From Dioscorea cayenensis subsp. rotundata (Eukaryota > Streptophyta > Magnoliopsida > Dioscoreales > Dioscoreaceae), in the NCBI RefSeq assembly GCF_009730915.1, contig NC_052489.1, positions 30,621,916-30,685,915 on the forward strand: a stretch of DNA of 64,000 nt. Reading direction: 5' to 3'. Below the pieces are notes generated by a model that made no database searches, was not told the origin of the DNA, and saw only the letters and a list, made by a program, of their open reading frames with translations. A program made the position numbers and the translations under genes. This document shows positions 1 through 64,000 of the stretch, in pieces. The stretch's first letter is position 1. Every line of letters begins with the position of its first letter.

Positions 1-80
1 ATAACAATAGATGCATACAATAAACATAAGAAAACACCACCAATATATATAGAAGAGAAAAGTCTGGAAAATTTACTGAC

Positions 81-986
81 CTGATCTGCAACCACCTCTA
101 CAAGCTCCAATTCATAAACATGCCATTTTCGTGCACTGTCTGAGGGAAGTATCAAAACCATAACCGCATAACTTCTTGCAGAAAGTTCAGGCCAATCATT
201 GATTTGAAAATTTGATAGATGTAACAATGGAACTCGCACTGCAACAACCTCTGGGGGCACATATCTTCCTGTATGAGGTCGAATCCTTGCCAATGGGCAG
301 GTATAAGGGATTTTTATCGCTTGATTGCTACTGAAAACTTTATTTACAATTGACAGATTGATAGGCACAGTTGACCCAACTGGTATCAGGTTATGTAAGG
401 TATGAGAAAGCTGAAGATTCATGCCAGTTCTTGAGGGCATCCACAGCGCACATTCAGCCAAATCCAGTGTCCTCCCCAACTCAACTAGTGTAGTCCTCAG
501 TATAGTATGCCTATCAAGTGTGCTTCTGATTTCATGAGTAAGCATTCTGACATGCCTCCCGGTTTCTTCTTGTGTGCGTATAAGGCCCATCTCCCTATCC
601 AACTCTTCTGCCTTATTCTTCAAAAACAGCTCCCTTGTTTTCACACTCAACAGGTCAGGAATTATGTGAACAAGCATTAAGGCCGTCGCACATGACACAA
701 CAGCAGTAGAAACCTTTGCAACAGTCATTACCAAAGCAAGTGTCCTTGTGTGGCTATTGAAAGTCCACAAATTTATAAGGTGGGTAGCTCCACAAAGAAC
801 AATAAACGCCCCAAATTGTATCAACACCCATCTATACGGAAAGAATGATGATTTTTTGACGAAGTATATGAGCTCAAGAGGAATGGAGAAGTAGGCAAGG
901 GCTATAAAGAAGTCCGATATATACTGATACTTTATCAAAAGCTCATCAGCAGGAAATGGTGGCTCGATGCAGTCACAGCCCTCCAT
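81..986 (-). CDS. ERS1: Ethylene receptor, subfamily I (ERS1/ETR1-like), first coding exon, partial
   Basis: Two-component-type ethylene receptor of the ER membrane, which binds ethylene through a copper cofactor and restrains the CTR1 pathway. The exon reads 302 codons from ATG at 986 and ends in ...VEVVADQ before a GT donor at 80, the same place as in known ERS1/ETR1 genes. Visible are the N-terminal Cys pair (MEGCDC), three hydrophobic helices within residues ~20-115 with the Cu/ethylene-binding CGATH motif, the [18 protein letters not shown] linker, and a GAF domain from ~155 to the exon end. MEGCDC, and the CPLARI and [14 protein letters not shown] stretches in the GAF domain, look closer to ERS1 than ETR1, but the histidine kinase part and any receiver domain lie outside the window, so the ERS1/ETR1 choice is inferred. 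A 5'UTR intron is likely: acceptor near 1030, donor near 1436. Confidence 0.93.
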
Positions 987-1029
987 CTCCTAACAACCAC
1001 AAGTCCCAATCCCTTTTTTCCTACATTCC

Positions 1030-1436
1030 CTGAAAGAAAGAAATCATAAAATCATCACAGATAACAAAAAAACCATAATCCAGAAAACTCAATTCAATTA
1101 TTTCCTATCTATATACGAAGAACAAGTTTCAAACTTTCAATTTGATCTGATAATCAAGAGTGATCAAACCCCGATCATCCATTCAAAAATCAAAAATCAT
1201 TCTTTCCCAATCACAAACAAACTACCAAAACAAAGCCCTAGAGATCCCAAATGATAGCTCAACAAGCACCAAATCAAGAACCTCACCATTCAAACCTCCA
1301 CTCAAACCCTACTTTTAACCACAATCCATTCACCAAAAAAACACCACAATCCAATCCAGATGAAAGAAAAAAAAATCAAGAAACAACAAGAAAACGAGAA
1401 TTAAAAACAACAAGAAAAAAGGTATAGAAATTCACC
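1030..1436 (-). other. Putative 5'UTR intron of the ethylene receptor
   Basis: On the minus strand a polypyrimidine run and CAG acceptor lie 44 bases upstream of the start codon. A GTGAAT donor lies about 400 bases further upstream, just after a short ATG-containing stretch. A leader intron is known in this receptor family. The limits are read by eye. Confidence 0.5.
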
Positions 1437-1462
1437 ATAGCTGATCAGGGAGAGTTGGCAAA

Positions 1463-1850
1463 CGAGATATTTGGGCTAAATTTATTTTTTTAAAATAAAA
1501 ATTCAAAAGAAAAAAAGAAAAGAAAAAAACTCAGGGAAGGGGGCCTCGTTTCTCCGTCACGGTCGGAAAGCAAGAGGTCGGTCGTGCGCCGCTTTATTAG
1601 AAAGAAAGGGCACAGGGCACAAAGGGGGGATGAACCTGCGGCACGTGCTGGGCACAGTGGGACCCATGCTGGCACGTACGCACGAATCGAGATATTTTTG
1701 GGCTAGAAAATTAAAAAAAAAATTAATTAAAAATAATAAATAAAAAAGGAAAAAAAAAGGGGGGATGAACATGCGGCACGTGCTGGGCACAGTTGGACCC
1801 ACGCTAGGGACGTTGAGCTGGCACGTGCGCTCGAATCGAGTGGCGTCTCT
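1463..1850. repeat. Imperfect tandem duplication in the ethylene receptor upstream region
   Basis: A block beginning GAGATATTTGGGCT and containing GGGGGGATGAAC, GCGGCACGTGCTGGGCACAG and a GGCACGTRCG...CGAATCGAG tail occurs twice, with core copies at about 1621-1700 and 1757-1845. The first copy carries about 90 extra bases. The copies hold CACGTG G-box cores at 1642, 1777 and 1822. It lies immediately upstream of the receptor's leader exon, so it is probably promoter DNA. Confidence 0.75.
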
Positions 1851-2388
1851 TTCGCGGGGCTTAAAAAGGTAATGGTGCTGACTCGTGAGTCAACTCAGCA
1901 ACTCAGGCCCGTCCATTAGATTAGAAAGCACTAGTTGGATCCAGACACCGGTATGTGTGATTACCGCTGTGGATTTATGGAGGATCTTTCGGGATTAGAA
2001 AGGGTGAAGGGCGGTGACGAGAAGCGGGAATCACGGCGTTAGAACTCGGACACGCAACGTTGGATGCTGGATTTGGCTGTGTCGTCTTGGACAGGATTGT
2101 TGATGATATTTGCCTGCGTTGGCGCCTTTTGATTGGCTGTTAGGACAGGATCTTAAATAAGTATCTTGGAAAGTTCCCATAAATCTCACTGGCACTTTTA
2201 TTTTTTATTTTTTAAGTGCTTTTAAATTATTAATAAACTGATTTTTTTTTCAGGTATAATAATGTTTTTTTTTATTTATAAACAATTTAAAATGACAATA
2301 ATAGTAAAGAATAATTAATTTTAGAACCCGATAATTAACTGTCAATTTTTAATATATCACTCTCAATCTTCTAATATAGACATATGTA
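1851..2388. other. Intergenic, no gene seen
   Basis: Up to about 2170 the sequence is mixed composition and probably distal receptor promoter. After that it becomes strongly AT-rich. I see no coding exon or RNA gene. Confidence 0.5.
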
Positions 2389-2460
2389 GAGTTTTTTTTT
2401 TTTAAATAAGGTGGATAAACCACTAATTTATTAAAAAGAAATGTCTAGAAATCTGAGTCT
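2389..2460 (-). mobile_element. Probable 3' end of a LINE-type retroposon (poly-A at low coordinate)
   Basis: A 12-base T run at 2389-2403 is followed by AAATAAGGTGGATAAACCAC. Read on minus this is GTGGTTTATCCACC plus a short linker plus poly-A. The same unit with its poly-A recurs at 27188-27230, flanked there by a perfect target-site duplication, which marks it as a retroposed 3' end. The element may extend towards 2700, where the minus strand reads openly for 78 codons, but I cannot set its other end and see no clear target duplication here. Confidence 0.5.
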
Positions 2461-3329
2461 GATAGTAGCAGCTGAGAAAAAAAGTTTAGAAAAATAGAAA
2501 AGCGTAAAACCCTCACCGGGAGATGAGGAGAGCAGAGCAGGGAGGAAACACGAAAAACACACGATAAAAAGAGAAATACTGGGTCCGTGAAGTCGATCGT
2601 ATGGATACAGGGCTGCATTCAGAAGCGGATGTAACGGATTACTCACGGCAGTTTGGTAGCCAGTCATTTGGAGAAGTCGGTGGATCTGGAGCTCAGGAAG
2701 CTTAAAGCGCGTTTGATCTTCTGAATGTCCTCTGAAGTTTTTTTTAATAGAAAGAAATTATGATATATGACTGCCAATAATAAATTGAGCCACATTAACA
2801 ATTTAAAACAAGCAATTATAAAGTGATAGTTAATAATTAGCTATTTTTGGCTTTTTAAAAATATAGGCAATTTAATTTTGTGATGAACAAAACTCTAACA
2901 TAATCTCTTGATCTTTTTTACTGAATCACGAATCTTTTGAATAATAGGCAAGTCACTGTGTTTTTTATGAATGGAAAGCGATCTTAAACATGATCTTGAA
3001 AACCCTGGGATGTCTGAGTATAAGAATCACGAATCTTGTGATGCTTGATCTTAATGTATTATTTGAGAGTAATTACAACCTTGCTATTGAAATTTAATGC
3101 CTAATCTTAGGGGTGCTATAACTTAAAAATTATCTTTTTTAACCATATTGATTATGTAGTGCTATTTCCTATGATCACATAGTGGTGGACATAGCAACCA
3201 CATTCTACTTTTTTTAAAGACCAAGAAAAAGCATCATAGCCACAAATAGAAGCCATAACCAAAAGGTCTTTTGTGTGTGTCTCTAACTATCTTCTCCCAA
3301 ATCACTATCTATATACCCCATAAATTCCA

Positions 3330-4745
3330 CATTATTAAAACATAAATAAAAAAATTCCATCATTTTGTGTACCTTCAATGTAACAATAAGCTTGTTTAGG
3401 AGTATCCATAAATCTATTGATAGTGTCAACACTATACACAATATATATGGTCTACAACAAACTCCCTAGTAATTTTTCATAAGTTTTTACATCAACCAAA
3501 TAACCACCATCACCAATAAGTTATTAACTTTGCAAAGATATTGCCGGTATAATTTTTTTTTCCATGAGATAAATTAATCATCAAATTATTTGTTTGTTGC
3601 GCCTCAACGCCAAGGAAGTAAAACATCAAACCCAAACTCTTGCACTAACTTTAGATTATTGCCAATAACAATTAAATCATTTACATACAACTATACAAGC
3701 ACAAAACAAGTACATCACCCAGTGCATAAGAATTAATATACAAAGCATGTCTTTATGGGCATTTATGAGAATCATTGACAATAATGTATGAGTTGAAATG
3801 TGTGTATGATGCTGTTAGAGCTTGTTTTAAATCATACAATGCCTTTTTTTAAATGTATACTTTGTCTTCCTCTCTTCTTTTCACATACCTCAGAGGTTGT
3901 TCAACATGTATGTCCTCTTCAAGCACATCATTAATTCAAGAACATAGACATCACATCCTTTTGGTTAATTTTCCAACAATTATGGGTTGCAAGAGAAATA
4001 ATTAATCATGCAAACAGTATCAAGTTTAACTATTGGAGCCAATACCTCAAATCATCAACATTTGGTTGCAAACTTGCAATAGCCTTTAGCTATCTATCAA
4101 TCATGCTTTGAGATGATCCACCTCTCCCCTAGCTTTGTACTAAGATTCATATATACATCCACTTGACAGTACTAATGCCCTTTTTGTTCAAATGCAAAAT
4201 AGTAAATTAAGCTCCAACTATAGCTAATAAAAATGCACTTCTCTACCTTATTATCATGCTTCTTTCTTAACACATCAAGAATATATGCATAAGCTAGCTA
4301 CACAAACCAAACATCTTCAATTCATGTGACCAGTGTTCAATTTCCTACCATTCCAAGCCTCATGCAGAGTTGCCTTTCCAAAAATGCCCTTTGTAGGACA
4401 CCTATCCACCATATAAATAGCACAAGCAATAGCTTCTGCCTAAAAAAATTTATACAAATACTTACTATATAACATACATCTCATCATATCCATAGTTGTT
4501 CTATTTTTCTTCTTCACTAACCCATTTTGTTGTAGATTATTTAGTCATCAATTGATGTTTAATACCATGTTCCAAAAAAATCCTCATACACAACTTATAG
4601 TCTTTATTGTATGCAAAATTTTAATAGAACACTTACTTTATGCAAAATAAGAAAGTTTTTAATGTGTTACACGCCTCTAATTTATGCTTCCAAAAAAAAG
4701 AAAAGATCAAAGTGAACCAATTCAAATAGCCTACTAACCTTCCAT
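3330..4745 (-). mobile_element. Ty1-copia retrotransposon fossil (integrase and reverse transcriptase remnants)
   Basis: On the minus strand, 4740-4200 resembles the copia integrase core and 3870-3380 resembles the copia reverse transcriptase, in the integrase-before-RT order that defines Ty1-copia. I do not recognise LTRs, gag or protease. The remnant is broken many times and surrounded by AT-rich DNA, so it looks old. Limits are approximate. Confidence 0.75.
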
Positions 4746-4764
4746 GTTTTTGATAAAAACCTGA

Positions 4765-4991
4765 GGGCCGTATAGTTCATAGTAATGATATATTATTACG
4801 GTAATGAAATTACTATAATAATGAGGTTGAAAATACTATATACTAATATACCCAAAATTATTGTGGTAATTTATTTGGCAATAGTTTACCGTTAGTAATC
4901 TCTCACATTACCATTAATATTATCATTGTTACAATAACCAAATATGATATGACTTTCAATAATGTTTTCACATTATCATGTACCAAAAGGC
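4765..4991. mobile_element. Possible Tourist-like MITE next to or inside the copia fossil
   Basis: The left end GGGCCGTATAGTTCATAGTAATG and the reverse complement of the right end, GCCTTTTGGTACATGATAATG, are imperfect inverted repeats enclosing about 227 bases of AT-rich DNA rich in GGTAATG/CATTACC steps. No clean TWA duplication remains (TGA left, TTA right). The call rests only on the diverged inverted repeats. Confidence 0.4.
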
Positions 4992-6052
4992 TTATAAGAA
5001 TATTAATCATCATTAAGCTAGATGGCCACTTCCTGTTAGCATGAATGTCTAAGGTGTATGTGCTATCCTCAATTATCATCAACAATCATAAAACTATAAG
5101 AATAAATATTATTATAATGAATAGTCAAAGGTAATAATCTATTACGAGACATCTGTATTTTGGTTATCTCTCTTTTGTTATATAACTCATTGTACAACTT
5201 CTTTTATTGAAGTATAAATCATAGTAAATGCTTGTTACACATGTGAGTGATCCAAGTCTTTAATTGGATTAACCCTTTTGGTATAATTGTGTTTTCTCTC
5301 TTCTTAATAATATATAGTGTTGGAATTATTTTGATGAATGATAGCTGGTTATTATAGATTCTGTCCAACTAGCAAGTTTTTAAAAAATGAAATTTTTTTT
5401 AATCTCTTAAACGTCATTTTGGTTGTAAATTATATAAATATGATTTTTTAATTGAAATTATACAAATGTATTTATTTTAATTTTTGACTAACCAAATATA
5501 TTTACCTTACCTTTTTAAATTTTACGAATATCTTCACATATCATAGAGTTCTATCATATTTGAGTGAAATATATATATATATATATATATACACTACGCA
5601 TTTTTCCCAGTTTAATAGATATGCATAGGAGATTTTAAAATTTTGTGAAAAGTTTTGAGGTAATATCATATATAAAATAATATAATTAAGCAACTCCTAC
5701 CATAAAATTATTTTATATTTTGGATTTCAAAAATCTTTTAAATATTTATTATATAAATAATTAAATATAATTAATGTCTTTTAATTATTAATATTATAAA
5801 TAATATAAATAAAAATTTAAATGTTATTAAAAAACATTAAAATATTTCTCTCTCGGAGTAGATTATTATACATCTATTTTAATAGTATGTATAGATGTAT
5901 AGATATATTTGGGATCAAAATAAATATTTGGTCATAGTTTGAGGACTAATTGAGACTTTCACCCGTTCCCATATATATAACCGAGCAGCTTTATTTCATT
6001 TCGAGCAAAGCTTCAGCGGGACAAGAAGAAAAAAGAAAGACCAACAAATTAA
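4992..6052. other. AT-rich intergenic region and AP-1 sigma promoter
   Basis: Very AT-rich DNA with a (TA)n tract near 5567-5591. No exon seen. The last ~100 bases before 6053 are less AT-rich and probably contain the core promoter and leader of the AP-1 sigma gene. Confidence 0.5.
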
Positions 6053-8194
6053 ATGGTGCGTTTCTGATCTTTGATCTCTTTTCATTTTCATCTAAAATTC
6101 CATTGCTGTTCTTCTCCTGATCTATGCGGACTATGAGGAATGGCTTGAATCTCGGTAGATCTTCTATGTATTAGATTGGTTACTCTTCTATAGGGTTGTG
6201 ATTTGGGATTGATTCAATGTTTATTCGGTATTTGATGATGTTTTTATGAATTCGTTCTAGTTCCACAAGTTCCAAGTATTTAGTTTGAGAATTTGTTCAT
6301 TTTTTGCATGATATTACATTAGGGTTTTTGGTCAAAATTTTGGTTGAATTTAGGGGTTATATGTTGTATCTGAATCATTCTTTTGCGATTTGTAGATTAA
6401 TTTTGTGCTCTTAATTAGTAGACAAGGAAAGGTGAGGCTGACCAAATGGTATTCTCCGTATTCACAGAAGGAAAGAACCAAGGTATGTGGATCCAGTCAA
6501 GAAAAATTCAATTTTTGGATGTTGCTTTTTCTTGCCACTTTAATATCTTGCTTAAGTGCTTGATTTTGTTGGGTTGTGAAGTTATTATTTCGAATCTGCA
6601 ATGATTCAGCTTTTATGCTGATATAGTGTTTTGTGTTCAATTTGATTTTCAGTTGATATTGATGTATTGACGGCAGGGTAATTTCATTCAATCTGATTGT
6701 TTATGGATATGTGCCTTTATTTTTAATGCATCTAAAAAAGAGTTTTTTGGAGTTCATCTTCGTTTTTTTAGTGTTCTTTTTATTGAATGTGGAACTTGAC
6801 ACATGGTGAACCACATATATATCATGGACTTATTTGTGATTCTTTCCCTTTCCTCCCTGTTCTCTTCCAGTCTTTCTTGTTTTTCTATGTTGATGTATCT
6901 ATTGGATTATGATGAAATTCTAGGATACATTTGTTATTCTGAAATCATTTTCATGATGTCAAATTTGGCTATTATGCGGGGAATAAACTTTTGAGCTGTA
7001 TGCATGTGGAACCTCGGCCCCTCTTGAAGAATGTTGGTATAGGCATGTTTTGTGCTGTGTCCTGCTTTATGCAGTGCATTATTCTTTGTGTTTTGAACTT
7101 TCAAGGTTTAGGAGTTTGGCCTTAGCTATGATTGTTTACTTGAACAGAAATTGGTTGGTACTTTTCATGATATGGAGTGTTGGAGGCTTATTTATTAGTA
7201 GTTCTGGGAGTATTGATGTCTTCATGTTGGCCGTGCAGGTTATCCGTGAACTCAGTGGAGTAATTCTCACAAGAGGTCCAAAGCTCTGTAACTTTGTTGA
7301 GTGGAGAGGATACAAAGTAGTATACAGAAGGTAATGCAACAAGAGCCAAATCTAACCTGTAGAATAAATGAAGGCGTCCATTTTTCAATGGTAAGTTTGC
7401 CATACCTTAACAATGTCTAGCAATTATTAATCATGTGAACTGTCTTTGCAGGTATGCCAGCCTTTATTTTTGCATGTGCATTGATCCGGAAGACAATGAA
7501 TTGGAGGTTCTGGAAATAATTCATCATTTTGTTGAGATTTTGGACCGTTATTTTGGAAGTGTGAGCCCTCTATCACTTGTGCAAGCTGTAAACTATCATA
7601 TGAAGGTCCATGTCATTAACATTATGTTTAACTACTGCATATTCTTATAATCTTTTCAGGTCTGTGAGTTGGATTTGATTTTCAATTTCCACAAGGTGAG
7701 TTGTATTACTTACATCATCAGGGCTCTCTCCTTTTAGCTTTTTGGTTGATTCTTCAATGACTTTGCTAATCATCCAGGCATACTATGTACTGGATGAAAT
7801 TCTGATTGCTGGTGAACTTCAAGAGTCAAGCAAGAAAACGGTAGCAAGACTTATAGCTTCCCAGGTTATGACCCATTACCAATGTGTTCAAATTTTGACA
7901 CTTCTACACTTTTACTTGATCTATACTGCTTAGATTTATACAGCACTGTTAGTATAATATGGTAAAATAAATATTCTTAGAACTAAACCGAAATTGTTAT
8001 TGGCACTGACAAGAGCTGCTTTTAAGCATGAACCATAATGTTTGAACTTTGTTTGAGCAAAAATGCCACATTATCTCTGCCCATGAATGAGTTTTCTCTT
8101 GAATATCAATTTTGTCTTGCAGGATTCATTGGTGGAAACTGCCAAGGAGCAAGCTAGTTCGATAAGCAATATGATCGCCCAAGCTACCAAATAA
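6053..8194 (+). CDS. AP1S: AP-1 complex subunit sigma (clathrin adaptor small chain)
   Basis: Small subunit of the AP-1 adaptor, which loads cargo into clathrin vesicles at the trans-Golgi network and recycling endosome. Spliced exons: 6053-6055, 6396-6482, 7239-7330, 7452-7560, 7660-7695, 7778-7864, 8123-8194; total 161 codons plus stop, the family length. The product begins [20 protein letters not shown] and carries [59 protein letters not shown] and the tail ending IAQATK, all AP-1 sigma rather than AP-2, -3 or -4 signatures. It is one longin-type domain over nearly the full length. The first coding exon is just the ATG, directly followed by the GT donor. All splice phases close in frame. 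Housekeeping expression is expected. Confidence 0.95.
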
Positions 8195-9972
8195 AACCGT
8201 ATGGTTTCTGATTGATCCATGTGTTGTTCTAGAGACAAAGTTCATGGGAAAATATCATGTTACATTGTGAATCATTCTTTTTATGCAATGTTGTTACACC
8301 TGCAACAATATGAATACCCATACTCGTGTGATATCACTCTATGCAACCTTTTGTTTTCATTTCAATCTTTTCAAATTGATTGTTCAATAGGTGAATTTAG
8401 CTCTCTATCAATGTGGATATTTTCACAAATTTATTACTTTATCTAGTGAGAATATATATTGTATATATATTTTTTTAATTATTCCATATTTGTTTCCCTG
8501 GTTTCTCACTGAATTACCATAGCCACCATATCATTATGAGAAATTACCATTATGTCCTTTCCTTTCTTTTGAAAAAGGAAAATGTATTTGGGCCCGGCCC
8601 AGGTTAGCCCAAAGACAAAAACAAAGAGAAGTAGGCCTGGTTGTAGTTCAGCAGGTGGTGATCTTGTTAAGCTCAATCAAACTGGAGATAGGCCACGTCA
8701 GCAGCATCTTTGACATGCTGGCCCTCATTCATAGCGGGGCACTTATCACCATTCACATGTTGTCTTCACTGTTCACTGGTTTTGCCTTGTGCTTTTAACG
8801 GGCCAAATCACAGGCCCAAGCCCACTATTCTATTTTATTTTAACTAACTATTCACATCTCAGTCATTTGTAACCGCTAATTTTTCCTTAAGATCACAAGA
8901 TTCATAAATTTTTATCAATGACTCAGGAACGGCTACCAAAAAAGCCTTGCATTTGATTAGATCGCTGCTTATATATATAATAATAATAATTTCCTCTACT
9001 CTACTGAATGACATGACGTAAGCAGGTGATATGCGTCCAAAACTGTAAGCAGTTTAAGAAGAAAGGGATTGGAACAAATAATGAGAAAACTTGGAGCTTG
9101 GTCCCTTTATTTTATTTTATTTTTTTTTAAAATGGCATTAATGGTAGCTGGGTCATGTGGGGACAAACTTATGCGTAATAAACAAAACAATTTAAAGGAA
9201 AAAAAAAACCTATAATGAATTAGTTAGCCAAGGGCCAAGGCACATGTCACAAGGTAGATGCGTTATCAACATATATTAATTTAATAATTAGCCACATAAT
9301 TATAAACCTTTATATATATATATATATAGCTTGCATTTTATTAATTTTTTTAAATAATAATAATAATAATAAATGATATATTCGGACCTATCTGAAATAA
9401 GGGGCATTACGGTAACTTCGTGTAAACTCATGCCAACACACCCCCGCGTCTATCGGCGTCAATCAACCAGCAGGTCGTTACCAAGGGGCATATTCGTCTT
9501 TTCATACAACCCGGCCCGCAGCTGTGCCTGAACGTGGGCGTGGTCGCCGGCTCAATCACTCCATCCGCTACACAAGCAGTCGTGCAACTCAACCAAACTC
9601 CCAACAAAAACCAAACCTCAAAGTACACGCGTCCAATCAGGACTAGGTTTTCACGGTCCTCGGCTGGACCACTGAGTGCAGGTGATCACTGTACCCGTGG
9701 GGAATTCAATCTAGTGAGTGTTGCCAGGGTGGCTCCGGCGAGCATGATTGCTTGTGGGTCCCATTACCCCTCTGGCAACCCACATGGGACATGGCCCATT
9801 GGCCCCTCCCTCCATGCCTTCTCTCTCTCTCTCTCTCTAAATATATATATATATATAAAACCAAAAAAATAAAAAAGAAAAAACAGCCACCATGTATATC
9901 TGACTGTTACTATAATTTGATATGATTTTTTCTAGTTTATAATCATGTATATATATTTTTGTTTTTGGATAC

Positions 9973-10003
<31 letters not shown>

Positions 10004-10541
10004 AAGAGAGAGAGATGGAGTTTTAATGGAGTTTGCATAGCTGGGGTTGTGTGCTGTCGGCTGAAGGAGCTGAGGCCTTGATTTGGGGTTTTGATTATTG
10101 CCTTCTTAATCATTGTTTAATGCTTTAATTTTTTTATTTTTTCCTTGGGTGCTTTTTGTAGTTTTTGTGCATGGGGAGGGTGTTTTTTGCTTATTTTTCT
10201 TTTGCATATTTGTAAACAACCCCTTCACTTAATCTTAATTTGAAAACTTGAGAGTTTTTTTCTTTTCTTTTTTTTTTAAATGAATTTTATTACATTTTTA
10301 TATTTGTTTATTTATTTTAATTTATTTATTTATTATTATTATTATTTTACCAATATTGATGTTTCTCCAGGTATATAATCTATACTGACCAGCACCTCAG
10401 TTTTTGTGCTCATTCTCTTCTCTCTTTGAGACCTCTCTGCTTCGTTGTTCTTCTTCTTCTTCTTCTTCTTCTTCTTCTTCTGGTGGTTGTAGTTGGGTTG
10501 GTCTTTGTCTCAGTGCTTGCCCCTTGTTTGCAAGGGGGCTC
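8195..10541. other. Intergenic: AP-1 sigma 3' region and polygalacturonase promoter/leader
   Basis: The 3'UTR probably ends before 8500. Near 8590-8615 and 8800-8825 there are GGCCCA/TGGGCC-type motifs (site II-like) in otherwise gene-free DNA. A GC-richer island spans about 9420-9800. Microsatellites are (CT)n at 9820-9838, (TA)n at 9840-9856 and 9970-9988, (GA)n at 9989-10013 and (TTC)n at 10446-10482. No protein or RNA gene is supported here. Confidence 0.5.
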
Positions 10542-12228
10542 ATGAAGAGGCTAGTAAGTACGTTTTCTCCTTTGCTTTTTGGTTTGGTCTTGAAAAGGAA
10601 TGCTCTTTTCTTGATTGCTTGAGATCTTCTCAGAGATAAGTTTGCTATTATTTTAGTTACTGTTGTGTTCTTGTTTTACTCTTGTGTTTCAATCTTTTTT
10701 TGTGGTTTAAGTTTTATTTGGTTTTTGTCTTGCATAATTCTACTTGTTTCTTTTGTTGGATTAATGGACAGTGATGAGTTTGTTCAGTCACTTTGTGTCA
10801 AAAAGGAAGTAATTTGCTGAACAAATCTTTGTTCTTCTTTTTTGGTTTTTGTCTGAAATTGATTTCTTTGTTTTCTGGTTGCTGGTTTGGCTTCTTCTTC
10901 TGTCATTCTAATGTATCTAAAGTAGCTTCAGGTTAATGGCCTTTTGTATAATTCAATGCTCATTTAATTGATCCATACTGATGAAATTTAGCACTCTCAT
11001 GGTCAATGAATTCAGACATTGTTTTTCTGGACTCTCTCAGACATGGTCCTGTTTTCTCATGGGTTTTGGTTTAAAGATTAAATTCCATTGACTTATAATG
11101 TCCTCTCGAAAATTTCTCATGATCAATCCAAGCTTCATTTTTGTAACCCTTTTGTATCAATATTGCATCATCATGTCTTTGTTTCATATATATTTTCTTG
11201 AGGTGGTGATAGTTTTATTTTTTCGCTTGTCTTTCAGGTAGCATAGCAGTGTTGTTAGTTCTACTAGTTACCAATGCTGCCAGAGGCAGTGGAGGGGATT
11301 ATGAACATTGCACATCCACGACCAGCTTAAGCCCGAGACCGCATAGTGTTTCCATCTTAGAATTCGGGGCTGTTGGCGATGGAGTGACGTTGAACACTAT
11401 TGCATTTCAGAATGCCGTTTTCTATGCAAGATCATTTGCAGACAAAGGTGGCGCTCAATTGTATGTTCCCAAAGGACGGTGGCTGACCGGAAGTTTTAGC
11501 CTCACCAGCCACCTCACTCTATTTCTGGACAAGGATGCTGTCATTATTGGAAGCCAGGTTTATAAATTTCTCTACCTTTCCTACTAATGAATTCAGTTTG
11601 GTTCTTGTATCACCGATTTGATACTTTATAGCATGATTGTCTAGCAAAAGCTAAATTGAGGCATCCATGCACCGTCTTTCTTACAGTTCAATGTTGTTAG
11701 AGTTTGTGAGGTTAATGCCAGTCATATATATTTGATTGATTGGAATAATCTTCATGAACAAGTAGATTGAAGATTTTTCTGAAATTTTTGGTGCAGGATT
11801 CATCTCAATGGCCTATAGTTGATCCTCTGCCATCTTATGGTAGAGGTATAGAACTTCCTGGTGGTAGGCATCGCAGCTTGATAAATGGCAACAACTTAAC
11901 TGATGTAGTAATCACAGGCACGTAAAGCACGATTTAATTACTATAATCAGAATAAAAAGCTTTCATTCATATTATAGATATTCTAATTCACGTGATTTTA
12001 TATAATTTGCTCAATTTAACAGGTGATTATGGAACTATAGACGGTCAAGGTTCTGTTTGGTGGGACTGGTTTCACTCCCATTTCTTGAATTACAGTCGTC
12101 CTAATCTTGTCGAATTTGTGAGTTCCACTGATATTATCATTTCAAATTTGACATTCTTGAATTCCCCGGCCTGGAGCATTTATCCAGTCTATTGTAGGTA
12201 TGTTCGGTGTAATCATTTAACAAACATG

Positions 12229-12277
<49 letters not shown>

Positions 12278-13699
12278 TTAATTTTTACAGCTATTTGTAT
12301 GAGACGATGTGGAAATGCTAAACTTTGCTAATTTTATTTATTGCAGGAATGTACAGATTCAGAATGTAACAATCTACTCATCACCAGATTCCCCGTTTAC
12401 AAATGGTATTGTTCCAGGTTAGTACCTGAATCCCATCCACGTTGTAGACTTTTTTCTTATGTCTTGTGTTCTGTTTTGTTTTTTTTTTTAGCTTGATAAT
12501 TGCCATATATTGGTATAAAGTTATAAACACTATGCTTAAGATCTTGAACTGAGTATTTTATAGCGTTTTTCATCGATGTGACATAATGTACCAGATTGAC
12601 GTGTCTTATAATCTGCATTTCTTTTGCATGTTAAAAGATAAGCTTTTAATGTGAGCTGTGAAAACAGCATCTGTGCTTGAAAGTAATGTTCACCAATCCC
12701 CACTTTAAGGTTCATGTTTTTATTTAAATTGATTGAATTGTTGGTTATCTATGGTGAATGGTGTCAAAAGGTGGACCACTTCTTGTACGTTTCTATCCTA
12801 TCAATCAGAATTATACAATGAACTCATCTCTGGCTACTTCATTTAATATAATATGATTTTTTAGATTAAAGTTAATCTAATAACATCTTAATTTACCGAA
12901 ACAAAAGGTCGATCATGGCAATGCCATCTTGCTTGGTTTGTCTCATCTCTCTAATTGGATCACACATAAGAGTCCATTATACGAGCATAAGTTTCTGACC
13001 TGCATCTCTGTTGTAAATTCAGATTCATGCTCGAACACATGCATAGTATACTGCAGTATCAGCGTTGGACATGATGCTATTTCTCTCAAGAGTGGTTGGG
13101 ATGAATTCGGTATTTCTTATGGAAAACCGGCTTCAGATATTCACATCCATGAGGTCACTCTCCAAACCGCCCATGGTTCAGCTATAGCATTTGGCAGCGA
13201 GATGTCGGGTGGCATCTCTGAAATTCATGTCGATCATCTCCATATCCATGATTCTGCCACTGCCATACAATTCAAGACGGCAGCGGGCCGTGGAGGCTTC
13301 ATGGAACACATACTAATTTCGGATGTTGAGATGGAAAATGTGGAGACAGCCATACATTTCACAGGTCATTCTGACAACCATCCTGACGAAGATTATGATC
13401 CGAATGCACTCCCACTGATCAACGCAATCACAATCAGGAACATCGTCGGCAAAAATATTTCCACCGCCGGAATCCTTACTGGAATAAAAGGTGACCCTTT
13501 TACTGCTCTATGCTTTTCGAACATCTCTCTTTCTGTTACTTCAGATCCAAAAAGCTCATGGGATTGTTCCGACGTATCGGGTTTTTCGCAATCAGTGGTT
13601 CCACAACCTTGCTCAGACCTCAGTCAACTCACATACCCAAACTCTTCTTTCCAGTGTTTCTCCCTTTTAGACCAAAATGGGTATGCTTTAGCCGAATAA
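10542..13699 (+). CDS. Polygalacturonase-like glycoside hydrolase family 28 protein, catalytically divergent
   Basis: GH28 right-handed beta-helix protein, probably secreted to the cell wall; the family hydrolyses homogalacturonan. Exons: 10542-10557, 11238-11557, 11797-11917, 12023-12197, 12347-12417, 13023-13699; 459 aa. An N-terminal signal peptide (MKRLVSSIAVLLVLLV) precedes VSILEFGAVGDGVTLNT, NGNNLTDVVITGDYGTIDGQ, LKSGWDEFGISYGKP and FGSEMSGGISEIHV, typical of the plant At4g23820/At1g19170-like group. The usual catalytic motif NTD reads F-T-N (N230), the following Asp is V233, and GDD reads G-H-D (H251), while an AHG and an F-K-T remain. Two of three catalytic Asp positions are therefore changed, so pectin hydrolysis is doubtful. 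Intron 3 appears to use a GC donor (11918). Exon 1 codes for only 5 full residues. A (TA)n tract lies in intron 4. Confidence 0.92.
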
Positions 13700-14715
13700 A
13701 ATCATTTTTTCTTCATGTTCATCGTCTTCACCGATTGTTTCATCCTACATTTCGGGTCTGGCCAAATTCTTTTTCCAATAAAACCAAGAAAACCATCTCT
13801 TGTTCCTAGTAGTAGGAGTGTACTCCAATAATATTTTTATGCCTATCGCCTCCAAGACGAAGCGATGAGTTGTCTTGCCTTCACCAGGACATCGAAGATT
13901 CGCACCGCACCCTCAAAGACTACAAATGTGCACTCTTGTACAGCTCAATTTCTTCATTCAATCTGTAAGAAAAGAAAAGAAAAAAAAAAGGAATTTTTGA
14001 TAGTGGTGTTGAGAATATGATTGATACTTCTGTTGCATTGGTTGTTACTCTTGTTAGATTATGACATATAAGTGTTGTGTTTGTATATTCTATATGATGG
14101 TGATTTGAATCAGAAATGGTGGTGTTCTTATATTATTTTTATATAAAAGGGAATGAGAAGGGAAGCTGTTGATCAAATGGGCACATGGGTTCATGTGGTG
14201 GGAAATGAGAAATTAAAGGGTGGGTGGGTTTGTTGGTTGGTTGGTTTGGTGGGTAGCTGAGGAAATTGAATAAGTGGGTATTCGAACAGTTGGTGGGTGT
14301 GTGTGTGTGTGTGTTGTCTCCTCTCTGGGTTTCTTGCTAATTATTGTCAGGGTCTTAGCACTGCACAATGCATGGCTTGCACTGGACCACTTGGCTCATT
14401 GAAATTTATATGATTGTTTGGGTCTCTGATGTGTTGTTAAATGGCATGCACGACATTTTTCTAATGGGGTTGGTGGACTTAAGAGGCTTGCAATTATACT
14501 ATACATACAATTATTCACCTTAATCCTTAGTCAACTTTGTTAATTAAATCATTCAATCCAATTTAAAATAGAAATGTTATTATTATTATTAATGCTCTAT
14601 GGAGCAGGAGAATAAATAAATAAATACATAATATAAATCAAATTTAGTTCCATAGCGGAAGATGGAAAGGGAGTGACAGGGTTACCAAGAGGAGAGTCAA
14701 GGCTAAAGATTAGAG
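13700..14715. other. Polygalacturonase 3' region and intergenic DNA
   Basis: Probable 3'UTR to about 14150, then G/T-rich stretches (GGGTGGGTGGGTTTGTTGG near 14219 and (GT)n near 14298). No gene seen. Confidence 0.5.
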
Positions 14716-14757
14716 TATAATTTTCTTGGCCTTTTGGCTAAAAGATCAATGGTAGTA

Positions 14758-14762
<5 letters not shown>
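14716..14762 (+). pseudogene. U2 snRNA 5'-end pseudogene, truncated
   Basis: The stretch matches the conserved 5' end of plant U2 snRNA (ATACCTTTCTCGGCCTTTTGGCTAAGATCAAG...TAGTATCTGT) with a few changes: CTTGGCCTTTTGGCTAAAAG then TAGTATCTGT. Similarity ends abruptly at the branch-site-recognition region, where a (TA)n tract starts. The Sm site and the later stem-loops are missing, and I see no USE/TATA pair of plant snRNA promoters upstream, so it is a 5' fragment and not a working gene. Confidence 0.75.
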
Positions 14763-14788
<26 letters not shown>

Positions 14789-15061
14789 TCTAAATTTAAG
14801 TATTATCATAAAGGCTGTGAAGTTTTGGAAGTAGCAAGAGAATGTTACAAGTAAACATAAAGAAATTGAAAGTGCAAGATAAATAAATAAGAGTCACAAA
14901 TACAAATGAGTTATTTGGCACACAAGAATCACTTTTAAATGAATTGCAAAATTTCATCTGAAGCTATTTATCATTCAAAGAAGAGGTTGTGCATCTTTTG
15001 TTTTTCTGAAGCAATGATTGATTGATATTACAAGGCACTTGCATGTTATGGTGTATTTCGA
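14763..15061. other. Intergenic, SAC9 3' flank
   Basis: Begins with a (TA)n tract (14762-14788), then AT-rich DNA that probably includes the SAC9 3'UTR. Nothing else recognised. Confidence 0.4.
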
Positions 15062-18000
15062 TTATACTGCAGAGAGACTGGCTAATTTGCCAAGCTCAGA
15101 AGGATCTGCATGGTAGTATAACTTGATTCTGTTCGACAGGGATAGACCCGAAGCCAACGGAAACCGGATTTCAGAGTCATCTTGCTCAGCTATGTCATCT
15201 GCGAAGGCCGTCACATCTCCTAATAATCTGAAAATAAGCCGTTGTGTCTGTAGCGGCCTGGGGAAATCAAAGTAAAGAGCAGTCCCTGCTTTCACCTCAG
15301 GTAATCGATATTCGCCAACAATATATAAATTCCGGGGCTCCTGTCATGTGTGAAGAAAAGCAAATGCTAATCAATCATCAGAATAAACCCTGAATCCGAA
15401 CGGATGTTGTAAGGGGCCTATCAGAAAACTAAAATGGTCAAACTTGAATATTTCTATAAATAGAATTCCAGTTCTGATTTAAAAACAGAACTGCATTTGG
15501 AAATTTTCATGATGTAAGCCACAATATAAAACTTATAGTTGGCAAATTAAAGTACAACATGCCACTACATCTGATCAAGGAGATGTGTTTTATCAAGACA
15601 CAACTTAAATCTGTGTGTCAAGAATATGCTAATCATAGTAATATCTTTATGACCCTATTGTAGCATTAAATGAGTTGCGGAGGTTTATAGCAGACCAAAC
15701 TCAGACTTGGCACCCGAAACATGATGGCATGATGCATAAGTTCTAGTTTTGGGCAGTGTTTTATTTTTCAACATGAAAGGAATACAAGCTTGGAGAAATA
15801 CAAGCTTATCCCTGTATCACCGGGGATTAGAATTACCTCAATGGCTTCTGGATGAGGCCCTTGAAGCTGGTCTATCTTTCTAATTTTTGTTTGTTTTGTT
15901 AGATCTGTAGCTTTTTAGTTCTTTTGTCAAAAAGGAAACTTCATTCCAATGGTGCTAGCTAATACCTGTCACTACCATTTCTATGGTTTGCAAGAATTCC
16001 TTGTACCCAATATTTAAAGCAACATAAAAATGAAAGTAAAGAAAAATGACACTGCAAACAAATTAAGTAGTTACCTGATAAGCAGAAACTTGGATATGCA
16101 AGACAGCAGGAGTAATATGCCTGTCTTCCAAGCAAGTCAATGAAGAACCCCAAATACTGGAATCTGAAGATGGAGGAGAATGCGTAATACGTGGTTTTAT
16201 TACATTGAATGCATCTAAACGAAATCCTGCTATCAAAGGTACATTCAATGATAGATACTGTTCAAGCACAAGGTCCATATCCATTAACCTTTCAGCTTCA
16301 ACAGGAACCTAAGCAAGAAACAATATAGTCAGTAAAGGCAGTTATGACAGTAGAAGTCAACTAAATTATCAGGACTGAAGTTTACTCTGAAGCGGTTTGT
16401 TTGTGGAGGTCTGTCTGACAAATTTCTGAATTTTAAATTTTCAGGGGTTTGCATTGATGTGTCAGAGCCTATTTCTTTTCGCAAAGGTTTTCCAAATACG
16501 ATAAGCCGTTTTGCATGGATAAATGGCTGGCTCCCAATACTTCCACTGAAAGAAGCACGCCTTTTAGTGTCTGGAAAGGAACTATCATCCAATGATAAAA
16601 GATTATAATCCTCCTCCAAGTTCAATGATCTTGAACCAAATTGCGGAAGGGTTAACATTATCCAGATAATCCGGCACCTCACAGAATTACGGAACAGAAA
16701 CTTTATGTGCCTAGGCACGTTTTTTTCACTGCCAACTTTTTCTGGACCATATAACTGCGGTGATGATGATGCTAAAGATTGGAGATCCCATTTTCCCATG
16801 CATGAACGCTCCTCCCTATTTATTTTATTGCTTGCCCAAATTTGTACCTGGGTAAACAAAAAATTACATTTGTCATTAAATACCAAAATTGGAAACACCG
16901 GCAAGAAAAATAAAATGCATTTTTGGGTTCAGATAGATGTAAATTTCCATTGACAGGGAAGCAGGAAAATTATAAACTAAGAGATATATGTATTTATTGA
17001 AACAAAACATCAAATGACATTGAAATGCTAAAACAAGAGCTAAGGTATTTACACTGAATGGTGATACAAAGCATCAGGACAATGATGCTGGTGTAATGTA
17101 TGATAGTTATTAGGCATGATACTTATGCGGATCAGTATTTCTGGGTGCCAACACACGCACGTACACACATATCAAACACATTTTGTTTACGGAGTAGCAA
17201 AATAAGTGATGGTTTCAACACTATGAGAAGTAAGAGCATCAAAGTGAATAATTTCTAAGCACTCCTCTGTCAGTTACATGACCTTTTTTTTAGAAATTCC
17301 TATTAAATAATGAAAATTGCACTAACTTCTATGTTTCATAACCGCTTGAATAATGACTTGAAAAGATTTGACAAATTAAGAAAAGATAATACTAAGACGA
17401 ACACAAAAGGTAACTGAAAAAGAAAATTAAAATCAAAGATGATAAAACATTATATCAAATGGGGAGGTTATGTGAAAAGAAACACAAGAAAACTAGCAAG
17501 AACAAGACAGCAGAAATGATCATTAAACATAAGCAAAAGCAGGTAATGCTTTCAAGTATCCCATATGTCAATGGTTCGGTAAGAAATGCAAGACATTGTT
17601 TGGATTTATCTTTTATAACATAGTAAATTCAGGAGAATAAGAATATTTTTGAAAACTTTATACACACACATGCGTGCAAACGCGCACACACACAAATGCA
17701 CAAGAACACAAGATATCTATTTTTCAAATAGATACAAGTAAATACATAGATTAAGTCATAAAAAGGACAAGAAAACGGCAAAGTTGTAGATGCTTACAGT
17801 AGGGCAATCAAAAGATGAATAGCCACATGAACTGACAAGTAATGCAACCCCAGAGACATCAGCAAGATTTCCAAGGATAACTGAAAATTCTACAGTGGAT
17901 ACTCCTGTTGGAGCTCTCCAAAAGGAATGATGAGCCCCAATTCCAAGTGGTGCAATCAAAGACAATATGGGTTCTGAGCCTACTGCTGTTTCAACCTGAA

Positions 18001-21000
18001 ACATAAAATATGATTATTGAACATGGACAGACGTGAAAGACCCAAGCTCATCATTAAGTTCAACTGTGGTCGAACTGAAGAGTCCATATGCAAATTAGGA
18101 TGTCATATTGATTTTTTAATTTTGCAAATATTACGATGCTGAACTGAAAATGGCAAATAGCAGAGATTTTTTAAGGATGAAGTAGTTATACACACTGGTT
18201 GGTTTCACTATAAGCCCCCTTTTAACAAAAACCACGCAGTTTATACTTCATAAATGGTCAAGTTCCCTTTCAGTTACACTAAAATACTTCCAAGTCTCAC
18301 TTCAAGAAACAACCATGTTAACAATATGCCATGAGATATGCAACACTTTCATTTTGAAGCCTGTTTAGACTACTAACACATCCATGATAAGACTCTGAAA
18401 CTTACGCAACACTTCAATACAGTGATCCTGAAAAAAAAGCTATTTCATCACAGTGACATTATTTGGCATGTACTCTAAAAAAAATAATTTGGATCATGAA
18501 GTGGCCATTAGCTTTCCTTGAAAAAAGCACACCTGAAAGTTGATCATTTGCAACCAATTTATAAATGTCTTGTTACTGAAATGAAAAAAAAGGGAACTAT
18601 GGGTAGTATTCCACTGGTGAACATTCCTCATTCTGAAGAGCATTTCTCCTAGTTTTGTATTCCATTTTCTTAAAGTTAATGCTTAATTAACTAGTTTACC
18701 TAAAGGCAAGAGCACAATGCCATCCTTTCAAGTGGATGGCAGTAAATTTGCTGATTTGTGAAAAAAGAAGAAAATTCACATGCACATGTCAACATAGGTA
18801 TCACATTTAGAATATACCGGATGCAATATTCCTGCATTTGGAAATTCAGCAAGGGATTCATCTCCGTTTAGTAACTTTTCCAGCACCTTCTTTCCAGTGT
18901 CTATACCTTGTGAAAAGCCATGAAACCCTTTCAAATCAGGAATGACTTGATTAAGAGCTTTAAATGCTGAATCATATTCACGATTTCTTCTTCGCAAACT
19001 GCTCAAAACCCTGATATAATCCACAAATAATGCATGAAGAACAACTTCCCCACAACATATCTTACACACAACTTCATCTGAAGAAGTTGAACTCTTATAG
19101 AAATCTAATTCACTCTGCGCACCAAAATCAGAACCACTCTGGCTTGCCAAACCGCCATAGATTTTCGCATCTTTATAACTACTGCTCATGATCAAAGTGG
19201 CCCCTTTCCCAGCACAACAAGCTTTACAAGCCTTTCTTCCACATTGGAAACAAACCAGAAGCAATGAAGAATCATGGGAAGAGGCTTTTGTAGGTGGTGG
19301 TTGGATTTCAGCACGAACTTCACACATTGCTCCATAGCAGGTTCTTCCAAGCTCAGAGCTGTTCCAGAAATCTATAACATTGTCATCTACACATTCTAGG
19401 CCAATGGAAGCGTTAATCTCGTCTTCATATGCTACCTGACCCAGCAAAGAGAGGCTCTTTGCAAAATAGCAAACCTTCACCATGTAGGAATCCTGAATTA
19501 AACGATTCGGATCTAGCGTTGCAGGAACAGTACTGATTGACACAAGAGCTCTATCTCTTTCAGCAGCAGAAAGATTGAGTCGCAGACGCTCAATTTCTAA
19601 CTTCATGGCTTCCAAAAAGCTCAATTTTTTATCCTGAAAATGGTTTCCATTCACAAAAATTCTAATAAATTGCAATATTCAACAGAACCCAATTTGCCGG
19701 AAAATAATTACAAAATAAAAATTACAGTGGCAATCAAAACTCTAATTGAACTACAACTGAGAGCTAAACAACATTGTAATTAAAAATCAAAAAATTATGT
19801 AGAACTTTCAGGTTACACTGAAAATATAAAAACTGGATCTACTGCAATTGTATGTAAATCTTGCCAAGACATTTCAGCAATTGGTTTGTGCTGCATGATG
19901 CAGCAGATAATGAAAAAGAGAGATAAAAGCACAATATTGAATCAGGAACAATACTCGATAAAATAAAATAAGTATGTGATTGTATAGAATGTTATGACAA
20001 AAAGAAAACTTAAGATCTAATATGATTGAGTTGCAAGATGGAATTTTTGGAGATTAAAAAAAAAAAATAGAGATCAAGTAAATTACAGCAATCTCCTGGT
20101 GTGTTTGGGGAAAAGGAAAGAAAATTGACATTTAAATAGGACTATCAAATACAAAGGCTAAGAGAATGCTACATTACCTTTTGCGAGCCAAGAAGGGACT
20201 TGACTAAATTAATGTATTTCTGAGTACTGCCAGATCTGTCAGGTCCTTCATGGTTTTCATCTTGTGATTGTGCATATACTTTAGAAGCAGTTTCAAAGTT
20301 GTCCAAAAAATCTAGAGCATCACCACTAGTGGAATGAATTTTTTCTCCTGCGTTTGGCATCTCTGTTTGAGACAAATATTGTGAAGATTCAACATCTCCA
20401 GTAAGAAGGTCAAACCAATTAGTGACTACACTTGGCTGAGATAATTGTGGAACATTATTATTCAATGAAGATGCAGCAGAGACACCATCATCATATGAAT
20501 CAGAAAGAAAAGGGTTGCTGGTGCCATTCATGTCTGAATCAGCTACAGAAGTATCAGGCCACTGAGTTTTCTCAGAAACATGCTTGATAAATTTTGCACC
20601 GGCGTCTTTATTATTAAATATGTTTGACCAAGGAAGAGAAGCTCCAAGGATTTCAATCTGTACAACCCATAAGGGAAAAAAATTATCAAGGTTAAGTCAT
20701 GGTGAGACACAAGAAACAAACAACAATCTCTTATTGGCATATAATTCATAACTTCAAACAAACAGAAGAAACTAAACAGATTGCTGCATTCTACTATAAA
20801 TTGATGGACATATAAATATAACTCCTCGATGCAAATGTAACAAACTATTTAAAATCATCATCCTCAACCTCTAATATTAATTTGAAATGCCATCTAAGTT
20901 GAATCCAACAGCATATGTACAAAAGATGAGTTTTATCTTCCATGTAAGTCTAAGACACATTCTATCATATATATATATATATATATAAGTTGCAGTATTA

Positions 21001-24000
21001 ATGGAAAAATAGAAGGTAACTAATTTCTGATATCACAAAACAAGTAATGCTAAGTTGTATGATGGCACACAATCACAATAACCTAGACTTACCAAGAAAA
21101 GTTTACAATAATAATATATATACATACTTGAGTTGCATCATAATTTCATTGAAACAGAAGACACACTAATGAGGAATTTGGAAATAATTCAAGAAGATAA
21201 TGCAATCAGACCACATATGCCTCACATTTTCAAAACAGCTACAGTAATGCTACAATAAATAAGGCCAGCAAAATTGTTAATCATAAGATGAAAAATACTA
21301 GAAAAGTGCTAAAATGTAGAGGATTAAGTTACTTCTGCTAATTAAACTATCTGTGATGAAGATAAATGAAAAATATAGACCCATTCATTTGTATCAGCTT
21401 GACTAAGCCAGCAGCAAAATAATCATCAGATATTAAATGCAAGATAAGAAAAATAAAATCAATGCAGTACCTCACCAAGAGTGATGGGGATTCTTCCAGG
21501 AACAGCAGGATAAAATGTAAGTGCAACAACACGTGTAAGAAAATTTAATTCTCCTTCAAGTTCTTCAAAGTCATACAACAAAGGGAGGTAGGGATTTTCT
21601 TCAACAAGAAAGCGTGTACTAGTACCAGTAATAGCAAAATCTTCTGGATCTATTTTTCCTGACAAGGGTATCAAGAGGTTTGTGCCATTGGAACACTGAG
21701 GAATACAAGCACCCTGGAACAGGAAAGAGTAGATAAAATTAGCATTATTTCTAATGTAATCAAGGTAAAAGCTAAAAGATCTCACGCAAATACTAGCAAG
21801 AGAACAGATCATATTCAGAGATATGAACAAAGACATCAAGCAGAAGAATTGTACTCGAAGCTTCTTTAGACATGGTATAAATATTAACTAACTAGTACAT
21901 GAAGACTCCAGATAGTAACCAGAAAAAGAACTGAAACATCATAAGCAGATCACTCTCAACCTTTGTTTCCTATATAAAAAAAATATGAATTTGAAAATCT
22001 CAACTAGCTCAGTTTGGAGCCTCATAAAACCAGAATTCCTTGATGAGAAGTTGGAGAAGATTTTTTTATTTCAATTGTGTAGAACAATGTCCATGATCAC
22101 CCTTAGTCTTTCTCGCCACATAATTTTAAAGATTTGTTTGCAGGTAAACAAAAGATAGTCAACCGACCAAGTAAATAAAATAGAAACAAGGTGAAATAAG
22201 TTGAAACTTTAAAATTCAAAATTATCAAAAGACACAGATGGTTCTGTTAACTATACTTTGTGTTACAAATGATAAAATGATGCTACTGATTGAGATTTTA
22301 GAAGAAACCAACCACAACCAATGGCAAGACAAACTAATGAAACACTTTAGCCCAACAGATTATACAAGGGAAAGTACTTGACCTTTCCATGAGCTAGTGA
22401 AGAAAAGCAAACATACAAAAAGGAAAAAAGCAATGTAAGGAAGTAAGGACCTCAAGGACAAGCTTAAGCCCTTCTAAGTTGCTTCCAGTCCTAACATCAA
22501 CGGTGGCAGGATATGATGCATCTTCAGCACCATGTGAAACTGTAAGAAGAAGCTGGCAAACATGGCAAGGCTCTCTAAGATATATAAAAACTTCAACTAC
22601 ATCTGCAGCTGGTGGGCATACCTGTGCAAATATATTTTTGTTAAAAAAAAGACCAACTCCGCTGGGGACATTATTGGTTAATAGGGAGATATCATGTATG
22701 CAAACACCTATTTATAACAAAATTATTAGTTTATGTAGCATGGCAAAGAGTAATACCCATATCAAGTCTTTATTTTTAAAACTTAGAAGGCCAGAACCAC
22801 CATTAGCGGTTGGAGCAATACTTGGGACTGGTTTCAGCATGCATCCAGATGGTCGTGATAAAACCTGAATATAGATAGATGCAATAAATAAAAACCTATA
22901 ATTTATAACAACAAAAGAGTAATTGAGAATATTTTATCAATGAACATGAGAAGCAAATACTATTTGCACCTACTTTTAAAGGATCAACTGCAACAGAGGG
23001 GAGATGCTTGAAAAGCCTTATTCCAAGAAACATTTCAAGCTGCTTCTGGCGAGAACTATCAACAATGACGTTTTTGTACCTACGCTGTATGGTTATCTTG
23101 ACATTTTGAGCAACAGAAAACTGTTTGAACTTCCCACCATCTTCACCAAAAATATTTAGGATCTGACTGTGCATGGCTTTAGAACCAGTATACAGCGTAG
23201 CATGGATATCACCTGCTAAAAGGAAAAGATCAGCCAGCAGATTTATTGGAGCTGATAGTGTTGTGCTTTTAAAGTGATCAAAGGTCATATCAAATCTCTT
23301 CCAAGTATTATCCTGGCAAGGACGCTCCCATGTGGTGGTTCTTGTATTATGATCAATGTAAAAAGTTTTCCCTGTCACAGCATCAGAACGTTCCTCCCAT
23401 CCAGATGGTAATGGTGAAGTATATCCACGATAATTACCAAAATCTGTGTATCTATTTGTTGATGGAAACCCAAAAGCTGCATCCCTGTCAAGTGGGATAC
23501 CCAAACGATGACACTGTTCAACAAAAACCTGAAGAGAACCAAAAAAACTAGCAGCATTTGTTCTGTCCAAAGAATCTGCACAATTGAACCGGATCACCCC
23601 ATTCTGAAATGACCTTAAACAGAACACACCTTCAAAATCATCATTACTGACAACTGCACCTTTAAATTCCTTTAAATGCACAGATGAAGGAGAGTACATT
23701 CCCTCGAGAAAACCAATGGCAATGGTACGTTCCTTGAGAAGTTTCCAAAGCCCCTCAATTGTCTGTTGCTCACCTCTGGTCTTGACAGTGGCATGCCAGT
23801 CATAATTTATCAATTTGATATGTGTGCCGCGTAGTTTTCCAGTTGAATTAACAAATTCTACACATTTCTTAAAGTAATTTACTAGTATAACTTCTGATCT
23901 TTTAGGCTCATTTCTGAGTAAGTTAACACAGACAATAGGAACCGAAGGAGTCTTTTTTTGATTGACCAGTGCAAGGTCAGAGTTTCTAGCACCATATCTG

Positions 24001-27000
24001 TTACTTAGTCTCTGGAAATACTGTAGACTACCTTTGAAAGGATCATGAGCTGAAACATAAATCTCAGCTTCTGCAGCTGTCAACCTTAGCTCTGCACCCC
24101 ACCAAATTGGGATGGTGCCCCGTCGCCAGACATACGTGCTGAAAAGAACATTTTCTTCAGCTCTCTTGGCAACCCATACAATTTGCTCACATTCCACTTC
24201 ATTTCCTATTAGAGTAGATGATGCCAATGAGAATCCATGAATTACACTGTCAATATGCATAAAGCAATATCATGATAGAATTCTGTGACAGCAAAAACAT
24301 TTGAAAATGATGGTCAAAACATTCCTTCATGGCCAAAGCATGTACAAAATCAACCACAGTCAAGTGACACATGGCAGGTAAAACAAAGGCTAGAAGAAGA
24401 CAGGATGATATCAACTCACCAAACTGTAGTTCATTTTATAATGAAAATGATCGTAACAAAAACGCATGAGACTATAGAGTAAACAGCAAGATGGAAAAGT
24501 AACTAAATCAAAATAAAAATCATCATGAGATATGCACAGAGTTACAAGGGAAAAAACATATGACCATACCTGAGGAAATTTGAAATACCAGAGATTCAAA
24601 ATTTAATGACAATCAACACAGATCAACATCAAAGCAATGCAATAAAATTTAGATGCGCCGGATAACACAATAAGCAAAAATGGATCCACTAAACCAGCAG
24701 TGAACAGGAGAAAGAGTGAACAATACACATAAATTATTCAAGAAAGATATAAAATACTGTGAAAAACTATAAAGAAATTAAATAACAAATAATTCAGCCA
24801 TTATGAATCAATCATGAACTTAACATATTATTGGCTACCTTCCAAATTTAGACGAGAAATATTTCTGAAATGACCAAAGGCATGAAACACTAATTAAGCT
24901 AATTATTTTTCATTCTTATCGTTGTCATTTATTAGCATTAAAAAAGTTCTGTATTTTTCAAGTACTGCAACTCAACCTCAAAATTAACGCCTATAGTTTG
25001 CATAGTATAAATACCATTACCCTACATGGCAAAAAAGATATTATCCAATACCAAATCCATTTAGTAGCAGCAAAAGATTACCTGTGCCAGAACAAGCATT
25101 CAGCCCTCTAGCCAAATATCGAGTGCCGGGATGTAACCTACTACGACGAGCCAATAGAGCAACAAATCCAACTGGTTGACCAGAGCCGCTAAGACTTCTA
25201 CACTCCGCGAACCCCTAAAAACAGCATATCATACAGAATAAACAGGATGAACAAAGACAGAATATCATTCCCAAGTGTTGGTACACCACCAGCTTATAAC
25301 TAATATATCATAAATATGGTTAGCTGGAATAAATGTCCGCACCAGAAAATAGACAAATAAAGGTGAACACAAGGCCAAAATAAGGATATCTTCAAAGCAC
25401 AGAAATAACTATAAGGTGAGGTAAGATCCTTATCGAGGAACAAAAAAAAAAAAAGATTGATTGAAATCCTCCAGTGCCTAAAATAAAGCAAAATTAACTT
25501 TTCACTAGAAACTAATCAACAATGAACTAATAAATTATCTTTGAACAAAATAAAGTAAATAAATGAGATATTTCACCATTACATCTACAATAAATATAAA
25601 TATTTTTTTCCAAAAAAAAAAAAAAATTTTGAAGCCCAAAACAGTACCTTCTGCCTTAGATGTGAAGCATTCATGTAAAACATGAAATCCTACAAAGTTC
25701 CTAAAAAGGTTATATATCTCACAAAAATTGAAAATTCTTATATTTTCTACTTACAAAAAGAGATTAATTCCAGCATAGACCGATGTTGACCACATACATA
25801 GGTATGTTTCAACAATTAATCATCAAGATTATGTTGAGACATCATTCAAGTCAATGCAACAAATTTGCATATAAATGAGTGGATCTGCATCAGATTTCAA
25901 ATCGGATAAAAGCCCACCAGTGAAACTGAATGCACCAAAGATGAATGTACAGATCAGTAGCTTCACTGAAGGGCTCACAAGGGTGACTGTGGTAACCACC
26001 AGTATGTGGTTCACTGAAATTATTGTTCTTCAATGAGTTAAATATAAAATAATGCCGTACACAAAGACATGAGTTGATGATTGTATTCTCGTGGATGCCC
26101 AAATGCTGCTTTTCCATTCCAAAGGAATTACTTTTTATTTAAAAAAAAAAAAAAGTTTATGCAGTCAAGATGAGGTTTAAGGACCTCACAATCTATGGAT
26201 GCACATACCTGTAGAAGAATGACACAGTGGTTTGGCAAACCAATGTCCTTAAAAGGCTTTGAAAACCAACCGTTCCAAACAAATTCATCATCAGGATTCT
26301 GGTGAGACATACGGCTTGGAAATGGCCTGCTAATGTCCCTTGTTTCACAAAAGAAGTGCTTTCCGTCAATGTCAAGCTCAGCTAATTCCATCACATTCTT
26401 TAATTCACCTTTCCCTTGAGTTTGAGGATTTTGAAGGGGAATCTTAATCCACTTACTTTCTGTCACCGTATATACACGCCCACCACCAGGCAGACTAGGA
26501 ACTGTAGCAGACAGCTCAGTTGCAACTAGAAGCAGCCCAAGGCTTCCTAATGCTGAATAACCAAGCAATGCTCTTGCATAGATGGTCTCTTTACACAGCA
26601 ACCTAGATCCATCTGTGATGTAGTCCAAAGCCTCCTCTTCAGAACGAAAAATATCATGTCCCCAATGCCCATTATATGACAACAGCCCAGTGGTTGGTTC
26701 AATATAAATAACTTGGGTGTCATTCCCAGTTGACAAACTGACAACAATATATGTTTCGCTAGATTCTAGCACAACGACTAGGACTGATGTATCCCTTCCA
26801 CCTGAAACAATATCCAGAACACAAACATTCATATAATTAAAAAACCCTAACTTATTCAAGAGTACACATTCAAATTAAGAGTAAAATATGCACTCCTATA
26901 GTCCTCCTGCATGAAAAAAGAAAATATAATAGGCAAAGTACAGAACAAAAATGCAAATGATCTTTGGAGTATCCTCAATTACGTCAAAGCGTGTCCGAGC

Positions 27001-27605
27001 TATCAGTTAATGGATAACAAAAGCAAATTTTGCTGGTCTCAATAACAATCAACTAGTTCTTGGTAATGAACTAGCATAGGTATAGGATTATGATTTGTCA
27101 CAGAATTCATATTCCATATATCACCAATCAATTATCATCAACAAGTAATTGGTAATCATATACAATCACCAAAGAACCAGCAACAAGTTTTTTTTTTTTT
27201 TAAAACAAAAGGTGGATAAACCACTTCAATAAGAACCAGCAACAAGTCAAACAGATCCAAAGATCTCAAATTTCTTCATTAATTCAATCAACGGGTCCAT
27301 AAGAAAACAATAGCCAATTCAGTTAATTGCATCTTATCACAAGATCTACAAGAATTCAGCAATCGGATCACTTGCTAAGAAAAGAAACTTCTTGATTCAT
27401 AAAGTCTAAATGAATCTGATCGTCACACGATTAACGATCAAGAAGGCTTCATATTCTTTCATGGCTTACAACTAAAGAGTCATGGATCTGAGGCAATACA
27501 ACGGAAAGGGTTTCCAAATCCGGTGATTCAAGAAGCATAAGTCATAAAATGGAAGCGCGAAATATACGAACCTTGGCGGGATCGCAAGGAGAAGGAAGTG
27601 GACAT
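15062..27605 (-). CDS. SAC9: SAC9-type phosphoinositide phosphatase with embedded WW domain
   Basis: Plant-specific SAC-domain lipid phosphatase; Arabidopsis SAC9 limits PI(4,5)P2 and affects stress signalling and endocytic traffic. Thirteen coding exons (minus, 5' to 3'): 27605-27572, 26801-26209, 25214-25082, 24205-22974, 22864-22757, 22621-22451, 21713-21471, 20657-20178, 19633-18818, 17995-17798, 16847-16386, 16308-16075, 15340-15062; 1660 aa, close to Arabidopsis SAC9. The catalytic CX5R motif is CADSLDR (Cys ~462) followed by [11 protein letters not shown] domain follows at ~517-549 (LPSGWEER...TTTWERP). A coiled coil ([20 protein letters not shown]) and a Cys-rich CxxC cluster ([13 protein letters not shown]...CKICC) lie in the long C-terminal half, which is conserved to the [15 protein letters not shown] end. 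The start ATG at 27605 gives [11 protein letters not shown] joined in frame to GGRDTS; this short N-terminus is the least certain part. Confidence 0.95.
27188..27230 (-). mobile_element. 43-bp retroposed 3' end with 16-bp target-site duplication (SAC9 intron 1)
   Basis: The insert reads on minus ATTGAAGTGGTTTATCCACC, a short linker and poly-A. It is flanked by AAGAACCAGCAACAAG at 27172-27187 and 27231-27246 with no mismatch. A poly-A tail plus a perfect 16-bp duplication is the hallmark of LINE-type target-primed insertion with extreme 5' truncation. The same core occurs at 2389-2420. Confidence 0.85.
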
Positions 27606-28211
27606 TGAAGCGCAGGATGTTCCCCGCGGTGAGGTCCCGCGGAGGAGCTGTAGCGATGGCGAGAGAGAAGGCAAGACGGAGATGGAGAGAGGGCGAGCTC
27701 CGATCGGGGAGTTAGAAGAGATTGCGGGTCGGATACCCAAAAAGGATCCGAATCCAATATCTTCTTGGGGACCAAGAACGGACGAACCGACCCACTAACG
27801 TGACTCGTGGTTTTTCGAATTTACTAAAATAACCCTCTATTATGTATTTATTTGTTTTACCGAATAAATATTCAAAGTATTTAAAATTAAAAACCATAAA
27901 CATAAAAGTTAGGAACCATGTGCTACGCCAATAGAAACTACCCGTGATTCCGATTAAGAGGCCTTAAATTTGAACATCTCATATTACAATTCATGTTCAG
28001 GATCTCTATGGGAGTTATATGTAAGGATTAATTCTCGTTTTTTCCTCTAGAATGATATGATGGGGTTATCCTCATGAAGCTCGTTAAATCATTATATATA
28101 TATATATATATATAAAAAAACCTTTATTGCTGGTATTTAATTACATAAGAAATAAATTGGCTTTAATTGATCACCTAATTAAGAGCTATATTAGGAACAC
28201 AATTTTCCAGA
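27606..28211. other. SAC9 leader/promoter and KCS 3' flank
   Basis: 27606-27790 is GC-rich and pyrimidine-rich on minus, fitting the SAC9 leader and core promoter. The rest is AT-rich with a (TA)n tract at 28093-28112. No further gene seen. Confidence 0.5.
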
Positions 28212-29699
28212 TCAAGGCATGGAAATTGGATTGACTGCAGGGACATGAACAGGGAATTGATCAATTTCATCAAGCCAAGGGGACCTTCTCTCAGGCTCAA
28301 CATTCTTAAGAGCTCTCCAAACAGCACTGTTACACTTAAACCCAGAACCAAACCCAATCTGCCAAACTCTATCACCTTTCTTGACCCTCCCTTTCTCCTC
28401 AACATAACCAAGTTCATACCACACAGAACTACTTGAAGTGTTACCAAACCTATAAAGTGTCATCCTTGATGGCTCCATATCATATTCACTGAGCTTCAAC
28501 CTCTTCGCCACCTCATCCAGTATTGCCCTCCCTCCTGCATGGATGCAAAAGTGCTCAAAAGCCAGCTTGAAATCTGGTACGTAATCATTGATCATCTTCA
28601 TCCTTAGCACTCTTCTTCCAATAAGGTTCATGAGGAAATGGAGTAGCTCGGAGATGGGAAGGACTTGAGGTCCTAACACAGTCATGTTAGTCTTCAAAGC
28701 CTCACCGGCGACGAACATGATTTGTTTAGAGAGAACCACGCCGACCTTGTTTTCGTTATCTTCTTCCTGGAAGACACACTTATAGGAGTTGTCATCGGCG
28801 CCGGCATGCGTACGAATCAAGTTGGTGAGCCGGTACTTGGCGCGGCGGCGATCGGCGGTGAGGTTGGAGAGAAGGATGGCGGCGGCTCCCATGCGAAAGA
28901 GACAGTTAGTTACTAGCATAGATCTTTTGTTTCCGTAGTATGCGTTCTGTGTTATGTTTTCCGTACTCACCACCAACGCATATGAATTTCTGTGTACCTG
29001 CATGCATGCATGCATACATATATTAAATTATAATTTAAAAAAAAAAATCTCTCTCTTTAATTAATGAAAATAAGAACTAAGAAGTATATATATATATAAT
29101 AGTACCTTGAGGAGTTGGGTGGCGAGATCTACAGAGATAAGACTAGCACTGCAACCCATGCCACTGAGATTATAAACCTTGAGATCCTCTCTCATTTGAT
29201 ACCTATTAATGATAGTCTCTGAAAGTGATGGAGTTGGAGAAAACAAACTACTGTTGAGAATTAGGAACCTTATGTTCTTAATATTATTCTTGAACATAGT
29301 TTTGTCAAGAAGGTCATCAATGGCACCAAAGATAACCATCTCTGATTCCTCCCTTACTCCAACCATGCCTGGTGACTGATGTTTTGAGAGTGCCTTTGGG
29401 AAGTAGGTTGACTGGCCTAATCCTGAACGTTCAAGTATCATCTTCTGAAAATTCACATTCTCTGGAGTGAAGGTCCCTGCATCTATTGCCACCTTCACAG
29501 TGGCCTCACGAGTAAACTTGTAAGCTTCACCAGGTCTGTAACATGAGAAGTTGATCAAATAGAACTGGGGATGATGATGATGATGATGAAGAACTACATA
29601 CAAATATATGAATGGAGGAATTAGTATTGAGGCCAAGAGGATGATGGTAAGAGGTGGTGCAGGTTCATAAGAAGCAATTAGATGAAGGAGATACTCCAT
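28212..29699 (-). CDS. KCS: 3-ketoacyl-CoA synthase (very-long-chain fatty acid elongase)
   Basis: ER-membrane condensing enzyme of fatty acid elongation, joining malonyl-CoA to a long acyl-CoA for waxes, cutin-associated lipids or sphingolipids. Two exons: 29699-29106 and 28997-28212; 459 aa, at the short end of the family. One hydrophobic segment (~17-37) with a six-His run after it precedes the thiolase-like fold. The catalytic triad is present: C183 in GMGCSAS, H351 in [11 protein letters not shown] and N384 in [14 protein letters not shown]. Their spacing (168 and 33 residues) equals that of FAE1-type enzymes. Also visible are [26 protein letters not shown]-like [21 protein letters not shown], and the C-terminal [16 protein letters not shown]. 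The intron falls after LATQLLK. The paralogue within the family cannot be set. The two-helix N-terminus usual in FAE1 appears reduced. Confidence 0.94.
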
Positions 29700-31095
29700 T
29701 GAGTGATGAAACTAAAAAAATGGTTTGAGTAGTGAAGAGAAGGGAAAGAGATGGGAATTTAAAAGGAGGAGTTTAATTAATGAATTCATGTGATTAGTGA
29801 GAGACAACTGGGATATTTATATATCTTAGAAATGAATGTACTATCATTTATTGAGTTGGGTGTTAGCATGCCTTTTTCCCATCACTTACCATAAAAGATG
29901 AATGTGCACTAGTGCATTGCTATATTGCTATTTATTTATTTACTTAAAACTGCAAGCTTTCCTATTGATTTTATCTTTCACTAGCAGGGCTTGAAGAAAG
30001 TCAAAGAACTGTTAATACTCCAGAAATTAATCATCAATGTAGCATCACATACAGTTCTTGGGAAAGAAAAACTCAAAAAAGACATTGAAGGCAATGAAAC
30101 AGAGGCAGATGCTTAACTTAAATGTTGTCAGAGATGGTTTAATTTTCTCACCTTGGATTCTTGTAAACATAAGATTCATATATGGGCTTAAATCCCTCTA
30201 GTCATCAGCTCAAGCACACAACATTGATCAAACGATCGAGTGTTAGTTTTGAAGTTCTACAATTATGGTCATAAAAGTAATTAAATAAACATTTATGGAT
30301 TTATTGAAAGCAACTTAGTATTGTAATATATATATATAGTAGTATTTTTATTTGTCAATTTTAATTAAATCATATAGATTAAAAAAATTAGTTAAAATAA
30401 ATTGATAATCTAACATTTATATAAATTATATTAACTTTTTAAGATTACTTTTTATTTAAAACATGTTTTAAATAAATGTGTAATTGAATAGTATAATTTA
30501 TTGGAAGTTGTAGAAGTAAATTATATATAAAAGTAAATTAAAAAAATATTTAATGCTTTATAATTTATTTTATTTTTCCAAGATTAAAAAATATGTTAAA
30601 ATTAGTTCTTTAAAATTGTATTAATTTTTTAAAATTACCTCCATTTAAAACCTATTAAGATTTTTATTAATTTCTCTTTATAATTTAATTATATATTTTA
30701 TTTTTATTTTAACATAGTGTTTTTAGTTAAATATTCAAAATTAAAATGTAGTAGTATATTAAAAATAAAAAGTAAAGTTAGAAAAAAAACTATTTAATGT
30801 TTTGTAATATTTTTTAATGGACATATAAAAAATAAAAAAAAAGTTTTTAAAATAAGACGAGTAAAAAATTAGGAAAAGAGGGAGTAAATGATATATTAAA
30901 GCAAGTGGTTCTCACGTGAGTAACACGTGAAGATGTGAAGACACGTGGCGTGTTCGTTGTCGAATTTTTCGTTTCCCTCTCTTTTGTTGCCTCTTTCTTG
31001 GGCTTCCTCTTCCTCTGCTCGTCAGTTCCTCACCAGGGTTAGGGTTTTCAAGGTTTCTCTCGAGCTCCTTCTAGGGTTCCAGTGAAGCGAAGAAG
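29700..31095. other. Divergent intergenic region between KCS and importin alpha
   Basis: About 1.4 kb between divergent start codons. 29700-30000 is probably the KCS promoter. 30250-30890 is extremely AT-rich with no features. The last 200 bases are the importin alpha promoter and leader, with an AGGGTTAGGGTTTTC telo-box-like motif near 31037. Confidence 0.5.
30913..30947. promoter_or_regulatory. Triple CACGTG G-box cluster upstream of importin alpha
   Basis: CACGTG occurs at 30913, 30924 and 30942 in 35 bases, 150-180 bases before the importin alpha ATG. The third sits in GACACGTGGCG, an ABRE-like context. bZIP/bHLH binding is inferred from the motif only. Confidence 0.55.
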
Positions 31096-34000
31096 ATGTC
31101 TCTGAGGCCGAACGAGAGGACGGATCTACGTAGGAATAAGTATAAGGTTGCCGTCGATGCGGAGGATGGGCGGAGACGGAGGGAGGAGAACATGGTGGAG
31201 ATTCGGAAGAGCCGGAGGGAGGAGAGCCTCCAGAAGAAGCGCCGAGAGGGTATGCAGCCACTGGCTGCCGCCGCCCACGCCATAGCCTTTGAGAAGAAGG
31301 TAGTTCACCACTCGCAATGAGATTATTGGATATTGGATTTTGGATCTTGATTTGTGTCTGGGTTTTGATCGGTTCTTTGATTTTAGTTGGAGAGCCTTCC
31401 GTCGATGCTGACGGGGATTTGGTCCGAGGATAGCATGTTGCAACTCGAATCGACCATGCAGTTCCGGAAGCTCCTTTCAATAGGTATCAGAAACCAGGAA
31501 TTAGTTTTCTTTTTATTCTTTGATATCGAAATTGGATGATTAAATTACTAATAGTTATGCTTAGGTTTTGAATCAGGATAGTTTGAGCTATCCTTTTTGC
31601 GATTTGGTTGTTCTGTGATTGTTTAGTGCTTTCTATATGGCAGAACATATATTGGGTCTAGGAACCGTTCAGAAATTTGTTGTTTTAGTGTAAACTATTT
31701 GATTTGATCGTTGCATGGTTAATCTTTGACGAAAGACTGACAAAAAGTTGTTGCCATGTTTCACCAAAGAGGAACAAGATGATCCTCCATTTACTCTTGC
31801 ATTATTTCTCAAATTCACTTTGACTGAATTTCAGCCAATAATGCATAATTTTTTTATGCAATTTACTTGAAATATAATACTTTGATTCTGTTGTTAAATA
31901 CTATATTCACATTGTTGATCAACATCTACAAATCGCAATAATGAAACATAAAAATGTAAAGCGACCGCACAAAGATAGAAATTTTTTGGTTTTGCAATTT
32001 TGTTCGTTGTTGACAAAAATCCAAGAATTCACAAGTTCATCGATGTAGATTATTGTTATATGTGTAAGTTGTGAGTTATAAATTATCATGGATTGGCAAG
32101 GCTTTAGTAATTGTTGTTGCATTTGTTCCTTATTCATAAATAGCAACCACCTTTTCTTGCAACAACTGGAGTGCTTTGGGATGTGGAGGTTACCCATTTT
32201 GATAATGTTTCTTGAGCTGTGGAGTGAATGCCCATCTGTGGAATGAGGACTTCTTTATCATTTACAAATACAGCCGCTCCATTGTCCAGTTCTAGACGAG
32301 GAGAAAAGAAAAAAAAAATGGCACTCATAAAGATAAAATGGCAATTTATTAATTTGTTTTATCTGTCTGCAACCAGACCAACCTAGGTGATCTATACTGT
32401 GTCCTTATTCTGCTATATTATACGTGCAGACAATCTTTTTGTTATTCTGTGTTCTGTTTTAAAAATCTAATTCTTTTAAGTATAGGATATGAGGCCTAGC
32501 CTGCCTAGTACTGGTTGGAAATGGATTAGATAGACTATGAAAATATTGAGGAGCATCAGACTGAAGAAATGCTAGATTATGCTACTTTCTTGACAGCTAC
32601 CCCTGTTTGTTTTTTGTGGATGAGATTACTATCTGAAAGAATTTCGTTGCTATGCTTCATTTGTGACTGTCAGAGTCTGATTCATCTTTATTTCCAATAT
32701 ATGTCCAGCAGAGATTTCAGATAATCCCGATTAATGCTTCCTATACAAATAGTTCTGTAGAAATAGTTGGAAAATTATTTTCCCACTCTCAGATCTCTCT
32801 ATAGCTTATCATGTTGTGACTGTCAGAGTCTGATTCATCTTTATTTCCAATACATGTCAAGCAAAGATTTCAAATAATCCCGATTAATGCTTCCTATACA
32901 AATAGTTTTGTAGAAATAGTTGGAAAATTATTTTCCCACTCTCAGATCTCTCTAAGCTTATCATGATGGCAAGGTATATTAGTGTAAGTAATTATTGTTC
33001 AGATGGTCAAGAGTACGATGGGCTATAATTTAATATAAATTTTAAAGTGCTGAAAGCCCGGAAAAAAAACTCGAAATAAATTTCATCTCATATTACCAAC
33101 GATCAAGTGGTCTAATGATAGTCGGGTCCCTATTCAAACGTTTCACAAGTGGTGAGAGTTCGAATCATAGGTGAAGGCACATTTCTGGGAGTGTGAGTAG
33201 TGGTTGTGTGTGGGTGATCTCAGCACCTATATGTGTGAGCCCTATCCCCACTTGTTCCGCTGTGACTTGTGCATGTCTCTATCTTTCTTTTAGCAGCCTA
33301 ACCGCTCATCTTACCAAAAAGAAAAAAAAAAACCTCATCTCGGGTTAAACATTTAGCTCACAATTTTAAACTTGTTAGAATTTTTTTTTTTATTATTGGT
33401 TTTTTTGTTGATAATTCTTTCTATTACAGCTGCTGTCTACTGAGAGCAGTTGCTGAGATTTCCCAATCATGGCAGAAATTATACACGATTTTTTGTCATT
33501 TTATCAGAGCGATGCCCTCCAATTGATGAGGTTATTCAGTCAGGAGTAGTTCCAAGAATTGTACAGTTCCTAATGAGAGAGGAATTCCCCCAAATTCAGG
33601 TCATCATCTATGTATCATTTTTCTAAAATTTAATTGCGTGTATTTCTTGTATTTTTTCTATAGTTGTGGTAATTTTTTTTCTTCCTTTCACAGTTTGAAG
33701 CAGCCTGGGTACTGACCAACATTGCTTCCGGGACTTCAGAGAACACCAAGGTCGTGATTGATCATGGTGCTGTTCCAATCTTGGTGAAGCTTCTTGGCTC
33801 CCACAATGATGATATGCGTGAACAGGTATGTGCTAGTGTTTTTTCTGTTCTCAGGTGAATGTCATGCTTCTCATGGTAGCTTTCCATTCTAGGCTGCGTG
33901 GGCTTTGGGCAATGTTGCTGGTGATTCTCCCACATACAGGGATCTTGTACTTCAATGTGGTGCTTTGAGCCCACTGTTGGTGCAGCTGAATGAGCGTGCT

Positions 34001-36352
34001 AAGCTTTCTATGGTGAGGAATGCCACTTGGACTTTATCAAACTTATGCAGGGGAAAGCCACCACCACCATACGAGCAGGTTGGTTGTTTATTTTGCCTTA
34101 GGATTTTTCTTTTTTTAATTTTTCAGAGTAATCACTGGGATTAGTTCTGTTGTTGAATGCTTTTCTGTCTTTGCTTAATAGACAAAACCCGCTCTTCCTA
34201 CACTTGCGTGTCTCATTTATTTAAACGATGATGAGATTCTAGCTGATACTTGCTGGTCACTATCATATCTATGCGATGGTACGAGTGACAAAGTTCAAGC
34301 TGTAATTGATGCTGGAGTTTGTCCACGACTTGTTGAGCTTCTTACGTATGTATGATGTTATTTTCTCAGTTACAATTCTTCATTTTCCCTTTTAGAGGAA
34401 TAATTTTTATTGTTTTTCCATGTAGGCATCCATTACCAACTGTTGTTATTCCAGCCCTCCGCACTGTTGGCAACATAGTCACTGGAGATGACATACAGAC
34501 GCAGGTATAACTGTTGTTTTCCAATGCTTATGTGATCTTATAGTTCCAAGTCCCTACCTTTTCTTCCATTGAAATATTCCAGGCTGTATTCTTCTTCTGT
34601 ACCTTTCCAAGTTCACTCAGATCAGGTAGGGTACTAGAGCTACTTAGTTTCCCAAACTGGTTGACAAATCTATTTATGACCCAATCAATCATGCATGAGG
34701 TGTTGTAAAATTAAGACTGTAAGGTTATTAGCTTAATAAGCCTGAGGCCTTCTCATAATGCTTGGAAACATTTTGAAATCCAAACTCAAAATCTTTTGAG
34801 AAAAATTTGTAGTAATGTTTGTGATTTTTTCACCTTCCCCTGTGTATGTTCATTTTTTTTTTTCAGCTGCTTAGCGTGGTTTGGTTTGTGCACCTGCCAG
34901 TTTTGCATAGGTCTGTTTTTAGGGTTTCCGTAACTATTACGGGTACGAAATGGTTATTTTTGGGTGCATGTGTACACGCGTGTGCACGAACTTGATTTAA
35001 TATTTGCATTTAGGTGTTTGTTAGATATATTGGTTATTTTCTAAGTGTGATGCCAGCATTTTTTAATGATATTAGAAGTATTTCTGGAAAATTATTTTGG
35101 AATCCAATATGTAATGACTATTTCATGGGGATTACTGAGGGGCATTCTTCTTTTTTGCTTCTTAAATAGTGTCATATGACTTAACATTTACTCACTCTTC
35201 TTTCTTCTATCTAAAAATATGTTGTATCTTATTAGTATTTTTCTCCACCCACACAGCATATTATCAGTCAAAATGCACTTCCATGTCTGTTGAACCTTCT
35301 GATACGTGATCATAAGAAGAGTATCAAGAAGGAAGCTTGCTGGACTATTTCAAACATTACAGCTGGAAATAAGGATCAAATACAGGTAATCATTGCATAT
35401 TGACGTTGTTAACCTATGTTTGCACGCCGGCATGTTTGCCTTTAGAATGCCCACCGTTTAATTTGCAGGCAAGTGCCCATCATTCTTAGCAATCTTAAAA
35501 GTGCATGCTTTAGATGTGTGGAACCACAACAGCACGTTAGGCTTGGCTTCTGGCCATGTTTATGCTAATCCGCTAACCCAATTTGAACTAATTAAAACAC
35601 TTTGGTCTATATACCATCAGAAAATAATTGTTTGGGCCCCATGCATGCACGGACACACCAATACATATCAGATTTTTTAAAAAAAAATTATTTTTATCAT
35701 TCATGTCTCACATCATGAACCATTGTGTGTGTGGTATGCAAACCTCTTTAGACATTACATTTCATCACTAATAATCAATTAACAGGCTGTGATTGCTGCT
35801 GATCTCATCCCTCCGTTGGTACATCTTATTAAAAATGCTGAATTTGACATCAAGAAGGAGGCTGCTTGGGCAATCTCAAATGCTTCTTTAGGCGGTACCT
35901 GTGACCAAATAATGTATTATGTTGCGCCTTCCGCCATTTATCTCTGATTCATGCACCGTGAATCGTCTTGCTGACATTGTGACTTTGGTGCCAGGTTTCT
36001 AGTCAATGAAGGTTGCATCAAACCCTTGTGTGATCTCCTTGTATGTCCAGATCCAAAATGTGTGATGGTTTGCATGGAAGGGCTAGAAAGCATCCTTAAA
36101 GCTGGCGAAGCTGAAAAGAACATGGCAACTGCAGATGTGAATCCCTACGCTCAAATGATTGATGATGCTGAGGGTTTGGACAAGATTGAGAACCTGCAGA
36201 ACCATGACAACAACGAGATCTATGAGAGGGCTGTTAAGATCCTTGAAACATACTGGTCGCAGGAGGAAGACACTGCTGCTATTCTACCAAATGGTTTGCC
36301 AAATGGTTTACAGAATGGTATTCCTCCTGGTGGATTCAACTTCAACCTATGA
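31096..36352 (+). CDS. IMPA: Importin subunit alpha (nuclear import receptor)
   Basis: Cytosolic and nuclear adaptor that binds classical nuclear localisation signals and importin beta. Ten exons: 31096-31299, 31387-31483, 33508-33599, 33694-33825, 33893-34078, 34182-34345, 34426-34504, 35257-35385, 35786-35913, 35995-36352; 522 aa, family length. The N-terminal importin-beta-binding domain (residues ~1-75) is basic with [20 protein letters not shown] and SLQKKRREG. Armadillo repeats follow with the W-x3-N array: [74 protein letters not shown] and [16 protein letters not shown]. The acidic C-terminus holds [20 protein letters not shown] and ends GGFNFNL. The usual T in AISNAT is S and the usual K in QIKYLV is M, both mild. 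All phases close. The second intron (2 kb) carries a SINE and a tandem duplication. Confidence 0.95.
32661..32966. repeat. 153-bp tandem duplication in importin alpha intron 2
   Basis: TTGTGACTGTCAGAGTCTGA begins copies at 32661 and 32814. The copies match along about 150 bases, including CCCGATTAATGCTTCC and ATTTTCCCACTCTCAGATC, with only about 6-8 differences. Copy 2 abuts copy 1 directly, so this is a recent segmental tandem duplication. Confidence 0.9.
33090..33334 (+). mobile_element. tRNA-derived SINE in importin alpha intron 2
   Basis: The 5' part has an RNA polymerase III A-box-like TGGTCTAATGATAG (33109-33122) and a B-box-like GAGTTCGAATC (33158-33168), spaced as in tRNA-derived SINEs. 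The element ends in an A-rich tail (33314-33332). TCATCTC flanks it at 33083-33089 and 33335-33341, a likely 7-bp target duplication. It lies in the sense orientation. The family is not identified. Confidence 0.75.
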
Positions 36353-37454
36353 TATGGTACGCAATGAAAATTGAAAAACAATGCTCTCTTCCTTGTTATG
36401 TCATGTTTCTTTTCTGGTGTCATCCAACTGACATTTTACTGATTTATTAAAATTACCATCTTTCAGGGCACTACCAGACCGTTTGACTAATGTGTTGGCT
36501 TAAAAGGAAAGGAAAAAAATCATTGCATTTCATTTTGCTGGTACGGCAGTGTGAGTTTTGTGTCCTATTTCCCCTTTGTTTTCACCAGGTATTTGTGGTG
36601 GTGGTAAATGGCACTGGGGAATAAGGAAAATTGATTCACAGTTTTATAAAATTGAAACCACACTATATTTCCATAAAATCGCTTCCATTTTTGTTTTTAT
36701 TTTTTTTCTTTTTGGTGAGGATAAAATTTTTTGTCTAAATTCCCTTGAATTAAGATGATAGCTCATAGCGCTGATATCTCGGTAACGCTATTACCTTTGT
36801 TTATTATTTGATGGATGAGCTGACACGTGTGTGCTGATCCACCTCCACGTGCCAAGTATTGACTAACCTGAGTGTCCACTAAACCGACAACAGAGGTCAT
36901 TATTGTCATTACACTTGAGATGGATCGATGTCAGTCCTAGGGTTTCAGGCGGCTGGGCTTAAAACTAAAGGCGGTGCAACACACCTTGAGTGATAAGTTG
37001 TGCCGGTCCTCTTACATAATAATCCTATACCATATGGATATAATAAACAAAACAAAGTCTATTACAATACACATCACAAATGCATCTCTTTCTCTCTCCA
37101 TTTCTTTATTTATATTTATATTTTTCTATTGCTCCATACTCTATAGTGTTGTGTAGAGAGATCCTCCATTTCCCTCCACTCTTCTCTTGTGATCTCCATC
37201 CTAGGGCATTTATAGCCAGGGAGTAACATTCGTTCTTGTTCCCAATCTCTCTCTCTCTCTCTCTCTTTCTCTCTTCAGGTGGTGGTAGTGGATTCTGTTA
37301 AGGTGATCAGTGGATCATAGATTTTGGTGTGATCCCTTCGTAGAAGAAGAGAAAGGCGAGGGCGAGGGTTTTTTTGTGATTAGGGTTTAGATTTTGACAG
37401 ATCTAAGTTGGGGATAGTAGAGAGACAGAGAGGTGGTGGTGAGAAGGGAGAGTC
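36353..37454. other. Importin alpha 3' region and GATA gene promoter/leader
   Basis: The importin alpha 3'UTR probably extends to about 36760. CACGTG motifs lie at 36824 and 36846. The GATA leader contains a (CT)n tract at 37249-37273. No additional gene is supported. Confidence 0.5.
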
Positions 37455-38043
37455 ATGGATCTAGATGATGAAAAGGTGAGGTCTCTTCCTCCTTGATCTG
37501 TTGTTGTTTCATCATATACTAGTTAAAAATCCAATCTTTTGATCATTTGAGTTGTGTTCTTGGTTGTAGGGATCTGGATCTAGTAATTCAAGTAGCAGGG
37601 GATCTCCAGAAGCTAAGAGTTGTGCTGATTGCAGGACTACAAGGACACCTCTCTGGAGAGGAGGGCCATCTGGCCCTAAGGTCATTCTCAAGTCCTTCTC
37701 ATTTGATCCAATTGATTTGATAACCCTCTTTGTTTTATTTTGCTTTATTTATATCTTAGTTTTGTTTGGATTGCAGTCATTATGCAATGCATGTGGGATT
37801 AGATATAGAAAGAAGAGAAGAGGAACTATGGGCTTGAAAGATGGAGGGGATGATTGGAAGAGGGGAAAGAGTGGTGCTGTTAGTAGAAGCAAAGAACAAT
37901 ATGTTAAGCTTGGTATGTTAGGAGGAGGTTTGGGGAGAGATGTGATTTTCAAAGATAAATCTTTTCTTTGGAAGCAAATGAAACTCAGGGAGGAGGAACA
38001 GGCTGCTGTACTTTTGATGGCTCTTTCATATGGAAATCTCTGA
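37455..38043 (+). CDS. B-class GATA transcription factor with LLM domain (GATA15/16-like)
   Basis: Nuclear zinc-finger regulator; LLM-domain B-GATAs act in greening, cytokinin and light responses. Exons: 37455-37475, 37570-37680, 37777-38043; 132 aa. The type IV zinc finger is C-X2-C-X18-C-X2-C: SCADCRTTRTPLWRGGPSGP then KSLCNACGIRYRKKRR (residues ~22-62), with the intron inside the finger after GPK, as in plant B-GATAs. The C-terminus contains LLMALSYGNL, the LLM motif of GATA15/16/17 and GNC/GNL. The short Ser-rich N-terminus, lacking a long HAN-type domain, points to the short GATA15/16/17 group. A pyrimidine-rich leader precedes it. Confidence 0.94.
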
Positions 38044-38170
38044 AAACAAAAAATAGAGAGAGGAACTCTCTCTATCTAACTTGTTATAATTATCTTCTTC
38101 TTTACTATTAATTTTGTTTTTGTATTTGATTTCAACAGTAGTTCTCCTCAATCTCCCTACTTGTTTGCCT

Positions 38171-38208
<38 letters not shown>

Positions 38209-39356
38209 CTCAATTTTCTTAGATTATTGTGAAACTTGGGTTATCTTCATTGCAAGCAGGAAGGCACCCAATTAAACTAGTTATACTAGTATTTTGTATT
38301 CTTGTTACCAACTAGTATGTATGATACAAGGAATCAATATCTATTTTTTCATTGTTTGTCATGGATTTTTAATTTCATTATGTGGTGTGTTTTTAAATAT
38401 TGTTTGGGATGATACAAAACCAAGTGAAGATGGGATTGATTCACTGATCTGCTTGTTTGTCCTCTGGTTCCCATTTTGATTCTTTCTTTTATTCGGTATC
38501 CATGGAATATTGGAATTCAGAGTGGTTTGCTAATAATTATTTCCACTATGAATCCTTTTCATTGAGCATTATGGATTTGTTATTTAGATTTATATGATGA
38601 GCTTGTCATCGTCAAGCTTGTAATCATGGAATTTGGCCTACCATTTGTTGCACATTTATCTCTGTACTAATCTCATGTGATTTGATGAAGGTTATGTTTA
38701 TTATATTTTGCTTTACTTAAGAGTGATGACTAGTGATCATTATGGAATCAAGTTTTCATTTTGGAAATGATCTCTCCATTTATTAGGAAATAATGGCAAA
38801 CAAAAGTGTGGTCCTTACAGCCCTGTGTTTGTGGGTGATCCATCAGCATCAGCATCAGTATTTATATATAAATTTTTTTTCATTAATCTAAGTACAAACT
38901 CTTGTTATGTTCTCAGAAACAGTAATGAAGACACTACACTGTGTGGCATCTTTTGCAAACAGTAGTCCTTTTATTGCATTTGGCTGCAATTATTGAAGGC
39001 AATAACTAGAGCTTGTTACTTGTTAGTGATGATGAAGAAGTTCTCTGCTGAAGCTTCTCAAAAAGTACTTTAGATGGTAATTTTTGGAACTGCAAGTCCT
39101 CACGGTATGACTGGAAAAAAAAAAAAAAACTTTTTTCTTCTTTTCTTTTTTAAACAGTAGGATCTTAGATCATGGTTTAAATATAGACTAAAATGTTATA
39201 ATTATCTTTTGAAGCTTTACAAGAAACACTTTTTCCAAGTGGAACTACAGGAACCAGAACCTGTGATGACTTTTATACAAAATGAAATGAGAATTCATAT
39301 AAATATATAAAATATAACATAGTGATCATCATCAAATATATAACCACAAAGAATTA
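38044..39356. other. Intergenic between GATA and extensin-like genes (convergent)
   Basis: GATA 3'UTR followed by a (TA)n tract at 38175-38207, then AT-rich DNA with no recognised gene. The 3'UTR of the minus-strand extensin-like gene probably occupies the last ~150 bases. Confidence 0.45.
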
Positions 39357-39896
39357 CTAAAACAGAAACTTAACAAATGAGAATAAGAAAATCAAGAGAA
39401 AACAAGACATGGGTTTCAACTGAAGATCAGAAACAGATGGCAAAGGTGATGGTGGACTATAATAGTAAAATGGGAAGTAAGGCAACACTGGGTTTGGCGG
39501 CGGCGGTGTTGTTGCCGGATAGTAACCACCAGAAGGCGCCGGTGGCGGTGGTGAGTAGTAAGCCACGGCACCGGAAGGTGGTGGAGGTGGTGAAGCATAA
39601 ACAAAGGAGCCTGAGGGTGGTGGTGGAGGAGGAGAGTAGTAGTAATCAGTTGGTGGTGATGGTGGTGGTGGTGAGTAGTATTCAGTGGGTGGTGATGGTG
39701 GTGGCGGGCAGCCGGAAGTGTCGGTTGGTGGCGGCGGTGGAGAAATGATTGGTTGGCAAGGATTGTCACAAGATGAGCACATTGTGCATGGGATGACACC
39801 ATCATCATCCTTGATCACTGTCTTTGATGAAGCCATGCATGATGAGGATGATATGAATAGTAGTAAAAGAAGAAGAAAGAGTAGAGCTTGTGCCAT
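39357..39896 (-). CDS. Extensin-like proline-rich cell wall protein
   Basis: Single-exon 179-aa secreted protein, probably structural in the wall or apoplast. It has an N-terminal signal peptide (MAQALLFLLLLLLFISSSSC), a short Cys-rich segment (IPCTMCSSCDNPC, ~36-48), then a Pro/Tyr/Ser region (~50-155) with many SPPPPP and YYSPPPPP blocks suited to hydroxyproline arabinosylation and Tyr cross-linking. A hydrophobic C-terminus (MSCFLLIFLFSFVKFLF) after a polar stretch could be a GPI-anchor signal. SPPPP is extensin-like, but the Cys block and short length separate it from classical extensins. The leader has a (TTC)n run on the coding strand (39950-39979). The alternative frames through this GC-rich repeat are shadows. 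Confidence 0.85.
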   Translation of the reverse strand: MAQALLFLLLLLLFISSSSCMASSKTVIKDDDGVIPCTMCSSCDNPCQPIISPPPPPTDTSGCPPPPSPPTEYYSPPPPSPPTDYYYSPPPPPPSGSFVYASPPPPPSGAVAYYSPPPPAPSGGYYPATTPPPPNPVLPYFPFYYYSPPSPLPSVSDLQLKPMSCFLLIFLFSFVKFLF

Positions 39897-39949
39897 GGTT
39901 TTTTCAGAGAGAAGTTAAAGAGAAAGAGAAAGAGTTTATATAAAATGAG

Positions 39950-39981
<32 letters not shown>

Positions 39982-40670
39982 GATCAATGGGGTTTGGTTG
40001 AGCTAAAAATCATAATGCATTTTTTTGGCTTTTCTTAGCCTTCTTTTTTGTCTTCTAAGTTAAGCATTGGTTTTCTTTTTTTATCTTTTTTTTTTTATAT
40101 ATAATTTTTTTTTGTTTCTTTATATGGATTGAAGGATTAGAGATAATATAATTTTATTAAAGAAGTGATTGTGATGACGTGGGAGTAATTGGTTGGTTAA
40201 TGAGCAGGGGACGCACACGTGGGAGAGACCATCGAGGTCGGCAAGGCACGTGTGGAGGAGGAATAGAAGGCTGGCTCTTAGCTTTTGCTTCTCCATGTTC
40301 CAATGTGAAGAAGAAGTTCCATTTGAACAAGAATCATAATAATAATAATTTTTATTAGTGTAGTCACTATTCCAACAATAATCATCTTAATAATAATATT
40401 AAATTCTAATGAATTCACATCAATAAGCAAATTAAGTGACAACAAGTCACATGGATCACGTTGTATACATTAATAATGAAAAAAAAACTCCAATCTATTC
40501 AACAATTCACAAAACTCAGAGAAATCAAAGTATCAATCAACTAACATGAACTGATGAAATTCAGGAAATCTAACTGCTGCTAAGAAACAATCAAACATAC
40601 TAAAAGTTCAGTATATTCCAATATATATATATATGAACTCTTGTTGCTGTTGCTGTTGTTGTGTGATCTC
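39897..40670. other. Extensin-like promoter and CslD 3' flank
   Basis: Contains a (GAA)n tract (39950-39979) and two CACGTG cores (40216 and 40247) about 320-350 bases upstream of the extensin-like ATG. The remainder is AT-rich and probably includes the CslD 3'UTR, with a (TA)n tract at 40621-40634. No gene seen. Confidence 0.5.
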
Positions 40671-43600
40671 TCAAGGGAACTGGAAATTCATGGAATCCTT
40701 GAACCTTCCGGCAGGGGGACTAATGTACACCCAGAGCAATGAAATGACAATAGACAACAGCCCGGACCAGACGTAGATGATCGTCGGAACTTTTCCTCTT
40801 CTTCCCATCAATCCTTTGGCGAATGGATAAAGATGACACAACACCCAGAAGCTGAAAAAAACTCCTCCAAGCAGCTTGCTCCATTGAGGGTACTCACTGT
40901 ACATAGTCCTCGCCACGCCTACGGCGATACTAATCATGTTTATCATCATTATAGTGATTGGAGGAACCATTAAAAAGCTCCATTTCACAGCATACAGCTC
41001 TGCAAACATGTCGTCATTGTCATCGCTTGCCGGCTTTGATGTTAGTGTGAAGGAGATGTCCACACCTGCAATGACTTTCAGGAGTCCTTGTAAAACTGCA
41101 GCTGGGTGTGCACTTGTGCCTCCAATCAACCAGAATTGCTCATTTCTCCACCACTCATGAAGTGTGATTCCAGACCATTTGATCTCCAGCAATGCAAGCA
41201 TGCACAATGTGGCCGAAATGGCAAGCAGGAACACCAGAAAAGTAATGCTCAATGACTGCACTATGAACTGGCCTGTGAATAGAGAGATTGCAGGCAGAAT
41301 GCAGTAGACAAGCAAGAATATTGATGTGAATGGATACATGCCTACATTGAAGTAAGCCACTCTCTGCAAGAACTTCATTCTTCGGGTTGCAAAAAGCGCG
41401 TTGTTTCTGGAGAAGAAGATCTCCACTGAACCTGTTGCCCAGCGGAGAACTTGGTGAAGCCGGTCGGTGAGATTGATTGGTGCTGTGCCTCGGAATGCAT
41501 CTCGCTTTGTGACACAGTACACTGATCTCCATCCTCTGTTATGCATTCGATAACCAGTGACTACGTCTTCAGTGACAGAACCATATATCCATCCTACTCT
41601 CTGGCCCCATTCGGTTTTATCTTCATAGAAACATGAGATGACACTGATAGCTTCAGCAACCGTTGCAGCGTCTAATGGCTCCCGGGGGACAGTGAGTGCG
41701 CCAGCAGGACGGCCTTGTCGAACACCGGGGAGGTCTTGGAGCAGCCTGCCTTGATACTCTGCCACAGGGATGGATGCAACTAGAGTTGCTGAGCTTCCAA
41801 ACCTCTTAGGCAAGAGCTGAGACTCGATATCTCCATCTTCTGTAGGTTGTAGCATAATCTCTTTATCATCTTCCAATTCTCTCTTCTTCCCCATTGTGTT
41901 CTTTCTCAAGAAAAGTTTGATCTTCTTCCTGCCGAACCATCCATGATGCTCAGTAGCTCGAGGAGGACTAAAGCCATAAAGAGCGGTTCGTCGGAATATG
42001 CAGCCAGTTCCTACATACATTGGCCCTTGCAAACCATCCATGGCTCTCATTGAAACATCAAAGAACACCAAATTGTGATTAGCGTATCGGTCATTTGGAT
42101 CAATACCTTCGAACCTCTGAGGGAACTGAACATAGCATATACGGTCACCTCCTCTATCAAGCATGAAGCACATACCTTCTCTCAGTGCCAGAGAGTTGTA
42201 GAAATAGTGATCACAGTCCAAATTCAGAATGAAAGGACCATTGGACATTATGGCACTGGTTCTAACAAGAGCATTCATGGCTCCTGCCTTCTTGTTGTGA
42301 TCATATCCAGGTCGTTTCTCTCTTGACACATAAACAAGCATCGGAAGCCTGATGTCCACGCCGGTTGTGTCAATGAGGTTCTTGTCACTAGCCTCTAATC
42401 CCATGACAGGTTCTGAGTTTGGAGGAGCAAGCATTGCCTGAAAAAAAAAAATAACAAATAACAGGTTAAATACTTGAAGACATGAGAGTGTGATTATAAA
42501 AGAATGCATATGATTGGGATTTATGGTCACCTGAATTATACCGGCGTGATCGCCTCTAGAGTGATCCTGCTCGGCAGAAGGCCAAGTCCCAGGCCAATGC
42601 GAACCATCAGACATCCAAGTAGCCTTCAGTATCTTGATAGGCTCAGTGCCATTGCCTCCTGCTGCTTCCTGCTTCTTGGCCCTGATTTCTTCCTGAGCAT
42701 TATAAGCATCAGAACGCCTTCGAATGGACTCCGGCAATGAGTTTATCCTCACTTTGAACTCATCGTACTCTCGCTTCACCTTCCGGCGCTCTCTGACGAA
42801 ATCCAAGCGAACCTTGTTCTTCAAAGGGTCTCTTTTCTGACTGAAGTATGCCTCTGGATTCCTTGGCTCGATATCATGCTTTCTACAAAAGGGGACCCAG
42901 ACACCAGCAAAGCTGGCAGTTTCAGCAAGAGCTTCAAAAGTGAGGAGTGAGCCACCATCATCGGAGAGATAGCAAGCAAGCTTTTCAACAGGATAGTCAA
43001 CAGCGAGAATAGAAAGAATGGTGTTGGCAGTGACCAGAGGAGGCTCTTTTTCCGGGTCAGCAGTCGATACAAATACATCAATGCCTGGAAGGTCAGACCT
43101 TCCCTTGGGATTACGAATGCTAGGAGACTCAAATCTCTCTTTGAGAACAGAGAGATCAGTAGCCCTGTTGACAGGGCAAAGCTTTGGGAGCTGATCAAGA
43201 AGCCATGAGAATGCAAACCAGACCTCACAAGTAATGGACATTGCCCAAAGCCATATAGCTTCATGGTTTGGATGCCTAATTCTCCAATGCAAGAACAATC
43301 CCAGAGCCACCAAACGAATCATAATCAACAATCTGAAAACAGCAACCCAAACACTCATTGCACAATGTTTCCTCGAAATATTCACAAGACATTGATAAAA
43401 AGAGAGAAGCTAAAAATTAGTGTTTTAGTACCTGTATGGGCTGATGATTGCTTGAGACACTCCTACTTTCCTTGTCAATGGTCTCCGGCACCTCCCACCG
43501 AAATTCGGTGGCTCATCGAATCCCTTAAACCCCATTCCTCCTCCTCCTCCTCCTCCACCATGCCCGTCTTTGGGCCAGAGAGCATTGCCATACCCATATG

Positions 43601-44357
43601 TTCCCTTTGTCTCAAAGAGCCACCGGTTGTGATCGAAATCGGGTGGTGCCTTGGTGGACCTCATCAGTGACATTCTTCTCCCCGCTCTCAACTCAGCCAT
43701 AGATGTTAACGGCAGCGCCTTGTCCTCCTCCTCCTCCTCCAGCGACTCTTCATCATCGCTCACACCTCTATAAATCTCCTTACAACCTGGACATTGACCT
43801 CCACTGGCAATACACTCCAAGTAACAATCCCTGCAAATCATGAAGTCACACTCACAGGGAGAGTTCGAGCCACAGAGAAACGCCTCGCCGTCACAGCCAT
43901 TCATCCGACAAACCATTCCCGCCGACTTGACCCCGGCTTCCTCCGAAGAACTATCAGCAGAGCACTCCATGACATGGCCGCGGGTGACGCAATTGAAACC
44001 TCCGGTGAAGATAGTGCCGGAGATGAAGCTTCTCTTAGGGGATGGCAGTGGTTGGTGGTCAGGAGTTGGGGGGATGTGAACGGTGTAGTGGACAAACTCG
44101 GAGGTGGCCTCACTGCCTTCATCTCTGGAAGCGGAAGCCGGGCAATAGCGGCTGCCGCCGCCACTGGAAGCCCGCCCGGAAGGGTGAGAGGCGGTGACTG
44201 GAGAGTGGAGGTTGTTGGGAAGGGAATGACGAGGGGCTGGGCTGGTTAAGCCCATGCTCCTGCTACTTCCCATTGCTCCCTCCGCAGCTCCTCTTCCGCC
44301 GGAGGAGATGGTGATGGTGACCGGAGACGCCGGAGAGGATGATCTCTGGAGGACCAT
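40671..44357 (-). CDS. CSLD: Cellulose synthase-like D protein (CSLD5/OsCSLD4-like)
   Basis: Membrane glycosyltransferase family 2 enzyme making beta-glucan or mannan-type wall polymer; CslD proteins act in tip growth and at cell plates. Three exons: 44357-43432, 43332-42531, 42437-40671; 1164 aa, CslD length. An N-terminal RING-like zinc domain (~150-192: CRMNGC...[12 protein letters not shown]...CPGC) follows a Ser/Gly-rich start. Two transmembrane helices (~310-350) precede the catalytic core with DDGG (~433), DCD (~650-652), TED (~866-867) and QVLRW (~905-909), then about six C-terminal helices, ending NFQFP. The [12 protein letters not shown] insert and [10 protein letters not shown] resemble the CSLD5/rice CSLD4 branch, which is my recollection and not a tree. 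ATG 44357 is preferred over an upstream in-frame ATG at 44489 because family proteins start near MVLQRS and the upstream stretch is a CT-repeat leader. Confidence 0.95.
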
Positions 44358-45024
44358 CTTCAGAGAGAGAGAGAAACAGAGAGAGAGTGAGAGAGAGAGA
44401 GAGAGAAGAAGAAGAAGAAGAAGGTGACTGAAATTGGAAGTGAGACTTTGAAGGGTAACGGTTAGGGTTTTTAGAGTTTTGAATTGCAACGGTCGGCTTC
44501 AACGGCTACTATTTTCAAATTTGGGAGATTTCCAAAATTGACTTTTCATACACTACTTTCTGTAAAGAAATAACGGCTATGTATGCATAAAAAAAACAGC
44601 TAAATAAATAAACAACATAATGCTTAGAGTATGTATCTATGTATGCATCATAACAAGGAGATGTTTATAAATGTAAAGGAGTGCTACACCAAACAAAAAA
44701 AAAGCCTAAATAAATATACAACATAATGTAAATGTATGTATATATATATGTATGTATGTTAGTTATTGTTTCACTCTACAACTGGAAATCATTTTATCAG
44801 CTGATCTCTGAGAGACATTTTTACTGATTTACATCACATAAATGGAAAGCATTGGATTTGAATTCTCTGACAATGTGGGCCTCACATCCTCATAACAATG
44901 CAGGCAGAACCTGCCTCAATAACATGCTTGCCTTGTGATTTTTATCTGAAGAAAAAAATCTCATACAATCAGCATTACATAGGTGAACAATACCAGTTAA
45001 GACCAGCGAGTTTGAACGATTGAT
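44358..45024. other. CslD leader/promoter and MADS 3' flank
   Basis: The CslD leader has a long pyrimidine tract on the coding strand (44362-44422). Around 44588-44750 there are two diverged copies of a ~60-bp unit, AACAGCTAAATAAATAAACA / AAGCCTAAATAAATATACAA with ACATAATG following. The (TA/TG)n run near 44725-44760 belongs to the second copy. No gene seen. Confidence 0.5.
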
Positions 45025-48000
45025 TTAAATGGTCTGGTTTGGTTGCTGCAATGAATAGATAATAAAGTCAGTCAAATGAGAAATCTTTAAATGTCAAATT
45101 GGAAACTTGATGAACTATGTAAATTGTTCATGTTTATGATGTTTATAATATGATTGCCCCAAAACAAGATGAATAACCATGATAAAAATGCAAGTGTCTA
45201 ACTCACTAGTTCAGCAGTCAAAGCCGGCAATGTGTGCCAAGGAGGATAAAACTTCTAATGGCAGTGATGTTGGGAGTCATGAGTTCAAATTTATTATCTT
45301 ATAAGCAGGTTATTGTTGGTAGAAATAGATGTACAATAAAATTCGATGCTTTTGTTATGACAGTGATAAGAACTCACTTGATTATAGGAGCGATCATCAA
45401 ATGTCAAGACACCACATGACCCAGAAGTTGAAGCCCAATTCTGAATGCTGGCATTATAACCATGCCCGGGTGAATCGAATTGATTAACTTGGTATTCTAC
45501 AAAACCTTCCCGTGAGCTGATTTCTGCAGGTTTGCAATTTTTCTCATTAAGCAGATTCGAATTATAACCCTGATAAGGATATTGGGCTCCCAGCTGCAGG
45601 CTAAGGCATTCATTTTGGCTTAACCCATGCGTGGAGTCCCCTTGTCCTGGCTCGTTGGTATCTGTTTGCTTCTCTGCACTACTGAAGTAACTGGGATAAC
45701 TTTGAAGGGATGTGTCTGTAGAGCATCCAATATCCCTGCAAACCAAATCAACACATTGGAAAAAGGTGTGAAGATCCCAGCTCTTGGCAAGATTTTTGTG
45801 GATACTGTAACTAAAGATTTTATGAAAATTTTTCCTATTTAAATAAGTTTTTCAACAAATAAAAATGATGACTGGAGCTTGTGAAAAACAAATAAGAAAA
45901 GCTTTGAATCTATCATCAGTTGAAAATGCAATAATTTGATATTGTAGATTCAACTCACCTCTGAGGCAGCAAATTAGAGACTTCTGGTAGCATAAGTTGT
46001 TGGCCATGATTGTTATGAAGCCACATGATTGGCAAGTTTTGTGGCATACTACACAGTGCAAAGGGCAAATGCAAGTCGTTCTGGAACTATGAAATTCACA
46101 AATATGATTAGGCAATTCCAGCAAATTTGAAAAAACTGAGGGAATTTTTTTTTTCCAAAGTTCAGATAATGTAGGGGAAAAAATTGCTTTACCTGGCTAA
46201 CAGATTCTAGAGATATATATTGCTGCTTGGCCAAATTTTCCTGTTAGGCAAACAACATGGCATCATCTTAAGAAAGGAAACATAATAATAAGAATCAGAA
46301 ATCATTTACTGATGTCATAAATTATGCAATTTCCATAAAGCAGCTGCTTGTTTTGTTTCAGCCACATTAAAAAATAATCACTCCGCAAGCATAAATAGAA
46401 TTATTCAGGACTGGCTAGACAAGAACCAGTGACACTTCTCATTATTGTCGACAGTTGCTGCAGCATTTTCAGTCAAGTTCATGTGAAGAGAGACTGCTGC
46501 TCAAATTTGCCACTATGATTATGTGGGTCAAAGTAAAAGTAAGGAAATTGTGCAGCCCCATGGGTCTGCCACCCACCTTTGCCTCCAGAAGAGCCAAAGG
46601 ATGAGTCCACCCCCTTCCATGGTCCACCTTGAAATGAACATATTAGACATGGAGCAATATGCAAAAAACCCCACAAAGACAATTAACAGTTCACAAATGT
46701 GGCATATTTCATAGCTGGTGGGCAAAAGTTTACAGAAGATAGCAAGTTTTAAGTCCCAATTACCAGGTTCACACAACTACCAATTAAAAAATGACAGCTT
46801 TCATAATGCGTCAATGAATTGAATGCAATAGTAGGTGTAAAATAAAGAGTATAAGTTTTTATGCATAAATGGCATGTATCTCTAAGTTTCAATGATAACA
46901 CACCTTCTGTAATTGTATTTGGTCAAGAGTTTCCTTGAGAGATTGTTCCATTGCTCTGATTTGGTCTATGTCATCAATCTTTTCGGGTTCCATCCAATAA
47001 CTGAAGAAATGAAATTTGTGAGATATGACCAAAGATAACAATTATCTTGCTTATTTAACCAATATCCATTACTAGCATGTTCCTTGCAATTGCAATATAA
47101 AAGCAGCACAAGTATTAGAAACATATCATACCCAATCAAAATGAATTAGAAGGGCACTGGCTCTGTAGTTCTAGTCAAAGCATTTGCAGTATTCAGATTA
47201 TATTTTACTTTCTTTTGGATTGATAATCATCACCCATATTACAAGAGCAAAGACAAAACTCTATAAATTTTATTCATAATAGACATTGAGGAATTTATTT
47301 TTCTGTATTCTCACTGAAAGAACCACAGAGAATTTGACAATTTCAGCCAGCATTTTAGCATCTGGCACAGGTTATAAGTCTAAAACTAATATAAATAAAG
47401 GGAAGTCTTAACTCGTGAAATGCTGGTGTCAAGCATATCTCACCTCTCACATATTTATATAAGGGTTTGTTTAAGGCTTTCCAAATACATTGTGGTTTGG
47501 CATTGCCTTTGATTTTATCAGAAGTTATTCCAATAAAAAAAGGGTTTCATTTAGATCATGTGAATCAATAATGAGTATTAAGATTCAATATTGGATCTTA
47601 ATATTTAAAGTTCAACTTATAAATGTGTCAGGAGTGTGTCATTTTCATCCATAAACAAGTTAAAGAATACCTTAATCTCTGTTGTACCTCTAATATTTGA
47701 GCTTGTATTAATCTCAGTTGACTAGCCAGTTCCTGTTCAAGAAATCAAATCAAGACTAGACATGCAAAGTAGAGAAGAAGCTAAACCTACTTTTGCAAAA
47801 TATTGCAACATAACAGGCCTTTGTCACACATACCTCAACGGTTTGAGGACTGCAAGAAAACAAAATAAAAATCATTAATTTTCCCATTCACTGAAAGAGA
47901 GTTTTTGGAATGGAGGATTGGGTGTGCTATCCAAATCTAACTTCAGAATATACCTGGAGCCCAGAAAGTCTTGGATATTGACCTCATGGTCCAGCTTCTT

Positions 48001-48596
48001 GAATGTCTTCTTCAATGCCTATATTCTCAAAAAAAGATAAGTTTGTTTCTAGAAGCCACCCACTGTGTGAAGATGAAAATGACTACAAATGATGGGGAAC
48101 TTACTTCAAGACTCTCTAACTTCCTGTTAAAATCAAGAAGAACAATTGTTAAGAGAATATATATTTCTTAACTTTAAGGATGGACCATATCTGCAATAAG
48201 TAATAACAAGTAGCCACCTTTTTTCTCTCTCCTGTGGAGTTAGTTGAGCAAATTTTGCTATGACCTCCTCAATGTTGCTGTCAGACAAACAAATTAAGAT
48301 GCTGACCTTGAGCTTTCAAGTTCCCTTATAATTCATAATGAATACTATAGCACCTATATTAAGAATGCCCATTCTTTGGATGAGTTGGAGAGGGAGGACA
48401 TGAAAGTATACCTTTGTTCTCCAAGACACAATGTGGGCTTGCCGGTGGGTGAGAACATGAGAAGAACAATGTCAATGTCACATAATATGGAGAGCTCCTT
48501 GGCCTTTTTCAAGATCCCTGCCCTCCTTTTTGAGTAGGTAACTTGTCTCCCACTGGAGTTTTCCAATCTCTTGATCTTCAGCTTCACTCTCCCCAT
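45025..48596 (-). CDS. MIKC*-type MADS-box transcription factor (AGL66/AGL104-like)
   Basis: Nuclear MADS factor; MIKC* proteins chiefly control late pollen development in angiosperms. Exons (minus): 48596-48412, 48277-48218, 48123-48105, 48018-47954, 47849-47834, 47732-47671, 47000-46904, 46240-46193, 46086-45959, 45735-45378, 45045-45025; 352 aa. The MADS domain is [20 protein letters not shown]...[20 protein letters not shown], with [15 protein letters not shown]. The I/K-like part ([60 protein letters not shown]) is split into many tiny exons, the MIKC* hallmark. The C-terminus is Gln/Asn/Ser-rich. Exons of 19 and 16 bp occur. The last 21-bp exon (QPNQTI, stop) is the weakest call; reading through its intron instead would end at 45294. 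Confidence 0.92.
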
Positions 48597-49473
48597 CCCT
48601 CTCTATGGCACAATCCTCTGCTCTAGTTTTTAAACAAAAACCCAAGAATCTACAAATGCTAACCACGAAAGCATTCCACAAAGGTTACCAAAACAATAAC
48701 TTTTTGGCGTCGAAAACACAATCGAGTAACAGGACGTCAAGCTATCTAATTTAATCGATTTCCTCAGAGCTCATCCAGAGATCCCATCAAAAATCAAACC
48801 TTTAAGTAGAGGCAAGGCTAAAAATCAACAAAAAAACTAAAAACACCAGATCGAAAGAGAAGCCAACCACCAGAACCCGATTGATTTCCAATAAACGAAG
48901 AAAATAATTCAAATTCAGTTGAGAGAATCCAAGTAAAACTCTAATAAATCCTATCTTTCGAAAGACCCCCACAGCTCACATAGACATGAAAGTATACCTA
49001 ATCTGAGTCAATTCAGAGCAAATTCAACAAGATAACAAGTAATACATACAACCCTCAAGCGAAACCAAGAAGGAAATCACCAATCTCCGAGAACCATCCT
49101 CGAAATGGAGAAAGACTGGATCAAAATCAACAGAAGAAAAACAAACATCAAACGAGAATCAAGAGCGAGAAAGAGACGATAACGAGGTGGAAATCATGGT
49201 GCGAAAAAGGTCGATGAGGATTAGAGGAGAAGGAGAAGGAGAAGTGGCGGGAAGCGCGGGGGGCGGGAGGGGGTGCGAAAGAGCCCAACACTGCGGTCCG
49301 TACAACGAAAGCGACATCCCTAAGAAATCTCTCCGGCGAGCGATGCTGACGCTGGTGGGCCTCTTCACCTACGGCCCACGGACTCCGCGCCTTCCCACTT
49401 TAAATGGGCCCACTAGGCCCTTCTCTACCGCAACTGACCTTTTATTTAAATCTTTTAAAAATAATAATAATAA
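48597..49473. other. MADS leader and promoter region
   Basis: Between the MADS start codon and the left end of the Mutator-like element. 49190-49300 is GA-rich then GC-rich and may be the leader or core promoter. Nothing else recognised. Confidence 0.45.
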
Positions 49474-51558
49474 GGGAAAATTACTGTTCATCCCTCGTAA
49501 TTTTCAAAACTTCCCAAAAACCCCCTCCAACTTTTGCACACCCCGGACAGCCCTCCGTTATATTTTTACATTCACTTTAACCCCTCACGGTAAGTTGAAG
49601 TGTGTCCCATGATATGAAATTCCTTTTTTGCTGCGAAAAGGAGGGAAAAAAAATGGTACTCAATCACATCATGTCCGAACTTTATGCGATATTTTTTTCC
49701 AATGCCTCCTGCTTGCTTTTTCTCAAACAAAGTTTAGGGTACTCATATCTTGTTCTTCTTGTTCTTGTTCTTATTCTTGTTCTTCTTTTTCTTCATCTCA
49801 TTTGTTGTACTCAATTTTTAGCTCTTCGATTAAATTATGGAGTTTTTTGTCTTTGTCGTCATTGCCACCCTTCTGGTTCGCAAGTTGTGTTGTAGCCATT
49901 ACCACGCTAACTGGTCACAATCGCAGATCGTCGATGAATCATTGCCAAGTAAGCATTGTGTATATACTTGTTAGTATTGTTTAAATATTGAACTTTAGAT
50001 TTACATATATCTGTTATTAGTTAAATATTGGCTTATATGTTTAAATGTTTTCTTTTATCGTTTAAACTGTATTTTTATCCGCTTAAAATATACAACGCGA
50101 TGGTGGCAGCGGTCTCCAAGCGTAATTAATGCACGTTCGGTTACCCAAGCGTTTCCACTGCCGTCATGACATAAAAAAATCGAGGCTCGAAAGCAGCGGT
50201 CATTGGGTTTCGCGAGATAAATGGGAAGGAAGAACCATTTCGTTGAACATACTCTACTGGCGCAACCACTCCTCTTCCTCTTCCTCTTCCTCTTCCTCTT
50301 CTTCTTATGTGATGGTCATCCTGTCGAGTCGAACATTTGGTGTTCACGACATTCACACCATTCAAACCACATTTTTTACATCATAGACTTTTTACAGGAT
50401 GTGTCATGATTGTTTTTCCTCTTGTCATCCCCTAAATAGCTCATGAGGTGAAAACTTTCTTTTTCTTGCCCAAGTCGAAATGCTCGCCTTCTTGCTCTAC
50501 TCTACGGGTAAGCAATGAGCGGAGTGCGTTTCGCCTGGGTCAAGAAAAGAAAGTTTCACTCTGAGTTGATCGCAGATGATTACGGAAGAAGGTTCATCAC
50601 ATATCCTTTAAAAAGAACTTGATCAATAAAAAAATGTGAGTGCCGGGTCAGTGCGAGTGTTGTGGACACCGTATTCACCGCATGTACTTGATCTATAAAG
50701 CAATGACTGTCCGTGATGGTTACGTCGTGCGTTAAACGGAGAGTTTGAAGCTTAAACAGAGAATTTTTGTATTGTCTTACATTCTATTTTTTTATCAGAG
50801 ATTTGTATTTTAAGTGATGGTCATCCGTAATTACTGCTGATATTTAATAATAAAATGAATGTTGTATTGTATTGTATTAAATATTTTTTTATCGAGATTC
50901 AGTATTTTTAAGTACATTTCATTAGTAATTACGCTGATACTTCATAAGAAAAAAATGTTAAACCCGTAGAAATGAAATTTAAACATGACAAAAATAAGTT
51001 AATATTGAATAAGAATGTTATCGTAGATTTGTATTTTTCAAATTTAAAAGCGAGACATAACAAAAGAACGGCATTAGTAAACAATACAAACAGTTTATAC
51101 TAATAATCGATTTACTCTTTTAAACAATGACAACGGTGTTTAATCACATACATAAAGATGTTTAAACGCTTTTACATATTATTTACATTATATAGACTTT
51201 AGTTAAAAAAAGTAAAACCGTTATTTTTAAACACTATATGTATCTCGTTTAAACATAAAAAGCTCGACGCTTTAAACAGAGACTCATGTTGAGGTGAGAA
51301 CTTTCATTCGAGCGATGATAATATGTCTTACTCGTGACATTGACATATATTTCCCTTTTTGCCCTTGGGATGGAAGGAAAAATACCGCCCAATCACATCA
51401 CATCACGTCTAGTCTATCCTCCATGCATACAATCGCGCACTTTTTGTTTGCCTATCTGACCGTTGTTTGTTGTTTACATCTTCTTTTTCTTCTTCTTCGT
51501 CTTCTTTTTGTTCTTCATTTCATTTGGTTCGTACGATTTGGTTTTCGGCCAGTATATT

Positions 51559-54180
51559 ATGGAGAATTTTTGCGGTATTGCTAAATTCAACGGGGAGGGA
51601 AGAGTGCCGATGTTCACTGCTCGGACTTCTTGGGAGTTGGTGTTAGCTGAGATATGTGAGCGATAGGGGTCTCGAAGTTTCCCTGTCGAGGGTGAAGTTT
51701 ATCACACCGGATGGATATAAAAGCGGTTTGTCCAATAGAAAACGATGTTGACTTCCAGCGAATGTGTCACGTGCACTCCATCTTCAAATGCGATGTAGTT
51801 GATCTTGTTGTCGAGACGCATAATGTGCCATCGCGGAATCCTAATGAAAAGCGAGTTCTACTCGTTAGTAAGTTCCTTCTCTTTTATTTCGATCCATCAG
51901 TATGGGTTCATTATTGTTTAAATATGTCGGGTCATCGCTTAACATATTGTACTAGTCGCTCACGCTAATTGGTAACGGTTTAAGTATTTAATTTAACGCT
52001 TTAAATATTGGCATTATCCTTAAATATTATATTCTCGACTAATATATTGATCGTTTCATTCTGATCGAAGTGTCAGGTGGGAATTCGATTCTCGCGAGTG
52101 CTCCCGCTCAATCCCATGGTGACCCGGACGGTGTGGGATGTCTTCCATCCCTCGCCGAGACCATTCTCAAGTGCTATCGTTGGATATTGACAACGCTTTT
52201 GACGCTGTGGAACATTTCGGGGACGTACTTGAAATCATGCAATCAAACGGAATTTTGACTTTCAAATTCATAAAGAACGAGAAACATCGGAGTGATCGTG
52301 GAATCGCGGCACGATGGTTGTCATTAGGCGCCTTTCACGCTTCAAAAGAGTATAATAAAAAAATACTTTCGTAATCAAGACAATCAACACGTCACACACT
52401 TGCGGTGGTGGCATAGGTTTGGCGTCATATCCGAAAGCGTCCAAAAAATGGGTAAGCGCATCGGTGATTCGAGGCTCAAGGACCGCCCTCGTATCAAGGC
52501 CATCGACATTCGTGAAGGGACATGTTGCGGGAACATGGTGTCACATACCATACAAGCGGGCTTGGTTGGGAAAAAGAGCCCTCGCTTGATGGTATGTGGA
52601 CACCATGTGATACTCATGATCTTTCACGATTTCGATGCCTGCGGATTTGTCTCAGCCATTTTATCCATCAGCTAGCAGCATCGTGAGTCGGTGGTCCTTG
52701 ATGGCAGTCGACATCTCCGCCATCTGATCGCTTTGCTTTGATATGTGGATAAGGTGACGTGACATCCCGGCAGCTAAGCGATCGTGGAAAAGAGACTGAG
52801 ATCGCTTTTAGACGCATGCGTTCTTTTCTTTTCAGCGTGTATTGTGGGATTCAAGAGGGCTTTGCGGATCAGCTGCATTTTTCTCGATGGTACCCACTCC
52901 TCTGGAAAAATATCGGGGCATACCATCAGCTGCCACGAGGGAAAGATGGAAACAATGGTTTTTCCACGTCGCCTTTCGAGTATAGTCAACAACGAGACCG
53001 ATGCCAATTGGACTTGGTTCATATCTAAGTTAGGCGATGCTTTATATGAGGAAGGAGATTATCATGAGATAATTACCTTCGTGTCAGACAGGTGGAAGGG
53101 CCTTGTAAACGCAATTGCGAGAGTCTTCCCTTCTTCGCCACATGCATCACTGCTTCGACATTTGGAGGCCAATTTTATGAAAGCCAATGTCGGACTTGGG
53201 AAGACATCGAAGGATGAGTCTCGGTCGATATGCTCCGCGATCGCCAAAGATTTCGATGATACCGTGAATGAATCGCAGCCACATCACCCGAAGCTCATCA
53301 CCGGGTTGATTAATAAATCGGATATGGCACATTGGTCGAATTATCTGCTCGGAGGTGATCGTTAGTGGTGAGATGTATTCAAATGTCGCGAGTCGCTCAA
53401 TGCTTGGATCAAAGAAGCTCGCCATTTACCCGTGCGACGTAAAAATGGTCGACTCCATAAGGTCTCGCGAATTTTTGATTTACACTTAACATTTCGTGTT
53501 ACCCCTTTTAAAATGTTTTTTTATCTTTGTTTAATTAGACTTCTCCGACATTAGATATTGATTTTTATCGCTTTAACCTTTTTACAATAATGTTTAAAAA
53601 GGTTCACGAATTATTTAACCATCACTATCTTTGTTTAACGTTATTTGTAGGTACAAGTTGATCGCGCGTTATGTGAACCCGGGCGTGAGCAAGCTGAACA
53701 AATGGGAGACCCTACTTATGCCCGCACATACATTCAAGGTAGAGATAATTGTTGAGGATAGCGAAATCTTCGTGTTGGTCGTCACATCGATGATCGTTAC
53801 GGCTGATCGACCGGTCAGAGAACTCCGTGGATCTCGCCATCGTAACTTGTTCATGTCGAAGGTGGCAAGTTTATGGTATTCGTCTAGAAACACGCTTGCT
53901 ACCGCAATAATGCATGCAGACACCCAACGTTCATCGATTTATTAGCGGCTACTTCACCGGCCGATAATTACAAACTGGCGTATAAGGAAGCTATATTCCC
54001 ATACCCGACGTATGCAGCCTTGCGACGGAAATCGTGAACTTCGCTTATGCATCACCGCGACGAGAAGGCGACTCAGGGCGCCCTAGAAGAAAGAGGATCG
54101 AGTCGCAAGAGTTTGATGTCCGCGAAGTTACATTGCAGCTCACCGCCATGGATCCCGTCACAATCGTAGATCTCTAGAAT
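51559..54180 (+). pseudogene. mudrA-type transposase of the MULE (degraded)
   Basis: MuDR-family transposase, degraded. From the ATG at 51559 (MENFCGIAKFNGEGR) a PB1-like N-terminal part includes VCPIENDVDFQRMCHVHSIF and VVDLVVETHN. A likely intron spans about 51870-52075. Then come the FRAR1/MuDR-type zone (LTFKFIKNEKHR; KEYNKKIL; KDRPRIKAIDIR), the MULE catalytic core (GFKRALRISCIFLDGTHSSG, NETDANWTWFISKLGDALYE, FVSDRWKGLVNAIARVFPSS) at 52784-53365, and a C-terminal WETLLMP...EIIVEDS plus degraded SWIM zinc-finger zone at 53640-53950. The DG of FLDGTH is the expected second-line catalytic motif. Frames change at several places between 51660 and 53950 and the longest intact piece is 193 codons, so no full transposase is made. 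Confidence 0.85.
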
Positions 54181-54680
54181 GAAACTGTCGCCGACTAGGC
54201 ATTGTAAATAAGCTGACTTCTAAAGAGAAACAATTTGAATTGACTGCCAATTTTTCATATTTAAACTCTTATTCTTCACAGTGTTATCCATTTTTTAAAC
54301 AGAGACAGTGTTCTGTTAAACAGGGAACCTGTAATTTTAAATGTTTCAAACTGATATTTAAACAATATATGGTAAAGTTAAATAATTAAAATGAAATGTA
54401 AACAATCACACGCCATGGATCCGTCACAATCGTAGATCTTGTAATGAAACCGTCACGACTAGGCATTGTAAATAAAGTCGACTTCTAAAGAGAAACAATT
54501 TGAATTGATCGCCAATTTTTTTCATATATTTAAACTCTTATTCTTCACAGATGTTATCGATTATTTAAACAGAGACATTATATGTTAAACAGAGAACCCG
54601 TAATTTTTAATCTGTTTCAAACTGATATTTAAACGATATATGGTAAAGTTAAATAAGTAAACTGAAATGTAAACAATCAC
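54142..54680. repeat. 267-bp tandem duplication at the 3' end of the mudrA region
   Basis: CGCCATGGATCC(C)GTCACAAT begins copies near 54145 and 54411. Each continues through TCGTAGATCT, GACTAGGCATTGTAAATAA, TAAAGAGAAACAATTTGAAT, TTTAAACAGAGACA and CAATCACAC. The copies differ by small indels and about 10% substitutions. They lie between the convergent transposase and protease reading regions. Confidence 0.9.
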
Positions 54681-54923
54681 ACTGTACAATTGAAATGAAA
54701 CCGAATGGAATTTAACATGCTTTTACAATTGAAAAATCAAACAAAAATTTACATCGACATGTACAAGTCATGTTCAACGAAAAAAATGAAAACAATGAAT
54801 TGAATACAAGTCCTCTTCTGAGAAAACAAAATTTAACCCGCTTCGGACGACCCCCCTTTCTCATGGACGCCGGCTGCCCTCCCCTCCTTAAGTATGCAGG
54901 TAACATACTTTAATCTCAGGTAA

Positions 54924-55189
54924 GGCCTTGCTTGGGAGGGGGTTAGTGAGGGTATTGTAAGGTAGGGTTATGGTCCATTCCTTGTTTGGATCAAGGGTTA
55001 TCTAGAGGGTAAAGTTTTAGGGGGTTAAATGGAGGGTTGAGAAACCTCCATTTACCCCATTTTCTCAACCCTCCAAATTGGGGGGTTGAGGAGGTTTTGA
55101 TTTTCATCTTGACCAAAATACCCTCAACCTTTCCAAATAATTACATGTATGTATTATTATTAGTATTAATATTAGTATATTTGTACTCG

Positions 55190-55236
<47 letters not shown>

Positions 55237-55338
55237 TAGTATTCATATTTGTATATTAGTATTAGTATATTAGTATATTATTATTAGTATTAGTATTATT
55301 AGTATTTCTATTAGTATATTAATATATTTGTATTATTA

Positions 55339-55376
<38 letters not shown>

Positions 55377-56187
55377 TAGTATTTATATTTGTATATTATT
55401 ATTATTAATATTATTAGTATTAGTATTAGTATATTAATATATTTGTACTATTATTACTATTATTATTATGAGTATTAGTATATTAGTATATTAGTGTTAA
55501 CATATTAGTACGGGTATTATTATTATTATTATTATTAGTAGTAGTTGTATATTAGTTTTAGTATATTAGTATTCTTGTTCATATTAGTATTTGTATATTA
55601 GTATTAGTATATTAGTATATTATTATATTATCAGTATTAGTATTATTAGTATTTCTATTAGTATATTAATATATTTGTACTATTATTATTATTATTATTA
55701 TTATTATGAGTATTAGTATATTAGTATATTAGTGTTAACATATTAGTACGGGTGTTATTATTAATATTATTAGTATATTAGTATTATTATTATTATTACT
55801 ATTAGTATATTAGTTTTAGTATATTAGTATTTGTGTTCATATTAGTATTAGTATATTAGTATTCATATTAATATTAGTATTAATATTAGTATTATTGTTG
55901 TTATTATGTCTTGTGTCTTTTGTGTATTAATAGATAAATATAATGAGTAGATAGTTTTACATAATTATATGTCATATGTGTCTTTTTTTCTTATAAGGGT
56001 ATTTTAGTAATATTACCATAAAACCTTACCCTCTATTACCTTCAATCCAAATATTACAAGGTTTGGTAACCTTCATTTACCTTACCTTTGTCCCAAACAA
56101 GGTATAACTTAAAAACTCCATTTCCCTTACTTTACCTTACCTTACCTTCCATTATGAACCCCTCCTTCACCTCTCCCAAGCAAAGCC
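54924..56187. mobile_element. PIF/Harbinger-type non-autonomous element nested in the MULE
   Basis: The left end GGCCTTGCTTGGGAGG and the reverse complement of the right end, GGCTTTGCTTGGGAGA, are terminal inverted repeats. TAA flanks both (54921-54923 and 56188-56190), the TWA duplication typical of PIF/Harbinger/Tourist elements. It is 1264 bp, has no transposase, and its interior is mostly a (TTA)n-derived satellite. It splits the Ulp1-like reading region near its C-terminus, so it arrived after the MULE. Confidence 0.85.
55147..55900. repeat. ~750-bp compound satellite of TTA / TTAGTA / TATTAGTATA units
   Basis: Long pure (TTA)n runs (55188-55230, 55338-55370) grade into TTAGTATTAGTATA-type variants, and larger blocks repeat (ATATTTGTACTATTATTA and TGAGTATTAGTATATTAG occur twice each, near 55440 and 55670). 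It fills the centre of the nested Harbinger-type element. Confidence 0.95.
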
Positions 56188-57252
56188 TAAGGGACGTCTG
56201 TCTGCGGTAGCCGTAGCTTCTCACCCCAAAGTAATTGCTCGATAAACCGCATGACATAGACGCTTCCTTGTTTTTGCCGTGGGGTTTCCGTGTTGTACAG
56301 GAGTGGGTACTTTGCGGTCGCCGACTCGCCGAACTCCATATCGACAGCCGTGTCGAATAGATTCCGCTGTCGAGATATGCAAGTTGAGATTAACATACCG
56401 AATTAAATAACAAACACTATCGATCGGAATAATTAAAGAACTTACCATGTCCGGACGCGCTCTTTTTCGTACTCAGCGCATGAAGAATAATGCTCAGTAT
56501 TCTTGTTTGTCATCACGAGGACGCACGACATGGAAGTGGCCATTCATTATGATCGGGAGGATGACAATTTGAACTTCATGCAAGTTGCGCACAGCATCTC
56601 CGATCATAGCCATAGTTGTCTCATGTGCGTCGTCGTGCTTTGACATAAACAACGCCAACGGTCTTATGATGGAGGCGCGCTTCTTGTAGGGATATGGCAC
56701 TTTGCTCAGTGACTTTTGTATTATGCATACAAAAGCGTCCATCACATCATCTGTGACCATCTCCTTCCCCTCAAGCAGAGTGTATAAATTGGCCCGTGTG
56801 GGCGATAGTCATTCTTCCACACAACAGTGCTGAGATTAAACGATAACATATATAATTAGCCCATATTCTAAATAGTTAAATGATATTAGCAATGTTCAAA
56901 TGATATTATAAATAATTAAACGTTAACTAGAAAACTTAAACGATAACATATAAACATTTAAACAATATCAATAGAAAGTTAAACACTATAAACAAATGTT
57001 AAACACTATCATAAAAACTTTAAACTTACCTATCCATACGGCAATTAAGGAAGATCCTCATCAACTCCTGCTCATACTTGTTAAGCCGAGATTGACCAAC
57101 CCATTTTTCTTCTTCGGAATGAAGACTTGCCGAGCCGCTCTTGTCTAATTGTTGATCGCCTCGATCATCTCTCGCGTTGATCGGTCGGGGGTCTTCATGG
57201 AGCACTCGCCGATGTGCCTTGAAAGGCGTTTCGAAGATCAGCCCGCATCTTC

Positions 57253-57430
57253 CTTCGATGCGGGGACGACGGCGACAACATCAACCGCGGACACATCCTC
57301 ACGTGGTTGTTCTTGTTGTAGGGATTGTGTCCGCTTCGACGCGGGACGACGACGACAACATCAACCGCAGTACACATCCCTTACATGGTTTTTGTTGTTG
57401 TGGGATCGTGTCCCGCTTTGATGCGGCGAT
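57253..57430. repeat. ~81-bp tandem minisatellite in the Ulp1-like region
   Basis: Units start CTTCGATGCGGGGACGACGG at 57253 and CTTCGACGCGGGACGACGAC at 57334, with a third start CTTTGATGCGG at 57416. Each contains CGACAACATCAACCGC and a T-rich TTGTTG segment. On minus it encodes a repeated RSG(H/T)...NKN(N)HVR peptide in the low-complexity linker. Confidence 0.85.
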
Positions 57431-60188
57431 ACGGGCCACGCCACCGACCACGAATCAACTATCTTCACCGTTAGCCCGCAGCAGCAAGCATCATCCCGGA
57501 GACAAATCCTTAGCTTGTTCTTGTTCTTCGTGGATCGTGTCCGGCCTTTGATCGCCGTATCTCTGAGCCGGTTCCACCGGTCGTGGATTTCGTTAACAAG
57601 AGAGTTAACGATCTTTTGCACCTCGGCGATGACCCACATCATCTACGATGTCCTCCACCGCCATGGCCATGTCATCAACGGCGATGACTTCGATGAATAC
57701 AGCATCCGCGCGATGGTTTTGCTATTGTTTCACTGTCACCGGCGCGTGGAGACAGAGGCGTGATTGTTCTCCTCTTTTTCTCAAGTCTCTTCGAATGTGG
57801 CCGTCTTGGAATGGCCACCCCGACGATGTCGTCGTCGTTAAATTCCCTCGCGCCTCGCTCGTCCCGGGTGCTTCAGCTTGTTTGGAGGGACGCAGTGCGA
57901 TCGTGAACGTCCCTTCCGTAGCCTCAACACGAGTGACAAACCGAGGAAACTCGGTCATCAATATCTGGTACGCCTGCATAAGAGTTGCAGTGACATCTTC
58001 GCCTAATGTCGCCGGTGGGGTCACGCTACTGATCGGAGGGGCCGCCATGGTCGGGGATCGCCATAATCGGGGAACTGCCGTTGTCGTAGTAGGGGGCGCT
58101 GCAATCCGGGCGTGGTGGGGGAGGCTTCTCGGCCGAGGAATGCGTGCGCGTGGTGGGGCTGGAAGATGCGAGAACGGGGTTGAGCGCAGCGATGAGTGCC
58201 GCCCTCATCTCGCCGTGTAAGTGGTTCCGAGCAATAGCATCCCTCCGCTCGGTTGGCCCCAACATATATTTCTTCTTCAGCACTCGCCGGAAACAACTCA
58301 GGAAACTAACATATGTAAACCAAACAATTTCAGCGAAATCATTCGCTTTAAACTATAACAACTAAAAGTTAAACATAGTTTTTTTATATTAAACATTATC
58401 GAATTTATTTAAACGGAAAGCACAATGTTTAAACATCAAAGACTTATGTTAAACATTGTCCATAACTACTTTCCTTCGAGCGATGACAAGTTGGTTTCTA
58501 CCGTCGCTTGCTTCCGGTAACTACTTTCACCGTAGCACAGACATCCTTGGGACCTCGCTGAATCGGACTTTCTTTCCCGTCCGGCCATCTCAGAAACCAT
58601 ACGTTAAGCGCGACCGAGCACCCCTTAATATATCCCCGTGTTGGTCTTCTTCCCGGCAGATCTATCTTGCACTCGAGCTGGGTCGCCGTGGAATGTCTTC
58701 CATCGCCCACTTGTGCGTCGCCCTGCGCCCTACGCCAGTACGCCTCTATGGCGGGTAGATCATCGACATAATCAACGATCCAGTTCGGAACCGAGATAAT
58801 GTATTTGGGAAGAGGACTGTACCCATGAGGTACACCATCATGAGTTTGACAAAATTTTCTTCTTCCCCTCTCGTCGAACAAGTCGACAAGAGCGCTCTTG
58901 ATGGAGTCTCCTGTCTCTCATAGGTTTTGATAAATATCTACCTTGAACTACGATCGGATTTTTATTCTTCTTAAACACAATCTAGCGTCGCCATCACAAC
59001 GCGGACCAGAACGAGGGCCACATCTTGAGGCCTCGAAACTCAGCGAGGCTTTCCCGATCCCGAATTTATTAGTGCGGCCATCGTGCACTTTGCAATAGAG
59101 AATCAAGAAGGGCCCTCTCTTGGTAGATAGCTTCCAAACTCGATGAATCGCCAGAAACGGTGTCCTTCGGATGATCTCCCCGATGTCGAGGGGTCATGTT
59201 ATCTTTCGGTTCGACTAAGGTCTCCACTACTGCGTGTCAAATAGCATCGCTCATTAACTAGGGTTGATCGCCATAGTCAAATGCTGCTGACAATAACAAC
59301 ACATTAAGCGGAAATATAAGATTTTAAACGGTAACATTCGAGTTATTAAAGCGGAGATATCATTTGTTAAACGGAGAACTAGTTTATTAAAGCAGAGACA
59401 ACAATACTTAAACAGAGACAACAACATTTAAATCAGTAACATCTCATTTTGTTAAACGTAAACCTCATTTTTAAAAGCTGAAAACCATATCAAATGAAAG
59501 GGGAATTATGACATTATAAATATTACACAAATCATAACAATCGAAAAACTATTCCGATAGTGATACTGACGAAAAGCGTAAAAACAACACAAAAACCCTA
59601 GCCGAGAAATCTCTCGCAGACTAACAAAACCCCGAGAGAAATCCCACCGCAGACTTCAATATCTTCCAATAAAAAGCAGGGAGCACAAAACAAAACCGAA
59701 AAATCTTTCTTTAGTAGCAGAGCGAGCTTAACATAAAACCATACTCAATACCTTAGTTTTGCAAACCGATGAAATGCCAACTACTCAGCGGGGACTTCTC
59801 CTTCGAGATCGTCGGTGGAAAGGGAAAAAGTGCAGATTACAGAGGTCATACGGTAGAGACAACTTTGGAGACGACTTCGAAATGGTTTAACCGAAGACTC
59901 TAGTTGAGAAAAAAATAACTACAAGGCTCGATAAATTCCTCTCGTTACCCTACTGAAAAACCCCCACTTCCTCTCATATCCCGAAATGGGTCTGCAATCA
60001 CGACTCCCCACTGCAAGGGCATTTTTTGTCCATAAAAATTTTTAAAAATAACACCGTTGACATCCGATTACATGCTTTGGGGTTGAAAAGCATGGAAATA
60101 AAAAGGAAGGGGTTTTTGGGGAGTGCAAAACTAACGTGGTGTTTTTGGCAATAATGCAAACTTAGAGGGTGTTTTTGACAATTTCCAC

Positions 60189-60232
<44 letters not shown>

Positions 60233-62096
60233 TCTTTAATTGTATGCTAGTGCTTAAGTTGGCAATTCAACTCAAATATAAATAAATAAATAAAAATAAT
60301 AAACACATTTAGCCATAAAAAGCACGTCACTTTCATCAAACTTACAAATAATATATATTAAAAGATTAAAAGAAGTTCGGAGAACAGAATAGCACTTTAT
60401 TTTATTAAAAATAAGCTTTTTAAAAACATGCATTAATCGAAATTTAATCAAAAAAATAAACCACCAAGTAAAAGAGATAATTATGGGTCAAATAAAAAAA
60501 AAATCCTAGTGTCCACCAAAGATATAATTCAAACCAAATAAAATATTAATAAAAATATAGACGGAATGAACTTATGCTATTTAAGAAACAATTTTAATGA
60601 GTGAATCATTTGTGAAAAATAATTCTATAAAATGTGGGTAGAGGCAGAAATTTTAGTAAATATTACTATTTAATCAGCTATTAAATAGCCCAATAATATG
60701 ACATTTGGGTGCAAAAAGAGGGCAAAAATTTGAATTCTTCCCAACAGTACTGTTTATATAATGTTTATGTGTTATTCACTTAAATGTAACACTGTTCATT
60801 TAACTTAAGTGTGAGTCTTTTGTGAGAGAAACAATAATTTCACCGCTCTAAAGTTACAAGACATGTGATTTTATTAAGAGGTTTATAAATCACTATAACT
60901 AGTGCACCTCTATATTTATTTGTCTCTTTGATAATCCTTTAAATGATAGCATTTGTAGTTTATTAGTAAATATATATATATATATATATATTGGGTATCA
61001 TAATCTCACCCGAATCAATGTATTAAGAATAAGCATTTAAATATAATCAAGGGAGACTGATGGCAGAATTTCACGGATTAAAAAGGAACCTTGCTTCATC
61101 AATGTTATATTAATTAATTCCATTGATTAAATATTTAAAATCAGTTTTGGTTTACAGTTGGGAGTGTTATCAGACTGACTTGGAAAGGCACACTAAAAAA
61201 CGTGGCATGCTTTGTTTCTTATGCCTTTTTTTATCACTTTTTTTTTTTAACCTTTAAAATATAATAATAATAAACTTTCTTCAAAAAACAAAAAATAAAA
61301 TAATAAATACCTTTACAAATGTTTAGGTTCTCATAACCAATAAGTAATTTTCAAAGGGTTTATGTGAAAAAAGAACCGGCCTCTTTTTTGGCCACACGTA
61401 CTAACTTTTCCATTGCTGGTAGGGAAAGGAGGATTGTAGCAAACAAGAAAACAACACGTGGCACTTTCCCTTGTACTTATATTACGTGTCAAATTTTTAT
61501 TGGCAGCATAAACTCTATGCTGTTTGTGGCTTCGCAGAAAGACCAGAAGACAAGTGGGCACGCCATTACTTGCGTAGGAAGCTTACTAGAAGCACTGTTC
61601 CCAAAAAGAGAATGGCAACGTTTCCCGCGAAAGGGAAACGATATTATCTAAATTCCATGATTTTAAATTATTTTTTATTATTCAAGTGAAAAAAAAAATG
61701 TTTTAAGAAAGCAATCGATGGTACGTACAGGGTTGATTTCTTACTCTATAGTGCTGTAATTAAATTACTTATTTATTATTTTTTAGACTTAATATTGTTT
61801 ATAATACTATCTAAACAAATCAGATAGATTTATTGAGAGAAATTATATTTTTTTTTCAAAATTATTAGTTCAGTATAATTTTTATAAATTTTTTGGGTGA
61901 GTTTGTTATGAGAAACGCATAGGAAACGGTTTAATAGCCGACCACGTTTTCGGACACGAGTTTTTTTTGCAGAAAAGCCCTCGCTTTTTCCTTTTATCAA
62001 AATGCCCCTGGAAAACTCTAAAAGTCCCACAAACTATAAATAGTCCCCGCCCTTCAATTATCGCCACCAACTCTCCGTCCTGTCTCGCTCTCGCTG

Positions 62097-62132
<36 letters not shown>

Positions 62133-62198
62133 GCTCCTTTTTCTAGGGTTTGCAGTGTTTCTCTTCTGGATTAGGGTTTTTGGTAGGGAAAGAGAACC
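60189..62198. other. AT-rich intergenic region and Di19 promoter/leader
   Basis: (AAT)n at 60189-60231 marks the MULE insertion site. 60230-61300 is AT-rich with a (TA)n tract at 60968-60991 and no gene. 61380-61640 is less AT-rich, with ACGTG motifs and a perfect hairpin CGTTTCCC-GCGAAA-GGGAAACG at 61619-61640, and no convincing coding exon. The Di19 leader (62060-62198) has a (CT)n tract (62105-62132) and two AGGGTTT motifs. Confidence 0.5.
61454..61500. promoter_or_regulatory. ABRE-like ACGTG pair upstream of Di19
   Basis: ACACGTGGC at 61454-61462 is a strong ABRE/G-box and TACGTGTC at 61493-61500 is a second ABRE-type core. A further CACACGTAC lies at 61393. They are about 700 bases upstream of a drought-induced-19 family gene; abscisic acid control is inferred. 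Confidence 0.5.
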
Positions 62199-63983
62199 AT
62201 GGAGGCCGATTCGTGGACCCGATTCTCAGCGAAGCATCAACAATCCGCCGTTTTGCAATCCCGACATGGTGAGTGCTAAAACCTAATGTTCGGTTTATCG
62301 GATGATTAGGGCTTCTTGTTGGTGTGCGATTTTATGGGAGGTTTTGTTGATAGATCTGTACCTGGGGCTTGACGAGATCGATGGTGGTGGTGACGATGGG
62401 GCGGAGTTCCCTTGCCCCTTTTGCAGCGAGGATTTCGACATCGTGGGTCTCTGCTGCCATATTGATGAGGAACATCCGGTGGAGGCCAATACTGGGGTAA
62501 TTACTTCTTGGATATTGCTTTTATAGTCTAAAAATTTTATCTTTATCTTTATTTTCATTGGGGGGAGTTCTAGAATCCATGTACTGTGTCCACTGAGCTT
62601 ATTCAATTTAGATCATTCACTGTTTCCCTTCCATTTTTCCTCTTTTGTTTCTGTTTTTATTAAAATGTGATTATTGTATACAATTTCTTTATTTTCCACT
62701 TGATCTGGAAGTCCTTGTGTTCACCTATATTAGTTCCTTTTATTTTCTTGGATTACATTTATACGCAGTATGAGGGGTAGTGTATAACCATCATCAGCCC
62801 TATTTCCTTTTGGGACTCTGTCACTTATTATTTCCTGTTCTTCTTTGCTTGTATATACTATGAATTCCGAACCTGGAGTACTTTCCTGAACATGTTATTA
62901 GCCAAGGATAAGCATACGGTGAATTCATTAATGCAATCATAAGATTATAGCAATTTTGAGATAATCTTTGCTGTTTTTGTTATAGTGTTTTGTGATTTTC
63001 AACTCTGAGAATGAAAAACTGGGAATGTGAAGAATTTTTTTTGGTACCAACATCATTATAATCTATCTGTCATTTGTGATGAGAAATTCGGGCTGTATAT
63101 GGATAATTTTGTGTTATATACCATGTATTCTATTTAATTTAAGTGTAAATCATTTGAGTTTTGATAAAGTAGGCTGTTTGATTCTTGGAAAGTTGGGAAA
63201 GATGAGTTGTGGCCAGTTATTTAAAGGTGAGTTTTTTTTTTTTTTTAATTTTTCCCCTTCTTTTATGCATGTGTATCTATTGAGATTTTTTGGATATTAC
63301 CCGCAATCAGTTATATTAACATGTTTTTGGAACAATCCATTAATTGTTTGCACATGTATCCATTATTCTTTTGGACATGTTCAAAATATTAACTTATTAA
63401 TGCCTTATTCTTGAATTTGGATTTGTCGTATTTTGCAGGATTGCCCACTTTGCATGACTAGGGTTGGTATGGATTTGGTTGGGCACATAACAATGCAGCA
63501 TAGGAGTGTCTTTAAGATATCCTTTCTTAATTCCTTGTCTACTTTTAGGTTTATCTGAAAACTTGGGCATATATGTCCTCTCATGTTGCCATCGTATGCT
63601 ATATTTGTTGATGGAGTTGGAACTTTTGTCCAGTTTCAAACGCTTGTTAATTTTATGGAAATTGTTTTGACAGTAAAGTCTGAATAACACGTAATGCATT
63701 CCTTGACAAGATATTACAGTCAACAAAGGAGGAGAATCCGAAAAGGTTCATCAGGGTCTCATTCTGCAATTCCTTTTTTGAGAAAGGAAATTCGACAAGG
63801 AAATCTACAGCCCCTTTTTGGGGGATCTTCTTTTGCAGCTTCCTCTAATGCGGCACCTAATCCATTGTTGTTGTCATTTATTCTCAATGTTCCTGTTGCT
63901 GATTCAACAAAAGATCTACAAATTGAGTCTTCAGATGAAGGAACTGTGATGGATGAGGGCTCAGTTGAAAAAGTTGTAGAAAG
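62199..63983 (+). CDS. DI19: Di19 (drought-induced 19) zinc-finger protein, 5' part
   Basis: Nuclear Cys2/His2-type zinc-finger protein of the Di19 family, linked to drought, ABA and light responses. Exons seen: 62199-62268, 62354-62496, 63439-63516, 63718-63983; the gene continues past the window. The product starts MEADSWTRFSAKHQQSAVLQ, then DLYLGLDEIDGGGDDGAEFP. The first finger is CPFCSEDFDIVGLCCHIDEE-H and the second is CPLCMTRVGMDLVGHITMQH, followed by a basic QQRRRIRKG nuclear-signal-like stretch and SAIPFLRKEIRQGNLQPLFG. Intron 3 (63517-63717) has an ATATCCTTTC donor, a TTCCTTGAC branch site and ends in AC: a U12-type AT-AC intron that keeps the frame (FK|SQQRRR). The exon 4 donor AG|GTACTA at 63984 is inferred. 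Confidence 0.93.
63517..63717 (+). other. U12-type AT-AC intron in Di19
   Basis: The donor ATATCCTTTC matches the U12 AT-AC consensus. TTCCTTGAC at 63699-63707 matches the U12 branch consensus TTCCTTRAY, with the branch A 11 bases from the terminal AC at 63717. No GT-AG pairing around it keeps the conserved reading frame. Confidence 0.88.
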
Positions 63984-64000
63984 GTACTACAAATGGGCAC

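Follow-up and report, generated by a model that had tools for sequence, protein, structure and literature searches.

The window, i.e. the whole 64 kb stretch of DNA that was analysed, ends inside a Di19 gene on the + strand, the start of which lies in its last 1.8 kb. Elsewhere in the window, pieces of a SAC9-like phosphoinositide phosphatase were found on the - strand at 22899-24269 and 18779-19678, with Syja_N and a WW domain in one ORF and SAC9_C8D in the other. A 3-ketoacyl-CoA-synthase-like gene (28212-29711, - strand; FAE1_CUT1_RppA in 28215-29027) is present in two ORFs, apparently split by a short GT-AG intron after 'QLLK'. A long ORF of the cellulose synthase family occupies 40674-44498 on the - strand (1215.7 bits, residues 110-902 of 912) and the adjoining ORF gives a zf-RING_4 match (32.9 bits); this combination is presumably the one seen in CSLD proteins. 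On the + strand, a Mutator-like (MULE) transposase piece is found at 52778-53362 (38.0 bits against a cut-off of 27.6), along with pieces of a family 28 glycosyl hydrolase, an Arm_3 protein, which we take to be importin-alpha-like, and a GATA zinc-finger protein at 12884-13696, 35975-36349 and 37570-38040, respectively. Neither tRNAs nor Rfam matches at gathering score were found in the 64 kb window.

The Di19 gene was modelled on the + strand as four exons, the last of which is truncated by the window end. Exon 1 (62199..62268) opens with the ATG at 62199 and is followed by a GTGAGT donor after 62268; its model is open and Di19-like. Exon 2 (62354..62496) has an AG ahead of 62354 and a GTAATT donor past 62496, and encodes the first part of the zf-Di19 domain. 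Exon 3 (63439..63516) is preceded by TTTTGCAG, encodes the rest of zf-Di19 and has AAG (Lys) as its complete last codon. Exon 4 (63718..64000) starts with the basic stretch SQQRRRIRKG and continues into the start of Di19_C. An unbroken (CT)n run at 62106-62132, about 66 bases upstream of the start codon, is probably part of the 5' leader.

The joined protein has 191 residues within the window. Pfam analysis has shown zf-Di19 (PF05605) at residues 41-93 with 79.4 bits against a cut-off of 27.5 and Di19_C (PF14571) at residues 117-187 with 55.8 bits against a cut-off of 29, the latter match covering positions 3-73 of the 102 in the profile, of which the remainder falls past the window end. In the phmmer comparison of the AT-AC joined protein with PDB sequences, the top relative was 'Protein DEHYDRATION-INDUCED 19' (9qt9 chain C, 150.3 bits), probably the Arabidopsis protein that was studied with UBR4/BIG in PMC7618180. 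The assignment of the gene to Di19 by the first-pass annotation is thus supported by both domains, each above its Pfam cut-off, and by the PDB match. The residues QQRRRIRK between zf-Di19 and Di19_C are a candidate nuclear localization signal (NLS), and an NLS between both domains is described as the usual layout of Di19 proteins in the passages of PMC13299491.

The third intron of this gene model lies at 63517..63717 on the + strand. It is 201 nt long, is in phase 0, has 66.7% A+T, starts with ATATCCTTTC and ends with AC. The consensus of the U12-type AT-AC 5' splice site is ATATCCTT, and ATATCCTTTC at 63517 (63517..63526, + strand), preceded by the exon triplet AAG, agrees with it. A U12-type branch site, TTCCTTGAC, was found near the 3' end at 63699..63707 on the + strand and fits TTCCTTRAY. 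Its branch A is presumed to be at 63706, 11 nt ahead of the last intron base, and the intron end at 63717 reads TTAC. The 10 bases AAGATATTAC separate the branch site from the exon, which resumes with AGTCAACAAAGG, and there is no pyrimidine tract in these 10 bases. Passages of PMC5932401 describe plant U12 introns as having the TTCCTTRAY branch consensus and no polypyrimidine tract ahead of the 3' end.

The intron coordinates, donor, branch site, terminal AC and 11-nt spacing reported in the first-pass annotation were all found in the letters as described. Its wording of a textbook, near-perfect intron holds for the motifs and their spacing, but it is slightly too strong in two respects. The purine ahead of the branch A is G instead of the better A; an A at this position is one factor in efficient plant U12 splicing, according to earlier work cited in the same passages (PMC5932401), and the efficiency of the present branch site may therefore be below the best. 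Further, the 3' end is a tandem AC/AG (63716..63719, + strand), in which the AC (to 63717) is in frame and the AG (to 63719) shifts the frame, so that the exact choice of the AC matters for the protein.

Each U12 motif on its own occurs at or below chance expectation for 64 kb of the window's composition: the donor word RTATCCTTT was found 2 times against 2.40 expected and the branch word TTCCTTRAY 3 times against 4.66 expected. The ordered combination of donor word and then branch word with YAC/YAG occurs once in the window in a scan of both strands (a gap of 5-13 was permitted between the branch word and YAC/YAG, the actual gap being 7). For the second copy of the donor word, at 50601, no partner branch site is present up to 3000 nt away. 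In 400 dinucleotide shuffles of the window, 14 pairs arose with the two words 60-1000 nt apart and 40 with 60-3000 nt between them, which corresponds to 0.035 and 0.1 pairs per window, respectively. Taken by itself, the pair is only moderately unusual. The intron call becomes convincing because the pair sits where an intron is required by the Di19 frame, between two codons that separate zinc finger 2 from the basic stretch, and because AT-AC, among the junctions translated and scored, is the one that yields a Di19 protein ungapped at the joining point.

Joining of 63516 to 63718 stays in frame and gives HRSVFK|SQQRRRIRKG. In the phmmer alignment (150.3 bits), FK|SQQRRRIRK lies over FK|LQRKRKSRK of 9qt9_C and the junction is ungapped; a 2-residue gap is present about nine residues past it. 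A gap in the conserved protein at the AT-AC junction had been named beforehand as an observation that would speak against the intron, and none is seen there. The joined model, the Pfam domains and the 9qt9_C alignment also agree with the earlier placement of the intron after the second zinc finger and before the basic stretch. Among the five U12-type 3' ends tried from the ATATCCTTTC donor, only the AC at 63717 keeps the frame open. The ends at 63710 (AG), 63724 (AC) and 63728 (AG) lead to early stops at codons 143, 116 and 137, respectively. The AG at 63719, through which the U12 spliceosome would remove an AT-AG instead of an AT-AC intron, lies 2 nt past the AC and 13 nt from the branch A, but with its use Di19_C would no longer be read in frame and a stop would come at codon 140; hence we regard the choice of this AG as extremely improbable.

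Transcripts joined through a GT-AG pair at the same place would also have spoken against the AT-AC intron. Open GT-AG pairs were listed for last exon bases 63450-63639 and last intron bases 63640-63769, with introns of more than 60 nt. In this range 14 pairs are open and in frame, with donors after 63466, 63505, 63536 and 63548. With the donor after 63466 or the one after 63505, the intron would intrude on the zinc finger or its margin. The pair that was scored against 9qt9_C, one of the 14, is the 63548/63720 joining, in which the major spliceosome would remove a GT-AG intron at 63549..63719 (+ strand), alone or alternatively, and the AT-AC motifs would be chance occurrences or relics. This pair is open, in frame and overlaps the U12 sites, and the exon side of its donor is AG. 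It would add the 10 residues ISFLNSLSTF between the zinc finger and the basic stretch, the first four of which are the U12 donor read in frame. The product, however, scores 134.7 bits against 150.3 (15.6 worse) and has a ten-residue gap against 9qt9_C, so that at the sequence level, and for this one scored pair, the comparison favours the AT-AC junction. The consensus of the GT donor is GTAAGT, and the weak donor TAG|GTTTAT matches it at 3 of 6 positions, whereas each of the other two GT introns of the Di19 gene matches at 5 of 6. Four GT sites with 4/6 matches are present inside the intron, but all of them lie past the in-frame TGA. Moreover, in-frame GT-AG pairs are so common in the scanned range that the existence of the 63549-63719 pair is unremarkable, and the string FKISFL was unmatched in a full-text literature search, which sequences in figures would escape. 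Use of the major-spliceosome pair is considered highly improbable.

We are therefore highly confident that the Di19 gene contains a genuine minor-spliceosome U12-type AT-AC intron, whose normal removal as a whole places the basic NLS-like stretch and Di19_C directly behind the double zinc finger. The motifs, their spacing, the reading frame and the ungapped junction match to 9qt9 are read directly from the sequence, and from these we infer removal by the minor spliceosome in planta. Taken together with the literature, they suggest that this spliceosome removes the entire intron and so yields the normal full-length Di19.

If the intron were retained, the reading frame would meet a TGA stop at 63556..63558 (+ strand) and the computed product would be a protein of 110 residues in which the zinc fingers are kept and the basic stretch and Di19_C are lost. 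The first-pass annotation had proposed that splicing efficiency could control whether the protein gains its tail. This arithmetic of retention (TGA at 63556, 110 residues, no tail) supports that proposal only in part, and nothing was found that shows regulation. Slow or failed removal would probably act mainly by lowering full-length mRNA via the premature stop, rather than by providing a dedicated tail-less isoform, and the retained RNA is more likely to be decayed or kept in the nucleus than to be a source of tail-less protein.

A regulated switch, in which minor-spliceosome activity (under cold or drought, for example) sets the amount of zinc-finger-only Di19, is a rival reading. Retention spares zf-Di19 and removes everything after it, the G at the branch purine suggests sub-optimal efficiency, and in the passages of PMC5932401 plant CBP20 likewise has an AT-AC U12 intron between its core and its NLS tail. 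Alternative splicing coupled to nonsense-mediated decay (NMD) is also cited for At-Di19-5 in a review (PMC3591102), the intron being unnamed in the passage. On the other hand, no isoform, protein or condition documented for such a switch in the Di19 gene was found, and the published reading of CBP20, as given in those passages, assigns its U12 intron a role in ensuring correct splicing and not in making isoforms (PMC5932401). Such a switch is hence judged unlikely. More elaborate, and very unlikely in our judgement, is a twintron-like arrangement in which the minor spliceosome gives the standard protein, while the competing 63549-63719 pair gives the ISFLNSLSTF insert or retention gives a zinc-finger-only Di19 unable to join BIG/UBR4; minor-spliceosome activity would then tune the N-degron pathway and protein quality control. 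The preferred reading remains the ordinary removal of the whole AT-AC intron.

The consequences of a lost tail can be considered in the light of the BIG/UBR4 complex. In passages of PMC7618180, KCMF1 joins UBR4 through a C-terminal pin helix and DI19 is proposed as the plant counterpart of KCMF1 via its C-terminal pin, the plant map in that study being of medium resolution and modelled with AlphaFold3. DI19 is without the ZZ domain, unlike KCMF1, according to the same passages (PMC7618180). In our phmmer comparison, residues 6-105 of the Di19 protein, zinc fingers included, showed weak similarity to three distinct KCMF1 sequences (E 0.0042-0.0069), and the pin end of the present gene lies beyond the window. 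A 110-residue protein, if made, would be devoid of the basic stretch and also of the C-terminal region with the pin through which DI19 is proposed to join BIG/UBR4. Loss of the tail on retention would thus affect more than nuclear entry.

Correct annotation of this stress-related gene benefits from the recognition of an AT-AC intron where two domains meet: gene prediction limited to GT-AG introns would overlook the splice junction and could place spurious residues in the protein. If retention or the alternative pair were regulated, of which no sign was seen, the minor spliceosome would be linked to Di19 and, via the DI19-BIG/UBR4 connection recently proposed in PMC7618180, to plant protein quality control. 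The probability of such a regulated isoform switch is small.

Among known systems, the twintrons such as the prospero intron (PMC3564746, in part) also have U12-type and U2-type site pairs at one place, as is the case here. Compared with the prospero twintron, the U2-type pair of the present intron is weak, in-frame pairs are many and the arrangement is a putative one, read from the sequence. Searches for related loci in viral and prokaryote collections, which are uninformative for plants, gave 8 pattern matches in viral_contigs and 110 in genome_contigs, with no relatives among either.

The Arabidopsis Di19-2 gene belongs to the same family as the gene studied here, and its U12 intron is assigned to the minor spliceosome and has been examined in mutants (PMC4892727, PMC3422263, PMC5853960). 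In the passages of these papers, the position and the terminal dinucleotides of that intron are not given, and the likeness is at the family level. Di19-2 is reported as a U12-intron gene with defective splicing in u11-48k plants (passages of PMC4892727). It was followed in U11/U12-31K knockdown plants, and the Discussion of that paper, drawing on earlier work, places Di19 among the genes needing 31K for their splicing (PMC3422263, in part). In the passages of PMC5853960, however, Di19-2 splicing was not significantly altered in the 31k mutant, for which reason Di19-2 was chosen as a control, and the 31k plants were rescued by QQT1 and not by Di19-2 cDNA. The papers thus differ as to how strongly Di19-2 responds when 31K is lost. 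The failed rescue carries little weight, since Di19-2 was undisturbed in those 31k plants.

A likeness in domain layout comes from plant CBP20, a protein unrelated to Di19, which shares an AT-AC U12 intron between a conserved core domain and an NLS-bearing tail, this intron being conserved from liverworts to higher plants (passages of PMC5932401). In nearly every CBP20 branch site the purine position is occupied by A (PMC5932401, in part), whereas the Di19 intron has G. The CBP20 authors conclude in the same passages that their U12 intron serves to ensure correct maturation (PMC5932401). The Di19 intron is sound as a find but ordinary: it belongs to a known kind, and U12 introns have already been described in this gene family.
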